Shown piece after piece: positions 1-64,000 of a stretch of DNA of 64,000 bases. The position numbers and the translations under genes are program-made. The stretch covers positions 1 to 64,000 of the forward strand of contig CAIPDV010000103.1 of the NCBI GenBank assembly GCA_903863935.1. The letters are read 5' to 3'. The stretch's first letter is position 1. Each line of letters opens with the position of its first letter. The notes below the pieces were generated by a model that saw only the letters and a list, made by a program, of their open reading frames with translations, had not been told where the DNA came from and made no database searches. The stretch comes from an uncultured Bacteroidota bacterium. GTDB taxonomy: Bacteria; Bacteroidota; Bacteroidia; JABEUT01.

Positions 1-70
1 AACTAAATAACTAATTTTGTAACAAACATGAAACAACAGAAAATAGCTTCAATCGGGAAAGAAAATTTGG

Positions 71-114
71 TGGGTCAGTTTAATGCGGAATGAGTGGGTC
101 TCTTTACGCGGAAT
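71..114. repeat. IS21-type end-like tandem repeat
   Basis: Two imperfect 20-bp units lie in tandem: TGGGTCAGTTTAATGCGGAA at 71-90 and TGGGTCTCTTTACGCGGAAT at 95-114. Short tandem units of this general shape are known from the ends of IS21-family elements in Bacteroidota. No istA or istB is visible, so this is at most an end remnant, with any body to the left of the window. A shortened copy of the same motif is found at 18541-18556. The family assignment rests on my memory of IS21 ends and is inference. Confidence 0.45.
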
Positions 115-965
115 ATCCACTTGACCTTAAAGATAGGTATGAAGAGACGGTTATGCGAGACTACCATGCATGCCAGCAGCTTAATAATGCTGAAAAGTCA
201 CTTTCTTTATACCCAAATGAAATATACAATCCAAAGCAGGCACCAACCAAGTGGATAGTATCAACTTCATTTGAAGGAATTAATATTGAAATAGATGGAT
301 GTATAAAAATCAATTATTTTGAACTGCTTAATTGCTTAAAAAACCCTGATATTATTTCAATATCTGGCCTAATAAAAGATATGTATAGTAATAGAAATAT
401 AAAATTATTATACGACGAGTTTTCTAATGGAGAATTAGATTTCTATACTAAAATGATAGTTAAAAGTGCTGGAATTCCAATACCGATTTTTGATTCCTCA
501 CAATATTGCAGACCTTTATTAGGGGAAAATGAGGAACATTCGATTGAATTTAGCAAGAGGTACCATAAAGCCTTGGAACTTGATAGAGAAAACAGAAAGC
601 CCCAGGCAATTGCTTTGCTAAAAAAATGCCTATTATTAAAAGAGAATGATGGAGATGTTTGGGGAGCGATTGCCAATATTTATACGGATTTAGAAAATTA
701 TGAAGATGCATTTTTCGCTTTCAAAAGGGCATTGCATCTATTACCCAATGACCCATTTATTATGAGGAACTATGCATTAGCATTATTCGATGCAGGAGAA
801 GAACATAAAGGATTAAGTTTATTACTTGATTTTCTTCAAAAATTCCCGTTATTGGAAGATGTAAGAATACTCTTTCAAAATAGAATTGTAAATAATATAA
901 AAAATAAAATCTTAAAGGAAAATGATATATTGATACTACTTGAAAGATGGGATAAAGTAAGGTAA
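90..965 (+). CDS. TPR-repeat protein of unknown function, possibly 5'-truncated
   Basis: The C-terminal half, from about residue 155 to 260, is made of TPR-like helical pairs (for example around NDGDVWGAIANIY and NDPFIMRNYALALF). The first ~150 residues match nothing I recognise. There is no signal peptide or membrane segment, so it is probably cytoplasmic. The first ATG (90) lies inside the IS-end-like repeat, so residues 1-8 are encoded by that repeat. The next in-frame ATG is at 153. The original gene may have started further upstream and been cut by the insertion. It lies 59 bp upstream of the viperin gene on the same strand and could be co-transcribed with it. A role in the defence locus is inference from position only. 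Confidence 0.6.
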   Translation: MSGSLYAEYPLDLKDRYEETVMRDYHACQQLNNAEKSLSLYPNEIYNPKQAPTKWIVSTSFEGINIEIDGCIKINYFELLNCLKNPDIISISGLIKDMYSNRNIKLLYDEFSNGELDFYTKMIVKSAGIPIPIFDSSQYCRPLLGENEEHSIEFSKRYHKALELDRENRKPQAIALLKKCLLLKENDGDVWGAIANIYTDLENYEDAFFAFKRALHLLPNDPFIMRNYALALFDAGEEHKGLSLLLDFLQKFPLLEDVRILFQNRIVNNIKNKILKENDILILLERWDKVR

Positions 966-1024
966 CCGGATAGGTGGATTCATTTGGTTGCTCCTGAAGA
1001 GGAAAAATCAAATCAACAATCAAT

Positions 1025-1888
1025 ATGAACCAAAAACCAGTTATTCCAAGCGTGAATTTTCATCTATGGGAACCCTGCAATTTCCGTTGCAAATTCTGCT
1101 TTGCATCCTTTCTGGATGTTAAAGAATCCATCCTCCCGAAAGGCCATTTGCCTAAAGAGGATACCCTAGAAGTCGTCCGGCAGTTATGCAGGTATGGGTT
1201 CAAAAAGATAACTTTTGTCGGTGGGGAGCCAACGCTTTGCCCCTGGCTTCCGGAACTGATTGCCGAAGCCAAGTCATTTAGGGTTAATACAATGATTGTA
1301 ACCAATGGAAGCAGGATAACTTCTGAATATCTACTTCCTTTAAAGGGAATTCTTGACTGGATTACCCTAAGTATTGATAGCACAAATCCGGAAATAAACC
1401 GGAAGTCCGGCAGGGGAAGAAACAGTACATTCTTTTCCAGTCAGGATTATCTTTTAAAATGTGGGATTATAAAAGATGCCGGATTCCGACTGAAAATAAA
1501 TACTGTAGTTCACCGCTTGAATTATAATGAAGTTCAATCTGGATTTATTTCACAAGCCAGGCCAGAACGGTGGAAAATATTCAAGGTTCTTCCCATATCC
1601 GGTCAGAATTCCACCGGAATATCCGGTTTGGATATAACCGATGAAGAATTCCTCCATTTTCTCGAAATAAATAAAGACTTGTCCCCGGGTGTAGATTTTG
1701 TTCCGGAAAACAATGATGCCATGACTGGCTCCTACCTGATGATTGACCCGGCAGGGAGGTTTTTCGACAATACCAAGGGGGAGCATAGTTATGGCCAGCC
1801 ATTACTAAAGGTAGGAATAAATGAAGCAATGAATCCAATCAATTTCAGCTATGAAAAATTCATTGAAAGAGGAGGGTTATATGAATAG
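1025..1888 (+). CDS. Prokaryotic viperin homologue (radical SAM ddhNTP-synthase family)
   Basis: This 287-residue radical SAM protein carries the 4Fe-4S motif C18-x3-C22-x2-C25, the SAM-binding GGEP at 66-69 and a TNGS motif at 93-96. What separates it from generic radical SAM enzymes is co-linear similarity to animal viperin (RSAD2): KINTVVHRLN near 158, RWKIFK at 182-187, ENNDAMTGSYLMIDPAGRFF at 229-248 and a C-terminal FIERGGLY. These correspond to FKINSVINRFN, RWKVFQ, ESNQKMKDSYLILDEYMRF and FLKRGGKY of viperin as I remember it. Family members convert CTP, GTP or UTP to chain-terminating 3'-deoxy-3',4'-didehydro nucleotides that block phage RNA synthesis. All motifs are present and the frame is intact. 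The last 8 bases overlap the kinase start at 1881. The substrate cannot be told from sequence. Confidence 0.88.
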   Translation: MNQKPVIPSVNFHLWEPCNFRCKFCFASFLDVKESILPKGHLPKEDTLEVVRQLCRYGFKKITFVGGEPTLCPWLPELIAEAKSFRVNTMIVTNGSRITSEYLLPLKGILDWITLSIDSTNPEINRKSGRGRNSTFFSSQDYLLKCGIIKDAGFRLKINTVVHRLNYNEVQSGFISQARPERWKIFKVLPISGQNSTGISGLDITDEEFLHFLEINKDLSPGVDFVPENNDAMTGSYLMIDPAGRFFDNTKGEHSYGQPLLKVGINEAMNPINFSYEKFIERGGLYE

Positions 1889-2054
1889 ACCGGATATAAA
1901 AATTATACTGAGCGGTACAGCAGGTAAGGGTAAAACTACCATTGGGAAACTTTTAAGCAAGTTAACCCGCGTAGAGTTTTTTTCTGTAGGCAAGCTAAGG
2001 GATTGGGAGCAAAGATTGAAAATACGCTTTAAATGGCCAGCATTTAATAAATAG
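1881..2054 (+). pseudogene. Truncated P-loop nucleotide kinase (CMP/adenylate-kinase-like), N-terminal 57 residues
   Basis: The ATG at 1881 overlaps the viperin stop by 8 bases and follows a purine-rich GAAAGAGGAGG at 1866-1876. The product begins with a beta strand and a Walker A loop, LSGTAGKGKTTIGKLL, then FFSVGKLR, the usual order in small archaeal-type CMP/AMP kinases (about 180-200 residues). It stops after 57 residues, so the NMP-binding and lid regions are missing. No other frame downstream continues the fold, so this is a deletion rather than a simple frameshift. Bacterial viperins often sit next to nucleotide kinases, and in vertebrates RSAD2 adjoins CMPK2, so this is probably the remnant of a kinase that supplied NTP to the viperin. 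Confidence 0.7.
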
Positions 2055-2134
2055 CATAGAAAATCTGGAACAAGTAAAAATAGCTAAAAACCTGTCACAT
2101 TTTTTACTAAATTTAGATTGCTATATCATTTTAC

Positions 2135-2142
2135 TATATTTG
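2135..2142 (+). promoter_or_regulatory. Bacteroidota -7 promoter element (TATATTTG)
   Basis: TATATTTG matches the Bacteroidota -7 consensus TAnnTTTG and lies 21 bp before the ATG of the STAS-like fragment at 2164. It shows that a separate transcription unit began here, after the truncated kinase. Confidence 0.5.
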
Positions 2143-2163
2143 CTCTCAACTGCGCAAAGCATA

Positions 2164-2328
2164 ATGAAGAATTCTATAAAAATATGGCCTGATTTAAATG
2201 ATATGACTCAGGCATTAATTTCATATTCAAATAAAACGCTGAATGTTGAGAATGAAATGCATATAGACATGTCAAATGTCCGCAAAGCAAATTCTTCTGG
2301 TGTCGTATTAACATTAGTATGGCTATAA
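2164..2328 (+). pseudogene. 5' fragment of a STAS-like domain gene
   Basis: The 54-codon reading frame starts at ATG 2164, just downstream of a clear -7 element. Its end, HIDMSNVRKANSSGVVLTLV, resembles the strand-helix of a STAS-like fold (hydrophobic strand, then SSG at the helix start). The frame then runs into TAA at 2326-2328, overlapping the methyltransferase frame. Both the promoter and the start are kept while the rest is gone, so this is a 5' gene remnant ending at a deletion junction near 2310-2320. The fold assignment is weak, and I do not know the full-length parent. Confidence 0.4.
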
Positions 2329-3478
2329 GGAAGGGTTTTCATCAGAACTTGTAGAAGACGCTATAGATTCTACAATCTTTAAGAAAGATGATTTTATTTT
2401 AGATCCATTCAATGGTAATGGGACAGTTACTCTTACTGCTTCTATAAAAAAAGTAAAAGCAGTAGGAATAGAAGTAAATCCCTTTGTTGCATTTATGTCA
2501 AGGGTAAAACTCCTAAATCTTAAAACAAAAAATATTGATAGAGATATCGATTTCCTTATAAACTCTTCAAATAAAGGAAGAACTTCAAACTTATTGAATT
2601 TTTCAACTTTTTCAGAGTTAACTGGAAAAAGTAAATGGTTATTTAATTCTCAAGTTTTAAACTCATTTGAAGGAGGCTGGTCAGCTACTAAGAAATTCCC
2701 AAAGAAAAAGAGGGAGTTATTTCAATTGGCTTTAATAGGTGCCGCTTTGGATAATTGTAATGCCTCAAAAGATGGAAAATGCCTAAAATACAGGCCGAAT
2801 TGGAAGGATAGAGAATTCGATAAAGATACTTTTATAAATTCCTTAGAAGATAGGTTATTAGTAATTAGTAAGGATTTAGAAGAGAATCCTATTCCAGAGA
2901 AGGCCATTATAATCAATAAAGATTCAAGAACTGCAATTAATAAGATTTCCCAAAAATTTAAGCTTTGTATTACATCCCCCCCTTATCTTAACTCATTTGA
3001 TTATACTGATATCTATCGACCAGAACTTTTTCTTGGAAAATTCATTAATGGGCATGAAGAATTAAGAGCACTAAGGCAAAAAACCGTTCGTTCCCACGTT
3101 GAGATTAAATTGCCAGAACCTTTATCAATTGAATACGGTGATGTTTTTAATAAAGTTTACGGAAATATTTTAGAATCTGAGAATTTGTGGGATAAACAAA
3201 TTCCGATAATGATTCAAAGTTATTTTGAGGATATGCAGAATGTTTTATCCAGTTTAAATGAAAAAGCAAAAAAGAACGGTCAATTATGGTTAGTCGTTGC
3301 AAATTCTGTATATGCTGGTATTGAAATACCTGTAGACCTTATTTTAGCAGAAATCGGAACTCGAAAAGGGTGGGAACTGAAACGAATTGAAGTATTAAGA
3401 AAGATACAAAGAAGAAAAACAAAGCATAATGGAAATATTAACTCCGTGCGTGAGAGCTTGATTGTATTTCAAAAATAA
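2318..3478 (+). pseudogene. 5'-truncated DNA methyltransferase (N4/N6 type, SPPY motif)
   Basis: The frame is open from codon 2318, directly after an in-frame TAG, to the stop at 3478. Motif I (LDPFNGNGT, near 2400-2427) binds SAM, and the catalytic motif IV is TSPPYLNSFDY near 2974-3006, typical of N4-cytosine or N6-adenine amino-methyltransferases. The order is motif I before motif IV. There is no plausible start before motif I. The first ATG (2495) would remove motif I, so any product from it should be inactive. Homology seems to start at YKEGFSSELVEDAI, so only a short N-terminal part is lost. No restriction endonuclease is adjacent. The gene has been joined to the STAS-like fragment upstream. 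Confidence 0.7.
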
Positions 3479-3561
3479 TTAGCTCAGGCTCTCTCAAAAT
3501 TTAAAGGCAGTGGTAGGTTTCATATTTATAACCTAAGGAAAAAGAAGCCCTTAATAAAATA

Positions 3562-3654
3562 ATTATTGCATATTGCGATATGCAATAATATTTTTCATAT
3601 ATTTGCAAACCAATGCAATAATTTAAATTATTGCATATCGCAATATGCAATAAT
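3562..3654. promoter_or_regulatory. Paired palindromic operators around the wHTH/AbiEii promoter
   Basis: Two 28-bp hyphenated palindromes share perfect 12-bp arms, ATTATTGCATAT and ATATGCAATAAT. They lie at 3562-3589 (centre TGCG) and 3627-3654 (centre CGCA), so the second is the exact reverse complement of the first. Between them is a Bacteroidota -7 element, TATATTTG, at 3598-3605, and a half-site CAATGCAATAAT at 3611-3622. The second palindrome ends 7 bp before the wHTH start codon. This is the expected layout for autoregulation of a toxin-antitoxin operon by the DNA-binding antitoxin; the binding itself is inference. Confidence 0.75.
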
Positions 3655-3661
3655 TATACAT

Positions 3662-4186
3662 ATGAGACCAATACAATATAATTTGAAGCCACAAGATGTA
3701 GTTATCCTGCTAAAAATCGTAGCCTATGGTTCTGAGCCCTGGCAGCAAAAGCCAATGGCAGAATCACTAAATATGAGTCAGTCAGAAATAAGCCATTCCT
3801 TAGCCCGTTTACACTACGCCGGATTGCTTGATGAAAGTGGTAAAAGAGTAATGCGGCTTGCATTGATGGATTTTTTACAGTTTGGTTTGAAGTATGTATT
3901 TCCTCAAAAACCCGGTTCCTTAGTCCGTGGTGTACTCACAGCCCATTCAGCCCCGCCACTAGATAAGCATATTGTAAGCAATGAAAACTATGTCTGGCTT
4001 TCTGCTACCGGCAATGCAAAAGGATATAGCATAGTTCCGCTTTACCCCTCGGTTGTGGAAGCCATAAGGAATGATGAAAAGCTCTATCAACTCTTAGCCC
4101 TTGCTGATGCCTTGCGTGTAGGAAGAGCCAGAGAAAGAGAATTAGCAGTAAAGGAACTGAAACAACGGATATTGAATGAAAAATAA
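3662..4186 (+). CDS. Winged-helix antitoxin-like regulator of the AbiEii-type pair
   Basis: The predicted 174-residue protein has an N-terminal helix-turn-helix (residues ~10-65; MAESLNMSQSEISHSLARLHYAGLL), which resembles MarR-like or winged helices. The rest has no known motif and ends in a charged helix. I chose ATG 3662 because an upstream start would lie within the operators and the -7 element at 3598-3605. The gene overlaps the nucleotidyltransferase by 11 bases. Such wHTH plus AbiEii-like nucleotidyltransferase pairs are frequent in Bacteroidota and resemble type IV-like toxin-antitoxin systems in architecture. The paired palindromes upstream suggest autoregulation. Confidence 0.75.
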   Translation: MRPIQYNLKPQDVVILLKIVAYGSEPWQQKPMAESLNMSQSEISHSLARLHYAGLLDESGKRVMRLALMDFLQFGLKYVFPQKPGSLVRGVLTAHSAPPLDKHIVSNENYVWLSATGNAKGYSIVPLYPSVVEAIRNDEKLYQLLALADALRVGRARERELAVKELKQRILNEK

Positions 4187-4859
4187 AAATATAGATAAAG
4201 AGGTTGTTGCAATGATTGCAGCCGCATTGCAGGAGCTTAAGCCTCAAATGATATTTGTGGGCGGAGCAACCCTTAGTTTGTATATTAATGATGTAGTGGC
4301 CGATGAAATTCGCAATACAAATGACATTGATTTGACCATTCAATTAACCGGTTATGCGGAATGGGCTAAAATGCAGGAACGGTTATCACAACTTGGGTTT
4401 TACCCAAACCCGGAAGGACATGCCATTTGCAGTTATATCTATCAAGGTATATTGGCAGATATAATGCCTTCCGAAGACGGACACATGGGAAAGGCAAATA
4501 CTTGGTATAAACCGGGGTTTGATTACTTGCAAATGGTAATGGCTGAAAATATAGAAGTAAAAATCTTATCGGCTCCCTATTTTCTTGCCACTAAATTTGA
4601 AGCATTCCATAGTAGGGGAGGAGATTACCGCACTAGCCATGATTTTGAGGATATAATTTTTGTCTTGGATAACAGAACCACCATTGTAGAGGAAATTCTT
4701 GCTGCGGACAGCAAAGTGAAACCGTTTCTTAAAACTGAATTACTGAAAGTGCTTTCAAATTCGAATTCAGAGGAAATAATCAGTTGTCATATTCATCCAT
4801 CAGTTGTAAAACAAAGGTACCAGCTTGTATTAGAAAAAATCAATAAAATTATATCCTGA
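4176..4859 (+). CDS. AbiEii-like nucleotidyltransferase (putative toxin)
   Basis: The 227-residue protein has the nucleotidyltransferase signature: VGGATLSLY near residue 28, followed by RNTNDIDLTI near residue 48 with the two metal-binding aspartates. AKFEAFHSRG-type sequence (ATKFEAFHSRGGDYRTSHDFEDI) occurs in the middle, as in many DUF6036/AbiEii proteins. Relatives transfer nucleotides to tRNA or other targets and act as toxins held in check by a partner HTH protein. It overlaps that partner by 11 bases, so the two are translationally coupled. The frame and motifs are intact, so the module may be functional, unlike its neighbours. The actual substrate and toxicity are unknown. Confidence 0.8.
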   Translation: MKNKNIDKEVVAMIAAALQELKPQMIFVGGATLSLYINDVVADEIRNTNDIDLTIQLTGYAEWAKMQERLSQLGFYPNPEGHAICSYIYQGILADIMPSEDGHMGKANTWYKPGFDYLQMVMAENIEVKILSAPYFLATKFEAFHSRGGDYRTSHDFEDIIFVLDNRTTIVEEILAADSKVKPFLKTELLKVLSNSNSEEIISCHIHPSVVKQRYQLVLEKINKIIS

Positions 4860-5001
4860 AAGATGGAGTAATGGTCAATTTGATTACGTGGGTTACAAGT
4901 AGGGTACTTGGAAATGGAGCCAACTATTTCCATTTTGGAAACGGTTCATTAGAGGTAATACAAGTTCTATTTATTTTGTATCCTAATCAAAACTAACTAA
5001 C

Positions 5002-5334
5002 ATGGACGAGTACAAAACAAAAGAAGAAGGGTATTTAATAATACCCAGAGCATGGCTTCATGAAATTTTGGAGAAGCAGGACAAAATAATTTCCTTATTA
5101 GAAAATAGGTACGGGTTGGATGAGCCCGGTATTATCGGCGATTACATGACCGAAGAGGAAGCCAAAAGAAGATTGGGTAGAAAAACAACATGGTTCTGGA
5201 ACCTGAGAACTTCCGGAGAATTGGGTTATGCCAAAGTAGGTAAAAAAATATTCTACCTTCAAGATGACATAAAAAAACTTATCGAAAAGAATACGAAAGC
5301 GAGTACACCTCAATATCGTGGAATTCACCGGTGA
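5002..5334 (+). CDS. Excisionase-like helix-turn-helix protein
   Basis: This 110-residue protein has a putative coiled N-terminal part (LHEILEKQDKIISLL) and a C-terminal MerR/excisionase-like HTH, from about residue 48 to 95 (YMTEEEAKRRLGRKTTWFWNLRTSG, then a wing with YAKVGKKIFYLQDDIKKLI). Proteins like this are common in Bacteroidota conjugative and mobilisable elements, where they regulate excision or transfer genes. The gene stands alone, 143 bp after the nucleotidyltransferase. Its likely partner genes (integrase, mobilisation genes) are missing here, which fits a decayed element. Confidence 0.65.
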   Translation: MDEYKTKEEGYLIIPRAWLHEILEKQDKIISLLENRYGLDEPGIIGDYMTEEEAKRRLGRKTTWFWNLRTSGELGYAKVGKKIFYLQDDIKKLIEKNTKASTPQYRGIHR

Positions 5335-5439
5335 GTTTCTTTAGCCACAAGATTTATAAATACTTTAAACTAGATTTAAGTTTTATCGGTAGAAGGGGCG
5401 AGAAATGTCCCCTTTTACTGATAAGAAGACAAAGTTTAT

Positions 5440-5498
5440 TATACCCGAAAGGGTATAAAAAGGCATTTGAATCCGTGATTTATACCCGAATGGGTATA
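5440..5498. promoter_or_regulatory. Two orphan operator-like palindromes (TATACCC-N4-GGGTATA)
   Basis: Two 18-bp palindromes with identical arms lie at 5440-5457 (centre GAAA) and 5481-5498 (centre GAAT), 41 bp apart centre to centre, or about four helical turns. Spacing and symmetry suggest binding by a dimeric repressor, for example an XRE/HipB-like regulator. No regulator gene follows: the next ~100 bp hold no real ORF, and the serine recombinase remnant comes from the other strand. The site therefore looks like the leftover promoter region of a deleted operon. Confidence 0.5.
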
Positions 5499-5600
5499 AG
5501 AAAGCTAGGTCAGGGTCACAATTAAAAATATTTATATTGTGGATGAACTAAATGAATTGGCAACTACCGAGTTTTTCTAGGTAGTTAAAAAGGATGAATA

Positions 5601-6702
5601 TTAAATTTTGATAATACCCTTCAAAACGTATAAATCCCGTAAATCATCGTAAATTTGGTTGGATATTTGGTCATTAGGGCTCACCTTATGGGACTGGCGT
5701 TGAAATTTCAATGCCAGTCCTTTTCTATTAGTCCCATTATCCTCGATTTTGCGGCAAATTGTTTCAATAACACCATTTATTTTTTTGGTTCGAAATGCGT
5801 TATTTTCAAAAACGAGCTTTTCAGGAAATATCACACTTATTATTTGCTGCTTTTCCTCTGTATCTGCCTTTTCATAGCCTTTGTGAAGGCTTTTCAGCAT
5901 GACAAAATCATAATCAAGATACTTCTTGTAATCTGCATCCATAAGCGAAATTTGCAGCTTTTGCCTTTCCAACCTTTCAAGGGCAGGCTCATACTCTTGC
6001 TTTATTCCCCTATATTCCTGAGCATCAATTTCCCCATCAAGTCTTAGTTTCATTGCATTATTCAGCCTTTCTTTATTCTTACCAATATCGTCATGTATTT
6101 TCCGGAGTGCATTTACCTTAAATTGACTGTTTGACCGGAACATATCATCCATAATTTCATAGTAGGTATCAATTACACTTTCATTAGCTGAAATGGTAGC
6201 TAATGCATTAATAAAGCGTCCATTTACAATATCAGCTTTTGCTCTTTCCTTACAGCCTTTCATGCAGTGATAATAATAATACAGCCCTCCATTACCTTTG
6301 GAGGCACTTCCTGTTAATGTTCCTCCACATTGCGGGCATTCAAGGAATCCTCTTAGAGGTAGTTCATTTTTCCTTGTGTTTTTTAAGCGGAGTTTTCTTT
6401 TCCTTCCATTAAGAATATCCTGAACTTCATAAAACAAAGATTCAGTGATGATAGGTTCGTGTTTTCCAATCACATGAATATCATCCTCGTCCTTATATGC
6501 AGGGATAAATATCTTTCCACAGTAAACAGAATTTCTTAGCAGGGTATAAAAGTTATTCTTACTACAAACAAGTCCTTTCTCCAAACATATTTTTCTGATG
6601 TCTTCGGCAGGGGAAACCGCTTTTTCCAGTTCTTCAAATGCCCACTTGATTATAGGTGCATCTTTACTTGGAATAATTATTGGGCGATTGTTTTCATCCC
6701 GT
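5601..6702 (-). pseudogene. C-terminal part of a large serine recombinase
   Basis: The open frame runs from about 6702 to the stop at 5601 (~366 codons). It shows the end of the Recombinase domain (IIKWAFEELEKAVSPAEDI, then LRNSVYCGKIFIP), a zinc-ribbon (ECPQCGG, then HCMKGCKERA) and a coiled-coil tail. The whole N-terminal resolvase domain with its catalytic serine is missing, so the product cannot recombine DNA. The translated part starts abruptly at RDENNRPIII, where the frame of a surface-protein gene ends. The two broken genes meet at about 6702. Large serine recombinases mobilise integrative elements and are often found at the edges of defence islands. Confidence 0.85.
5691..5720. repeat. 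30-bp near-perfect palindrome in the recombinase 3' end
   Basis: The arms GGACTGGCGTTGAAA and TTTCAATGCCAGTCC pair over all 15 positions if one G-T pair is allowed. It lies inside the last 40 codons of the recombinase frame, where it encodes GLALKFQRQ. It could be a strong hairpin or a protein-binding or recombination site; I see no evidence that decides between these. Confidence 0.55.
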
Positions 6703-7729
6703 AGGAGTAAACATTATAGTTTGCTCCTGCCGAACTTGAAGCTGAAAGTGCATAATGTAATCTTACGTTTTTATATCCTGTTGTTGGCATGTATAAATAC
6801 ATATATGCGTTCGTGGAAGGATTTCTTGAACGGATACCTATATTTCCTGCTTGTGTACCAACTGAATCATTACCTAAAGCTGTTTGTATGGCTGGTATTC
6901 CAGCTACTGAACTATTAAGGTCATTTATATAAGCATAATTTGGCAATTCTGCTAAATTATCTAGGATACCTTTTCCGGATGGTTGACTATAAAGGATGTG
7001 TCCTTTAGTTGATATGGCCGAATAATCAGTATAAAGTGGATATGTGGTTATAGCATTATCCTGGCTGAAAGTGTGCGAATAACTGTAGGCTGCACCAAGA
7101 CTATCTTTTCCGCCACCTGACGTTGGTAAGGTGCTGTTAAAATCCCAATAATGAATTACCTGGAATGTAGCTGCTCCGCTAACACTTACTGTTAAAGCAG
7201 GAATCTGGGTAATGCTTACTGTAGCGGTAGCCGTACAGCCACCATTATCAGAAACTACGACTGTATTGGTTCCGGCAGAAAGATTAGTTCCAGTTGAACT
7301 CAAACTTGATGAACCTCCATTCCATGTATACGTATATGGAGTGTTAACACTTCCGGTAACATTAGCTGTTGCAGTTCCGCCTTGGCCTGCGCAATCAGCA
7401 CCCGTTTGACCGGAAAATGTAATGCTTAAGCCATTATTTAATATGGTAACACTGCCTGTTTCAGAACAACCTGAATTATCTGCCACGGAGCAGGTATAGG
7501 TTCCTGCACTTAAATTTGTAACTGATGCAGTTGTTGCACCACTTTGCCAATGGTAAGTTAAAGGTGCAATTCCACCGGAAGCAGTAATTGTACCGGTTCC
7601 GAAACCTGTTCCACCACATACAATATTTGTTGAAGATATAGTAGCAATAACGTTGGTATATGTAACGGCAGAAGAGGCAGTGAATCCATTCGCATCAGTT
7701 ATTGTAACGGTTAAGGGTCTGAATTTTAT
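6702..7729 (-). pseudogene. Internal fragment of a SprB/Ig-repeat surface protein
   Basis: The frame is open from 7729 (just after an in-frame TAA) to a stop at 6677, about 340 codons of adhesin sequence. It has no credible start codon and no secretion signal. It contains repeat units such as TYHWQSGATTASVTNLSAGTYTCSVADNSGC and a later one ending in NTVVVSDNGGC, then a lectin-like stretch (VIHYWDFNSTLPTSG onward). Both ends are broken: at 6702 by the recombinase remnant, at ~7725 by the upstream region of the next gene. It is related to the intact SprB-repeat genes that follow and is probably a leftover of another member of that group. Confidence 0.75.
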
Positions 7730-7902
7730 TTACATTGACCAAATAGTGTCAAGTAAAGGTGATTACTAGTAAGTTAATAATACAAAGTTAGTTAAGGTAT
7801 AGTAGCACAATAAATAGTAGTTTACCTCGTTCTTATTAACTGAATTTTATTTGAAAGATAGAATTCCATTCAAAAAAACGCCTATTTCATCGATCTAAAC
7901 CC

Positions 7903-7910
7903 TATATTTG
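7903..7910 (+). promoter_or_regulatory. Bacteroidota -7 promoter element (TATATTTG)
   Basis: TATATTTG matches TAnnTTTG and lies 27 bp before the chosen ATG at 7938 of the surface-protein gene. It rules out the upstream in-frame TTG at 7908, which lies within this element. Confidence 0.6.
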
Positions 7911-7937
7911 CACTCTTCTAAAATAACCCTCATTAGC

Positions 7938-10385
7938 ATGAAAATAAGTACCCGTTCGTTAAAATTATTTCAAAAAGCTGCCGCATTCTTTTCATGTATG
8001 TTATTTGGTATTGGCAGTATGAATGCTCAGGTTCAGCTTGATGCGCATAGTTTAGGTAATGGTTTATCTACTTGGAACCTTACCACAACCAAACCGAATG
8101 AATTAATAATAATTTCAGTTGGAGGATATGGAACCGGTGGAACAGAAATGGGTATTTCTCCTGGTCAGGTAACTGTAAATGGATTTAATGCAACCTACCT
8201 AACTAAGGGGGAGTGGCTAAATTTTAATTTTACGTGGACTGCCCAAATATGGGCGTATGTTGCAGTCGCTCCCGGAGCTTATTCTATTACCTGCGCTGAA
8301 ATAGGATTAAATAGCCCGTTTTATTTTAACTATGCGGCATCTGTCTACCAAAATAATTGCCCGTTGAGTTTAGCAAATATCATTATTGGCGGGCACGATA
8401 GTAACCAAACCGTTACTACAATAACTGCATCTATTACTACTACAGTGGCCGGGTCTTATGTTTACGGTACTACAAATATTAATGATAACGGTGGAACAGG
8501 CACAGTTGCATGGACTTCGCTAACACAATTAGATTGGAACTATATTAATAATGGAATTGATGGAGCACAAGCCGGAGCTACCTTACCTATAGGTACTTAC
8601 CCTATAACAATTACAGATATTGGGGCTTCTAACGTTTGGATGACTGAAGCACTTATTGCCGTTCAGCCAAATCCAAATTGTTGTACCCTGGCCGTGGCCC
8701 CTATTGATTCTATTAATGTTTTATGCAATGGTGGAAGTAATGGTGTTGCCAGGGCTAATGCAAGTGGCGGACATGGTATTTACACATACTCTTGGACTCC
8801 CGGTGGGCAAACTACTGATATCATTACCGGGTTGTCTGCGGGTACGTATACCATTGTTGTTACTGATTCAGCATGCAGCACTACTGCTAATGTTATTATT
8901 ACGCAACCTGCATTGCCATTAACATCTAGTGTTACCTCCACAAATGTAACTTGTACTACCACTGGAAGTGCAACAGCTACAGCAGCAGGAGGAACCGTTC
9001 CTTATACGTATGCGTGGAGTCCGGGTGGGCAAACCACGGCGGCTATTACAGGAATAAGCGCAGGAACCTATACTGTGAATATCACCGATGCGAATGGTTG
9101 CTTGTCTTCATCCACGGCAACAATCACACAATCCACACCTCTTAATGTTTCTGTTGTAGGGCCGCAAATGTTATGTAATGGATCTTTCGGAAGTTTTACA
9201 GCTACAGTTACCGGTGGAACAACCCCGTATACCTATACTTGGAGTAGTGGTGCTACAACCAATCCGGCCTCATTGCCGTATTCTACTACCCAAACCTATT
9301 CAGTTACTGTAAAGGATGCTAATGGATGTACCGGAACTGCATCAGTTACCATTATTTCCGGCCCTGCATTAAATGTTACTATTACCGGCGGAGCCTCGAT
9401 GTGTAGCGGTATGTCTACCAGATTATGTGCGACAACAACAGGTGGAACCGGAAGTAAAACGTATTTATGGCAACCCGGAAATTTAACAACTCCATGTATT
9501 ACTGTTACACCTGGTTCAACAACAACCTATACTGTTTCGGTTCTTGATAATTGCTTAACGAAAGCTGTTGAAAATAAAACAGTTCAGGTAAATCCATTGC
9601 CAATTATCAATTTCTGGGCAGATGTAACACAAGGTTGTGCACCTCTTTGTATTCAATTCCGTAATACTACCCTTATCCCTGGCGGTTCTGCTCAAAATAT
9701 CTGGACATTCGGAAATGGAGATACTATACAATCACTTAACCCTGTTTATTGCTACCCTGCCAGCGGAAATTATAATGTTTCACTTACAGTAGTTTCAGAT
9801 AGCGGATGCAGCGCAACACTCTCTAAAATTAATACTATAACTGTGTTTAATCATCCGAATGCGGCATTCACACTTACACCGCCTTCAACAAGTATCCTCT
9901 CTCCAACAATACAATTTACAGATAAAACTTCGGATAGTTACGGAATCTCATACTGGAATTGGAGCTTTGGGGACGGTTCTAATTCAACGAGTGAATCCCA
10001 AAACCCATCACATACTTATCAGGACACCGGAACTTATTGTGCTAAGCTTGTTGTTATGGATGCAAATGGGTGTACGGATACTGCTACTAATTGTCTTGTA
10101 ATTGACCCTGCCTATAACTTGTATATCCCTTCAGCATTTACTCCAAATTCGGATGGAGCTAATGATGTGTTTATTCCAAAAGGCAATTATATCAAGAATT
10201 TTGAAATGTACATTTTCGATCGTTGGGGTATGAAAATATATTACACCAATAATATTTTGAAAGGATGGGATGGATCAGTTAAAGGAGTAACTGCACAGGA
10301 AGACACCTACGTATATAAAATTCAGGTGACGGATTCAAAGAATACTCCACATTCATACATTGGTAGCGTTAACTTGCTAAAATAA
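7938..10385 (+). CDS. SprB/PKD-repeat surface protein with T9SS type B (gliding-associated) C-terminal domain
   Basis: The 815-residue protein starts with a signal peptide (KLFQKAAAFFSCMLFGIG, cleaved near MNA/Q). A ~210-residue N-terminal domain beginning QVQLDAHS is shared with the gene at 10713-13562. Next come two SprB-like repeats (VLCNGGSNGVA and VTCTTTGSAT units), two Ig-like domains, two PKD domains (IWTFGNGD and NWSFGDGS motifs) and the terminal sorting domain (IPSAFTPNSDGANDVF, then MYIFDRWGMKIY). Such proteins cross the inner membrane by Sec, pass the outer membrane by T9SS and are held at the cell surface. Adhesion or gliding is the likely role. ATG 7938 was chosen from the promoter position. 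The gene faces 10713-13562 across two terminators. Confidence 0.88.
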   Translation: MKISTRSLKLFQKAAAFFSCMLFGIGSMNAQVQLDAHSLGNGLSTWNLTTTKPNELIIISVGGYGTGGTEMGISPGQVTVNGFNATYLTKGEWLNFNFTWTAQIWAYVAVAPGAYSITCAEIGLNSPFYFNYAASVYQNNCPLSLANIIIGGHDSNQTVTTITASITTTVAGSYVYGTTNINDNGGTGTVAWTSLTQLDWNYINNGIDGAQAGATLPIGTYPITITDIGASNVWMTEALIAVQPNPNCCTLAVAPIDSINVLCNGGSNGVARANASGGHGIYTYSWTPGGQTTDIITGLSAGTYTIVVTDSACSTTANVIITQPALPLTSSVTSTNVTCTTTGSATATAAGGTVPYTYAWSPGGQTTAAITGISAGTYTVNITDANGCLSSSTATITQSTPLNVSVVGPQMLCNGSFGSFTATVTGGTTPYTYTWSSGATTNPASLPYSTTQTYSVTVKDANGCTGTASVTIISGPALNVTITGGASMCSGMSTRLCATTTGGTGSKTYLWQPGNLTTPCITVTPGSTTTYTVSVLDNCLTKAVENKTVQVNPLPIINFWADVTQGCAPLCIQFRNTTLIPGGSAQNIWTFGNGDTIQSLNPVYCYPASGNYNVSLTVVSDSGCSATLSKINTITVFNHPNAAFTLTPPSTSILSPTIQFTDKTSDSYGISYWNWSFGDGSNSTSESQNPSHTYQDTGTYCAKLVVMDANGCTDTATNCLVIDPAYNLYIPSAFTPNSDGANDVFIPKGNYIKNFEMYIFDRWGMKIYYTNNILKGWDGSVKGVTAQEDTYVYKIQVTDSKNTPHSYIGSVNLLK

Positions 10386-10407
10386 AGAAGGAAATTATAA
10401 TTATACC

Positions 10408-10435
10408 AGCCTCGCCTATAAGCGGGGCTTTTTTT
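10408..10435 (+). terminator. Rho-independent terminator of the 7938-10385 gene
   Basis: An 8-bp stem, AGCCTCGC with AGCGGGGCT (one G-U pair), encloses the loop CTATAA and is followed by seven T residues. It begins 23 bp after the stop codon. Confidence 0.8.
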
Positions 10436-10444
10436 GTATGTAGT

Positions 10445-10504
10445 TTATTCACGGAACCAGGCAAGTAGATAATTTTAAGCATCCGGGGTTGAACCCGTGA
10501 ATAA
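10445..10504. repeat. 10-bp inverted repeat with 40-bp loop
   Basis: TTATTCACGG at 10445-10454 and CCGTGAATAA at 10495-10504 are perfect inverted copies in the convergent intergenic region. No gene is visible between 10386 and 10712. Its role is unknown; it may be a stray repeat or an RNA structure. Confidence 0.4.
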
Positions 10505-10650
10505 TTTAGGGTAATGACTTCCTGTAAGTGATAAAAGCAGGATTCAATATAAAGATATTGATTGTAATTGACGAAGAAATGGCTTGAAGCAAAAGGAATT
10601 GATCAGCCTGTATGAAATCAATTAACGGAGTTCTCTAATTGTAAACTCTA

Positions 10651-10691
10651 GCAATAAAAAAGGAGGATAAAAAATCCTCCTTTTTTATTGC
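10651..10691. terminator. Bidirectional terminator between convergent surface-protein genes
   Basis: A perfect 17-bp stem, GCAATAAAAAAGGAGGA with its reverse complement, encloses a TAAAAAA loop. The stem's A and T runs make it a strong terminator in both directions. It lies 21 bp past the stop of the minus-strand gene at 10713. Confidence 0.85.
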
Positions 10692-10712
10692 AGCTGTTAA
10701 TTAGTATATAGG

Positions 10713-13562
10713 TTATCTGGTTTTTACCATTTTCAGTTGGTCAACCAACGTTCCATCATTCGTCAAAATGCGGATTAAATATATCCCATTAGGTTGACTG
10801 GCTATGTTCATTTGCATAGATTCGTCGGTTACTTTAACCGTGTTTATATTCCTGCCAAGGTAATCATACATTTCCAAGACCATTCCTCTTTCAATTCCCT
10901 TAATTGTAAATATTCCGTTGTTAGGGTCTGGGAAAATGGTAATGTCTGTTGAATTACCGAAAAGATTATCTATGCCAACGGTAGAACGAATAATAATGCA
11001 AGTGGTTTGTGAACAACCATTGTTGTCGGTCACAATGCAGCAATAGTCTCCTGTACATTGATTATTGATGGTGTCTGTAGTTTGGCCTCCCGCAATCCAT
11101 TTATAGGTATATGGTGGTGCTCCACCGCTTAAAACAGTAACTGATGCTTGTCCATTGCATCCTCCTGAACCGTGCACATCTATTGAGTCTGTTTTAATAT
11201 TCATACCTGCTGGTTCCGAAATTGTAACTTCAGCTGTAGCCGTGCAACCTGAACTATCGGTAACAGTAATAATATAGGTTCCACCAGAAAGGCCAGATTC
11301 AACTGAATTCTTTCCACCGCTGGGGAACCAGTAGTAGGTATAAGCCGGAGTTCCGCCTGATGCTGTACATGATACAGTTGCATCGTGCCCACCATAGCAA
11401 TTTAAATTACCTGTAACAGTTGCACTAACACTTAAATGAGATGGGTAGCTAATTGTTTCGGAAGCGGTTCCACTGCATCCATTGCTATCAGTTGCGGTAA
11501 TGGTATAAGTGCCGGCGGTTAAGTTAGTTGTTGTGGCAAGGTTTGTTCCTCCGCTTGGAGTCCATAGATAGGTGTAAGGCGGAGTGCCACCGGTAGCTGC
11601 ATGTGCGGTAATATATCCGAAGCCATCACAAAGTAAAGTTGTTTTTGAGGCTATGGTTATTGAAACAGATGAAGATGATTGAGATATAATAACAGAAGCT
11701 GTTCCTGAGCATCCATTATTATCGGTAGCTGTAATTGTATAAGTGCCTGCACTCAGATTGGATGCCATAAGATTAGTTCCTCCGCTTGGGGACCAAAGGT
11801 AGGTATAGGGAGATGTTCCTCCGCTCGCAGGATTTGCGGTGGCACTGCCCAAAGTATTGCAACTTACATTAGTTTGCGAGGCAATGGAAACAGAAACAGG
11901 GGATGTGGTTTGTGAAATGGTAACGGATACTGATCCGGTACAGCCATTATTATCTGTGGCAGTAATTGTATAAGTGCCTGCACTCAAATTAGAGGCTGTA
12001 AGATTGGTTCCGCCACTTGGTGACCATAAATAAGTGTAAGGTGCAACACCACCACTCGCAGGATTTGCTGTTGCGCTTCCTAAAGTACTACAAGTTACAT
12101 CTGAATGAGAGGCTATGGTAATTGCAACTGAAGAAGCTGCCTGAGTTATTGTAACGGAGGCCGTACCAGAACATCCATTGTTATCTCTAGCAGTAATTGT
12201 ATATGTTCCGGCACTTAGATTAGAAGCAGTCAGGTTGGTTCCTCCACTCGGTGCCCAGGAGTATGTGTAAGGCGATGAGCCTCCTGTTGCCGGGTTAGCA
12301 GTTGCACTGCCCAAGGAGGTACAGGTAACATTGGTTTGTGACGCAATAGTTACAGAAACAGGTGATGGAGCCTGGGTTATAGTTACCGAGGCACTGCCAA
12401 TGCAGCCATGGTTATCGGTAGCAGTTATTGTGTAGGTACCTGCACTCAGGTTAGAAGCTGTAAGGTTTGTTCCACCGCTAGGTGACCAGGAATAGGTATA
12501 AGGTGAAGTTCCTCCGGAAGCAGGGTTTGCCGTTGCACTTCCAAGCACACTGCAAACTACGGGGGTCTGCGAAGCAATCGATATTGTAACTGGAGTTGGT
12601 TGTGTTATAGTTACCGATGCGGTGCCAGTGCAGCCTTGAAAATCTGTAACTGTAACGGTATAGTTACCTGCAGTTAATCCGGTGCCGGTAGCATTTGTTC
12701 CACCTGCCGGAGACCATAAATAAGTATATGGTGCCACGCCACCGCTGGCAGTAACCGTCGCTGATCCATTATTGCCACCATTACATAAATCATCTGTAGG
12801 AGTACCCATTGAAGCAGTTAAAGTACACGTTGCAGAAGGCTGCACAACAATAAGGGTAATTACTGCATAAGGATTAGAAGCACCCGGGTCAGTAACGTTA
12901 ATTGTATATGGTGCCGCAACGGCTTCTGTCAATCCGGCATGAGAGCCGTCAATACCATTACTGATATAATCGTGGTCTAATTCAGTTAATCCACCATTCC
13001 AGCTTACAACACCGGTACCGCCATTGTCATTGATAATTACATAACCATAAATATAAGAGTTGGCAACTGTAGTAGTGATAGAGGCTGAAATATTGGTTAA
13101 TGCTGCATTATCATTAATGGTACTTGCGGTAATATTTGCCAAGGTTAAGGTAGCAGCAGGTTCATAAACACAGGCAGCATAATTAAAATAGAACGGGCTC
13201 ACCTGACCCACTTCGGAACAAACTAAGGTATATGTACCAACTGTTGGGGCAACATAAGCCCAAATTGAAGTGGTAAATGAAAATCCATTTGTATATACGG
13301 CCTCATTAATATAGGTTGCATTATTCCCATTTACAGTAACTGTTCCGGCAGCTGTACTGAGGGTACCATAACCGCCTGCAGAAATTAAAATAAGTTCATT
13401 TGGTTGAGTTGTTGTAATATTCCAGGTTGAAGCACCGGCAGCATCGCTATGTGCATCCAGCAATACCTGAGCATTGACTGATATGCCTGTTAAAAAGAGA
13501 ATAGCCAAGGTAAAAATAGATGATCTGAGTAGGAAATTTAATTGAATAATTTTACTTTTCAT
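10713..13562 (-). CDS. SprB-repeat surface protein with T9SS type A sorting domain
   Basis: The 949-residue protein has a signal peptide (LLRSSIFTLAILFLTGISVNA) and a ~210-residue N-domain starting QVLLDAHSDAAG, paralogous to that of the gene at 7938. It is followed by eight SprB-like repeats of about 75-80 residues. Several repeats are nearly identical, for example SPYTYLWSPSGGTNL followed by ASNLSAGTYTITATDNNGC, which suggests recent internal duplication. The C-terminus (ITIFPDPNNGIFTIKG, then GRNINTV and a final QLKMVKTR) is a type A (Por-secretion) domain, unlike the type B domain of its partner. It should be secreted by T9SS and attached through the removed C-terminal domain, possibly as an adhesin. 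The repeat copy number is likely to vary. Confidence 0.88.
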   Translation of the reverse strand: MKSKIIQLNFLLRSSIFTLAILFLTGISVNAQVLLDAHSDAAGASTWNITTTQPNELILISAGGYGTLSTAAGTVTVNGNNATYINEAVYTNGFSFTTSIWAYVAPTVGTYTLVCSEVGQVSPFYFNYAACVYEPAATLTLANITASTINDNAALTNISASITTTVANSYIYGYVIINDNGGTGVVSWNGGLTELDHDYISNGIDGSHAGLTEAVAAPYTINVTDPGASNPYAVITLIVVQPSATCTLTASMGTPTDDLCNGGNNGSATVTASGGVAPYTYLWSPAGGTNATGTGLTAGNYTVTVTDFQGCTGTASVTITQPTPVTISIASQTPVVCSVLGSATANPASGGTSPYTYSWSPSGGTNLTASNLSAGTYTITATDNHGCIGSASVTITQAPSPVSVTIASQTNVTCTSLGSATANPATGGSSPYTYSWAPSGGTNLTASNLSAGTYTITARDNNGCSGTASVTITQAASSVAITIASHSDVTCSTLGSATANPASGGVAPYTYLWSPSGGTNLTASNLSAGTYTITATDNNGCTGSVSVTISQTTSPVSVSIASQTNVSCNTLGSATANPASGGTSPYTYLWSPSGGTNLMASNLSAGTYTITATDNNGCSGTASVIISQSSSSVSITIASKTTLLCDGFGYITAHAATGGTPPYTYLWTPSGGTNLATTTNLTAGTYTITATDSNGCSGTASETISYPSHLSVSATVTGNLNCYGGHDATVSCTASGGTPAYTYYWFPSGGKNSVESGLSGGTYIITVTDSSGCTATAEVTISEPAGMNIKTDSIDVHGSGGCNGQASVTVLSGGAPPYTYKWIAGGQTTDTINNQCTGDYCCIVTDNNGCSQTTCIIIRSTVGIDNLFGNSTDITIFPDPNNGIFTIKGIERGMVLEMYDYLGRNINTVKVTDESMQMNIASQPNGIYLIRILTNDGTLVDQLKMVKTR

Positions 13563-13634
13563 AGTATAGACTTTAAAATTAGTTGAGTAAATAATACCAG
13601 TATTTGTTTATAGATCGGGCGTATAAATACCCTA

Positions 13635-13642
13635 CAAAACTA
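13635..13642 (-). promoter_or_regulatory. Bacteroidota -7 promoter element (TAGTTTTG on the minus strand)
   Basis: CAAAACTA on the plus strand reads TAGTTTTG on the minus strand, a match to TAnnTTTG. It lies 72 bp upstream of the start at 13562. I see no clear -33 element. Confidence 0.4.
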
Positions 13643-14308
13643 AAAAAAATTGGGGTTATAAGAATAGGACGAAATAAAAAATGCAAAATTAAGAGTAAAA
13701 TTATATTCAAGCAGCTTATATTCAGCAAATTAATATAACTATTCATATGATATTACTTTGTGGCATCTTTTCTGGTTTTAATATTCGTATTTCCAGTAAT
13801 ACTTTAAAAATATTGGATGAGATTATTATAATAGTCAATTGCAAAACATTTTTCCATATTATCTGAAACTCTGATTAGTCACATTTTGACAAACTAGTAT
13901 ATGTGCTTTTAATCAATAAAGTATAAGATACCTGGAAAGCCAGATGTAATGCAAGTCACATTTTTAAGGCCTTTATAAATTGATAAATAAGCGAATACGT
14001 GTCTCAAATCATGTTATTAAACATCTAATTTATTGACAAAAGTCATAGGTGAAAATCACTAGCAGATAGACTTTTGCATCGGTAAAAATTATGTTTTGAT
14101 TCATAACGAAATTCAAAATGGATTCTAAAAATCTGGTAAATTCAGTACTATGTTAGCAAATGAACCAAGTTGTTTGGAGTGTCCCGTTACTCTTACATGA
14201 AAGCACTATTTCTTGAATATTATACGTTACGAAAGGTCATCTCAAGAAAAAATTGAGTGCATAATATTCATAAGGGATTTGCAATGCAAATCAACAAAAA
14301 ACGATATT
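13643..14308. other. AT-rich intergenic stretch without a recognisable gene
   Basis: About 665 bp between the minus-strand surface protein and the MBL hydrolase hold no ORF with recognisable content, no tRNA and no strong repeat. Two short inverted pieces near 14220-14300 might form a weak terminator for the hydrolase gene, but I cannot support it. Confidence 0.5.
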
Positions 14309-14965
14309 TTAGATACTTAACCTGGCTTTTCCAACAAAAGGATTATACAACTTTTCATGTCCAATAGTTGTAGGGGCCCCATGTCCCGAGAAGACCTTTA
14401 CATCATCGGGCAGAACAAAGAGTTTGGTGAGAATATTTTGTTCCAGAGTATCGTAATCCCCTCCGGGCAAGTCAGTTCGGCCAATACTTTCAAGAAAGAG
14501 AACATCACCTCCCCAAAGCATCTTGTTTGCAGCGTCGTACAGACATAACCCACCAGGGGAATGCCCCGGGCAATAAAGCACTTCAAGGGTAATATCACCC
14601 AATGCAATCTTTTCATGTTCTTCAATAAACCTTAAAGGTGCCGGGGATGGAGTAGCCTGAACCCCATAAATAGCTGCTACTTTGGGAAGGCTCTCTAAAA
14701 GGGGAAGTTCGTTGCGGTGGAGCAGGGGAGCGAGGCCATATTCCCGGCAAACAAAGTAATTACCCAGTACATGATCGATATGGCAATGAGTATTTATTAA
14801 TAATACAGGTTTTAAGCCTTCTTTCTTAATAAAATCAGACAGTTGGCGGCATTCATCCGGGGTGCTGCAACCCGGGTCAATTATGGCTGCTTCTTTATGG
14901 TCATTATAAATAACATAGCTGTTTTCTGCAAATAGGTTAAACTCAAAGCACTTTTGATGTGTCAT
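14309..14965 (-). CDS. MBL-fold metallo-hydrolase (glyoxalase II-like)
   Basis: The 218-residue protein carries the metallo-beta-lactamase-fold metal ligands in order: THCHIDH at 59-65, H135 in CPGHSPGG, D154 in WGGDVLF and H195 in FSGHGAPTTIG. Length and the CPGHSPGGLCLY segment fit the small cytosolic glyoxalase II-like (YcbL-type) hydrolases that cleave thioesters or related substrates. There is no signal peptide. It is divergent from the gene at 15020 with 54 bp between the starts. The substrate is not evident; hydroxyacylglutathione is not a safe guess in Bacteroidota. Confidence 0.85.
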   Translation of the reverse strand: MTHQKCFEFNLFAENSYVIYNDHKEAAIIDPGCSTPDECRQLSDFIKKEGLKPVLLINTHCHIDHVLGNYFVCREYGLAPLLHRNELPLLESLPKVAAIYGVQATPSPAPLRFIEEHEKIALGDITLEVLYCPGHSPGGLCLYDAANKMLWGGDVLFLESIGRTDLPGGDYDTLEQNILTKLFVLPDDVKVFSGHGAPTTIGHEKLYNPFVGKARLSI

Positions 14966-15019
14966 ATACGTTATATAATGGGCAAATTTAGTAATTTAGC
15001 ATTCTTATAAAAGCTTGAG

Positions 15020-18000
15020 GTGTATCATTTACGGAAATATTCATTTACAGCTATTTTAATTTTTTGCTTTTGCCAAATCGGTATATCACAATTTTATACC
15101 GGATCTCAAATGCCTTTTGGCAAGAACAGAGTGCAATATCAAAAATTCAAATGGAGTTTTTATTCGTACCCGAATTACAAAGTTTATTTTTATCCCGGAG
15201 GCGATCAGATAGCCCGGTATGTTGGTGATAAAGCATCGGGATTCATCAGGCAACTATGCTCTTTCATGGATTATCAAACAGATAAACCTATTGATTTTAT
15301 CGTGTTCTGCAAACAATCGGAATTTGCCCAAAGTAATCTTGGCTTGCCGGAAGAGCAGCAATATAATACCGGTGGATCAAATCATATTGTCGGAAGGAAA
15401 GTAGTCGTTTATTTTGATGGTGATCACAACAAGTTAGATGAACAAATTCGTTTGGGGATTGCAGAGGTAGTATTCCAGGAAATGATGTATGGTGGCAGTT
15501 TTACAAATGTAGTAAAGAGTTCTACGTTGTATAATATTCCTCCGTGGTTTGAACAAGGCTTTGTTCATTATCTTGCCACCGGCTGGAATCCCGAGGTAGA
15601 TGGATATGTGAGAGATGGTATTGAATCGGGCAGGTATAAACGATTTAATCATTTAACCGGCCAGGATGCAACTTATGCCGGTATCTCAATCTGGAATTAT
15701 ATTGCACAGAGTTATGGAGAATCGGTTATTCCTCAACTGCTATATATAGCACGTTCCAGCAGAAGCATTGAAAGCGCATTCCTTTATTCATTGGGTACCT
15801 CACTTAAAATGTTTTCGAAGGATTGGATAAGCTATTACGAAACCCAATACAAGAAAGAAACTCCGAAAGACGCACTTCCTAAAAAGCAGCCAATATTTTT
15901 AAAGCCTAAAGCAAATACTAAATATTACAGGTTTGAAGCAAGTCCGGAAGGAAGGTACATGGCATATGCCACTAATGAGCTTGGACAATGTAGGGTTTGG
16001 ATGTACGATAATCTGACAAAGAAAAGTAAATGTGTGATAAAGCAAGGTGTTAAAGTTGACCGCGTTTACGATTACTCCTATCCTTTGATTGCCTGGCATC
16101 CCAGCGGCGAAATATTTTCCGTAATTATGGAAGAAGATGGGATGGAAATGCTATATACGTACACACTTTCTACAAAAAAACTTGAAAAGAGAATGATTGC
16201 AAATTTCCAGAAGATACTGGACTTTTCATATTCCGATGATGGAACAAAGTTTGCCATGTCAGCTATTCGCGAAGGCCAATCAGACATTTACATTTTCACT
16301 GCCGGGTCAAATGCATATGAACAAATAACGCATGATGTATATGATGATATGTCGCCCAGGTTTATAGATCATTCAAATAAAATAATTTTCAGTTCAAACA
16401 GACCGGATGACTCATTAAGGAACGGCGGAAGCTTTAATAAAATACAAGGGCATTATGATGTTTTTGAGTATAATCTTAAAACAAGGTCGAAAACTTTGAC
16501 ACGGATTACGAATACGCCAAGTATTGATGAAACGAACCCTATACCTTATTGCCCCGGATATGTAAGTTACATAAGTAATGCGGCAGGCGTATTAAATAGA
16601 AATATTGCCCGTATCGATAGCTCTATCAGTTTTGTTGATACTTCGGCACATTACAGGTATACAGTAAAGTCATTCACAATCACAGATTACAGCCATAGTA
16701 TACTTGAGCAAGATGCTTCCCCTTCCATGCGTTATATGACGGAAATATTTTACAGCAAAGGAAAATATTTTCTTTATAAAGACACATTACCCGAAAAACT
16801 TACAACGAATGTTTCGCTAAGCCCTCAGCCAACCTCATTCATGAGGCAGTACCTTGCTGTAGAAAGAAGAAGAAATTATGAAGATTCTGTGGCGCACGCG
16901 GGAAGCAGAAGAGATACAAATTCAATTATTATCAGATATCCTTCCGAACCTGAAAAGAAGGAAGTGCCTAAAACAGACACAGCTAAAAAATCTAAGTCCG
17001 ATGCCGCCCATAAAGACCAATATCATTTAAAAGTCAATATCAATTCTTACTCATTTGATGAACCTCAAACAACCGAAAAACCTGTTGTTAAAACTGTGCC
17101 ACCGCCTCCTCCGGTTCAAACTACAATTACATATCCGGTTGTGAGAAATTTTGAAGCTCCGAAAGATTCCGTGGTTAAGAAACATTCCTTGATCAAAGAA
17201 AATTACTACGTGAGTTTCAAGCCTACATTTATCAATACCCAGATTAATAATACATATATGACAACTTCATACCAGCCATACCTTGCAAATGCAACGGCTA
17301 GTATGCTGGCACCTAATCTGGGGTTCAATATTTCTTTAAATGGTCTTGAAGATCTTTTTGAAGACTACCGTATTTCAGGCGGGCTGAGAATGGACTTTGG
17401 TTTAAGCAACAACAATTATTACCTTACGTATGAAGACCTTTCCAAAAGGTTGGATAAGGAACTGATTCTGCAACGTTCAGCTTTCCTGGCAGTCGCAAGC
17501 GGAAATAATCTGGCTGACGAATACACACTCGACGCTACGTATAAACTAAAATGGCCTTTTAGTGAAGTAACACGAATTGAGGGAAGTATAGGATTGCTTA
17601 ATGAAAAAAATATTACACTGGCCCAGGATATACCCACATTGGAAACTCCGCCAGCAGCGTCCTATTTACCACACGCTGAATTAAACTTTGTTTATGATAA
17701 CACAAGGCCTGCAGGACTTAATATTTATTACGGATTAAGGGCTCGGGGATTTCTACAATATTATAACGACCTAGGGCAGAACAAAGGGAGTATGTATGTT
17801 TTAGGAATGGATATTCGCTATTACAAAAAAATTCATCGTGAACTTATCTGGGCTAACAGGCTTTCAGCAGGTACTTCGTTTGGCCAGGAACATTTACTCA
17901 ATTATTTGGGTGGTGTTGATGGCTGGTATAATCCCACGTTTAATGCAATAACAGGAATTACACCGGGCCAGAATTATATATTCCAATCATTGGCTGCTCC

Positions 18001-18403
18001 TATGCGTGGCTTCGATCAGAATATCAGGAATGGAACCAATTTTGTTTTATTTAACAGTGAAATACGGTTCCCAATTATCCGTTATCTGCTTAATCGTCCC
18101 ATTAAATCAGATTTCCTGAATAACCTTCAATTGGTAACATTTGGAGATGTTGGAACAGCTTGGACGGGAGCAACACCATATTCTACAATAAACTCTATTA
18201 ATACTACCGTAGTTGGTGCACCGGGTAATCCTATTACGGTTATTATATCTACACAGCAATATCCTTTTGTGGAAGGTTTCGGAGAAGGGATCCGAACCCG
18301 GATATTAGGATATTTCCTGAGGCTTGATGAAGCCTGGGGAATTAATAATGGCATTGTAATAAGCCAACCCATAACCTACTTCTCTTTCAGTCTCGATTTT
18401 TAA
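15020..18403 (+). CDS. Pseudo-peptidase MA / TolB-like propeller / outer-membrane barrel protein
   Basis: The 1127-residue protein starts at a GTG and has a signal peptide (FTAILIFCFCQIGIS). Residues ~45-280 resemble the gluzincin-like MA-family peptidase domain, but the expected HExxH is QEMMY (153-157). The usual second motif appears as PPWFEQGFVHY (174-184), so the domain looks catalytically dead. Residues ~290-560 form TolB/WD40-like blades (YRFEASPEGRYMAYAT; FSYSDDGTKFAMSAI; IFSSNRPDD). The middle is proline- and lysine-rich. The last ~380 residues look like an outer-membrane beta barrel (alternating aromatic strands, ending in YFSFSLDF). Proteins of this kind occur across Bacteroidota with unknown roles. 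It probably acts at the outer membrane, binding rather than cleaving. Confidence 0.78.
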   Translation: MYHLRKYSFTAILIFCFCQIGISQFYTGSQMPFGKNRVQYQKFKWSFYSYPNYKVYFYPGGDQIARYVGDKASGFIRQLCSFMDYQTDKPIDFIVFCKQSEFAQSNLGLPEEQQYNTGGSNHIVGRKVVVYFDGDHNKLDEQIRLGIAEVVFQEMMYGGSFTNVVKSSTLYNIPPWFEQGFVHYLATGWNPEVDGYVRDGIESGRYKRFNHLTGQDATYAGISIWNYIAQSYGESVIPQLLYIARSSRSIESAFLYSLGTSLKMFSKDWISYYETQYKKETPKDALPKKQPIFLKPKANTKYYRFEASPEGRYMAYATNELGQCRVWMYDNLTKKSKCVIKQGVKVDRVYDYSYPLIAWHPSGEIFSVIMEEDGMEMLYTYTLSTKKLEKRMIANFQKILDFSYSDDGTKFAMSAIREGQSDIYIFTAGSNAYEQITHDVYDDMSPRFIDHSNKIIFSSNRPDDSLRNGGSFNKIQGHYDVFEYNLKTRSKTLTRITNTPSIDETNPIPYCPGYVSYISNAAGVLNRNIARIDSSISFVDTSAHYRYTVKSFTITDYSHSILEQDASPSMRYMTEIFYSKGKYFLYKDTLPEKLTTNVSLSPQPTSFMRQYLAVERRRNYEDSVAHAGSRRDTNSIIIRYPSEPEKKEVPKTDTAKKSKSDAAHKDQYHLKVNINSYSFDEPQTTEKPVVKTVPPPPPVQTTITYPVVRNFEAPKDSVVKKHSLIKENYYVSFKPTFINTQINNTYMTTSYQPYLANATASMLAPNLGFNISLNGLEDLFEDYRISGGLRMDFGLSNNNYYLTYEDLSKRLDKELILQRSAFLAVASGNNLADEYTLDATYKLKWPFSEVTRIEGSIGLLNEKNITLAQDIPTLETPPAASYLPHAELNFVYDNTRPAGLNIYYGLRARGFLQYYNDLGQNKGSMYVLGMDIRYYKKIHRELIWANRLSAGTSFGQEHLLNYLGGVDGWYNPTFNAITGITPGQNYIFQSLAAPMRGFDQNIRNGTNFVLFNSEIRFPIIRYLLNRPIKSDFLNNLQLVTFGDVGTAWTGATPYSTINSINTTVVGAPGNPITVIISTQQYPFVEGFGEGIRTRILGYFLRLDEAWGINNGIVISQPITYFSFSLDF

Positions 18404-18760
18404 GAGATAATTCTATAATTCAATTTTTTACTGCTTTATTTTCCTGCCGGAAGATCAAATCAAATTATGTGAAGTGATTTGTGAATTTAAATTTTGAATT
18501 ATCGTCATACATTTATTGAAGTTGCATATTCATGGAATTGTCCCTTTACGCGGAATCTATGAAATGTAATTGACAAAAACAACCCCGTTGCTATTTTATT
18601 TTTGATTGTTTTCACATGACAAATGTCATCTCCGGAGACTGTATTCATGGCTTAAAAGCAGGGATAATGAAATAAACACCTTTTTAGGGAACTTTTATTT
18701 TTTAGTGCCGTAAACCTAACCATAAACCACTACTAATGACTAAACCAATACTAATGAGAA
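18404..18760. other. Intergenic region with an IS-end-like scar
   Basis: No gene lies in these 357 bp. At 18541-18556 the sequence TCCCTTTACGCGGAAT matches the inner unit of the tandem repeat at 95-114 (TCTCTTTACGCGGAAT) at 15 of 16 positions, with GGAAT a few bases upstream as in that repeat. It may be the scar of the same IS21-like element. The region must also hold the promoter of the 1892-residue surface protein, but I find no convincing TAnnTTTG. Confidence 0.4.
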
Positions 18761-21700
18761 ATGATTACGAAATGGGGCACCCCACTTGTTCTGGTCGCGA
18801 TATCAGTATTGATATCCGCTCAGAATGTTTGTTCACAAGACAAGCAGGGACAGACGAAAAACTTTACACAAGCAATTCAAAAGAAATCAGAAACGAAGAA
18901 CAATCTAAATCCTTCCTCACCAAAGAATGAAGCATATTTACAAGTTCCCGCACAGGGGACCGCCGACATTGAGGTTAGCGAAAAACTGGTTTCCCAATGG
19001 AATAATATTCTGAATGAAACCAGGCAAGAAGCAAATGCAACAGATAAAGATTTTAACCTGTTCATCCGCTTCAACCAAAACTATGTTGATTCAGAAAGAT
19101 GCGCTCTTTTCCAATTAGTAAAGTCGGGGAAAATAAATGAAAGTAATATAACCCCTTACATAAGCGCAAAAAAGCAAAAACTACAGACGCTTTATTCTCG
19201 ATTCCTTGAAATAAAAAAGGAATTCCCAACATCGGTGGCACAAAATGCAGTAAATGCACCAATAACCCTCGATACTTGTTTCCCTAGCTGCACTAATATA
19301 GATTTCAGTTCCGGTAATTTTACCGGATGGAGCGGGTTTTACGCAGTAAATAATTCAGTAACCAATTATAACATCACCAATATCACAGGTGGACTTCTCG
19401 GGCCGGTTGTGAAAGGTGCTCTCGACCCATTTACCGGGAACACATATCAGGTTCATATTACATCTAAAGCGAATGTAGATTGGTTCCTTAAAACATTTCA
19501 CGGTATTAATATGTCTCAGGCTTCCCCATGGGGTGGCAACTTCTCTGCAATGATTGGTGACAGCATTAATAATGGAGCCGGCGTTGCAATGTTAAGTCAG
19601 AAGTTTTTTGTTTCTCCCGGCACTACGAATTTTACCTATCAGTATGCAGTTTTTCTTGAAAACCCTAACCACCCTGTGTTTGAACAGCCATTTTTCAAAG
19701 TTGCATTGCTTGACCAGAATGGTGATACAATTCCGGAATGTGGACAATACGTAGTTGTTTCTAAGGCTACCATACCTGGTTTTAAAGGAGAATATTATCC
19801 TGCCAGAAATGATACAATTTATTGGAAAGACTGGACACAGGTAAATGTACCACTTTCAAGATATGTTGGTCAATGTATAACAATTGTTTTTGAAGTTGCA
19901 GATTGTGAACCAACAGGTCACTGTGGTTACGCTTATGTAGATGCATCTTGCTCTCCGCTTGCTATATCATTAGCTTCACCTATGTTATGCGGACAAAATA
20001 CTGGAGTGCTTGTTGGTCCTGCAGGAGCTTCACAATACTATTGGACTGGCCCAAATGGCGGTATAGTTGGAAATGATACACTTCAAAATGTAACAATAGA
20101 TAGTACAGGAACCTATACATTGGTAATTACTCCTGTAACAGGGGCGCAATGCAAGGACACATTAACCATTAAAGTGATAAAAGATCCGGGTGTAAAATTA
20201 ACTTCGACTTCAGTTAATATATCATGTAATGGAGGAAACAATGGAAGTATCACAGCCACTGCAACAGGTGGTTCAGGAGCATATACATATTCATGGTCTC
20301 CTTCAGGAAGAACAAATGCAACTGCAACCGGATTAACTGCGGGAAAATATATTGTAATGGTTACCGATTCATTCGGATGTGCAATTCGTGATACAATAAC
20401 ATTAACCCAACCTGCACTATTAACTGCCGCTGCTGCAACTTCAAAAAATGTTGGTTGTAACGGAGGCAATACTGGAAGTGCAACAGCCACAGCTGCGGGT
20501 GGAACAGCACCGTATACTTATAAATGGAGTCCTTCAGGGCAAACTACAGCCACTGCAACAGGATTATCTGCCGGAACATATACTGTAACAATTACCGATG
20601 CGAACGGCTGCACTGCAACAGCAAAAACTACAATAACCCAGCCTCCTGTTTTAACTGCTATAGCAAGTGGTGGAAATTTGAGCTGCTATGGTGATAGTAC
20701 AGGATATATTATTGTGGTTGCTGGTGGTGGAACCGGACCGTATAAATATTTATGGGCTCCATGTGGTTGCACAGAAGATACAGTATATGGATCTAAAGCT
20801 GGGGTATATTCGGTAGTAGTTACGGATGCAAACGGATGCACAGCAACAGCTGCTGTAACCATTACTCAACCGACAGCATTGACAACAATAACTGCAATTA
20901 CCAATGTAACCTGCAATAGTGCTAATAATGGAACGGCTAATATCAGTGTTTCGGGAGGAACGGCTGCATACAAATATGTATGGATGCCTTCCGCACAAAC
21001 CAATGCAACAGCTACCGGACTTAGCGCAGGAAATTACACTGTTACAGTTACCGATGCTCATGGATGTTTAGCTACGGCAGTATGTACAATTACACAACCA
21101 ACTGCCCTAACTACTGTAGCAATAACTAGTGCAAATGTTAGTTGTAATGGTGCAAATAATGGTAGTGCAAATGTTGCGGTTGCGGGTGGAACAGCTCCTT
21201 ATACTTACTTGTGGAACCCTTCCGGACAAACAACTTCAACTGCTACCGGCCTCAGCCCTGCAACGTATACTGTCACAGTTACCGATGCGCATGGTTGTAT
21301 TGCAACTGCAACTACCATAATCACCCAACCCCCAGTATTAACAAGTATAATAGTACCAATCAATTTAACTTGCTATGGTGATTCTAGCGGAAGCGTAACA
21401 GTTAATGCAACAGGTGGAACAGGCCCGTATACATACGTATGGCTTCCTTGCTCATGTCCGCATCAAACAATTAATGGATTAAGTGTAGGAACATATACTT
21501 CTATTGTAACAGATGCAAACGGTTGCACAGTATCAGCGACTGTGACTTTAACTCAACCAATATTATTAATTGCTACAGCTACGACGCTAAATAATATAAG
21601 TTGCAATAATGCAAATAATGGAAATGCTAATGTTATTGCATCCGGCGGAACAGGCGCATATACATATTTGTGGACACCATCCGGACAAACAAATGCAACT

Positions 21701-24439
21701 GCAAACGGATTAAGTGCAGGAAATTATACAGTAACTGTAAATGATGCACATGGATGTTCTGCAACCTCCTTAGCAACAATTACACAACCTACAGTGTTGA
21801 CTGCTGCATTAGCTTCATCGGTTAATGTTAGTTGCAACGGAGGTAATAATGGCAGTGCAAATATTACGGTAACCGGAGGTACAAATCCATACACTTACTT
21901 ATGGACTCCATCCGGCCAAACCATAGCAAATGCAACAGGACTAACTGCAGGAAGTTACTCTGTAACGGTTACGGATGGACATGGTTGTACATCTACAACC
22001 TCAGTAGCTATCACACAACCATTATTGTTAACAGCAAACGCAACCACTGTGAATAATGTTAATTGCAATGGGGCGAATAACGGAAGTGCAACAGTTGCAG
22101 TAACTGGCGGAACAATGACATATACTTATTTGTGGAGCCCTTCTAGTCAGACAAACGTATCAGCCAGTGGGCTGAGTGCAGGAAGCTACACAGTAATCGT
22201 TACTGATGCTCATGGATGCATTGCTACTTCTTCAGTAATAATTACACAGCCAGTAGCATTGACTGCCGCAGCGGCAACAGCAACCCATGTAAGTTGCTTT
22301 GGTGGAAACAATGGTACCGCAAATGTTGCAGTTAATGGTGGAACAAATCCATATATTTACTTATGGACCCCATCCGGACAAACAACTGCAAACGCAACAG
22401 GACTTACTGCCGGAAATTATACCGTAACTGTAACAGATGCGCACGGATGTTCTGCCAGTGCTAAAACAACCATTACTCAACCATTAGCCCTTACAAATAC
22501 GATTGCCGTTACAAATGTAAATTGCAATGGAGGAAATAATGGTAATATATCCGCAACCGTAAGCGGTGGAACCGGACCGTATAACTATGTATGGACACCA
22601 TCTGGTCAAACTTCTGCTGTTGCTTCTAATCTTACGGCTGGAAATTATACCGTAACAATTACTGATGCAAATGGTTGTTCTTTGACTGCAAACGGAGTAA
22701 TTACACAACCAACTTTACTGACAGAAACAACTACATTCAATAATGTTACCTGTAATAGCGCAAATAATGGGTCTGCAACAATTACTGTAACCGGTGGAAC
22801 TTCACCTTACAAATACATCTGGACCCCATGTGGCCAAACCAATGCTACTGCCATTGGGCTAAGTGCAGGAACTTATTCGGTTTTAGCAACCGATGCACAC
22901 GGATGTACGGTAAATGCGACTGTAACAGTTACTCAACCAACTAAACTTTTAACTACCGCTTCCACAATCAGCAATGTAAATTGTAATGGTGGAAACAACG
23001 GAAGTGCAACAGTAAATGTATTTGGCGGAACAAATCCATATACATACGTATGGATGCCTTCAGGCCAAACCAATGCAACAGCAACAGGTCTTATTGCGGG
23101 TAGTTACACTGTAACAGTTACGGATGTAAATGGATGCAACACGAATAATTTTGTAACCATTTCGGAGCCCCCAATATTAAGTCTTGTAGTAAAAAGTTCG
23201 GCTCAAACAATCTGTAACGGACAATCAGTGAATATTGACGCGGCTGCAACCGGAGGTACCCAGCCTTATACTTACAAATGGAATAATGGCAGCACCACTT
23301 CATCCATAACCGTAACTCCTACAATTACTACAACATATATAATAACAATTACAGATGCGAACGGATGCAGTACACAAGGATCTGTAACGATCTCTGTTAA
23401 TAAACCACTAACTGCTTCTGTTGGTCCGAATCAGGCTATCTGCCCTGGTTCCTCAGCAACTTTAACCGTTACTGCTTTAGGCGGCGATGGATTATATACC
23501 TACAATTGGATGCCCGGTAATAACACTAATCAATTAATAACAGTTACACCTGCAGGAACCACTACCTATACTGTTATTGTAACCGATGGCTGTAGCTCGA
23601 AACCGGATACCGTACTTATAACTGTAATTGTAAGTCCGTTACCAAAAGTTTTGTTTGGTGCAGATATCCTGCAAGGTTGTGCACCACTTTGTATTCAGTT
23701 CAGAAATTCAACAACGATCAGTTCCGGTAACGTTGTTCAATGGGATTGGGATTTTGGAGATGGAAGTATCTCACATGATGGATCACCAAATCACTGTTAT
23801 GCTAATCCTGGAAAATACACTGTAACTCTTACTGCAACTTCAAATAACGGATGCAGTGCAACTTTAACAAAAGTAAATTACATAACTGTGTTTGGCTTAC
23901 CAACTGCAGCTTTCACAGATGACCCTCAGCCTACAACTATTTTAGCTCCAATGATCCAGTTTGCCGACCAAAGTTCAGATAAAGATGGCATAGCAAGCTG
24001 GTACTGGACTTTCGGCGAACCCGGTGATTCAAACTGGAGTTACAATCGCAATCCATATCATAACTATAAAGACACGGGAACTTACAATGCTACATTAGTA
24101 GTGGTAAATGTTCACGGCTGTGTAGATTCAACATCGCATGACGTTGTAATTGGTCCTGATTTTACACTTTACTTCCCGAATGCTTTCTCTCCGAATGCAG
24201 ATGGATCAAATGATTTCTTCACCGCAAAAGGTTCTTATGTGAAATCATTCGATATGTATATCTACGACCGTTGGGGAATGAAGTTATTCCATACCTCTGA
24301 CATAGAAAAAGGTTGGAATGGAACCGTTGACGGAGGAAATTCTATAGTACAGGAAGATACCTATGTGTATGTAGCTACGGCCGAAGATACCAGAGGCGTA
24401 AAGCATAATTACATGGGCAAAGTAACTGTTATAAAATAA
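18761..24439 (+). CDS. Giant SprB-repeat surface protein with PKD domains and T9SS type B C-terminus
   Basis: The 1892-residue protein has an N-terminal signal (LVLVAISVLISAQNVCS), a charged helical part and a carbohydrate-binding-like beta domain (~170-400, DFSSGNFTGWSGF onward). It then has an Ig-like unit, 13 SprB-like repeats of about 77 residues (CNGGNNGSAT...YTYLWTPSGQT...ITQP), two more Ig-like domains, two PKD domains (WDFGDGS, WTFGEPGD) and a CHU_C-like sorting domain (FPNAFSPNADGSNDFF, then MYIYDRWGMKLF). SprB is the mobile surface adhesin of gliding Flavobacterium. This protein is far smaller but built from the same repeats. It should be exported by T9SS and may serve adhesion or gliding. 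The last ~250 residues are paralogous to those of the gene at 7938. Confidence 0.88.
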   Translation: MITKWGTPLVLVAISVLISAQNVCSQDKQGQTKNFTQAIQKKSETKNNLNPSSPKNEAYLQVPAQGTADIEVSEKLVSQWNNILNETRQEANATDKDFNLFIRFNQNYVDSERCALFQLVKSGKINESNITPYISAKKQKLQTLYSRFLEIKKEFPTSVAQNAVNAPITLDTCFPSCTNIDFSSGNFTGWSGFYAVNNSVTNYNITNITGGLLGPVVKGALDPFTGNTYQVHITSKANVDWFLKTFHGINMSQASPWGGNFSAMIGDSINNGAGVAMLSQKFFVSPGTTNFTYQYAVFLENPNHPVFEQPFFKVALLDQNGDTIPECGQYVVVSKATIPGFKGEYYPARNDTIYWKDWTQVNVPLSRYVGQCITIVFEVADCEPTGHCGYAYVDASCSPLAISLASPMLCGQNTGVLVGPAGASQYYWTGPNGGIVGNDTLQNVTIDSTGTYTLVITPVTGAQCKDTLTIKVIKDPGVKLTSTSVNISCNGGNNGSITATATGGSGAYTYSWSPSGRTNATATGLTAGKYIVMVTDSFGCAIRDTITLTQPALLTAAAATSKNVGCNGGNTGSATATAAGGTAPYTYKWSPSGQTTATATGLSAGTYTVTITDANGCTATAKTTITQPPVLTAIASGGNLSCYGDSTGYIIVVAGGGTGPYKYLWAPCGCTEDTVYGSKAGVYSVVVTDANGCTATAAVTITQPTALTTITAITNVTCNSANNGTANISVSGGTAAYKYVWMPSAQTNATATGLSAGNYTVTVTDAHGCLATAVCTITQPTALTTVAITSANVSCNGANNGSANVAVAGGTAPYTYLWNPSGQTTSTATGLSPATYTVTVTDAHGCIATATTIITQPPVLTSIIVPINLTCYGDSSGSVTVNATGGTGPYTYVWLPCSCPHQTINGLSVGTYTSIVTDANGCTVSATVTLTQPILLIATATTLNNISCNNANNGNANVIASGGTGAYTYLWTPSGQTNATANGLSAGNYTVTVNDAHGCSATSLATITQPTVLTAALASSVNVSCNGGNNGSANITVTGGTNPYTYLWTPSGQTIANATGLTAGSYSVTVTDGHGCTSTTSVAITQPLLLTANATTVNNVNCNGANNGSATVAVTGGTMTYTYLWSPSSQTNVSASGLSAGSYTVIVTDAHGCIATSSVIITQPVALTAAAATATHVSCFGGNNGTANVAVNGGTNPYIYLWTPSGQTTANATGLTAGNYTVTVTDAHGCSASAKTTITQPLALTNTIAVTNVNCNGGNNGNISATVSGGTGPYNYVWTPSGQTSAVASNLTAGNYTVTITDANGCSLTANGVITQPTLLTETTTFNNVTCNSANNGSATITVTGGTSPYKYIWTPCGQTNATAIGLSAGTYSVLATDAHGCTVNATVTVTQPTKLLTTASTISNVNCNGGNNGSATVNVFGGTNPYTYVWMPSGQTNATATGLIAGSYTVTVTDVNGCNTNNFVTISEPPILSLVVKSSAQTICNGQSVNIDAAATGGTQPYTYKWNNGSTTSSITVTPTITTTYIITITDANGCSTQGSVTISVNKPLTASVGPNQAICPGSSATLTVTALGGDGLYTYNWMPGNNTNQLITVTPAGTTTYTVIVTDGCSSKPDTVLITVIVSPLPKVLFGADILQGCAPLCIQFRNSTTISSGNVVQWDWDFGDGSISHDGSPNHCYANPGKYTVTLTATSNNGCSATLTKVNYITVFGLPTAAFTDDPQPTTILAPMIQFADQSSDKDGIASWYWTFGEPGDSNWSYNRNPYHNYKDTGTYNATLVVVNVHGCVDSTSHDVVIGPDFTLYFPNAFSPNADGSNDFFTAKGSYVKSFDMYIYDRWGMKLFHTSDIEKGWNGTVDGGNSIVQEDTYVYVATAEDTRGVKHNYMGKVTVIK
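20205..23170 (+). repeat. 13 tandem ~231-bp SprB repeat units
   Basis: Inside the 1892-residue gene, about 3 kb consist of 13 in-frame units of roughly 231 bp, each starting near a conserved Cys codon (CNGG, CYGD, CNSA, CFGG and similar). Units 3 and 6 form a distinct sub-type (CYGD, and a C-containing LWAPCGC / WLPCSC). The units at 4, 7 and 12 form another (CNSANNG or CNNANNG). This mixed order hints at higher-order duplication of blocks rather than of single units. Confidence 0.8.
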
Positions 24440-24450
24440 AAAAATATCAA

Positions 24451-24765
24451 CTAAGCAGGAAATATAGATGTGGATGAGCCTACCAGATTTAATAATTCCT
24501 GCTTAGGAGGAGCATTAAGGCCATTTGCTTTTAGCTGGGTTTGAAATTGAATGAAGGAAGGCAATGTAAGAAGTACTTTTTCATCTTCCGGTGATTTGAA
24601 AAAAGCAGTGTGGGTAAATGATATCCCATCTGGGCCAAGACAGCAATTATAATTTATCCCGGGATTATTTATTTTTTGCAGATCAGCCATCACATTTTTA
24701 ATATTGAGCTGATTTTGTTCAGCATATTCAGGTTTGGTTGTGTAGGTAACTTTAACTATTTTCAT
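24451..24765 (-). CDS. Small conserved protein, possibly a dimeric alpha-beta barrel
   Basis: This 104-residue protein begins MKIVKVTYTTKPEYAEQNQ, a strand-helix start like that of dimeric alpha-beta barrel (ABM-like) proteins. It then has a second strand (GISFTHTAFFKSPEDEKVL) and ends without a known motif. I do not recognise a specific family. It has no signal peptide. It lies 19 bp behind the SRPBCC gene and is the last gene of the minus-strand unit that starts with the sigma factor at 26153. It converges on the surface-protein gene with only 11 bp between the stops. Confidence 0.6.
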   Translation of the reverse strand: MKIVKVTYTTKPEYAEQNQLNIKNVMADLQKINNPGINYNCCLGPDGISFTHTAFFKSPEDEKVLLTLPSFIQFQTQLKANGLNAPPKQELLNLVGSSTSIFPA

Positions 24766-24784
24766 GGTAATATTTATTAGTTTG

Positions 24785-25297
24785 TTATTTAGAGTTCTTG
24801 ATTGTTTCAGCTTCTTTTTTCAGGTCACTGGCAAATTGTTCAAACGATTTATCAAAGGATGGAATCATTTTTGCATACATGGGAAACATGAGTCCTCCAA
24901 TTTTTTCAGTCATTGAAAATGTTATTGAGCCATTTCCGTTATCTGTAATTGTGTAAACCCGCTTGCCTTGTCCATCGCCCCAGACCAATCTTTTTTCGGG
25001 TTCAAATTCTTTAATTTTTAGTTTAAAGGTCCGCTTTGCATCTAATGTAGATTTTAATTTTATTTTTTGTCCAAGTGCAATAGATCCCTCAATCGAAGTA
25101 ATCGTGGAGTTCCATCTTGGGTAATCAGATGCCTTGGTTAATAAGGCCCATACAATTGATGCGTCTGCCTGAATGTTAATACTAACGGATGTCTGCCGGT
25201 GGAAAGTAGTTTTAATTGTTGCAGCCTTTCCGGATTGTGCGATAGTTGATGTTGCCATAATTTGTAGTAGAATTAAAAACGTAATTAATTTTTTCAT
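24785..25297 (-). CDS. SRPBCC-family protein with signal peptide
   Basis: The 170-residue protein has a signal peptide (KKLITFLILLQIMATSTIAQ) and then an SRPBCC/START-like fold: SINIQADASIVWALLTKASDYPRWNS, with KLVWGDG-like core strands (EKRLVWGDGQG) and a long C-terminal helix (SFDKSFEQFASDLKKEAETIK). Such domains bind lipids or other hydrophobic ligands. Export is unusual for the family and suggests the periplasm. It lies 52 bp downstream of the sigma-factor gene and 19 bp upstream of the ABM-like gene, so all three may be one operon. Confidence 0.75.
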   Translation of the reverse strand: MKKLITFLILLQIMATSTIAQSGKAATIKTTFHRQTSVSINIQADASIVWALLTKASDYPRWNSTITSIEGSIALGQKIKLKSTLDAKRTFKLKIKEFEPEKRLVWGDGQGKRVYTITDNGNGSITFSMTEKIGGLMFPMYAKMIPSFDKSFEQFASDLKKEAETIKNSK

Positions 25298-25349
25298 TTT
25301 GTTTTGTTTCGTTCATAGTTTGACGAACAGAAGGAACAAAACGATAGGA

Positions 25350-26153
25350 TTAATCCGTTTTTTTTTCTAAATATTTTTCCATTACCTGCTTATTATGCTC
25401 CAAATGATGTAGTTGCAATTCCGAGGCTTTTGAATTGAGGGGGTCAATTTCCCTTAAAATTTGCATTCGCAAGTCAAATAAATGTTCTTTATCTCCTGTT
25501 TCAGCCTCTTTAACCAAGTCTAGTTTCATTAATTCTTCCTGGGTATTCTGTTTTGGATTAAAGATGCCATTCAGTTCTGAACACTGGTGGCAAACACCCG
25601 CTTTATTTATTAATGCGCATTTCCCTTCAAAAATGTTGATCATTTTGGATCTTCCTGTATGCAGGTAATACTTTACCATAGCCTCAGTACAATCCAGAAT
25701 TAAACTTATTTCACTAATCTTAAATTCATAAACCTCTTTCAAAAATATGCAAAGCTGTTGTTCCAGTGGTAATGATTTCGATATGCAGGTGAAGCAAAAT
25801 GCAATATGTTCTTTTGCCTCAAATTGCCCGTTTGGCGATGTGGTGCGGATATTCATAGCCTCCTGAAAAAAATGTTTATTGGAAAGTGCTGCCGCTTTGG
25901 TAATATCGGTAACGTTTTCCGGCCATCTTGTTTGTGCTCTTAGGTTATCCTTTGCAAGGTTTGACGCAATGGTGAACAACCAGGTTTTTAAGGAAGATTC
26001 ACCCCGGAAAGTATTTAGTTTTTCCAGTGCCTTAATGTAGGTGTCTTGCACTATATCCTCAGCATCTGTCATGCTTGCCGTAATTCTTAAAATATACGAT
26101 TTCAGTTGGCTTATAGTGCCTTGAAATTCCTGGTTGAAAAAATCGACTGTCAT
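25350..26153 (-). CDS. ECF-type sigma factor with Cys-containing C-terminal extension
   Basis: Residues ~1-100 are sigma region 2 (SYILRITASMTDAEDIVQDTYIKALEKLNTF, WLFTIASNLAKDNLR) and residues ~125-180 are region 4 (FKISEISLILDCTEAMVKYYLHTGRSKM). Beyond them lies a ~90-residue extension with a cluster of Cys, KCALINKAGVCHQCSELNG, then a helical tail. ECF factors are usually ~170-200 residues; this one has 267. The extension might sense metal or redox state, or replace a separate anti-sigma factor; no anti-sigma gene adjoins. Its probable targets include the SRPBCC gene behind it. Confidence 0.8.
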   Translation of the reverse strand: MTVDFFNQEFQGTISQLKSYILRITASMTDAEDIVQDTYIKALEKLNTFRGESSLKTWLFTIASNLAKDNLRAQTRWPENVTDITKAAALSNKHFFQEAMNIRTTSPNGQFEAKEHIAFCFTCISKSLPLEQQLCIFLKEVYEFKISEISLILDCTEAMVKYYLHTGRSKMINIFEGKCALINKAGVCHQCSELNGIFNPKQNTQEELMKLDLVKEAETGDKEHLFDLRMQILREIDPLNSKASELQLHHLEHNKQVMEKYLEKKTD

Positions 26154-26324
26154 AGGTTCTTCAATATAAACAGAATCAAGATAGTTTAAAATTTTAAAAA
26201 GGATTAAGAAGGATTTACAAAAGAGTGTTTATCCTTGCAAATTGTTTCAGTACAAAGTAAATAATTTTTGGTTTCTTAAATATCAAAACAAAATTAGAAC
26301 GAAATATAATTTCGAAGATATTAA

Positions 26325-26332
26325 TAGTTTTG
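26325..26332 (+). promoter_or_regulatory. Bacteroidota -7 element of the TonB receptor gene (TAGTTTTG)
   Basis: TAGTTTTG matches TAnnTTTG 42 bp before the ATG at 26375. No clear -33 element is visible. Confidence 0.45.
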
Positions 26333-26374
26333 TATTCTCAGGATTGCAAAACAAAACCCTGGTAGAAGGTAATA

Positions 26375-28195
26375 ATGAAGAAAAATATATATTTTCTATT
26401 TTATATTATTGCCTGTTTGATAACAGAACTTGCAGACGCGCAAACTACTCAAACTATAAAGGGTAAAGTTGTCGATAAAGAATCAAAGGCTCCGCTTTAT
26501 GGCGCGGTGGTAAGGTTGCAGGACACCACAATAGGAGAGATGACCGACACCAATGGAAATTTTATCATTCGTGGAGTGCCTGTTGGAAAGCATAATTTAA
26601 ATGTAACCTATTTCGGATATTTAAGTGCGTCTGTAAATGAACTACAAGTTACTTCAGCCAGAGAAGTAATTGTTACAATTGAATTAGAACAGTCCGTTCA
26701 GCAGTTAAGTGAGGTAGCTGTATCACAAGTTCGGGAACACATTAACGAAATGGCATTGATAAGTTCGAAAACATTTAATGTAGATGAAGTAGAACGTTAT
26801 GCGGGCAGCCGAGCTGATATACCTCGCATGGCATCAAATTTTGCAGGTGTTCAGGGCAATGACGATTCGCGAAATGATATAGTTATTCGTGGGAATTCTC
26901 CAACAGGCGTGCTATGGAGGCTTGAGGATATTGATATCCCGAATCCCAATCATTTTAATATTCCAGGCACTACAGGGGGGCCGGTTACAGTATTAAATGA
27001 AAATACCCTGTCAAATTGTGATTTTTTTACAGGGGCTTTCCCTGCAGAATATGGCAATGGGGTGGCCGGTGTGTTTGATGTGAAGCTTCGCAATGGGAAT
27101 CCAGACCGATATGAATTTACGGCTCAGATGGGGTTTCTGGGTACTGAACTTTGCGGTGAAGGACCGATATCAAAAAGTAATGGTTCTTCTTTTTTATTTG
27201 CATACCGATATTCAACTTTACAGCTTTTTACCAGTTTGCATATTAATGTTGGAACTTCAGCGATACCGAATTACCAGGATCTTACTTTTAAACTCAACTT
27301 CCCGATAGGAAAGAAAGCCACGGTAGCCATTTTTGGGATTGGGGGGCTAAGCAGCATCAATCAAGTTTTCAGTAACCTGACTTCTTTTCAACCTGATTTA
27401 TATGGACCTGCGGATAGAGACCAGTACTTTAATGCGAATATGGGTATAGTTGGAGCAGAGTTTAATTATACCATTAATAGCAAAACATATACAAAACTCG
27501 TAATTGCCGAGTCTGGCAGCGATGTATTTGAACACAATAATTACATCTTCCGGGGCCTTACATATCATGTTGATTCGTTGAAAAATATTTTAGGATATAA
27601 CGAATAATTAGTACTACAGTTATGCATTGGTATGTAAATAAAAAGCTTGGGGCAAAACATACACTTCAGTTTGGTATTTTGAATAATCTTTACAGAACTA
27701 ACTTAGTTGATAGTAACCGTGAAAACCCTGTGACTCGTCAAAACTGGCAATACGCAACAAAATATATTGGTTCAACTGATCTGGCACAAGCCTATATTCA
27801 GTATAAATACCGGCCAACAGATAATGTTACATTAACAGCAGGTATACATGCCCAATATCTTACACATAATCATTCGGAAGCCATTGAACCCCGCGTCGGT
27901 GCCAAGTGGATATTGGATCAGCGAAACTCGCTGAGTTTTGGTTATGGACTGCATAGTGAAATGATTCCATTATATGAGTATTATTCTTACGTTCCAGGAA
28001 CGGATGGCAAGGGCCCATTGCCAAACTATAATGTGAATTTTATAAGAAGCCAGCACTTTGTCTTGGGGTATTATCATAATTTTTCGTCCTCATTCCGGCT
28101 CGAAACAGAAACCTACTATCAATACCTTTTCAATGTGCCAATTGAAACAAGGATAGGTTCATCTTATTCATCGCTTAACCTAATGGAACGTATTG
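26375..28195 (+). pseudogene. SusC/TonB-dependent receptor, frameshifted and 3'-truncated
   Basis: The first frame (26375-27607) has a signal peptide, a CarboxypepD-regulatory-like domain (IKGKVVDKESKAPLYGAVV) and a plug domain (NDIVIRGNSPTGVLWRLEDIDIPNPNHF). It ends at GYNE-stop. The next frame picks up at 27601 (RIISTTVMHWYVNKKLG) and carries barrel strands to about 28190. A single-base deletion near 27598 explains the shift. The barrel then ends abruptly where sequence of a helicase gene on the other strand begins, so the last ~150-200 residues are gone. Such receptors import nutrients or siderophores. This copy should be non-functional. Confidence 0.85.
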
Positions 28196-28519
28196 ATATG
28201 GTTTAAAAAGAGTACGGGATGCCTTTAGGGTAGATATTGTATTTGAAGTAGTGTTCCTAACTTTATGGAGTGTTGTAGCAATTGAAAAATCACGATAGTC
28301 ACTCAATGAATTATTTTTAAGTAAATCCCAAGGAGTTTGAATATTTGCCTCCACTTGCAATTCCTCCTCCGGATGCACTTGTAAGGAACTATCATCCCAT
28401 AGAACGCCGTAGAAATGATATCCACCATGTGGCTCAAGAATATTTTCAATTTTCCCCTTTCTTCCTACATTCCCTTTTAGGGATACCCTCTGATTTTTAT
28501 TGAATTTATGAGGCATCAA
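28190..28519 (-). pseudogene. N-terminal fragment of an SNF2/RapA-like helicase from a defence system
   Basis: The frame begins MMPHKFNKNQRVSLKG at 28519 and reads a small beta-rich domain (GKIENILEPHGGYHFYGVLWDD), then ATTLHKVRNTTSNTISTLKASRTLFKPYQY. FKPYQY just before the motor domain is typical of the large SNF2 helicases in DISARM-like and related systems, where the Walker A motif soon follows. Here the frame stops within six codons of FKPYQY, in TonB-receptor sequence, and the whole ATPase is missing. Its own promoter lies at 28536-28543. The gene runs toward the receptor and was cut by the same junction. Confidence 0.6.
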
Positions 28520-28535
28520 ATGTGAGTTTAGTAAA

Positions 28536-28543
28536 CAAAAATA
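28536..28543 (-). promoter_or_regulatory. Bacteroidota -7 element of the helicase fragment (TATTTTTG)
   Basis: CAAAAATA on the plus strand is TATTTTTG on the minus strand, matching TAnnTTTG. It is 16 bp upstream of the start codon at 28519. Confidence 0.5.
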
Positions 28544-28585
28544 ACTCTTTTAGTTAAGTGAGCAAAAAACAAGGTGGGTATTAGG

Positions 28586-29287
28586 TTAAAACTGTTCCAA
28601 TCTCTTCTTTTTCCGCTCCCAATCAGGTAAGTATTTTCTAAGAGTATTATAGAACTTTGCACTGTGGTTAAGGTATTTAAGATGGCATATTTCGTGGATT
28701 ATAACATAATCAATGCAATCAACTGGTACTTTAACAAGGTTGGTATTTAGAACAACATTTCCTCTACTGGTGCAGCTTCCCCATCGTTTCTCCATTCTCA
28801 TTATTATGAGTGAATTGAACTTTATTTTCTCCCTTTCAATAATATACCTATACTTTTCAAATCGTTCGTGTAATTTATCCTCCGCGTGTTTTTTATACCA
28901 ACCATCAAGCAGCCGTTTTGCCTTCTGCTTATTCTCTTTCTTATCTATACTTAACCGAAAGTATTTCCCAACCAATTTTATTTCCGGTTTATCTATCAAT
29001 ATTTTCAATCGGTATTGCCTTCCGAGATAGTAAAAAGTTTCCCCACTCACATATTCCAAACTCTTAGTAGGTTTGTGTATTTCAGTAAATTTCCGAATTT
29101 GCTTTTGAATCCATCTTCCACGCTTCTCTACCTTATGTAAGATTTTTTGGAGAGTTGCATTTTCAGGTGCTACAACATTAACCGATGAATCCGGATAAAC
29201 ATTAATGCCGAGTGTTTTCCTTCGGGAGTAGGATAAACTGAACCGGATAATGGAATTTCCATATTCTATCTGATGCTGTTGCTCCAT
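28586..29287 (-). CDS. YgjP/SprT-like zinc metallopeptidase associated with type I restriction
   Basis: The 233-residue protein has H198-E199-I-C-H202 with a third ligand near H208 (HEICHLKYLNHS), and the upstream MRMEKRWGSC motif characteristic of the YgjP-like (DUF45) family. The N-terminal part, with SRRKTLGINVYPDSSVNVVAP, is also typical of that family. No signal peptide is present. It is 3 bp behind the hsdR stop, so the two are surely co-transcribed. YgjP-like genes often follow hsdR in type I restriction loci. Their role is unsettled; regulation or turnover of the restriction enzyme has been suggested. Confidence 0.85.
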   Translation of the reverse strand: MEQQHQIEYGNSIIRFSLSYSRRKTLGINVYPDSSVNVVAPENATLQKILHKVEKRGRWIQKQIRKFTEIHKPTKSLEYVSGETFYYLGRQYRLKILIDKPEIKLVGKYFRLSIDKKENKQKAKRLLDGWYKKHAEDKLHERFEKYRYIIEREKIKFNSLIIMRMEKRWGSCTSRGNVVLNTNLVKVPVDCIDYVIIHEICHLKYLNHSAKFYNTLRKYLPDWERKKKRLEQF

Positions 29288-29290
29288 AAG

Positions 29291-32200
29291 TCAATAAACA
29301 TTTTTAGCCACCTTTAGCACTTCATCCAGAATAGCATCTATTTGTTCGTAACTTATTTCAATGCCAAACTCATTCCGCCTTGAAATTAAATAATCTTCCA
29401 TTTCATTTTTCATTTGCTTTTGTACATCCTCATTTCGTTTCCAATCCCGGATTACAAGTTTTGAGATTATTCCTGAAAGTTCTATTCCGGCTTCTGCAAG
29501 TTTATTGTTATTTGAATCTGATTCATTATCTCCGGATTCTCGTTGAACATCGGGAAATAAGTTCTCTTTTAATATTCCGAAGAATGCTCTCGCTTCAGGT
29601 CTGCCATTTAGCATTGGTGGCGTTCCATCGGCATTTCCCTTTGCAAATTTGGAATGTATTGATAAAATATGCTCAAGGTACTGCGCCTCCGTATTCCTCT
29701 TTTCTTGAAAATCATTTATCGCTTCATTAATAAGCTCCGAAAACTTCTTGTAAAATACTGGATCTTCCTCCATCCGCTCGTTGATGCTCTTCTTCATTTC
29801 ATAAGCAATCATATCCGCTTTGGAAGCCACAGTCCCGGTAACACGCTCGACTTCCTTCTTGAATAGTTCTTCGTCAAAAATATTGATAGGCTGGGTGATT
29901 TTTTCTACACCCTCTGTTCCAACATGAACGTCCAGCAACTTCCTTACCCGTTTCTCATACTCCTTATAGCTTATTTTATCGGCATAGCGCACGGAAACCG
30001 ATACTTTTAAACTTTGGTAAAATTTCAATTCCTTTATAAATTGCCGTAGCCTTTCTTCGGTAAAAAATTTGTATGCTTCATCAGATGCGAGAGCCAACTG
30101 CAAGTTCCTTGCAAAAGCAGTAAGTTTTTCTGCAAACAAATCCCGGATATTTTTCGGAGCAAGAAATCTTTCTAATGATTCTATATCCTTTTTGTCAGGG
30201 ACTTCCTTAAATATATCAAGCAGCTCGTAATATCGCTGCGGCAGTTTTTTGATTTCTTCCGTAATATTTGTAACCGTTCCGGTTAAATCAAGTTCATCAT
30301 AGCCTTCCAATGCTTGGTATTCAGTTAATGCCTTGTCAAGATTACCAAGTAAAGGCAGGTAACTTACAATATAACCAAAATCTTTACCCTCAAATAATCT
30401 GTTTACCCTTGCAATTGCCTGTAAAAGATTATGCCCCTGTAATTCCTTTGCCAAATATAAAATGGTGGCTCTTGGCGCATCAAATCCTGTAAGCAGTTTT
30501 CCCACCACTATAAGCAATTCAACTTCGTCCTCTTCTGATTTGAATTTTTCAATTACCGATTCCTCATAGCTTTCAGCAGTACCGTAGCGTTCAATAAGTT
30601 TCTTCCAATATTTTTGAACCTCATCAGTTGGTTCTTCGTCCGGCTCATCGTGGTCGTCCCTTGTATCGGGTGAAGAGATTACCACCCTTGTATTGATTTG
30701 CAGATTAGGGTCTGTTTGTCCTTCAAAGTATTTTTGATACATCAAGGCAGTTGACCGCAAGGGAACTGCAAGCATAGCTTTAAATCCTGTTCCTTTCCAG
30801 TTTTCGCAAAAATGCTTTGAAACATCATATGCAATCTCATCCACTACCTGTTGAGACTTGTAAATTTCAGAAATAGATGAGCCTTTTCTTTTAAGAATTG
30901 CACTTTGATATTCTGTGAGTGGCTCGGAAAGCCTGTCAAACCCTTTGTCAATTTGTTGCTGGTTGACTGTTAGCTTTGCAGAACGTCCTTCGTAAAGCAA
31001 AGGCACAACAGCTTTGTCTTTTACGGCTGTATTGATAGAATATATTGGATAAATGAAACCACCAAATTTTCGGGCCGTACTTTTTTCACTACTTAATAAA
31101 GGTGTTCCGGTAAAACCCAAATAACAGGCTTTAGGTAATACCTTTTTCATCTTAGAATGTGTAAAGCCATTTTGCCCCCGGTGGCTTTCATCTACCAGCA
31201 CAAACATATTGCTGGATTCATTCACAAAGTCTTTGCGATTAAGCGCTGATTCAAACTTGTCTATAACCGTAGTAATAACTTCTGTACCCGCATCATTTAT
31301 CAATTCAGTTAAGTGATTCCCAGACTTTGCACGTTCAGGGGTTTTCCCACAATTATGGAATGTATTATATATCTGTTTGTCTAAGTCTATCCTGTCGGTT
31401 ACAATTACAACACGAGGACTAGTAATATCCTTTTCCAATGAAATACACTTGGCAAGCATAACCATTGTCAGGGATTTGCCACTGCCCTGGGTGTGCCATA
31501 TTACCCCTCCCTTGCGACTTCCTTCATTGGTAAACTCCTTTATTCTTTGCAAGGTATTTTTTACGGTAAAATATTGTTGATACCTTGCAATCTTCTTTTC
31601 CCCTGCATCGTAGAGTATAAATTTATAAGAAAATTCCATAAGCCTTTCAGGTCGGCAAAGGGAATAAAGTACCCTGTCCTGTTCTGTTGGGAGGCGGTTT
31701 TCAGCATTTACCCCGCTTACCGATGAATTTATAATTGCTTTTACAGCACTCTCTATATTTTCTTCTTCCCGCCAAGTACCCCAAAACCGGGGCTTACTAT
31801 CTATTACCGAATATTTGGCTTCGTTTGGCTGGATAGCAAGAAGCAATTGTGCGAAATGATAGAGGCGGGGAATACCTTCCTCCTTCCCTTGATTCCGGGT
31901 ATGTTGCGAAATAGCTTCATCAATGGATTCATTCTTATCCCTGCGCTTGTTTTCCAATACTGCAAATGGGATGCCATTAACAAACAATACAAGGTCAGGT
32001 CTGCGTGGCTTTGAAAGACCTACCACCTCAAATTCATCGGTGATATGGAAGACATTATTATTGAAATTATCCCAATCAATATATTTAATGGTAAAGCTCT
32101 TTTTATCTCCCTGTATGGTTTCTTCATAGGACTTACCTAATGTAAGCAGGTCATAAATCCTTTCACTTGTGCGCAACAGCCCTTCGTCCGGTATGTTTTT

Positions 32201-32449
32201 AAGTACATGGATTGCAGAATGAATATTCCCGTCAGAGAATTTGTATTTGCCGCCCTTATATTGAAACTCATTGATTTTTTTTAGTTGTTGCGATAATATG
32301 CCTTCAAGAATAACATTGGACAAAATGCCGCCCCTTTCCCTGATGGTATCTTCCGGTGAAATATAATTCCAGCCAAGTTTGCGAAGCAGATTTAAAGCGG
32401 GAAGTTGGGAATCGCTAAACTCGGTATAGGTTGGAGTTTTCATGGTCAT
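29291..32449 (-). CDS. hsdR: Type I restriction enzyme R subunit
   Basis: The 1052-residue protein is complete. The N-terminal endonuclease domain has D152 in RRPDLVLF and E166-x-K168 in VLENK. The motor has Walker A at 319-326 (HTQGSGKS) and a DESH box at 420-423. The LTGFDAP and QAIARVNR motifs of motor domain 2 follow, with a helical C-terminus. Function: ATP-driven DNA translocation and cleavage in the HsdRMS complex. No hsdM or hsdS gene is in the window, although they normally adjoin. The gene upstream is a truncated Fic. HsdR alone cannot restrict, so it is either an orphan or uses partners elsewhere. Two palindromes lie upstream. Confidence 0.93.
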   Translation of the reverse strand: MTMKTPTYTEFSDSQLPALNLLRKLGWNYISPEDTIRERGGILSNVILEGILSQQLKKINEFQYKGGKYKFSDGNIHSAIHVLKNIPDEGLLRTSERIYDLLTLGKSYEETIQGDKKSFTIKYIDWDNFNNNVFHITDEFEVVGLSKPRRPDLVLFVNGIPFAVLENKRRDKNESIDEAISQHTRNQGKEEGIPRLYHFAQLLLAIQPNEAKYSVIDSKPRFWGTWREEENIESAVKAIINSSVSGVNAENRLPTEQDRVLYSLCRPERLMEFSYKFILYDAGEKKIARYQQYFTVKNTLQRIKEFTNEGSRKGGVIWHTQGSGKSLTMVMLAKCISLEKDITSPRVVIVTDRIDLDKQIYNTFHNCGKTPERAKSGNHLTELINDAGTEVITTVIDKFESALNRKDFVNESSNMFVLVDESHRGQNGFTHSKMKKVLPKACYLGFTGTPLLSSEKSTARKFGGFIYPIYSINTAVKDKAVVPLLYEGRSAKLTVNQQQIDKGFDRLSEPLTEYQSAILKRKGSSISEIYKSQQVVDEIAYDVSKHFCENWKGTGFKAMLAVPLRSTALMYQKYFEGQTDPNLQINTRVVISSPDTRDDHDEPDEEPTDEVQKYWKKLIERYGTAESYEESVIEKFKSEEDEVELLIVVGKLLTGFDAPRATILYLAKELQGHNLLQAIARVNRLFEGKDFGYIVSYLPLLGNLDKALTEYQALEGYDELDLTGTVTNITEEIKKLPQRYYELLDIFKEVPDKKDIESLERFLAPKNIRDLFAEKLTAFARNLQLALASDEAYKFFTEERLRQFIKELKFYQSLKVSVSVRYADKISYKEYEKRVRKLLDVHVGTEGVEKITQPINIFDEELFKKEVERVTGTVASKADMIAYEMKKSINERMEEDPVFYKKFSELINEAINDFQEKRNTEAQYLEHILSIHSKFAKGNADGTPPMLNGRPEARAFFGILKENLFPDVQRESGDNESDSNNNKLAEAGIELSGIISKLVIRDWKRNEDVQKQMKNEMEDYLISRRNEFGIEISYEQIDAILDEVLKVAKNVY

Positions 32450-32511
32450 TTTCTTTATTTATGGTCTATTGTATAGAGTTTTGCTATTTTCTATATATGA
32501 GAATGCTATCA

Positions 32512-32581
32512 TGTATAGAAAAGTGTCATTTTCTTTATAAGTTATCCTGATATGTAAAGAAAAGCGCCATTTTCTTTACAT
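32512..32581. promoter_or_regulatory. Inverted repeats upstream of hsdR
   Basis: A 30-bp palindrome with perfect 12-bp arms, ATGTAAAGAAAA and TTTTCTTTACAT around GCGCCA, lies at 32552-32581. A degenerate copy, with arms TGTATAGAAAA and TTTTCTTTATA around GTGTCA, lies at 32512-32539. A half-site ATGTAAAGA follows at 32593-32601. The centres of the two are 41 bp apart. They sit between fic and hsdR, in the place of an hsdR operator. The Fic remnant keeps a C-terminal wHTH, which might be the binding partner; that is inference. Confidence 0.6.
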
Positions 32582-32603
32582 GTTAAAAAAATATGTAAAG
32601 ATT

Positions 32604-33233
32604 CTATCGCTTTTCATTACCTGTATTTCCAAGAAGGTTATATAAATCAGTATTGATGTAGTAGGTATCCCTGCCCAACTTCCGCTTTGATAATATCCCT
32701 ATTCTTACTAATTCGTCTAAATAGCGGGTGGCAGTTGGTCGGCTTACATTTAAATCCTTAATAATAAATTCAATCTTAGTATAGGGATGCCTGAATATAT
32801 TATTCAATAAGTCTTGGCTGTAAATTTTTGGAAGTTCGCTCCGCAGCTTTTGTTTGTGATGCTGCATAGAATTTTTAATGTCATTAATCAGTTGTACGGT
32901 TTGAATGGATGTTTTTTCAATCCCATCCAGAATAAACATAACCCAATCTTGCCAGTTATTATCGGTTCTAACCTTTTGCAGTAAGCGATAATACTCCCCT
33001 TTGTTTTGATTGATATAGCGGCTTAAGTAGAGGATAGGTATATGGAGTAACCCTTCTTTTACCAGATATAGAATATTGATAATTCTGCCTACCCTGCCGT
33101 TCCCGTCATAAAATGGGTGAATACTTTCAAACTGGTGATGAATAATCGCCATTTTAATTAGCGGGTCCCAATCGCAAATTTCCTCATCATTCATAAATTT
33201 TTCAAGGTTATTCATCAATTCTTTTATCCTCAA
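32604..33233 (-). pseudogene. Fic-family protein with C-terminal wHTH, N-terminally truncated
   Basis: The fragment has 209 codons. The Fic active-site motif HPFYDGNGRVGR (residues 39-50) is intact, and a winged helix (TKIEFIIKDLNVSRPTATRYLDELVRIGILSKRKLGR) follows near the C-terminus. Fic-HTH proteins in Bacteroidota are normally ~330-370 residues, so about 140 N-terminal residues, including the inhibitory helix and fold start, are missing. The only start is a TTG at 33233, right at the junction with recombinase sequence. Fic proteins AMPylate targets, and this type is commonly encoded within type I restriction loci. The fragment is probably inactive. Confidence 0.8.
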
Positions 33234-33234
33234 G

Positions 33235-33690
33235 GCACAGGAGGATACGGAAAAGAATTTAAGAATACAGCTAATTGAAGTCTCAAAAAAATTGGATACG
33301 ATAGAAGAAAAATACTTTGTGTTAAACCAAATGGATGAAGCGACCTTTGAAAAATTTCATTCTAAATACAAAGCGGAGAAAGAACAAATCCAGCTTGATT
33401 TGGCGAAAATTGCCAATCCCATTTCGAACAATGGAAATGTGAACGTATTATTAGCAAAAGCAGCAGAGATAGCCCTCAAAATGCCCGAACTGTGGGCTAA
33501 AGGAGGGGCTGATAAAAAAGATGCTCTGCAAAAATTAGTGTTTCCTGAAGGAATTTTGTATGACCGCCATAAAGGGGCATTTCGAACACCTGCAATAAAT
33601 CCGGTGTTTGAATTTATTCCGCAATTATCAAAGGTTTTAGGGGGACTTCCCGAAGTGGCTTCCCCCTTTTTATCAGGGGAGTCCCTTTCA
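33235..33690 (+). pseudogene. C-terminal fragment of a large serine recombinase
   Basis: The frame is open from about 33235 and reads QEDTEKNLRIQLIEVSKKLDTIEEKYF, then a coiled-coil tail typical of the C-termini of Bacteroidota large serine recombinases. It then runs through ELWAKGGADKKDALQKLVFPEGILYDRHKGAFRTPAINPVFEFIPQL. The catalytic, Recombinase and zinc-ribbon domains are absent. It abuts the fic fragment head to head, and its 3' end abuts tRNA-Ser, which its open frame reads through in antisense. It may mark the end of an integrated element whose att site was at the tRNA. Confidence 0.75.
33640..33669 (+). terminator. Probable terminator after the recombinase fragment
   Basis: GGGGGA at 33640 and TCCCCC at 33661 form a G/C-rich stem, with a further short pairing inside. 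It is followed by a T run (CCCCCTTTTTAT). It lies about 20 bp before the tRNA. Confidence 0.45.
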
Positions 33691-33778
<88 letters not shown>

Positions 33779-33851
33779 AAAGAGCGGGCCGCAAAGATAA
33801 CATTCTCATACAGTCCCAAATACAGGAGGGCCGATTTTTTTAAAGTTTACA

Positions 33852-33859
33852 TATATTTG
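33852..33859 (+). promoter_or_regulatory. Bacteroidota -7 element (TATATTTG), possibly for a leaderless mRNA
   Basis: TATATTTG ends only 4 bp before the ATG at 33864, so transcription from it would begin at or next to the start codon. The next in-frame ATG is too far into the signal peptide to be a better choice. Confidence 0.4.
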
Positions 33860-33863
33860 TATA

Positions 33864-34376
33864 ATGAAGAAAAGTATAATATTAATCGTTTTCCTCGCGA
33901 TTACATGGAGCTTAAGTAGCCAAAGTATTAAGAAATACAATATTGCAAACACAGGATGTTATGCCTATATGTTTTGTGACCCTGGTACTTTCAGTCTTGA
34001 AAAAAGCCCGGACTCTTCGGAAGTTTATACCGCTCAATGTAATATGGATAGCGTTGAGTATGACATAATAGTAGTAAAACTTAACTCTGGCATAGAAGAC
34101 CTCAACGCTGCGGAAGATGTTGTTATTGCATATATGAATCACCTGAAAAGTGTTTTTAATGTGAATAAGAGCGCAGGATACGGAAAAGGCAGCAGATTAA
34201 ATAATGACGAGAAAACACGTGGCATACTTGATTATTGGGAAGACACGACGGGTAATCAAATTAAAATTAAAGGTTGGACTAACGGTAAACTTATCGCTGT
34301 CTTAGCTGTATCTTCAAAAGCGGATATAAATGAGAATAAAGCCAATTTGTTCTTAGATGGAATAAGATTTCCATAG
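33864..34376 (+). CDS. Secreted/periplasmic protein of unknown function
   Basis: The 170-residue protein has a clear signal peptide (KKSIILIVFLAITWSLSSQ). The mature part holds two Cys close together (NTGCYAYMFCDPG) and a third later (AQCNMDS), and ends in an alternating beta pattern (GNQIKIKGWTNGKLIAVLAVSSK). I recognise no family. The end resembles small periplasmic proteins with a PsbP-like or similar beta fold, but this is weak. It stands alone between tRNA-Ser and the M13 peptidase and shares a bidirectional terminator with the latter. Confidence 0.7.
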   Translation: MKKSIILIVFLAITWSLSSQSIKKYNIANTGCYAYMFCDPGTFSLEKSPDSSEVYTAQCNMDSVEYDIIVVKLNSGIEDLNAAEDVVIAYMNHLKSVFNVNKSAGYGKGSRLNNDEKTRGILDYWEDTTGNQIKIKGWTNGKLIAVLAVSSKADINENKANLFLDGIRFP

Positions 34377-34387
34377 CAATAAAAATA

Positions 34388-34420
34388 AAGAAGGCAAGAT
34401 TTTGTGAATCTTGCCTTCTT
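34388..34420. terminator. Bidirectional terminator
   Basis: A perfect 13-bp stem, AAGAAGGCAAGAT with its reverse complement, encloses TTTGTGA. It lies between the converging genes at 34376 and 34443. Confidence 0.8.
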
Positions 34421-34442
34421 CTTTCCGGAGAAAAAATATTAT

Positions 34443-36485
34443 TTACCAGATAGCCGCTCTTATTGTTTCATCCCTGTACATTGCATCACCGGGTTTTATA
34501 TCAAAAGCATTATAAAACTGCGGTAAGTCAGATAATGGTCCATTTGCACGGAACATACCGGGTGAGTGTGGGTTGTTTTCAATTTGTTGTTTTGCAAATG
34601 CAGGACGCAATTCTGTTCTCCATACTTGCGCAAATGCAATAAAGAAACGCTGCTCAGCAGTAAATCCGTCTTTTACAGGTTCAGGATGCTTCTTCATTTC
34701 TTTTTGCAATGCATAATATGCAATTGTAATACCACCAAGATCTGCTGTGTTTTCTCCAATGGTAAGGTCGCCTTTAACATGCATTGAGTCGAGAACATAT
34801 CCATTGAATTGGTTGATCAATACTTGCAAGCGGTTAAAATAGTTTACAGAATCTTTATCGGTCCACCATTTGATCATGTTTCCATTTGCATCGTATTGTG
34901 AACCCTGATCATCAAAACCGTGGGTTAATTCATGGCCAATAACAGCACCCATTCCACCATAGTTCATGGCAACATCCCGTTTCGGATCAAAGAACGGATA
35001 GTTCATAATGGCCGATGGGAATACGATCTCGTTTTTGGTTGGTTCATAGTAAGCATTAACAGTTTGTGGTGACATACCCCATTCAGTCCTGTCAACCGGT
35101 TTACCATATTTATGAATGTTAAAGTCAAATTCAAACTCATTAACACGGTTAGAATTCAATACCCATGCATCTCTCTTGATTTGGAGAGAAGAATAGTCTT
35201 TCCATTTGTCAGGATAGCAAAGTTTCAAAGAAACCATATCTAACTTGGCAAGAGCTTTCTTTTTAGTTACGTCGTCCATCCAAACAGCTGCATTGATTCT
35301 GTCTTTGTATGCATCAATAATGTTGTGCACCATGTCATACACCTTCTTTTTAGCGTCGGGGCTGAAATATTCTTTTACATAGAGTTGTCCTACTAATTCA
35401 CCAAGTGCACCGCTGGTGGCTTCAGTCATTCGTTTCCATTTCAGTTTCATTTTTTGTTGTCCCTGGAAGGTTTTTCCCCAGAAGTTAAAGTTGATAGCAT
35501 AAATACTATCACCTAGCATGGTAGCCTTACTTGTTAAAAGGTGAAACTTTAAATACGTTTTCCAATCATTTAGAGATGTTGCTTTAACTAAAGAATCAAG
35601 TTTTATCATATAAGAAGGTTCTCCCACCAAAACGGAGTCAACACCTTTCAATCCAAAAACATTGAAACAAGTTTTCAAATCAATATTTGGGGTCATGCCC
35701 ATAAGTTGAGCAAGCGTCATTTTATTATATTCGGCATGCACGTTTCTTTGTTCTTCAGGAGTCTTTGCTCCTTTCGCCATTTCGGTTTCAATATTCATAA
35801 TGGTTTGAATGTCCTTGGAAGCTGTTGCTTCGTTTTCATTCATTTGCATGAACATTTTCTTGCCATAATCAAGGAATGCTGTTCTCAGCATGTTCATTCT
35901 TGCATTATCCACCAGATAATATGTTTTATTAGGAAGTGACATACCACCTTGGCCGAAACCTACAGCTTCCTTCATGCTGATCTTATCATCCGGAGAAATA
36001 CCGAACGCAAACATTACGTTTGATCCAATTTTTTTAAGGTGCGCAACCTCGGTCCATAAAGATTTACTATCGGAAATTGCATCAATCTTTTTGAATTCAT
36101 CATTCAATGGAGTAATGCCGGCCTTGTTCATTCCAATGGAGTCAAGTGCTGTAGCATAATAATCGCCGATCTTTTGTTCTATCGAGCCGGGAGAAGCCTT
36201 CTTTTTGGCAACCCCATTCAACATATCCCTCAAACGGTAGGTCATCGTATCCCTAACAATATAAAAACTTCCCCAGGCAGCTTCCGTAGAAGGTATTGGG
36301 TTGTTTTTTAACCATCCTCCATTTACATATTGGTAAAAATCCTGCTTCGGATTTACACTCATATCAAATGTAGATTTATCAATATTGGCAGGCAGATTAT
36401 CAGGGGTAGATTGTGCAAAAATGTTTGCATTGGTAATACATAATGTTATGCATACGGATGAAACGTAGAGAAGTGCTTTATTCAT
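34443..36485 (-). CDS. M13-family zinc metallopeptidase (PepO/neprilysin-like), copy 1
   Basis: The 680-residue protein has a signal peptide (LLYVSSVCITLCITNANIFAQ) and the M13 motifs HELTH at 518-522 and ENTADLGG from 578, where the glutamate is the third zinc ligand. NAYY (from the substrate-binding VNAYYEPTKNEIVFPSAIM) precedes them. M13 enzymes cleave small peptides; this one should act in the periplasm or at the cell surface. It is one of two tandem copies of the same length with 67 bp between them, about 60% alike by eye. The second copy (36553-38595) is a lipoprotein, while this one has no lipobox Cys. Confidence 0.93.
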   Translation of the reverse strand: MNKALLYVSSVCITLCITNANIFAQSTPDNLPANIDKSTFDMSVNPKQDFYQYVNGGWLKNNPIPSTEAAWGSFYIVRDTMTYRLRDMLNGVAKKKASPGSIEQKIGDYYATALDSIGMNKAGITPLNDEFKKIDAISDSKSLWTEVAHLKKIGSNVMFAFGISPDDKISMKEAVGFGQGGMSLPNKTYYLVDNARMNMLRTAFLDYGKKMFMQMNENEATASKDIQTIMNIETEMAKGAKTPEEQRNVHAEYNKMTLAQLMGMTPNIDLKTCFNVFGLKGVDSVLVGEPSYMIKLDSLVKATSLNDWKTYLKFHLLTSKATMLGDSIYAINFNFWGKTFQGQQKMKLKWKRMTEATSGALGELVGQLYVKEYFSPDAKKKVYDMVHNIIDAYKDRINAAVWMDDVTKKKALAKLDMVSLKLCYPDKWKDYSSLQIKRDAWVLNSNRVNEFEFDFNIHKYGKPVDRTEWGMSPQTVNAYYEPTKNEIVFPSAIMNYPFFDPKRDVAMNYGGMGAVIGHELTHGFDDQGSQYDANGNMIKWWTDKDSVNYFNRLQVLINQFNGYVLDSMHVKGDLTIGENTADLGGITIAYYALQKEMKKHPEPVKDGFTAEQRFFIAFAQVWRTELRPAFAKQQIENNPHSPGMFRANGPLSDLPQFYNAFDIKPGDAMYRDETIRAAIW

Positions 36486-36552
36486 GTTTTTTTTAGAATG
36501 AAAGATTAAAATTCGGGCCGCAAAGATAGAAAAATAAATATCGAATATTAAG

Positions 36553-38595
36553 TTACCATATAACTACTCTACTGCTGTCGCTTCTATACATATTATCTCC
36601 TGGTTTTACATTGAAAGCAGTGTAAAACTCTTTCATATCGGATGTAGGACCATTTGCTCTGAAAACAGTAGGCGAGTGGGGGTCGTTTTGAATCTGGCTT
36701 TTAACAGCTTCAGGCCTGATATTGAATCGCCATGCTTGCGCAAAAGATATGAAAAACCGTTGTTCAGGAGTAAATCCGTCCTTTACCTCTTCCGGATGTT
36801 CTTTCATTTCATTTTGAAAAGCATAATAAGCTATTGTAAGTCCACCTAGATCTGCAGTGTTTTCTCCAAGTGTAAATTTACCCTGTACATGAACAGAATC
36901 AATAACATAACTATCAAACTGACGGATCAAAACACCTAAATGTTTAAAGTAATTAACTGAATCTTTAGTGGTCCACCATTTTATCATATTCCCGTTAGCA
37001 TCATATTGCGAGCCCTGATCATCAAAACCATGCGTCATTTCGTGACCAATAATGGCCCCTATTGCGCCATAGTTCATTGCTATATCCCTATTAGGATCAA
37101 AAAAAGGCGGTTGTAAAATAGCGGCTGGGAATGTGATATCGTTCTTGGTCGGGTCATATTGTGCATTAACTGTTTGTGGAGACATACCCCATTCAGTTCT
37201 GTCAACAGGTTTACCATATTTGCCCATCACATAAGCAACTTCAAATTCATTTACCCGAATGGCATTCAAAACCCATGCATCTCTTTTCAGATCAAGTTTG
37301 GAATAGTCTCTCCATTTGTCAGGATAGCAAAGCTTCAGGGTTACTTTATCCAATTTGTCCAAAGCAGCCTTTTTAGTTGCAGGGTCCATCCAATCAAGCG
37401 TATTAATTCTTTCTTTATAGGCAGTAATAAGGTGTTGTACCATATCATATACCTTTTGCTTGGCTTCAGGACTAAAATATTTTTTCACATATAATTGTCC
37501 AACCAATTCGCCCATGCTTCCGCTGGTGTTTCCGATCGCTCTCTTCCACATTGGTTCCATGTGCTCAGCACCTTCAAATATCCTTCCCCAGAAGTTGAAG
37601 TTAACCATGGCGAGGCTATCTCCAAGTTTGCTTGCAAAATGGCTTATCAGGTGATACTTTAAATACGCTTTCCAGTTTTCAACAGGTGTTGATTTTATTA
37701 CTGAATCAAGTTTAGTGAAAAAGTGTGGCATATTCACAACTACCGTATCTACATTATGCAGACCTACACTATCAAAACAGGTTTCCCATTCAACCGATGG
37801 AGCAGAGGCTGAAAATTTAGTGAAGGTCATTTTGTTGTATAAAGCATGAACGTCTCTTTCTTCAGTTGGAGACATAGAGCCCTTGGCAAGTTCAGTTTCA
37901 ATTGCCATTACCTTGCCGGCATCCATATCAGCCTGCTTGTCGTTATCATGCATTTGAAGGAAAATATTTTTCACATACTCCAGGTATTTTGTTCGTATTT
38001 GCTTCATGGCTCTGGATGAGTCAAGGTAATAGTCTTTGTTGGGCAATGACATACCTCCCTGTCCAAAGGTGGCGGCTTCTTTAGTCGAAATCTTCTGATC
38101 AGGTTCCACATCAAAAGAGAAGAGAATATCCGGCCCCATTTTCATAAGCCTTGCCGACTCACTCCAGAAAGTATGCATATCTTTTATTGCATCAATTTTG
38201 GCCAGTTCATCATCAAGGGGATGAATTCCTTCTTTTGTAGCTTTAGCAGAATCAAGGGCAATACTATAATAGTCTCCCAGTTTTTGTTCCAGAGTACCAT
38301 GGGCGGCTTTCTGATTAGCTGCGTCCTGCAGAATTGTTTTTAATTGATCAAGTACATTATAGTAAACGATATTAAAACTTCCCCAAGCTGATTGGTCAGA
38401 AGGAATTGGGGTTTTCTTAAGCCAGGTACCATTCACATATTGATAAAAATCTTGCTGAGGTTTTACCGCTGTATCAAAATCGGCTTTAATAATTCCTGTT
38501 GGCAGTTTATCCGGCTCACCCTGATTACAGGAAGTTGAAAATACTGTAATTGCTAAACCGGCAAATGCCAGAGAGGCCAATGTTATTTTTTTCAT
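36553..38595 (-). CDS. M13-family zinc metallopeptidase (PepO/neprilysin-like), lipoprotein copy 2
   Basis: The 680-residue protein has the M13 motifs HEMTH at 518-522 and ENTADLGG from 578, with VNAQYDPTKNDITFPAAIL before them (NAQY instead of the more usual NAxY). The N-terminus is a lipoprotein signal (ASLAFAGLAITVFSTSC with Cys at the +1 site), so it is probably attached to the outer membrane. It lies directly upstream of its paralogue on the same strand, and the two probably form an operon from a duplication. Differences in location (lipoprotein against soluble) suggest division of labour in peptide use. Confidence 0.93.
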   Translation of the reverse strand: MKKITLASLAFAGLAITVFSTSCNQGEPDKLPTGIIKADFDTAVKPQQDFYQYVNGTWLKKTPIPSDQSAWGSFNIVYYNVLDQLKTILQDAANQKAAHGTLEQKLGDYYSIALDSAKATKEGIHPLDDELAKIDAIKDMHTFWSESARLMKMGPDILFSFDVEPDQKISTKEAATFGQGGMSLPNKDYYLDSSRAMKQIRTKYLEYVKNIFLQMHDNDKQADMDAGKVMAIETELAKGSMSPTEERDVHALYNKMTFTKFSASAPSVEWETCFDSVGLHNVDTVVVNMPHFFTKLDSVIKSTPVENWKAYLKYHLISHFASKLGDSLAMVNFNFWGRIFEGAEHMEPMWKRAIGNTSGSMGELVGQLYVKKYFSPEAKQKVYDMVQHLITAYKERINTLDWMDPATKKAALDKLDKVTLKLCYPDKWRDYSKLDLKRDAWVLNAIRVNEFEVAYVMGKYGKPVDRTEWGMSPQTVNAQYDPTKNDITFPAAILQPPFFDPNRDIAMNYGAIGAIIGHEMTHGFDDQGSQYDANGNMIKWWTTKDSVNYFKHLGVLIRQFDSYVIDSVHVQGKFTLGENTADLGGLTIAYYAFQNEMKEHPEEVKDGFTPEQRFFISFAQAWRFNIRPEAVKSQIQNDPHSPTVFRANGPTSDMKEFYTAFNVKPGDNMYRSDSSRVVIW

Positions 38596-38694
38596 AAGAA
38601 TTTTGTTTTGGGTCGGTAAAGGTATACTAATAAGAAGGAAATTATAGCAGTAAAAGTGAACTTTAACGTATGTTAAAGAAAATAAAAGGATTGC

Positions 38695-39423
38695 TTAGAT
38701 TTCAAAAACCGCTTCAATATTGAGTTTTAAGCGATTTTTAACTTCTTCCATATTGGGCTTGCTTTTAAGTTCTTTTTCCATGGAAGTAACAGCTTTATCG
38801 GTTATTCCGCAAGGTATAATAAGGTTAAAGTAATCCAGATCGGGGTAAACATTAAAGGCAATACCATGCATTGTTACCCAATGACTTGTTCTAACTCCCA
38901 TCGCGCATATTTTTCTGGCTTTACCAGGGTGGTCGGCATCAAGCCATACCCCGGTCGAACCTTTAAGTCTTTCTCCTTTAATTCCATATTCGGCAAGGGT
39001 TAGAATAACTGCTTCTTCTAAAAAACGTAAGTATTTATGGATATCGGTAAAGAAGTAGTCGAGGTTAAAAATAGGATAAACCACTATTTGACCTGGCCCA
39101 TGATAGGTAATATCACCACCCCTGTTGATACGGTAGTAGGAGATATTTCTTTTTTTTAATTGCTCCTCATTAACCAGCAAATTACTTTCAGCCCCACTTT
39201 TACCAAGTGTAAAAACGTTGGGGTGTTCGCAAAAAATAAGGTAATTTCCAGTGAATTCCTGTTCCTCTTGAGGACGGTTTCTGTTGGCTAATTTTTTATC
39301 AATTACTTCTCTGAAAAGTTTTTCCTGGTAATCCCAGGCTTCTTTATAATCAATTAACCCCAGGTCGATAAATTTTACCTTTTTAGTTTGAAGCGTACTA
39401 TGTTGTGCTTCAACCCCGTTCAT
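38695..39423 (-). CDS. lipB: Lipoyl(octanoyl) transferase LipB
   Basis: The enzyme moves octanoyl groups from acyl carrier protein to lipoate-dependent E2 subunits and GcvH. The 242-residue protein has the family signature RGGDITYHGPGQ at 101-112, the lysine near K171 (GKARKICAMG) and the catalytic Cys205 (LIIPCGITDK). Length is typical for Bacteroidota LipB. It is cytoplasmic, with no signal peptide. The start codon overlaps the stop of the isomerase gene upstream by 4 bases (ATGA), so the two are translationally coupled. Confidence 0.95.
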   Translation of the reverse strand: MNGVEAQHSTLQTKKVKFIDLGLIDYKEAWDYQEKLFREVIDKKLANRNRPQEEQEFTGNYLIFCEHPNVFTLGKSGAESNLLVNEEQLKKRNISYYRINRGGDITYHGPGQIVVYPIFNLDYFFTDIHKYLRFLEEAVILTLAEYGIKGERLKGSTGVWLDADHPGKARKICAMGVRTSHWVTMHGIAFNVYPDLDYFNLIIPCGITDKAVTSMEKELKSKPNMEEVKNRLKLNIEAVFEI

Positions 39424-40403
39424 TTGCTTGCCAACTCTTGTTTCAGGCTATCAATTACCTTTATATCCATAGCATCTACATTCCTCTTTTCTGCAAGGAA
39501 CATAGAAACCCAGTCGCCCAAATGTATCCAGTAAAGGGTTTTTTCAATAGCATTTCTTCCTACACTATTTATTTCTACTAACTCAGCTGCATATTTTTCA
39601 AAAACTTTACGACAAAAGTCCAAACGCAATTTGTTGCGTGGGTTCTCGGAAGCATCCTTGAACAAGATCACAGCAACATCAGAATATGCTTGACTCCAAC
39701 CTACCAGTTCATTGTGATTCATTTCAGGAACAACGTGGTGCCAGCATAGTATTTTCGAATTTTCATTCAGTTGCTGTCTTAGCCTTATTGCAACCCCTTC
39801 ATGAATTTCTGAACTATAAATTACAGGTAGTTTATTATGTATCTTTTTAACAATATGATGTGCTTCATTCATGATTGCTTCCTGATCTTTTTCCAGCATT
39901 TCTGCTGTTTCAGCAATCTCTACTGATTTTTGAGGAGCAATTTTATAATGTGACAGGACGTGGAAAAGCTGAGTGAGAGAATATCCTAAACAGCTGCGTG
40001 GGGGCATCCCACCCGGAACCTGAATATAATCATTGCCATCTTTATTAGCCAATTCCAATATTTTACCCCCCGAGGTTATGCAAACAATTTTTGCTTTATG
40101 TTTTTGGGCAGAATGATAACATTCAAGAGTTTCTTCTGTATTCCCCGAATAAGATGAACAAATAACCAATGTATGCTGATCGAGATAGGAGGGAAGTGAA
40201 TAGCTTTTCAAAACCTCAATTGGCAAAGATGCCTCATCAAACAAGATTTCTTTTGCAATAGTTCCGCCAATGCCGGAGCCGCCTAAACCGCAAATAATTA
40301 CTTTGTTTACAGGAATAGTAAGGGGTGATAATTTTGCTTTTGAAGCTATATCAACCGCCTCTTTCAACTGGGCCGGAAATCGCTGAATCAGATCTTTCAT
40401 CAT
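39420..40403 (-). CDS. Bifunctional phosphoglucose/phosphomannose isomerase-like (SIS domains)
   Basis: The 327-residue protein has SIS-fold motifs: GLGGSGIGGTIAKEILFD near residue 40 and CSSYSGNTEETLECY near 85. A later EMNHNELVGW (near 225) contains the Glu/His region of archaeal-type PGI/PMI enzymes. Those interconvert glucose-6-P, mannose-6-P and fructose-6-P; members are ~300-340 residues. It has no signal peptide. It starts the two-gene unit with lipB. The substrate is inferred from family only. Confidence 0.85.
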   Translation of the reverse strand: MMKDLIQRFPAQLKEAVDIASKAKLSPLTIPVNKVIICGLGGSGIGGTIAKEILFDEASLPIEVLKSYSLPSYLDQHTLVICSSYSGNTEETLECYHSAQKHKAKIVCITSGGKILELANKDGNDYIQVPGGMPPRSCLGYSLTQLFHVLSHYKIAPQKSVEIAETAEMLEKDQEAIMNEAHHIVKKIHNKLPVIYSSEIHEGVAIRLRQQLNENSKILCWHHVVPEMNHNELVGWSQAYSDVAVILFKDASENPRNKLRLDFCRKVFEKYAAELVEINSVGRNAIEKTLYWIHLGDWVSMFLAEKRNVDAMDIKVIDSLKQELASK

Positions 40404-40532
40404 AATAGTTAGACGTAAAAGGATTGCAAAAATAAGCTTCTAAGTGGAATTATGTGTAAAAACAACCTTTATTGCTATAAATATGGGTGTTATCTGGAAT
40501 TTATGAACTTGTTTATATAGGCTGGTATTTCC

Positions 40533-40540
40533 TATTTTTG
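40533..40540 (+). promoter_or_regulatory. Bacteroidota -7 element (TATTTTTG)
   Basis: TATTTTTG matches TAnnTTTG and lies 24 bp before the chosen ATG at 40565. A TTG near 40509-40511 may be part of the -33 box. Confidence 0.5.
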
Positions 40541-40564
40541 CAGTTGAAACCAATTAAACAGGCC

Positions 40565-41998
40565 ATGAAAAAAGCGATGATATTGCTCGTACTTTATATA
40601 TCTATTACTTCTTTATCGGCGCAAAAGAGAATTGAAGGGGTGTGGGAAGGCAGGCTCGATGCCGGCACTTCAAGCCTACGAATCGTTTTTCATTTTGACA
40701 GGCAGAATAATGGTTTGTATGAAGGATCAATGGATAGCCCCGACCAGGGGGTAAATGGTATCCATTGCGATAGTGTATTGGTTACGAAGGACAGCGTAAT
40801 TGTTAAAATTAATGCAGCATTTGCACGTTTGAATGGTTTACGTGTAAAAGATTCGAATATCGAAGGTAACTGGGAGCAACGTGGAATGAAGTTTCCGATC
40901 TCACTCAAACTTGTTACCTCAGTTTCAAATAAGCCCAATCGCCCACAAACACCAATGCCACCGTTTACATATAATAGTGAAGAGGTGGAATATGATAATG
41001 CGGATAAAAGTGTTCATTTTGGGGCAACTTTAACTTATCCAAAAGGCGATGGTCCATTTCCTGCCATAATAATGATTACCGGCAGTGGGCTACAAGACCG
41101 TGATGAAACGATTTTCGAGCATAAACCGTTTGCCGTTATTGCTGATTATTTAACTAAAAGAGGTTTTGCAGTGTTGCGGATAGATGACCGTGGCATGGGC
41201 AAGTCGAAGGGGGATGTGATGAATGCTACCAGTGCCGATTTTGCAAAAGATGTTGAAACTAGTTTGGCCTATTTAAAAAACAGGAAAGAGGTGGATAAAA
41301 AAAGGATTGGATTTATTGGGCATAGTGAAGGAGGTTTGATTGCCGATATGGTTGCATCCCGAAATCCGGATATAAATTTTATTATTACGCTTGCCGGCCC
41401 CGGAGTGAAGGGAGCAGATATATTAGTTCAACAAAACGAAGCCATTTTTAAAGCCGATAGCTTGCCCAATCCTGCAGTGGATGCTTATATGGAACTCTAC
41501 AAGAAAATTATGAATGATGCAGAAACAAATAAAGACACCGCACTTTTGTATCGTACTATTCTGAATGATTTTGTCCAGTGGAAATCCAGACAATCCCCGG
41601 AAATTTTAACAGAATTAAATTTAAGTGCCGATAGTATTGCAAATAAGAAAATTGCAAAAGCATTTGCAAAAGCATTCGCTTTACCCTGGATGAAATACTT
41701 TATTGGTGCTGACCCAAGGCCTTATATTGAAAAACTTAAATGCAAGGTATTGGCTTTAGATGGCAGTAAAGATTTACAGGTAAATGCCTCTATTAATTTG
41801 GCAGCAATAAATCAGGCATTGAAAAAGAGTAAATCCCCATCTTATGAAACAAAGGAAATTCCAGGTTTAAATCATTTATTTCAACATTGCAAAAAATGCA
41901 CCGTAGCAGAATATTCACAAATTGAAGAAACCTTTGCACCAGATGCTCTTGAAATAATAGGTGAATGGCTCGATAAAAATGTGAATAATAAGAAATAA
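40565..41998 (+). CDS. Secreted alpha/beta hydrolase
   Basis: The 477-residue protein has a signal peptide (MILLVLYISITSLSA). The N-terminal ~120 residues form a small beta domain (RIEGVWEGRLDAGTSSLRIVF). The rest is an alpha/beta hydrolase with nucleophile elbow GHSEGG (252-257, Ser254), an oxyanion/cap region MITGSGLQDRDETI near 170 and a catalytic His in GLNHLFQHCKKC near the end. It is typical of Bacteroidota S9-like or acyl-esterase hydrolases with unclear substrate. ATG 40565 fits the -7 element at 40533-40540; an upstream in-frame ATG at 40487 would lie before it. The stop is 1 bp from the stop of the convergent gene. Confidence 0.85.
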   Translation: MKKAMILLVLYISITSLSAQKRIEGVWEGRLDAGTSSLRIVFHFDRQNNGLYEGSMDSPDQGVNGIHCDSVLVTKDSVIVKINAAFARLNGLRVKDSNIEGNWEQRGMKFPISLKLVTSVSNKPNRPQTPMPPFTYNSEEVEYDNADKSVHFGATLTYPKGDGPFPAIIMITGSGLQDRDETIFEHKPFAVIADYLTKRGFAVLRIDDRGMGKSKGDVMNATSADFAKDVETSLAYLKNRKEVDKKRIGFIGHSEGGLIADMVASRNPDINFIITLAGPGVKGADILVQQNEAIFKADSLPNPAVDAYMELYKKIMNDAETNKDTALLYRTILNDFVQWKSRQSPEILTELNLSADSIANKKIAKAFAKAFALPWMKYFIGADPRPYIEKLKCKVLALDGSKDLQVNASINLAAINQALKKSKSPSYETKEIPGLNHLFQHCKKCTVAEYSQIEETFAPDALEIIGEWLDKNVNNKK

Positions 41999-41999
41999 A

Positions 42000-42395
42000 T
42001 CAAGCCGACTTTTTGCTTTTCTTCTTTTTAGGTTTTGGTATTTTACCAATTCGTTTGTCACCTTTCAAAACAAGTTCACAAGCTTTTATTGCTGCTTCTT
42101 CGAAATCTTCGCTATCAGATTGAATCATTTGCCATGCGGTTTCGCGTGAACCTTCATTTAATACAGAGACAGAGGTGAGTGAAGGAAATTCTTTTTTCAG
42201 GCTTTTATGATGTTCGTGTGAAGTGGCGATCCACAGGCCATTACAATCGGAGTGTGTTTCTTTATCCCGAAGAATAAACATAATTTTCTCACCCACATAA
42301 ACTCCGTAACAGCCAAAGAATGGTTTCATATAAGGTTCAAGAGGAAGTAAATAATCCAGTATGAAAGGGAAAGGAATATTTTTTGAACGGGGCAT
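42000..42395 (-). CDS. Conserved TfoX-like small protein
   Basis: This 131-residue protein resembles the TfoX N-terminal domain-like fold: MKPFFGCYGVYVGEKIMFILR near residue 22, then LWIATSHEHHKSLKKEFPSL. It ends in a lysine-rich tail (GKIPKPKKKKSKK), which may bind nucleic acid. The precise function is unknown. The gene lies 8 bp behind the DUF3857 gene at 42403 and is the last gene of a four-gene minus-strand operon that starts at 49689. Confidence 0.6.
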   Translation of the reverse strand: MPRSKNIPFPFILDYLLPLEPYMKPFFGCYGVYVGEKIMFILRDKETHSDCNGLWIATSHEHHKSLKKEFPSLTSVSVLNEGSRETAWQMIQSDSEDFEEAAIKACELVLKGDKRIGKIPKPKKKKSKKSA

Positions 42396-42402
42396 GTATT
42401 AT

Positions 42403-44418
42403 TTAAGGGTTGGATTTCTTTTCGATAAAGAGAACTACTTTATTAAAGTCGGCCGATGCGTTTATCACCTTACGGTAATTCTCGTACATGTTTACCGGGT
42501 AATGGATCTGACGATAATCCTCATCTATAGTTACAATAATTTTATTGCCATCGGTTTTATAATAGGAATGAAATTCCATATCCCTTTCTCCATTTGTTTC
42601 GTGGTAAACATCCATATTAACTGCGCTGAGATTGGTAATTGTGTATCCATCAGGAACTTCAAAAGTAAGCTCACGGTGATACCCTTTGTTATAATGATTT
42701 TCTACCGGTGTGTGTCTTGTTGTATCGTCATATAGTTGGTTCTGCGGACCAATTAATTCCCCTAATTTAAATAAAAATTTAGGCCCTGCCTGTTCCAGTA
42801 CACTGTTGGTACTTAAGTCTGCTTCCAACACAAATGGCTGATGGAACAGTTCATTTTCTTTATACCCGGTAACATTAACATTGGTAGGTTTTGCATCAGC
42901 AAAAACATATTGGATAAGTTTTTCTACAAGGTCTTTCTTTTCCTGATCCGATGAATAGGAATAAATAAGTGGTATTTCATAAGCTTCGTATCCGGTTAAT
43001 GTATTCTTGTAATGAATATTGGCTACTCCCATATCTAAATCAAACTTAGCAGTTTCAAATAAGTTGTTTTGATTTTGTTTCCAATCATTTGTGGAAATAT
43101 CACGAACTTGGCCTACGCCGGTGGTATAATCCTTTCCAATGGTTACAGGATGCATAAATAAACCTTGCTGACATGTCCAATCGGCCGGGGGAAACCCATA
43201 GCGGGATGCAAGTTCCATAGGAGCCATGTATTTTCCCGATTCAGGAAAATAAAACAAGTACTTCTGTAAATAGGTCCAGGAATCGAAATCTCCGTCAAAG
43301 GGTTTGTCAAACCGGTTTGTAGTTAAAACAATTTCATGTTTTATACCTGCACTGGTAAATAATTGATTGTATAATTTTAGTAATCCGAATTCATCAGCAA
43401 CATGATTTGCCAGAATGGTTTCCAGTTCCCCGCTATTTTTCCCCGTTACTTCTTCTTTTAAAGCGATAGTGGTCTTTATACTGCTTTCAATTTTACGGAT
43501 TTTATCATCCAAATTTAAGGTGGTTAATTTCATTGTGTCAACTACTTTTTTTGCAATTTTCACATCACTTTTGGAAGTTCCTTTTTCCAGAACAGAAAAA
43601 ATACTCTGGCAGAAATCACTCCATGTATCAATTCTCTCACCCGGGTCACCATTGGCGTTATAAGCGTATTTGTATTCCATTCTCATCAGCGCACCTTCCT
43701 CAAGTGAGTAATCTTCTTTATCAAAACCTTTTATATCGATGCCCTCGCAATAAATGTGATGCTTGCTTGTCATAACAGTATCCGTAATCATATCCGGAAA
43801 CCCATTATAGCTTTTACTATCAAAGATTAAAGCCGGTGGCGAAAAAATATCTACGCTTAGATATTTGTGCAAACTATTTATACGAATGTATTCGGTCCCG
43901 CTTTTTCTGGAAGGCTGGGAAACTGTGTACAGATACTCCACCTCGCTTCCTTGTTCTATACCATCAATGGCAAATATTTTATAGCGTCCCATGTTTTCGT
44001 AGTTATCAACCTCTTTTATATTGGCTGAATTCAGAGTTGTTATTTTTCCATCCTTTGAAACAGAGCGGGCCTCTACATCTTCTAGGGTTACACCGTCCGG
44101 CATTGGTATGTAAACAGTATTGACTTCTTCAATGGCCTTGTCAGAATTAACACGGAATATTTTATGATGGGTCACATACATAATAATATCCCCATCTTTC
44201 AAATAATATTCAATAATGCGTTTGTCTTTAACCACAACCATTCCCATTTTCTGCTCACTGGCAGACAGGTCATGCAACTTGGGCGTTTCATCCCAATGAT
44301 AACTTTTATACTCCGGATCGGGAGTGAATGTAGAAGCTTGCAACTGTGAAAAGGCATAGTTGAGGCTTATCAAGCCGACCAATAGAAATAAATATTTTTT
44401 TGAAAACATCTTCAGCAC
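42403..44418 (-). CDS. DUF3857 protein with degenerate transglutaminase-like domain
   Basis: The 671-residue protein has a signal peptide (KKYLFLLVGLISLNYAFS), a DUF3857-like N-terminal domain (~60-260; HHKIFRVNSDKAIEEVNTVYI, then IDGIEQGSEVEYLYTV) and then a transglutaminase-like segment. In the latter the nucleophile region reads ADEFGLLKLYNQLF, so no catalytic Cys is where the fold expects one. A DUF3858-like beta end follows. It is a paralogue of the 642-residue protein encoded just upstream (44423-46351), 4 bp away. The two are probably made together, with this one as an inactive partner; location is periplasm or cell surface. Confidence 0.78.
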   Translation of the reverse strand: MLKMFSKKYLFLLVGLISLNYAFSQLQASTFTPDPEYKSYHWDETPKLHDLSASEQKMGMVVVKDKRIIEYYLKDGDIIMYVTHHKIFRVNSDKAIEEVNTVYIPMPDGVTLEDVEARSVSKDGKITTLNSANIKEVDNYENMGRYKIFAIDGIEQGSEVEYLYTVSQPSRKSGTEYIRINSLHKYLSVDIFSPPALIFDSKSYNGFPDMITDTVMTSKHHIYCEGIDIKGFDKEDYSLEEGALMRMEYKYAYNANGDPGERIDTWSDFCQSIFSVLEKGTSKSDVKIAKKVVDTMKLTTLNLDDKIRKIESSIKTTIALKEEVTGKNSGELETILANHVADEFGLLKLYNQLFTSAGIKHEIVLTTNRFDKPFDGDFDSWTYLQKYLFYFPESGKYMAPMELASRYGFPPADWTCQQGLFMHPVTIGKDYTTGVGQVRDISTNDWKQNQNNLFETAKFDLDMGVANIHYKNTLTGYEAYEIPLIYSYSSDQEKKDLVEKLIQYVFADAKPTNVNVTGYKENELFHQPFVLEADLSTNSVLEQAGPKFLFKLGELIGPQNQLYDDTTRHTPVENHYNKGYHRELTFEVPDGYTITNLSAVNMDVYHETNGERDMEFHSYYKTDGNKIIVTIDEDYRQIHYPVNMYENYRKVINASADFNKVVLFIEKKSNP

Positions 44419-44422
44419 GATT

Positions 44423-46351
44423 TTACTGTTTGGTTAAAGTAACGGTTTCATTATACGCTTTGGTAAGCTGACGGATCATCTTATTCCAGCGGTCAAAATC
44501 CTCTTTGTTCAGCATGAGCGTATTAATATATATATAGCACTGGTAAATTAGTTTGTTTCCACTTTGAGAATAATTTATTTTGAACCCGAACATTGGGTCG
44601 GTATAACTACTATTAGCAGGCAGATAAGATATCTTATACCCTTTGGGTATTTCAAGCGTGTTAACACTTTTATTTATGTCTTTGTATTCAAATTCGCGAG
44701 GTGATTCCCGGTCTGCTTCAAGCAAATCATTTTTAAATTCCTTTTCAAGCTGCATGTTTATATATACGTCTTTATCGTTTTTCTGAAGATAATCGCTAAT
44801 ATTAAAAGCGTAGTGGATACCTAAATCCGCATCTCTGTTTTCAAGATTTTCAATGGATGAAGAATCTATCCTGAATTTATTATTTCCCTTTCTTAATAAG
44901 CCCAAAAGCAAGTCCTGTTTATCCTTATTCTCGTAGTTCATAAGGCGTCGGCCGGTTATTATTTTTTCATAACCGCGGGCCAGTAAATAACCACTGCCCT
45001 TAATTTCAGAGTTATTAATTGTGAGATGTGTGGAGTCGATAAATTGATTTTTATCGGTATCCATAATAGGAACTTTAACTATTTTAAATTTATCAGGCCC
45101 AATACCTAGAAAGGCTTCTTTCCCTTGTATCATTGATGTAAAGAAATTAAACTGTGCATCTTTTCCTGTAGCATCCAGAAAGTAATTTTGGCCGTCTTCA
45201 ATGTAGGTACATATCATGTGATTTGTAGAAATCGGAGAAGGCACATCTTCAAAAGAATAAGGGATATCTCTTGTTCCAATCCATGTTTTATAAGCTTCTA
45301 ATCCGGCAGCACGGATCATTTCCACGAGGGTACTTGCCATATCTTTGCAATCGCCAAACCTGCGCGAACACACAAGAGATGCCTCGCGCGGAATCATGCC
45401 GCCGAGACTGTCTTCAAAAGCAACATAGGTAATATTATTCTGTACCCAATAAAAAATACGCTTTACTTTTTCTACATTGTTGGCAGCACCGGCAGTAATG
45501 GAATCGGTAACTTTTTTCACTTCCGGTGAAATATCAGTATTAACATCTTTTACCATGCTGTAAAACCAATCGTAAAGAGCTGCAGGGTCTGACATTACTT
45601 TTTTCTCTACTCCGTTAACCGTGTATGAGTCCAGTAAAATAACAATATGCGGCACAAAATATGGGGCGGATGGTGCTCCGTCATCAACCTTTAATTTGCC
45701 CCATTGGTGAGCCTTCCAGGTATAAATTGTGTTTTTTCCGCTTTGTTTGGTCGTGAATTCAAGGCTGTCTTTTATATTAAAAAGTTTATATCTGATCTTG
45801 ACACCTTGCGGGACTGTAATGGAGTATTCCGCTTCATCGGTTGGGGCATAAGATTTGAAAAAGAAGCGTCCATATAAATGCGGATCAGTTAACCTTTCCG
45901 TATATGAAAGCACTTCCCTTGAGCCATTTGTGAGGCCGGGATAGGAGAATCGGTATGCACGAGCATCATCATAAAAAGTGCCTTCTGATATCTCATTGGT
46001 GCGTGTGAAATTTTTAACTTTCATGGTTTTGTATCCACTTCCATCAGGAATTAATGAGCGTGCGTCCAGATCTTTAATAGATGAAAAATCCTGCCAGTAA
46101 ACCTGGCGGTCCATATATTCAGAAGTCTTATCGGTCAATAAAAGCAACTCCTCATAAGTGGTTGCATAAATCACCGGAAGGTTGTTTTCAATTTTAATTG
46201 TGGCATCTTCCTTCCGGGAAACGTAAATTGCATTATCAGATGAATATTTTTTCCGAAGGCGGGAATAAATATCGTCTTTCTGTGCGGAAGCAGAAAACAT
46301 TCCGAGTAGAAATATAAAAAATAGACTGATATTTCGGTTGCTGTAAGGCAT
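44423..46351 (-). CDS. DUF3857 transglutaminase-like protein
   Basis: The 642-residue protein has a signal peptide (ISLFFIFLLGMFSASA), a DUF3857-like domain (~70-280) and a transglutaminase-core domain with a plausible triad: Cys in SRRFGDCKDMAS, His in ISTNHMICTYI and Asp in YFLDATGKD. This order matches active transglutaminase-like proteins. A C-terminal beta domain resembles DUF3858. It could cross-link or hydrolyse proteins at the cell surface. It lies 8 bp behind the MORN-repeat gene and 4 bp before its degenerate paralogue. Confidence 0.83.
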   Translation of the reverse strand: MPYSNRNISLFFIFLLGMFSASAQKDDIYSRLRKKYSSDNAIYVSRKEDATIKIENNLPVIYATTYEELLLLTDKTSEYMDRQVYWQDFSSIKDLDARSLIPDGSGYKTMKVKNFTRTNEISEGTFYDDARAYRFSYPGLTNGSREVLSYTERLTDPHLYGRFFFKSYAPTDEAEYSITVPQGVKIRYKLFNIKDSLEFTTKQSGKNTIYTWKAHQWGKLKVDDGAPSAPYFVPHIVILLDSYTVNGVEKKVMSDPAALYDWFYSMVKDVNTDISPEVKKVTDSITAGAANNVEKVKRIFYWVQNNITYVAFEDSLGGMIPREASLVCSRRFGDCKDMASTLVEMIRAAGLEAYKTWIGTRDIPYSFEDVPSPISTNHMICTYIEDGQNYFLDATGKDAQFNFFTSMIQGKEAFLGIGPDKFKIVKVPIMDTDKNQFIDSTHLTINNSEIKGSGYLLARGYEKIITGRRLMNYENKDKQDLLLGLLRKGNNKFRIDSSSIENLENRDADLGIHYAFNISDYLQKNDKDVYINMQLEKEFKNDLLEADRESPREFEYKDINKSVNTLEIPKGYKISYLPANSSYTDPMFGFKINYSQSGNKLIYQCYIYINTLMLNKEDFDRWNKMIRQLTKAYNETVTLTKQ

Positions 46352-46359
46352 GTCAAATT

Positions 46360-49300
46360 TTATTTGTTTGCAACTTTTTCACCTACTGCGTATCCATCGA
46401 AATAGTAGACTATTTTAATTAATTGCCCATTTTTATCATAATACCTGAATGGACCTTCTCTTGTACCAAGGCTATAAGTTTCCTCGTGTTCCAATACGCC
46501 ATTTTTATAATAGTAGCGGCAAACTCCATCCAGTTCACCGTAATAGTAATTATCAACCTCCTTTAATGTAGTATCTCCTTCAAAATAATATTTCTGCGGA
46601 CCACTTCGGTATCCTTTCTCAAAATTCTCTTCTGAAAAGATTTTTCCATTTGGTGCGTAACTTGTATGTGTACCAATAATGGAGCCTTTTTCGTAAGTAC
46701 ACTCCACAGATTTGTTGCCGCTAGGATAATAGCAAATAACCGAGCCCGAACTTTTATCCAATGGTATTCTTTTAACAGGCTTACCTGTTTTATCAGCCGA
46801 AGAATATGCAATGATATTTCCTTTATGAAACCAGAAAATACCGGTGACAATACTATCTCCAAAATATGAAACATACTCGCCTTCATGATCCCCTTCCGAG
46901 TAATGACTCACAATGTCCAGTTTACCATTTTCGTAATAGAACCTGCGTTCGCCATCAAGTTCATCTTCATAATAATTGGAAGTTTGTTCCAGATTGCCAT
47001 TTGGGTAATAGCTGCTTCCTGCACCTTCACAACTTCCCTGCTCGTAGTTATACATAAATTTCACATTCCCGTTTTCGAAGTATCCTTTAACAGTGCCCTC
47101 GTAACTGCCAAGTAAATATTCACCTTCTTTGGCAAGTTTTCCATCGGAGTAATATCTTTTCTCAGGTCCGTCAAGCGTTCCGTTAACATAATTCAATTCA
47201 TGTACCGTATTGCCATTATAGTAAGGCAGAAGAAATTTTCCATTCCCTTTATCAGATATATATCTGTAAACAGGCTTTGTTCCTGTTGTATCGAAACTAA
47301 ATATTTTATCAAGGTATCCGTGCTTAAAGTAATGCTCTTCAGATAATATTCCATTTGATTCAAAATATTGAACCTTTCCGCTAATCCCTCCATTTACATA
47401 AAAGCAATGTTGGGCTACATGGCCTTTTAAATCATAGGTATACCAGTCCCCTTGCTTGTATCCATAAACATACCAACCTTGCGATTTCATATTCCCGTTC
47501 GGATGAAAAGTTACAGAATATCCATTCTTGTCATTATCAAGATAATTTATTGAATCCTGCACTTTTCCATCGGAAAAATAATCTATTTTAATGCCATCCA
47601 GGTTATCATCAGCATATGTTTCAGTGCCGGACAGATCTCCAAATTCATTGTAAAATTTCCAGGTGCCTTCCGCCATGTTGTTTTCGTAATAACCTTCGTG
47701 GTTCTTTCCCCCTTCAGGGTTGTAGCTTATCATGGATAGAATTTTTCCATCAAGCTTTCCGCTTGAAATTATGTTTCCGCTTTTGTCCTTGTAAACATAA
47801 CTTTGCATGATTCCGTTTTTGTATAACAATTCCTTATACTCAATCCCATCCTTATCAAAAATAGTATCCGTTCCATCTATTTCTCCATTTTTATTATAGG
47901 GTTCGCTTTCGGCTTTTTTACCATTGCGGTAATAAAATACCCATTTAATAATTGGTAGTCCCTTATCATTGAAGTCACCTTCTTTTTGAAGACTACCATC
48001 CTTGTAAAATACTTTCCAGTGGCCCGATTGATTACCATCTGTATAAAATCCGGCCTCATGTGTTTTTCCGTTGGGACAATAGGTAGTATAAGGCCCATTC
48101 TTCAGATTATTCTTCATTGTTTTAATCGTTTTAACCTGACCACCGGGATAAAATTCCTTTAATTCTCCTTCAAATTTTCCAGCTATATAATTTGCTGAAA
48201 AATGTTGTTTACCGTCATCATAATAATAGGTTGCTTCGCCTACAATATTGTCTTCTTTATAGACTGCTCTTGTGGTTAGAATACCTGAAATATTATATTC
48301 AAAACAATCGCCTTCAAACAAATCATTATGAAATGAATACTTTGCTTTAGGAGCACCATTTTCATACCATATTTCTTCGGTTCCTTCTCTTTTTCCGTTG
48401 GAGTAATTAGCAGTTTCTTTCAGGGCACCTGTGTTAAAGAACCATTGCCATTTACCTTCACGTTCTCCTTTGTCATTATATTTCCCATGACTATAAACCG
48501 CGCAACTATGTCCGTAATAAAAAGTCCATTCTCCGGTACGTTTCCCTGCACTATTAACCTGTCCCATAGATTCAATCCGGTTATTGTCGAAATAATTGCA
48601 GGTAACTGTAACTTTTTTTCCATCCAATTCAATTTCTTTCCTGGCCCGCTGTGCATCCAGAAAAGCATCGGCCCATTTTGCGAATTTCTTTATTTTCCTT
48701 CCGTTTTTAGCAATATCTTTCTGCAGTTCAGCATCCGATACAGAGGAAGTGATGAAATATAAATAAGGGGTGAGAAATTTCTTTTGCCGGATTCCGGTAA
48801 AGAATGGCACATACTTTTCCATCCAGTAATTACCGGTGTTGGGCACATATTTTAGTTGTTCAAAAAAAAGTTGAACTTGCTTTTCAAAGTTATAATGAAT
48901 TTTTGTGGTTGCCTTATACTCCTTATTCATAGCGATTTTTGAACGGATAAGAAGATCCAATTCAGTAAAGGCACTGTCGTGATATGTTGCAGGATCAACG
49001 GCAAATAATTTATTGTACTGGTATTTATTGCTGGTCATTTGTTCTATTAAACCAATGGTGGTTAAAGAACGGTTTCCCTGCGATTGAATAACAAGGTAAA
49101 ATTGCAATGATAACAAGGCTGGTATAAGCCTGCCCTGCTCAAGACAGCAGCGGCCGAGGTAATAATGGCTTACAGGGTCATATAAATTTAGGTCAATAGC
49201 TTTTTGGAATGAGATTATTGCATCTCCATATTTATGCATTTTATATTGGGCGAGTCCGGTGGTAAAATAAAGTGAATACAGATTTGTATATTTAGGAAGA

Positions 49301-49689
49301 ACTGTGTCCTGCATAAGTTTTACAGCATCTTCGTAATCTCCGTCATTCATGTATACATTTGCTTCAATGTTATAAAAATCCGGAGTGTAATCGCTTTCCT
49401 GAGCTAAACCCACCTGGCATATTTTTAAGGCTGCTGAGTTATCTTCTGCCGATTCTTTAGTAAGGGCATCTTCCAATAAGGCAAGCGAATAATTTGTATC
49501 ATATGGTGAAACACATTCAAATAGTGTGCTTGCACGGGAATAGTTCCCGGTATCGGAGCAGGCCATACCAACTACAATTGAATCGTATGAACTGATATAG
49601 GGAATTTGTTGCTGTGCTTTTACATTTGAGAAAAATGTAATTGATATAAGAAATAACACGCACCAACCTAAAAAGGATTTTGTCTTCAT
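46360..49689 (-). CDS. TPR plus MORN-variant repeat protein, secreted
   Basis: The 1109-residue protein has a signal peptide (FLGWCVLFLISITFFSNVKA) and a TPR section over residues ~35-210 (DYEDAVKLMQDTV, KYGDAIISFQKAIDL). A helical linker follows, and then more than twenty MORN-variant repeats of about 23 residues from ~370 to the end (units such as NGKREGTEEIWYENGAPK and EGTVKGYFENGNVK). MORN-variant proteins in Bacteroidota are often called YwqK antitoxin-like by annotation pipelines, but there is no evidence for a toxin-antitoxin role here. It opens the operon followed by two DUF3857 proteins. The site of action is the periplasm or outer surface. Confidence 0.82.
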   Translation of the reverse strand: MKTKSFLGWCVLFLISITFFSNVKAQQQIPYISSYDSIVVGMACSDTGNYSRASTLFECVSPYDTNYSLALLEDALTKESAEDNSAALKICQVGLAQESDYTPDFYNIEANVYMNDGDYEDAVKLMQDTVLPKYTNLYSLYFTTGLAQYKMHKYGDAIISFQKAIDLNLYDPVSHYYLGRCCLEQGRLIPALLSLQFYLVIQSQGNRSLTTIGLIEQMTSNKYQYNKLFAVDPATYHDSAFTELDLLIRSKIAMNKEYKATTKIHYNFEKQVQLFFEQLKYVPNTGNYWMEKYVPFFTGIRQKKFLTPYLYFITSSVSDAELQKDIAKNGRKIKKFAKWADAFLDAQRARKEIELDGKKVTVTCNYFDNNRIESMGQVNSAGKRTGEWTFYYGHSCAVYSHGKYNDKGEREGKWQWFFNTGALKETANYSNGKREGTEEIWYENGAPKAKYSFHNDLFEGDCFEYNISGILTTRAVYKEDNIVGEATYYYDDGKQHFSANYIAGKFEGELKEFYPGGQVKTIKTMKNNLKNGPYTTYCPNGKTHEAGFYTDGNQSGHWKVFYKDGSLQKEGDFNDKGLPIIKWVFYYRNGKKAESEPYNKNGEIDGTDTIFDKDGIEYKELLYKNGIMQSYVYKDKSGNIISSGKLDGKILSMISYNPEGGKNHEGYYENNMAEGTWKFYNEFGDLSGTETYADDNLDGIKIDYFSDGKVQDSINYLDNDKNGYSVTFHPNGNMKSQGWYVYGYKQGDWYTYDLKGHVAQHCFYVNGGISGKVQYFESNGILSEEHYFKHGYLDKIFSFDTTGTKPVYRYISDKGNGKFLLPYYNGNTVHELNYVNGTLDGPEKRYYSDGKLAKEGEYLLGSYEGTVKGYFENGNVKFMYNYEQGSCEGAGSSYYPNGNLEQTSNYYEDELDGERRFYYENGKLDIVSHYSEGDHEGEYVSYFGDSIVTGIFWFHKGNIIAYSSADKTGKPVKRIPLDKSSGSVICYYPSGNKSVECTYEKGSIIGTHTSYAPNGKIFSEENFEKGYRSGPQKYYFEGDTTLKEVDNYYYGELDGVCRYYYKNGVLEHEETYSLGTREGPFRYYDKNGQLIKIVYYFDGYAVGEKVANK

Positions 49690-49912
49690 GAAATATTTTC
49701 TCAGTTTTTTGGAAAGGCTAAATGTACGATAATTTTTAATGGGTATATCTTGGTGTCGGCATGTCCTGAAATGGAAATCCGGAAAATAGAATAAAATTTG
49801 AATATACCTGATAATTGGAATATAAAAAGTGAATTAAAATTCTTGTCGGGCAAAGTTAATTTAATAAGGAACTGTGATTTCCTAAAAAAGGTTAATTGTA
49901 GGTTTTATTAAT
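49690..49912. other. Intergenic region upstream of the MORN-repeat operon
   Basis: No gene is visible in these 223 bp. CAAAGTTA at 49851-49858 reads TAACTTTG on the minus strand, a TAnnTTTG match that could be the -7 element of the operon; a leader of about 160 nt would follow. Confidence 0.4.
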
Positions 49913-50653
49913 TTACTGCGAAAGCAGAGCTAGCAATTCTGCCTTTTTATGCCGTGAAACTTCCAGTGATGAACCCTCACTCATGATTACTTCTCCGCCA
50001 TCGCCTTTTATGTATTTACTTACATAACTCAGGTTGATTATATTGGCTTTGTGCACTCTGAAAAACTGTTTGGGTGAAAGTTGTGTTTCAAAGTCTTTAA
50101 GTGTTTTGGAAGAGGTTATTTTGTTGCCTTGTATAAGATGAATGTGGGTGTAATTAATATCTCCCTGCAAATAGACTATGTTATCAGGATCGAGGTATAC
50201 AATCCCTTCGGGTGAAGGTACAGGAAGCTTATGTACCTTTTGTGAAAGTGTTGAAATTATTTTTTCAAGGTTTTTTAACCCCCCTCCGTCTTTGCCTTTT
50301 TTCTCTTCGCACTTTTTTACAGCGGCAACCAATTCTTCCGGAATTATTGGCTTAAGCAAGTAATCAAGGGCATTGTGTTTGATGGCTTTAACGGCGTACT
50401 CATTATAAGCTGTTGTAAAAATAACTTCAAACGGATGGCTTTTAAATCGCTGAAGAAGGTCAAATCCATTGGCAAAAGGCATTTCAATGTCAAGGAAAAC
50501 CACATCGGGTGAAATGCCTGTTATACTCTTCTCCGCATCATCGGCAGAATGAACAATTCCCATAACATTTACATTTGAACAGTGCATTTTAAGAAGTGAC
50601 TCCAGGGTTTTTGCTCCCAATACTTCGTCATCAACAATCAGTGCATTAAGCAT
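49913..50653 (-). CDS. LytTR-family response regulator
   Basis: The 246-residue protein has a receiver domain with phosphoacceptor D55 (VVFLDIEMPF) and acidic D8-D9 and K105 region (DYLLKPI). A LytTR DNA-binding domain follows from about residue 140 (GIVYLDPDNIVYLQGDINYTHIHL, SPKQFFRVHKANIINLSYV). It binds DNA as a dimer and regulates transcription, here under the control of the TPR-histidine kinase whose gene is immediately upstream and overlaps it by 8 bp. Targets are unknown; neighbouring surface-protein operons are possible. Confidence 0.93.
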   Translation of the reverse strand: MLNALIVDDEVLGAKTLESLLKMHCSNVNVMGIVHSADDAEKSITGISPDVVFLDIEMPFANGFDLLQRFKSHPFEVIFTTAYNEYAVKAIKHNALDYLLKPIIPEELVAAVKKCEEKKGKDGGGLKNLEKIISTLSQKVHKLPVPSPEGIVYLDPDNIVYLQGDINYTHIHLIQGNKITSSKTLKDFETQLSPKQFFRVHKANIINLSYVSKYIKGDGGEVIMSEGSSLEVSRHKKAELLALLSQ

Positions 50654-52610
50654 AAATAAGTTTATTTAAAATTACAGGCATAAATAGCTCTACAATAGTT
50701 CCGGATGCGGTACCATCCATATTTGTTTTATCAATTAGCTTTACACTGGTTTTGGCCTTGTTCAGCATATTCACAATTTGAAGCCGTTCTTTTGCAATTG
50801 ACAACCCCATTGATTCGTGCATGGTTCCTTTTTTCAATTCCATTGAGCGTTTCCGGCCAATACCATTATCATCAATAATACATTTCAAACTGCCATTTTG
50901 TTTTTCAAATCCAATTAACAGTTCGCCTTGCCGTTCTTTTAAATGCATTAATCCGTGCCATATTGCATTCTCCACAAAAGGCTGAATTATCAAGGGTGAA
51001 ATTAAGATTTTTTCCGTATCAATAGAGCTATCTACAATGATCCTGTAATTGAATTTTGAAGAAAACCTCAACGATTCAAGTTCAAGATAAAGTTCGAGCA
51101 TCTTTATTTCTTCTGCAAGTGGTATGCTCTCAAATCTTGAATTCTCTAGTACTTTACGTATCAATTGGGAGAACCTCGATAAATGCATGTGTGCCGCTTT
51201 TGAATCATTATTTAAAATAAAATGCTGTATTGAGTTTATCGCATTGAAAATAAAATGTGGATTCATTTGTGCTCTCAGGGCTTTCAATTCCATTGCAACT
51301 TTTTGCTTTTCGATATTCAGTTTTTCTTTTCGGGTAGTACGCCATAACCAGAATATTAAAACCGTAATTAATAGAATGGACAAGGCCACGGCAGCAATAA
51401 GGAATATGATTAACCTTTGTTTTTTGCTTGCAGCCTCCGAGATCGCTTTATCTTTTTCCACATCGGCCTGCTTAATGGCTATCTGTTTGTCGTACTCATA
51501 TTTTGCTTCAAGCTTTCCTATCTGTTTGCTCTTATCATCATTCAATAAGGAGTCTTTGGAAATGGTATATTTTCGGTAACTCGCATATGCCTTTTGCCAT
51601 TGGCCTGTTTGTGCATAAAGTTCACTTAGCCGTTCATTTCCCTCCTGTTCAACATTTTTATTGCTTATACTGTCGGCTATTTTCACTGATTTGGTAATGT
51701 ACTTTTCAGCGTCTTTATATTTTTTCTGATCCAGGTAAACCTGTCCGATATTATAAACATACTTTGCAACTTCCGCCTGGTTTCCCATCTCCTCCGATTG
51801 TTTTAAAACAGAAGTGAAATAGTTAAGTGCTTGTTTATAATTACTATCAGCTGCGTAAACCCTGCCAATATTACCAATGGCTGATGAAATGGAGCGTTTG
51901 TCATTTATCTCTTCACTAATTTTCAAAGCCCTGTTATAGTAATCTAACGCTTTTGCATAATCCCGTTTTTTAAAATATACATTGCCTATACATTCCAGGT
52001 TATAGGTTTCACCGCTTTTGCTGCCCAACTCTGCATATAATTTATACGATTTCATAAAGTAAGTTAATGCCTGGGCATAATCTTCCTGATACAAATAGGC
52101 ATCACCAATATTTCCCGTACAGGTGGCTATTAGTTTTTTATCATTTACTTCTTCCGCTAATTTCATGGCTTTAAAAAAATAGGATAACGCATCCGGAAGT
52201 TTACCTTGTGCATCATAAATGAGGCCCATGCTGGATATAATGGAAGCTGCCCCCGAAGTGTTCCCCATACTTTGGGTTATGGCAAGCGATTTGGAATAGT
52301 AACTGAGGGCATTATTATAATCTGCCTGAAGATAATAAGCAAAAGCCATATTGGAATATGACTTCGCCTGGCCTGGTACATGATTTATTTTTAGTGAAAG
52401 ATTCAATGCACTTTTAGCACAATCCAATGCCTTATGCATTTCGCCCTGGTCGCAATAGGCATTTGAAAGTTTATTGAGGTGCTGAACCTTTAAAGTATCA
52501 TCTCTATCCTTGCTGACCAATGATTTTAACGAATCTATTTGCCGCTGTTGTGCAGTAAGAGTGAAAGTAGAAAAGAAGAATATAAAAAAACAAGTAAGCA
52601 GCTTTTTCAT
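50646..52610 (-). CDS. TPR-containing LytS-type sensor histidine kinase
   Basis: From ATG 52610 the protein has 654 residues: signal peptide (LLTCFFIFFFSTFTLTA), about eight TPR units to ~380 (DYNNALSYYSKSLAITQS and others), a coiled coil, a TM helix (LIIFLIAAVALSILLITVLIFWLW) and a His_kinase domain with NPHFIFNAINSIQHFILN. A truncated HATPase with IIDDNGIGRK follows. The TPR part should lie in the periplasm, and the kinase in the cytoplasm. The alternative start at 52643 would put a charged stretch before the signal peptide, so I reject it. The gene overlaps the LytTR regulator by 8 bases. Confidence 0.92.
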   Translation of the reverse strand: MKKLLTCFFIFFFSTFTLTAQQRQIDSLKSLVSKDRDDTLKVQHLNKLSNAYCDQGEMHKALDCAKSALNLSLKINHVPGQAKSYSNMAFAYYLQADYNNALSYYSKSLAITQSMGNTSGAASIISSMGLIYDAQGKLPDALSYFFKAMKLAEEVNDKKLIATCTGNIGDAYLYQEDYAQALTYFMKSYKLYAELGSKSGETYNLECIGNVYFKKRDYAKALDYYNRALKISEEINDKRSISSAIGNIGRVYAADSNYKQALNYFTSVLKQSEEMGNQAEVAKYVYNIGQVYLDQKKYKDAEKYITKSVKIADSISNKNVEQEGNERLSELYAQTGQWQKAYASYRKYTISKDSLLNDDKSKQIGKLEAKYEYDKQIAIKQADVEKDKAISEAASKKQRLIIFLIAAVALSILLITVLIFWLWRTTRKEKLNIEKQKVAMELKALRAQMNPHFIFNAINSIQHFILNNDSKAAHMHLSRFSQLIRKVLENSRFESIPLAEEIKMLELYLELESLRFSSKFNYRIIVDSSIDTEKILISPLIIQPFVENAIWHGLMHLKERQGELLIGFEKQNGSLKCIIDDNGIGRKRSMELKKGTMHESMGLSIAKERLQIVNMLNKAKTSVKLIDKTNMDGTASGTIVELFMPVILNKLIYA

Positions 52611-52721
52611 AAGAAATACGAATCTATCGTGCTTGCATAACAAATATAATAATAAAAATCTGATTATGTGTTATATCTGCCTCTATTAATTAGAATTGGC
52701 CACATACGGTAATGATATTAA

Positions 52722-53447
52722 TCAGTATGCTGATTTTCCCAGAAGAAAAACGGCCGGATGGTCGTTAAATGATTGCTTGTTTGATTTCCATTGCCGAATG
52801 GATTGGGTTTTAATAAACTCAGTTGGTAAGGTAATATCTGAAGCTACACAAAGCAAGGTTTCATCTTTACAGGCATTCAGAATATCCTTCAGCAATGCAT
52901 CGTTCCGATAGGGTGTTTCAATAAACAATTGGGTCTGGTTCTTTTGCCAGACTAATGTTTCAAGTTGGCGTAAGACTTTAATCCGGTCAGGTTCCTTTTT
53001 GGGAAGATATCCATTAAATGCAAAATTCTGACCATTTAATCCGGATGAGATTAGTGCCAGAAGGATTGATGAAGGCCCCACAAGTGGTATAACACGAATA
53101 TTGTTTCGATGTGCGAATTGAATTATTTCAGCCCCCGGATCAGCAATTGAAGGGCAGCCTGCTTCGCTTATCAATCCAACGTTTTTACCATTCATCAAAC
53201 CCTGAACTATGGTATTAATATCCACATTTTTTGAATGTTCATTATAAAGATGAAAAGTAAGCGCATCAATAGGCTTCTCTATTTTAGCTTTGATTAAAAA
53301 CCGACGGGCACTGCGTATGTCTTCCACAATAAATTCATCAATAGAGCGGATGATTTCTATATTGTAAGATGGCAGGCTATTCTCTAACGGCGAGTCACCA
53401 AGGAGAGATGGTATGAGATACAATATGCCTTTCTTTTCATTACTCAT
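52722..53447 (-). CDS. RsmI-like SAM-dependent methyltransferase (TP-methylase fold)
   Basis: The 241-residue protein has TP-methylase-fold motifs: GLISEAGCPSIADPGAEIIQFA near 100 and VIPLVGPSSILLALISSGL near 125, as in RsmI (16S rRNA C1402 2'-O-methyltransferase). RsmI is normally ~280 residues; this protein is shorter and lacks its C-terminal part, so it may belong to a Bacteroidota paralogue group with another substrate. No signal peptide. It overlaps the phosphatase gene by 4 bases (ATGA). Confidence 0.75.
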   Translation of the reverse strand: MSNEKKGILYLIPSLLGDSPLENSLPSYNIEIIRSIDEFIVEDIRSARRFLIKAKIEKPIDALTFHLYNEHSKNVDINTIVQGLMNGKNVGLISEAGCPSIADPGAEIIQFAHRNNIRVIPLVGPSSILLALISSGLNGQNFAFNGYLPKKEPDRIKVLRQLETLVWQKNQTQLFIETPYRNDALLKDILNACKDETLLCVASDITLPTEFIKTQSIRQWKSNKQSFNDHPAVFLLGKSAY

Positions 53448-53923
53448 ACTTTTTCTTCAAATTGAATTTTATTAACAATAATATCACAAGCTTTATCTAG
53501 CAAAGTAAACACCTTTTCAAAGTCTTGTTCTCCACCAAACCACGGGTCTGGTACAGGCATATTTGAGACCGGACTTAGTTCGTTTAAAATAAGCTTTACT
53601 TTTTTTGCTTCTTCATCATTGCTTGCCTGGTGAAGGATATCGGAGTAATTTTCATTGTCCATTGCATAAATCAGGTCAAACATTTCAAAGTCACGTTGGG
53701 AAAATTGTCTTCCTCTATGCGAGGATAGATCAATGCCATGTTTCAAGCCGCTCTCCATAGTCCGGTGGTCAGCTTTACTACCTGCATGATAATCGGAAGT
53801 TCCGGCAGAATCAACCTCAACCCAGGTTATGTTTTTATCATATAGCTTTTTAATAAGTATCGCTTTGGCCATCGGTGAACGGCAAATATTACCAAGGCAA
53901 ACCATCAATATCCGTTTTTTCAT
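53444..53923 (-). CDS. Low-molecular-weight protein tyrosine phosphatase
   Basis: The 159-residue protein has the active site C9-x5-R15 (VCLGNICRS) and the general-acid Asp126 in VPDPWFGG, as in the LMW-PTP family. YDI-like (LIYAMDNENYSDI) sequence fits the tyrosine-rich part of the family. It removes phosphate from tyrosines in cytoplasmic or membrane-associated proteins. It is the first gene of a unit with the rsmI-like gene, overlapping it by 4 bases, and lies 35 bp after rlmH on the same strand. Confidence 0.92.
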   Translation of the reverse strand: MKKRILMVCLGNICRSPMAKAILIKKLYDKNITWVEVDSAGTSDYHAGSKADHRTMESGLKHGIDLSSHRGRQFSQRDFEMFDLIYAMDNENYSDILHQASNDEEAKKVKLILNELSPVSNMPVPDPWFGGEQDFEKVFTLLDKACDIIVNKIQFEEKV

Positions 53924-53958
53924 AACTCTACAAATGTATTGAATTGTAAGTATCCTGA

Positions 53959-54426
53959 TTAGTGGTGATAAGGTTCACCCTTCAAAATGGTCATCGCTCT
54001 GTAAAGTTGTTCCAAAAAGAAAAGCTTTGCCATCTGGTGGTTAAATGTCATTTTAGATAAGGATATAGTTTGGTTGGCTCTTTTCATCATATCTGGGGCA
54101 AACCCAAAAGGTCCTCCAATAATGAAAACCATTTTCTTGCCTGGCATATTCAGGTATTTCTGAACCTGTTTTGCAAACTCTACCGAGGAATAATCCTTGC
54201 CTTTTTCGTCTAACAAAATCACCAAATCAGATGGCGATATTTTCTTCATAAGTTCTTTAGACTCCGCCTGCATAGCCGCTTCTTTACTGTTTGATTTATT
54301 CTTTTGTGATGGAATGGTAACTGTATCAAATGAAGCATAATGCTGCATGCGTTTGGCATAAAGTTCAAAACCTGTTGCAAGGTATTTGTCCTCGCTATCT
54401 CCTATGGTAATAAGTAATATTTTCAT
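53959..54426 (-). CDS. rlmH: 23S rRNA (pseudouridine-1915 N3) methyltransferase RlmH
   Basis: This 155-residue SPOUT methyltransferase has the knot motifs VFIIGGPFGF and ISLSKMTFNHQMAKLFFLEQLYRAM and ends in GEPYHH, a hallmark of RlmH (YbeA). It methylates position 1915 of 23S rRNA on the 70S ribosome. It is cytoplasmic. It is divergent from nadC with only 15 bp to that gene's first ATG, so nadC may start further downstream. Confidence 0.96.
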   Translation of the reverse strand: MKILLITIGDSEDKYLATGFELYAKRMQHYASFDTVTIPSQKNKSNSKEAAMQAESKELMKKISPSDLVILLDEKGKDYSSVEFAKQVQKYLNMPGKKMVFIIGGPFGFAPDMMKRANQTISLSKMTFNHQMAKLFFLEQLYRAMTILKGEPYHH

Positions 54427-54441
54427 TTTGGATTCATAGGT

Positions 54442-55395
54442 ATGAAGTTCATAAATTGCAAAACTATAACTTTACAACCTTTAAAAACATTCAACAGTAA
54501 TTTGAAACCAACAAAAGTCAAATCGGATATTTTTCATTCAAAGGATTTTCAGAAGAAGCTTGAATCCTTTATTGAAATGGCACTGAAGGAAGATGTGGGT
54601 GAAAGAGACCATACTTCTTTCGCTTGTATACCTGCTAATATTAAGGCAGAAGGCAGGCTTCTGGTAAAGACTGATGGGGTTATTGCAGGCATTGAAGTCG
54701 CGAAACGCATATTTAATAAACTGGATAAAAAGATAACTGTTGATACCTTTTTCAAGGATGGGGATGAAGTAAGGATTGGCGAAATTGCGTTCATAGTAGA
54801 CGGCAATGCCCGGATGCTACATACCGGCGAACGGCTTGTCCTTAATGTGATGCAACGTATGAGCGGAGTTGCAACCATGGCGCACAATCTGACTAAGTTG
54901 TGTGAAGGAACCAATGCTAAAGTATTGGATACCCGCAAAACGACCCCCGGCATCCGCTTGCTTGAAAAGTGGGCGGTATCAATTGGAGGAGCAACCAATC
55001 ACCGATGGGGTTTGTATGATATGATATTGATCAAGGATAATCATGTTCATTGTTCAGGCGGTGTGAAAAACGCAATTAAAAACGCCCATGAATATCTGAA
55101 AAAAGAAAAGAAAAAATTAGAGATAGAGATTGAAGTTGGTGACTTTGATGAGTTGAAGGAAGTATTAGAAACAGGAGGTGTTCAACGGATATTGCTGGAT
55201 AATTTTAAACCATCTGATATTTCAAAAGCTGTAAAGATCATTAATGGAAGATATAAAACTGAAGCTTCGGGTGGTATTACAGAAGCCACTCTCAGGAAGT
55301 ATGCGAAGACAGGTGTAGATTATATATCTGTCGGTGCACTTACACATAGTGTAAAGAGTCTAGATTTAAGTTTGAAAATTTACCCTTTGGAATGA
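54442..55395 (+). CDS. nadC: Nicotinate-nucleotide diphosphorylase (carboxylating)
   Basis: This enzyme makes NaMN from quinolinate and PRPP in NAD synthesis. Motifs are all present: ALKEDVGERDHTS near 47, DTRKTTPGIRLLEKWAVSIGGATNHRWGL near 154-182, LIKDNHV, EIEVGDFDELKE, ILLDNFKPSD and ASGGITE near the end. The 317-residue form is ~30 residues longer than usual. Its N-terminal part is unlikely to be translated, because the ATG is only 15 bp from the divergent rlmH start. TTG 54502 is a possible shorter start. The stop overlaps the GNAT start by 4 bases. Confidence 0.95.
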   Translation: MKFINCKTITLQPLKTFNSNLKPTKVKSDIFHSKDFQKKLESFIEMALKEDVGERDHTSFACIPANIKAEGRLLVKTDGVIAGIEVAKRIFNKLDKKITVDTFFKDGDEVRIGEIAFIVDGNARMLHTGERLVLNVMQRMSGVATMAHNLTKLCEGTNAKVLDTRKTTPGIRLLEKWAVSIGGATNHRWGLYDMILIKDNHVHCSGGVKNAIKNAHEYLKKEKKKLEIEIEVGDFDELKEVLETGGVQRILLDNFKPSDISKAVKIINGRYKTEASGGITEATLRKYAKTGVDYISVGALTHSVKSLDLSLKIYPLE

Positions 55396-55826
55396 TTGCA
55401 ACGGATATTAATATCAAACAACCCAACGAAAAGGAATATGCTCAAGTGTTGCAACTTGTGGAAGAATTTTGGCTCGATAATATTAATATGAGGCAAGAAC
55501 AGTTCACCATTATTTCAGATAATGGAAAAGTAATTGCATTCGCAAGAATGAAGGAATATCCGGATGCTCTTGAGCTGGGAACACTGGGCGTGGCAAAGGA
55601 ATTACGTGGCAATGGATATGGAAGTAAACTTGTAAGTCATTTAATAAGTCTGGCACAAAGAGATGTTTATGTTGTGACCACGTTATTTAAGTTCAATGCT
55701 AATTTGGGTTTCGTTCTTGTTAATGAATACCCTGAATCAATAAGGAAAAAAATAGATATCTGTGCTAAAGATTTTCATGTGGAAGAGCCTTACTTTGTTA
55801 TGAAGTGGGAAAAGAAGGGGAATTAA
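55392..55826 (+). CDS. GNAT-family N-acetyltransferase
   Basis: The 144-residue protein shows the GNAT core: LELGTLGVAKELRGNGYGSKLVSHLI, which contains the R/Q-x-x-G-x-G/A acetyl-CoA loop as RGNGYG. It starts within the nadC stop (ATGA) and so is translationally coupled to it. The substrate is unknown; nothing in the sequence connects it to NAD synthesis. It is cytoplasmic. Confidence 0.85.
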   Translation: MIATDINIKQPNEKEYAQVLQLVEEFWLDNINMRQEQFTIISDNGKVIAFARMKEYPDALELGTLGVAKELRGNGYGSKLVSHLISLAQRDVYVVTTLFKFNANLGFVLVNEYPESIRKKIDICAKDFHVEEPYFVMKWEKKGN

Positions 55827-55857
55827 TTTAACTTTGAGTTTTATTTCAATAAAGGCA

Positions 55858-56571
55858 ATGAAAAGACTTCTTCTGTTTTTGACCCTTTCATTTTTGACCC
55901 TTTCGTTTAAGAGTGAAAGTACCGGTTCATATACCTATCAGATAGCACGAATGAAATATAGAGGAGGAGGCAATTGGTATGTGAGTCCAACTTCGCTTCC
56001 GAATCTCGTTAGCTTTTGCAATAAAAATTTGGGTATGAATATTAACCCACAGGAAGCTACAGTAGAACCCGGAAGCCCTGAGGTATTCAACTATCCGCTA
56101 ATTCATATTTCCGGTAATGGAAACATCACATTCTCCGGTGATGAAGCTGAAAACCTTCGCAACTACCTTATTGGTGGAGGCTTTTTGGAAGTGAATGACA
56201 GCTATGGTATGGACTCTGCATTTAAAAAGGAAATAAAGAAAGTATTTCCTGAACTCAGTTTGGTTGAACTTCCATTCACACATCCCATATATCACCAGAA
56301 ATATGATTTCCCGAATGGGTTGCCGAAGATTCACCAACACGATGGCAAAAGGCCTGTTGGTTGGGGATTAATTTACAATGGCCGTCTGGTTTGCTTTTAT
56401 AATTACGATGCCGATTTGGGTGATGGTTGGGAAGACCAGGATGTTTATAACGACCCTCCTGAGTTGCATGAAAAAGCCCTTGAAATGGGTGCTAACATAT
56501 TGCAATATGTTATGCTGGGGCAGATGCCCGCCCGTGCTGGTTCGGACGGGGATAACAACAAGAAGCCTTAA
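55858..56571 (+). CDS. DUF4159 domain-containing secreted protein
   Basis: The predicted 237-residue protein has a signal peptide (MKRLLLFLTLSFLTLSFKS) and then one DUF4159 domain: YQIARMKYRGGGNWY, NYLIGGGFLEVNDSYGMD, and ends in LGQMPARAG. Members in Bacteroidota are of unknown role but often lie near proteins with VWA/BatA domains, which are absent here. The start at 55858 gives a normal signal peptide; an in-frame TTG at 55834 does not. The signal peptide holds a 15-bp DNA direct repeat (TTTTTGACCCTTTC twice). It converges on the next gene with a 4-bp overlap. Confidence 0.83.
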   Translation: MKRLLLFLTLSFLTLSFKSESTGSYTYQIARMKYRGGGNWYVSPTSLPNLVSFCNKNLGMNINPQEATVEPGSPEVFNYPLIHISGNGNITFSGDEAENLRNYLIGGGFLEVNDSYGMDSAFKKEIKKVFPELSLVELPFTHPIYHQKYDFPNGLPKIHQHDGKRPVGWGLIYNGRLVCFYNYDADLGDGWEDQDVYNDPPELHEKALEMGANILQYVMLGQMPARAGSDGDNNKKP

Positions 56572-57059
56572 GAAAACCAACCAGTATTTAGTAAACTGCG
56601 TTTTTTCAAGTAATCCCATAAATTGAAAAAGGCATTTTCATTTTTCCAATTCCAGAAGCAATATTGATTTAAGGAGTGATTTTTATGCGCTATTTTAATG
56701 TACCCTCCATGTCTCAAAACATTTTTTAATTCGAAAGAGAATTTGTCTATTGTATCTCTAATTTCATACTTTTTATTTCTTTCCATGAAAACAATATGTA
56801 CGGTATTTTCATTTATTTCAATTAAAGTTATATAGGTAGAACAAATTGTATCGGAACGAAATCCTGCAATAACTAAAATGAATATGCAAAATACTATAAA
56901 TACAATTAGTGTTTCTAACGGTCTAAGCGAATGTGAGTATGCTATAGGAAGGACTAATAGTAATTGAAATACTACAAAAACTATTGGCCATACGAATGAC
57001 CTCCTCATTCTTTCCCAATAGGTCTTTGTTTCCTCAACTTGTACTTTGAATTTTTCCAT
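56568..57059 (-). CDS. Small membrane protein with two TM helices, unknown function
   Basis: The 163-residue protein has two hydrophobic helices (~24-42, SFVWPIVFVVFQLLLVLPIAY; ~50-68, TLIVFIVFCIFILVIAGF) and then a beta-rich C-terminal domain (YITLIEINENTVHIVFMER, IDKFSFELKN), probably PH-like and in the cytoplasm. I do not recognise the family. It begins directly before the stop of the SpoU methyltransferase gene (57060) and so may be co-transcribed with it. Confidence 0.65.
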   Translation of the reverse strand: MEKFKVQVEETKTYWERMRRSFVWPIVFVVFQLLLVLPIAYSHSLRPLETLIVFIVFCIFILVIAGFRSDTICSTYITLIEINENTVHIVFMERNKKYEIRDTIDKFSFELKNVLRHGGYIKIAHKNHSLNQYCFWNWKNENAFFNLWDYLKKRSLLNTGWFS

Positions 57060-57587
57060 TTATTTTGAAATCGATTTCGCCACCTCCCAAACTACAATCC
57101 CTGCGCTCACAGAGATATTAAGTGAGTGTTTTGTCCCATATTGTGGTATCTCAATGCAAGCATCACAGACATCAATTACGGCTTGTTCAACTCCGCTAAC
57201 TTCATTCCCAAAAACCAATGCAAGTTTACTTGAGTCAGGAGTGAACTTGTCAAGCATTATACTTTCATCTGCTTGCTCAACTGCATATATTTTATAGCCC
57301 TCATTCTTGAGTAAATTTACAGCTTCAATTGTTGTTTCAAAATGTTTCCAATTGACTGTATCGGTCGCACCTAAAGCTGTTTTTTGGATTTCTCGATGGG
57401 GTGGTTTAGCGGTAACTCCGCATAAATAGATTCCTTCAAGAAGGAAAGCATCTGCGGTGCGAAAGACAGATCCAATATTGTTCATGCTTCTCACATTATC
57501 AAGTACTACTATTATCGGAAGTTTTTGAGCTTGTTTGAATTCGTCCGTTGACTTACGATTCAATTCTTCCATAGATAATTTGCGCAT
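57060..57587 (-). CDS. SpoU/TrmH-type RNA 2'-O-methyltransferase
   Basis: This 175-residue protein has all three SpoU motifs: VVLDNVRSMNNIGSVFRTADAF near 25-45, LALVFGNEVSGVEQAVID near 118-135 and IEIPQYGTKHSLNISVSAGIVVWEVAK near 141-168. Its short length is that of TrmL- or TrmH-like enzymes without extra RNA-binding domains. It methylates ribose in tRNA or rRNA; the exact target cannot be told. It is cytoplasmic. Confidence 0.9.
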   Translation of the reverse strand: MRKLSMEELNRKSTDEFKQAQKLPIIVVLDNVRSMNNIGSVFRTADAFLLEGIYLCGVTAKPPHREIQKTALGATDTVNWKHFETTIEAVNLLKNEGYKIYAVEQADESIMLDKFTPDSSKLALVFGNEVSGVEQAVIDVCDACIEIPQYGTKHSLNISVSAGIVVWEVAKSISK

Positions 57588-57658
57588 ACCTTTTGATTCA
57601 ATTGGGGTAAGATTGCCTCGCAGAGCCTCGCAATGACGCTATAATTCAATGTTCATCG

Positions 57659-58675
57659 TTAAAATATATTTACCTCACGTTCCAACTCCACTCCGAATTT
57701 CTCTTTTACCGAAGCAATAATTTTAGCAGAGAGATCAAAGATTTCTTTTCCGGTTGCATCGGCATAATTCACCAAAACCAACGCCTGGTCTTTATGCACT
57801 CCTGCATCACCAATGCGTTTGCCTTTCCAACCACATTGCTCAATCAGCCATCCGGCTGCTAGCTTTGTGTGGCCAGGTGTCGCCGGGAAGTATGCAATGC
57901 TGGGGTGCAATTCCTTAATTTTATCAAACTGTTCATTAGGTATAACGGGGTTCTTGAAAAAGCTTCCGGCATTGCCTATTTTATCGGGGTCTGGTAATTT
58001 GCTTGAACGTATTTTAATAACGGTATTACTTACATCTTTAATGGTAGGGTTAGTAATTCCCAAACTTTCCAATTCCTTGCTGAGTGAGCCATACGACACA
58101 TTTACCTTTGGGTTTTTGGTCAACTTAAAAGTGACCGAGAGTATGATATAATTTCCTTTCTCTTCCTTTTTGAATATGCTTTCACGATATCCGAACTTGC
58201 ATTCTGCATTCGAGAACTTATGTATTTCAAACGTATGAACATTCATCGCTTCCACTTCATGGAGCACATCTTTCAACTCCACTCCATAAGCACCAATATT
58301 CTGTATAGGTCCTGCGCCCACAGTGCCGGGTATTAAAGACAAGTTTTCAATACCGCCATAGTTGCGGTTTACACAATACAGTACAACATCGTGCCATTTT
58401 TCTCCGGCACTTGCTTTTATGAAAATGGTATTCTCATCCTGGCTAACAACTTCGATACCTTCAATGGCATTGCGGATAATAACCCCGTTAAAATCACCTG
58501 TGAATAGTACATTACTGCCTCCCCCAAGAATGATAAACGGCAGACCTTTTAATTCAGGAGATGTCAGTATTTGCTTTAAAAAGGAAGCCGACGAGAAAAC
58601 GGTATAGTACTTTGCAAACACCTTTGCATGAAAGGTTGTAATATCCTGCATCGGATAATTTTCCAATAGCCTCAT
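57659..58675 (-). CDS. murB: UDP-N-acetylmuramate dehydrogenase (UDP-N-acetylenolpyruvoylglucosamine reductase)
   Basis: This flavoenzyme reduces UDP-GlcNAc-enolpyruvate to UDP-MurNAc in peptidoglycan synthesis. The 338-residue protein has the FAD-binding GGGSNVLFTGDFNGVIIRN near 50, LIPGTVGAGPIQNIGAYGVELKD near 110, GYRESIFK near 165, GSFFKNPVI near 240 and the C-terminal AGWLIEQCGWKGKRIGDAGVH. Length and motifs fit type I MurB. The GTG/ATG start overlaps the stop of proline dehydrogenase upstream by 4 bases. It is cytoplasmic. Confidence 0.96.
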   Translation of the reverse strand: MRLLENYPMQDITTFHAKVFAKYYTVFSSASFLKQILTSPELKGLPFIILGGGSNVLFTGDFNGVIIRNAIEGIEVVSQDENTIFIKASAGEKWHDVVLYCVNRNYGGIENLSLIPGTVGAGPIQNIGAYGVELKDVLHEVEAMNVHTFEIHKFSNAECKFGYRESIFKKEEKGNYIILSVTFKLTKNPKVNVSYGSLSKELESLGITNPTIKDVSNTVIKIRSSKLPDPDKIGNAGSFFKNPVIPNEQFDKIKELHPSIAYFPATPGHTKLAAGWLIEQCGWKGKRIGDAGVHKDQALVLVNYADATGKEIFDLSAKIIASVKEKFGVELEREVNIF

Positions 58676-59847
58676 GCTTTCTTTAATTGAGTTCTTCTTT
58701 CTTTTTCCTTCATGATCAGATTAAGCTCTCTGCCTGTTTGGCCTTTTACCGAAGTATTTTCCTGCGCCCTGCGAATGAGGTATGGCAATACATTCTTAAT
58801 GGGCCCATACGGCACATACTTTGCAACGTTATAGCCTTCCTTGGCAATATTGTAGCTAATATGGTCGCTCATTCCGAGTAATTGTGAGAACCAGATATTC
58901 GGATGATTTTTCGGGATGTTATATTGCTCCATAAGCTTCACCAGCAGTTCCGCACTTGCTTCGTTATGAGAACCTGCACAAATAGCAAATTTGTCAATAT
59001 GTTTTATGCAGAATTCTATTGCTGTGTCATATTCACGGTCGGTATCCGCTTTAGTAGGATTGATGGGTGAGGGGTAGCCCATAGCTGCGGCTCTTTCCCG
59101 TTCTTTTCCCATATAAGCCCCGCGTACCAGCTTCATTCCAATAAAGTAGTTTTTCTGTTGTGCATCTTTTAGCAGGTTCTCCAGATAGATAAGCCGGTCG
59201 TGGCGATACATTTGGGCTGTATTGAACACGATTGCTCTTTCTTTATTATACTTCTCCATCATATCTCTGACCAATGCATCAACAGCTACCTGGGTCCAGG
59301 TTTCTTCGGCATCAATTAAGAGATGAACATTATAATCGTGTGCGGCTTTGCAAATGGAATCCACACGCCTTTGCATATTTGCCCAGGCCTGTTCTTCTTC
59401 AGTATTCAGTTTTGCGCCTGCACTCACTTTTTCAAGTACTTCAATTCGTCCCACTCCGGTTGGTTTAAATACCCCGAAGGGAATATGCGGGTTTGTGGTG
59501 GCTTCCTTCAAAGTCCTTATGATCTCTTCTGCTGTTTCATCAAACTCCGATTCTGTGGTTTTTCCTTCCACTGAATAGTCGAGGATTGAACCCACATTAT
59601 ATTTACCAAGCTCTTCAACAGTCTTCAGGCATTCATGAATGTTTTCTCCTCCGCAGAATTGTTTGAATATGGTAGCCCTTATTATTCCGTTGATGGGTAA
59701 ATGTGCTTTGATAGCAAAGTTGGTGAATGATTTCCCGAATTTAACCAGTCCGCTATTACTAACCATTTTAAAAAGCATGTAAGACCTGTTCAGGTCACTG
59801 TCCGATTTGCCTGAAAACGCGTTGGCTGTATTGTCGAATGATAACAT
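58672..59847 (-). CDS. Proline dehydrogenase
   Basis: The 391-residue protein is a monofunctional proline dehydrogenase (FAD-dependent first step of proline catabolism). It has a TIM-barrel with conserved IPFGVFKPTGVGR, LLIDAEETWTQVAVD, MKLVRGAYMGKERERAA and WFSQLLGMSDHIS segments, and the C-terminal YGPIKNVLPYLIRRAQENTSV containing the YxRR substrate motif. No P5C dehydrogenase domain is fused, as is usual in Bacteroidota. It is followed by murB with a 4-base overlap; this link looks fortuitous rather than functional. Confidence 0.94.
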   Translation of the reverse strand: MLSFDNTANAFSGKSDSDLNRSYMLFKMVSNSGLVKFGKSFTNFAIKAHLPINGIIRATIFKQFCGGENIHECLKTVEELGKYNVGSILDYSVEGKTTESEFDETAEEIIRTLKEATTNPHIPFGVFKPTGVGRIEVLEKVSAGAKLNTEEEQAWANMQRRVDSICKAAHDYNVHLLIDAEETWTQVAVDALVRDMMEKYNKERAIVFNTAQMYRHDRLIYLENLLKDAQQKNYFIGMKLVRGAYMGKERERAAAMGYPSPINPTKADTDREYDTAIEFCIKHIDKFAICAGSHNEASAELLVKLMEQYNIPKNHPNIWFSQLLGMSDHISYNIAKEGYNVAKYVPYGPIKNVLPYLIRRAQENTSVKGQTGRELNLIMKEKERRTQLKKA

Positions 59848-60001
59848 AATAAAGGATAATTAGGGCAAATATATATAATAAAGCGTGTCTTGTCTGTGAG
59901 GTCAATCTCATAGCATCTTTTAACCAAAAGATAAGGTGTAAGTCATAGTTGGGATTGATAATTTCTTTATGTTTGCTTATTGAATAAAAATACACAATAC
60001 C

Positions 60002-61606
60002 ATGAAAAAACTTACTTTCTTATTTTTTGCTTTTGGTCTGTTATCGTCGGCATCTTACGGACAAATAGCTGAAGGGCAAATTGCTTTTGGAGGAACCCAG
60101 GCTGAACAGGCTACGTCTATTGTTCAAACCAGGAGCGGCGGATATGCTACTGCCGGATACACTAGTTCGTACGGATCGGGATTTTACCAGGTTTATGTAG
60201 CCAACTTTGATAGCAAGGGTCTTTTGAAATGGGCTAAAGCAATTGGCGGAACCGGATTAGATTATGGTTATGGCATTACCCAGGCATTAGATGGTGGCTT
60301 TGTGGTTACCGGGTACACCAACTCCTTTGCTACCGGCATAGAAGACGTATATGTAATTAAGTTAGATTCTTTGGGAAATATCAAATGGACCGAATCCATT
60401 GGCGGAGCAAACGCTGAACAAGGTAAGTGCATCATCACTACAAAAGATGGAGGCTATGCAATTGGTGGCTACACAGGTTCCTACGGAGCAGGTGGCCCCG
60501 GCGACTTTTATATTATTAAATTAGATGCCAGCGGAGCGGTAAAATGGACCAAGACCATTGGTGGTGGCGGTGATGAAGAAGCCTATACCATTATTCAAAC
60601 CAAAGACGGTGGTTATGCTTTATCGGGTTACACCCTTTCTTTCGGTGCAGGTAATGCTGACGTGTATGTTGCAAAGGTTGATTCAGTTGGTAATTTGCAG
60701 TGGACCCGTACCGTTGGAGGCCCGCTCGGCGATGCCGGATTTGGTATCTGCCAAACCTTTGACGGAGGTTATGCAGTTACCGGTTATGAAGCAGAAAGCT
60801 CATTTGGAGCAGGTAGTGATGATATGTATGTAATAAGACTGGATGCAGGAGGTGCAGTTAGATGGACCAAAACCATTGGTGGTACAGGTAATGATCAAGG
60901 ACAGTCTATATTGGAAACCAAAGACCGTGGCCTTGTTGTAGCTGGGTTCACCACTTCATTTGGTGCCGGAGGATTTGATGTGTACCTCGTTAAACTCGAT
61001 TCACTGGGTAATAAATTATGGGACAAAGCTACAGGCGGCCCCGGCAATGAACAGGCTCAGGCCCTCATTCAAACTGCTGACCATGGGTTTGCAGTAGCAG
61101 GATATAGCGATAACTACGGTGCCGGTATGGATGACTTTTTCCTGGTTAAATATGATTCAGCCGGAAACACCTGTGGCAGTTCCGAAGCGGCAGGCGGAAT
61201 AGTAGGCACCGGTGGAACCTATGGTACTGGCGGAACAGCAAGCTCCGGCGGTACAATTAACTTTAAAGACAGTGGCCGTATTGTTGAATCAGGCATCCTT
61301 GATACCATTTGCAGGACTATGAGAAAGCCATCGGCTGTGGAAAACATTTCAGCTAACCTGGGCGATGTTAAGGTTTATCCAAACCCAAGTTCAGGCAAGT
61401 TAAATGTTGACTTATCTGATATAACCATTAATACAGACCTTAACCTGGAGATCACCGATATTACCGGACGTGTGTTGATATCAACCAACGTGCATAACTT
61501 TGATAATGTACTGACTTTTGATGTTAGCAGCTTTAGCCCGGGAATGTACTTTATGAGGCTTAGTTCAGGCACGGCCAGCGAGGTTAAGAAGTTTATTAAG
61601 GAATAG
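60002..61606 (+). CDS. Secreted seven-repeat beta-propeller-like protein with T9SS type A sorting domain
   Basis: The 534-residue protein has a signal peptide (MKKLTFLFFAFGLLSSASYG) and seven repeats of about 53 residues from ~25 to 395. Each reads like GG(T/A)xxEQAxxIxQTxDGGYAxAGYTxSxGAGxxDVYVxKLDSxGNxxW. Seven blades are consistent with a closed propeller. A Gly-rich linker follows, and the end is a type A sorting domain (VKVYPNPSSGKLNVDL, then GMYFMRLSSGTASEVKKFIKE). It should be exported by T9SS to the surface or medium. No catalytic motif is visible. A terminator follows 24 bp after the stop. Confidence 0.86.
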   Translation: MKKLTFLFFAFGLLSSASYGQIAEGQIAFGGTQAEQATSIVQTRSGGYATAGYTSSYGSGFYQVYVANFDSKGLLKWAKAIGGTGLDYGYGITQALDGGFVVTGYTNSFATGIEDVYVIKLDSLGNIKWTESIGGANAEQGKCIITTKDGGYAIGGYTGSYGAGGPGDFYIIKLDASGAVKWTKTIGGGGDEEAYTIIQTKDGGYALSGYTLSFGAGNADVYVAKVDSVGNLQWTRTVGGPLGDAGFGICQTFDGGYAVTGYEAESSFGAGSDDMYVIRLDAGGAVRWTKTIGGTGNDQGQSILETKDRGLVVAGFTTSFGAGGFDVYLVKLDSLGNKLWDKATGGPGNEQAQALIQTADHGFAVAGYSDNYGAGMDDFFLVKYDSAGNTCGSSEAAGGIVGTGGTYGTGGTASSGGTINFKDSGRIVESGILDTICRTMRKPSAVENISANLGDVKVYPNPSSGKLNVDLSDITINTDLNLEITDITGRVLISTNVHNFDNVLTFDVSSFSPGMYFMRLSSGTASEVKKFIKE

Positions 61607-61630
61607 ATATTCATAATTTCACCCATTAAG

Positions 61631-61666
61631 AAAGGGGAAAAGGCTTTAATGCTTTTTCCCTTTTTT
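61631..61666 (+). terminator. Rho-independent terminator of the 60002 gene
   Basis: AAAGGGGAAAAGGC (61631-61644) pairs with GCTTTTTCCCTTTT (61651-61664), allowing two G-U pairs, with a TTTAAT loop and a run of T. Confidence 0.8.
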
Positions 61667-61705
61667 GTTTAGGAAGAGTTAGAAAAGCATAAAAATGTCC
61701 CAAAA

Positions 61706-61793
61706 ATAACAAGGGGAATAACAAGGAAATAACAATGATATAACAAGGAAAATAACAGTGAAATAACAATGCGATAACAAGGAAATAACAAGG
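61706..61793. repeat. Eight phased 11-12 bp direct repeats (ATAACAAGG units)
   Basis: Units starting ATAACAAGG or a close variant (ATAACAATG, ATAACAGTG) begin at 61706, 61718, 61729, 61740, 61752, 61763, 61774 and 61785, that is every 11-12 bp. This places each on the same face of the helix. An inverted copy, CCCCTTGTTATTT, is near 61842-61854. The phasing suggests cooperative binding of a protein such as an integrase or its accessory factor, or an origin-like iteron set. The element's integrase lies 375 bp away. Confidence 0.6.
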
Positions 61794-62168
61794 ACTGGGT
61801 TTTGCAATTTATCCTGATAATTAATGTATTACGAGTTTTCCCCTTGTTATTTAGAAAAAATAAAAGAATAAAAACTGCAAAGAGTGTCCCAAAAAATGTA
61901 CTTAAAATATTAATCATTTCATGTTTCATACAACAAAGATAATTCATGAAAAAGCATTTTCTTAAAAAGTCAATGAAAGTTGAAAACTTTTTCCCATCCA
62001 GGCATGCTTGAAGTGCCACAATATTCAGAATATCAACGTATTTAATTAGCTAAATTGAGCTGGACTGCCAACCTGATTTTAGGTCAATGATAGAGTGAGT
62101 GCGGTTTTTGAGTGCGGTTTTGCACAGCATAAATTCTATTTTTTAAAATCTTCCAGTACCTCATTCTT
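61794..62168. other. Non-coding region at the end of the integrated element
   Basis: No convincing gene lies here. It includes the inverted copy of the repeat unit noted above and, at 62097-62108 and 62110-62121, a 12-bp direct repeat GAGTGCGGTTTT one base apart. These may be integrase arm- or core-type sites. The exact left boundary of the element is not visible. Confidence 0.45.
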
Positions 62169-63584
62169 CTAACGCGAATTAGTTGGTTCAATCTTGCCAA
62201 ATCTCGAAAATCCTTTTTTAGTTTGTTCTGTAGCAGCCATTTTTTTGTCTACATAGTGCCTTTTAACAATATTAGCAGAATCATGCCCAGTAAGATTTTC
62301 CGCATGTCCATCTGTGAGAATATCCTTTTGAGTGGCGTCTAATTTCCTTAAACTTTTAAATGTTAGATTTTTCCCTGTATTAAGCAACGTATAATAATGT
62401 TTAAAACCGCCTGATAATATCCTTTTTATTTCCTTTTCTCTTTCCAAGTCCTCTATTATTTCTGGTACTAAAACATATTCGTCAGTGCCTTTTTTGTTAT
62501 CATAGCCATACTCTTTTAGTGCTTCTTGGAATTCCAAAGATATTGGTAATATTTTCCGTTTCTTCTGTTTTTGATTAGTGGTTTTTTTCAACTTATTGAC
62601 TTTATGGTCCTCAATACTTAAATATACTGGCTTTCCGTCTTCCTCCACTATATCTGTAAATTTAAAATAAATAATATCATTTAATCTACCGCCAAGTTCA
62701 AGAGAAATATAAAGTCCTTTAGCCAGCCAGGGGCGATAGAAATGGAGGTAACGACTCTCGCCTTTATGTTTTGTTTTCTTTACAAATGTCCCGCTTTCCG
62801 GAGTAATTAGTGCTATTAAGTCTTGGAATTCTTTCACCGGAATTGCCGTTGGTTCAAGTGTCACGTCTTGCTTCTCTATCTTTTTAAAATACCTTTTAGA
62901 TATGTAGTCATTATCCAATAGCCAGATTTCAAATGAGTTGATATTTGTTCTGAAATTATTAAAAGTAGAAGGATTGGGATATCTAATTCCCAGTTCTTTA
63001 AAATACCAGCCTACAACATTTTTATCAATATCTGAAACTCGTGATTCCCGGAAATCTTTGCCATGTGCTTCAATGACGTCTTTTAATATGTAGACAGCAT
63101 CCATAACACTGTCAATATACGCTTTTTCTCTATTTTTTACTAAATGTTCGGGCACTCCTTCGTCATTTAAAAATTTGTAATATTCTAATAATGCACGTTC
63201 CAATAGCACCTCATTTTTTGAATATTCATTGCTTGTAGAAGATTTCAAGTTTGGAGTCCTTTCCGGCACCTCGGTATTATCTGTTTTATTTTTTACCTTT
63301 TTACGATATTTATCAGCAGCACTAACTGCTTTGGCATAGTCTCTTGTGTCCAATAATTTTGTTTTACGACCGTTTTCTGTTCCAGGCATATGAACAATCA
63401 CCTTGTATCTATGTGATTTCAGTTTATCACACTCCTCAATAGGATCGGTGCATTCTTTAAGAGGCAACCCGCTTTTGCCACATACTTTTTTTACGCATGC
63501 GTGGCAGGAGGGGCACCAAACCCGGAGCCCTTTATAATTTTCATTGAAAAGCGGTTTTAAATTACGCCGCGGTATTTTTGCCAT
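62169..63584 (-). CDS. Tyrosine recombinase with Cys-rich N-terminal extension
   Basis: From ATG 63584 the protein has 471 residues. The C-terminal half has the catalytic pattern: Arg in ELGGRLNDIIYFKF, the Lys/Arg box SLRKLDATQKD, a Gly-His (LTGHDSANIV) and the Tyr in RHYVDKK. SLRKL is a variant of the usual HxLR. The middle holds the SAM-like core-binding domain. The N-terminus is unusual: Cys 24, 27, 30, 35, 45 and 52 (WCPSCHAC, VCGKSG, KECTD, EECDK) suggest a zinc-binding module ahead of the arm-binding part. The start at 63584 gives a 23-base overlap with the upstream gene. The element extends right of the window. Confidence 0.83.
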   Translation of the reverse strand: MAKIPRRNLKPLFNENYKGLRVWCPSCHACVKKVCGKSGLPLKECTDPIEECDKLKSHRYKVIVHMPGTENGRKTKLLDTRDYAKAVSAADKYRKKVKNKTDNTEVPERTPNLKSSTSNEYSKNEVLLERALLEYYKFLNDEGVPEHLVKNREKAYIDSVMDAVYILKDVIEAHGKDFRESRVSDIDKNVVGWYFKELGIRYPNPSTFNNFRTNINSFEIWLLDNDYISKRYFKKIEKQDVTLEPTAIPVKEFQDLIALITPESGTFVKKTKHKGESRYLHFYRPWLAKGLYISLELGGRLNDIIYFKFTDIVEEDGKPVYLSIEDHKVNKLKKTTNQKQKKRKILPISLEFQEALKEYGYDNKKGTDEYVLVPEIIEDLEREKEIKRILSGGFKHYYTLLNTGKNLTFKSLRKLDATQKDILTDGHAENLTGHDSANIVKRHYVDKKMAATEQTKKGFSRFGKIEPTNSR

Positions 63585-63927
63585 AGAGTCTTTCATAAAA
63601 TTCAATTTCAATAGGTGTTTTTGGTACCAAGGCTTCCATAGTATTTTTGGCAACCATCTTATTTTTTAAGTGTTCTAAATCTGTAATATTCTGATTACAG
63701 TATATGCTCCAGGCTTCTTGCCACTTGCCTTTGTAAAGTTTTTTAAGTTGTTCTATAAAATCAGCATAAAAAACATAATAAAACTGCTGCCGGACAATGC
63801 ATTTTATTTTCTTCTCTGGGTGAGATAGAATTACAACATCATTATTAATACACCATTTTTCTGCGGAGCGTTTGTCCTTATAGTGTAGCAATTTTGCCGC
63901 TTCAATTAGAGTGAGTGTGTCTAACAT
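63562..63927 (-). CDS. Small HTH-like DNA-binding protein upstream of the integrase
   Basis: The 121-residue protein begins LDTLTLIEAAKLLHYKDKRSAEKWCINNDVVILSHPEKKIKCI, which resembles the N-terminal HTH of small excisionase-like regulators. The rest is basic, with aromatic residues, and ends EFYERLYGKNTAA. It overlaps the integrase start by 23 bases and is probably co-transcribed. It may act in excision or control of the integrase. The family is not certain. Confidence 0.6.
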   Translation of the reverse strand: MLDTLTLIEAAKLLHYKDKRSAEKWCINNDVVILSHPEKKIKCIVRQQFYYVFYADFIEQLKKLYKGKWQEAWSIYCNQNITDLEHLKNKMVAKNTMEALVPKTPIEIEFYERLYGKNTAA

Positions 63928-64000
63928 TATTACAAATAATTAAATATTAAATAAAGGAAATGCAAACCATATTCTATAATTTCTGACAAAGGATTCGCCC

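Follow-up and report, generated by a model that had tools for sequence, protein, structure and literature searches.

The closest described counterparts of the proteins analyzed here are SprB of Flavobacterium johnsoniae and other SprB-repeat (PF13573) adhesins of the type IX secretion system (T9SS), which combine a signal peptide, SprB repeats and a C-terminal T9SS sorting domain (CTD). In many surface repeat proteins of the T9SS, the N-terminal region has no assigned fold or role. As to sorting, type A CTDs use PorV and the proteins bearing them are anchored covalently to LPS; type B substrates require PorP/SprF-like shuttles and are associated at the surface with proteins of this kind (PMC12618676, PMC9143113). 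For the latter, a directly downstream PorP/SprF-like gene is usual but not universal, and "orphan" substrates of type B have been described (PMC12618676). Two further points of comparison come from phages: the minor tail module of actinophages (PHROG 2106/553), as seen in Tweety gp21; and the tail modules of about 160–200 residues from the mycobacteriophage Douge (BppU-CBM and CFP NTD/CTD), which bind host glycans (PMC13033339).

Within a window of 64,000 nucleotides, i.e., the whole stretch of DNA that we analyzed, from an uncultured Bacteroidota bacterium, two convergent genes encode proteins, A and B, which likewise feature a signal peptide, SprB repeats and a T9SS CTD. Protein A further resembles SprB in the type B nature of its CTD. 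Both differ from SprB in being far shorter and in bearing a predicted twin beta-sandwich region, hereafter the head; protein B additionally differs in its type A CTD, and protein A in having no adjoining porP/sprF-like gene.

Layout and export of the convergent pair

A preliminary description had placed two convergent open reading frames with a common N-terminal core at 7938–10385 (+) and from 13562 to 10713, and both were found there with the following features:

7903–7910 (+): TATATTTG, a Bacteroidetes-type -7-like element 28 nt upstream of the ATG (consensus match only)
7938–10385 (+): protein A, 815 aa; signal peptide, predicted twin beta-sandwich head, SprB repeats, PKD domains, type B CTD
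8028–8351 (+): head of A, unit 1 (QVQLDAHS...SVYQ)
8352–8672 (+): head of A, unit 2 (PLSLANI...IAVQP)
8676–9392 (+): SprB repeats of A, three Pfam stretches, the best at 8715–8807; outer limits by reading the sequence
9897–10088 (+): PKD domain of A, the best of two stretches (Pfam)
10125–10361 (+): type B T9SS sorting domain of A (CHU_C, TIGR04131; Pfam, NCBIfam)
10408–10429 (+): stem-loop resembling an intrinsic terminator, 3' of A
10713–13562 (-): protein B, 949 aa; signal peptide, predicted twin beta-sandwich head, SprB repeats, type A CTD
10743–10937 (-): type A T9SS sorting domain of B (Por_Secre_tail, TIGR04183; Pfam, NCBIfam)
10983–12815 (-): SprB repeats of B, eight Pfam stretches; outer limits by reading the sequence
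12819–13469 (-): head of B, both units, 56% identical to the head of A

For protein A, the ATG at 7938 is the likelier start, as the alternative TTG at 7908 overlaps the TAnnTTTG -7-like element. The N-terminal domains of A and B align at 52% identity over 251 residues inclusive of the signal peptide (BLASTP, E 4e-78), and at 56% over the mature domain of about 215 residues. Since the remainder of the two proteins, i.e., their stalks, is only 35% identical, the head is the best conserved part common to both. The SprB repeats that had been reported to follow it are recovered by PF13573 in both A (E 1.5e-18; 66.6 bits against a gathering score of 28) and B (E 1e-46; 156.7 bits against 28); in A, the Pfam matches add PKD domains preceding the CTD to the layout as first described. 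The differing sorting signals are likewise borne out, both lying above curated cut-offs: protein A ends in CHU_C/TIGR04131 (E 4.4e-15; 55.6 bits against 35) and protein B in Por_Secre_tail/TIGR04183 (E 2e-13; 50.1 bits against 23).

Genes for SprA, PorV and PorU are present in the same genome, as are nine for PorP/SprF-like proteins, the latter nine all on other contigs; no PorP/SprF-like gene was found beside the gene for protein A or elsewhere on the window's contig, and hence protein A would be an orphan substrate. Judging by its type, the CTD would decide export and anchoring, with protein A predicted to depend on a PorP/SprF-like shuttle, and protein B on PorV and probably also PorU.

Elsewhere in the window, a 1892-residue protein (18761–24439, +) combines 15 SprB stretches with PKD domains and ends in a type B CTD; for it, too, no PorP/SprF-like gene was found on the contig. 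A 1127-residue protein (15020–18403, +) combines WD40-like PD40 repeats in its middle with what is by eye an outer-membrane-like C-terminal part. On the minus strand, a serine recombinase fragment without the catalytic N-terminus (5601 to about 6700) adjoins, out of frame, an SprB-type adhesin fragment (6677 to about 7725); the junction in this region (5601–7725) is chimeric, a product of either recombination or assembly. An inversion between the convergent genes was considered and set aside, the inverted repeats being homologous coding parts of 70–80% identity and not recombination sites.

A duplicated head, its family and its stalks

When the family alignment is split after residue 110, the two halves align collinearly (hhalign, E 8.7e-7, probability 91%). 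Further, an AlphaFold2 model of the head, built on five sequences (mean pLDDT 66.8, pTM 0.65), shows an all-beta fold whose strands fall into two like series, at residues 13–106 and 113–214. By alignment and model together, the head is an internal duplication: a tandem of two predicted beta-sandwich units of about 105 residues each, not one domain. Thus, the earlier proposal of one new domain of about 210 residues stands with respect to there being a common domain but gives way to two repeated units, and the "TINVTD-type end" then pointed out is the final part of the second of these. The domain is indeed without a Pfam family (no match above the gathering score or at a meaningful E-value), and NCBIfam also has none for it. 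A search of the PDB by sequence found no full-length match, and one by fold, made with a model of only moderate confidence, yielded no full-length or convincing match either; weak double beta-sandwich or bicupin-like similarities to HutD/PA5104 and BacB (TM ≤ 0.44) were set aside.

Approximately 26 copies of the head occur in seven of the 11 genomes of the genus, with six in the genome analyzed here; the four genus genomes lacking it are 57–86% complete. Among 395 genomes of the class and 395 of the phylum, no full-length copy was detected outside the genus. Weak class-wide matches to stretches of CHU_C-tailed proteins (G123, G153 and G182; L060–L062) and to a stretch of an Ig/PKD-like repeat protein (G337; L082) were judged compositional and left uncounted. 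In most family proteins the head is N-terminal; it is internal in L035 and G004, and C-terminal-most in G000 C45, G002 C39/C78 and G003. The L035 protein (1417–8508) spans 2364+ residues and combines its internal head with repeated LamG-like stretches, recognized by eye, and many near-identical SprB repeats. At L049:3320–7115, L050:25–4380, L080 and L081, the head occupies the extreme C-terminus of secreted-looking proteins, a third context; T9SS models matched neither of two such proteins, one each in L049 and L050. The family CTDs are of type B in eight copies (seven by NCBIfam and G007_C33a by sequence only) and of type A in four, with the remaining copies either running off contigs or having no recognized sorting signal.

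Two pairs of adjacent family genes, G002 C28a/b and G007 C33a/b, have heads that are 45% and 52% identical, respectively. Beginning near codon 400 and extending through the stop, the DNA of their stalks is 100% identical (1.7 and 2.3 kb). This figure may be inflated, as short-read MAG assembly can turn near-identity into identity. The C33a tail contains a run of N. MAG assembly would not, however, produce the differing heads. Between the two species the stalks are about 50% identical, and the C28b head is sister to that of C33a (99/99) and the C28a head near that of C33b (87/93). Taken together, the stalk identity within genomes and the kinship of heads across species imply that the stalks are homogenized within a genome whereas the heads stay distinct. 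The tandem arrangement of diverged heads over DNA-identical stalks and CTDs in two species (L043:3195–8820 and L042:1760–9397) suggests either concerted evolution or head exchange.

On balance, we favor a reading of A and B as surface adhesin-like fibers, wherein a tandem head, probably a distant homologue of the phage tail module, is mounted on a stalk, the CTD sets export, and the head is the exchangeable specificity unit. At the N-terminal far end of the SprB/PKD stalk, the head would lie exposed, and the genus would keep several different heads per genome and reuse the stalks and sorting tags beneath them. In what is the least certain step, the head might bind a ligand, for which a glycan, at the surface or extracellular, is the likeliest choice given its position, its diversity and the analogy with the glycan-binding modules of a mycobacteriophage tail. 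An alternative that we regard as unlikely gives the head no ligand of its own: it would cap the stalk structurally or serve it as a folding or spacer unit, as Ig-like repeats do, and be conserved for stability. Such a role would suit the most invariant residues (Gly, hydrophobic or strand Thr), the many Ig-like stalk domains with no known ligand and the internal head of L035; yet it sits poorly with heads that diverge within a genome over identical adjacent stalks, where a generic cap would lead one to expect the reverse, and with the conservation of the polar residues E25 and N101 and of a GxD motif in unit 2. Shared by stalks that are exported with two different sorting tags, the head makes a good candidate for a binding device that can be exchanged.

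A probable relationship to a phage minor tail module

A Foldseek comparison of the head model with the viral models of BFVD returned 46 full-length matches (E ≤ 1e-3, probability ~1), the best with a TM of 0.72 and E of 5e-8; many are named minor tail protein and come from actinophages, and the sequence identity is about 15%. The Tweety gp21 module (residues 105–296; model pLDDT 86.8) illustrates the likeness: it agrees with the head in two-unit layout, strand order, length, fold and start motif (V-x-[LF]-D-A, here VAFDA), and its VTYDGSAMTLI corresponds to VTVNGFNATYL in the window head. The differences, besides the low identity, are that the head resides in a bacterial T9SS protein and that the PHROG HMMs directly match neither of the window heads, for which reason we do not file it under the PHROG families. 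The single match from a tblastn search of the head against phages (E 2) was judged to be due to chance.

Bacterial relatives lie between the two. A profile built from six phage domains matches long secreted proteins in other Bacteroidia, and one further such protein (G697, at L153) was reached from the window-family side. The domains of L153, L161 and L163 all match phrog_2106, and those of L153 and L163 also phrog_553, over most of the domain length (E 3e-14 to 4e-8); a Pfam scan of the three gave no meaningful match. As in A and B, the module is part of a secreted repeat protein with a Sec signal peptide: in L153 the tandem module is followed by VCBS-like repeats, and in L163 it is internal, with SprB-like repeats and then a type B-like CTD after it. 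These modules are nearer to that of the phages than to the window family, which is a separate, genus-restricted branch.

In hhalign, the window family reaches only 36% against the phage-only profile, but 94.7% (E 5.7e-8, 135 columns) against a superfamily profile of phage and bacterial domains; the controls attain at most 0.6% (50 column shuffles), 21% (50 block shuffles), 0.2% (reversed profile) and, for SprB, 45% over 44 columns. With the superfamily HMM, 16 of 24 family members, including the head of B (W_B), score above all 364 decoys, but the head of A (W_A) does not; when the search is reversed, the scores of SprB repeats are on par with those of most phage domains. The phage-only value, the low identity, the rank of W_A and the SprB windows mixed among the scores could be taken to mean that the resemblance is a convergence of fold among beta-rich, Thr/Gly/Ser-rich proteins and that the domain is a genus-specific invention. 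We consider this rather improbable, since the layout and start motif are common to both sides, the Foldseek matches span both units, and the inclusion of bacterial intermediates raises the hhalign value to a level that no shuffle approaches.

Common descent of the head and the phage minor tail module is thus likely in our estimation. Contrary to its being wholly new, as first thought, the head probably represents a divergent version of the tandem module found in phage minor tail proteins and secreted bacterial proteins; profile comparison would place it, distantly, with the PHROG 2106/553 module and these other bacterial versions. The Douge modules offer a functional analogy only: a Tweety-type profile had no sequence match among PDB chains.

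Sorting routes and the diversity of heads

In the domain tree, the CTD changed between types A and B at least twice. Protein A and type B copies of G007 form one group (support 100/100); protein B lies with the type A copy G000 C2 in the same 99/98 clade, outside the A + G007 group, and hence the split is older than the window pair. That the pair is a plain inverted duplication whose CTDs differ by one recent, functionally meaningless swap is accordingly very improbable and already disfavored by the tree, despite the convergent neighbors with their 56% identical heads: B and G000 C2 fall outside the supported clade, the G007 copies grouped with A are type B where their ends are visible, and the stalks of A and B are just 35% identical.

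The original suggestion of two surface routes for one head holds to the extent that the contrast between A and B is real and arose at least twice; as an argument it is weaker than it looks, because SprB-type stalks are found with either CTD and some copies have no recognized T9SS signal. The associated claim was that the module is of use on its own; independent movement of the module is supported by its N-terminal, internal and C-terminal positions, the repeated CTD-type changes and the differing heads over homogenized stalks. These findings support a portable module. More tentatively, it is possible that the genus maintains diversity in a repertoire of heads, ultimately from the same stock as the phage tail modules, and that gene conversion meanwhile homogenizes the stalks and tags, thereby placing new specificities on either T9SS route.

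What is new here is the internal duplication, the fold match to phage minor tail proteins, the genus family and the occurrence of different heads on the same stalks. One of the N-terminal regions typical of T9SS surface repeat proteins now has a predicted fold and a link to phage tail modules, albeit on the modest scale of one genus. The family also offers natural pairs for comparing type A and type B sorting of the same head. Finally, the pattern of different heads on identical stalks suggests that diversifying use is concentrated in the head.
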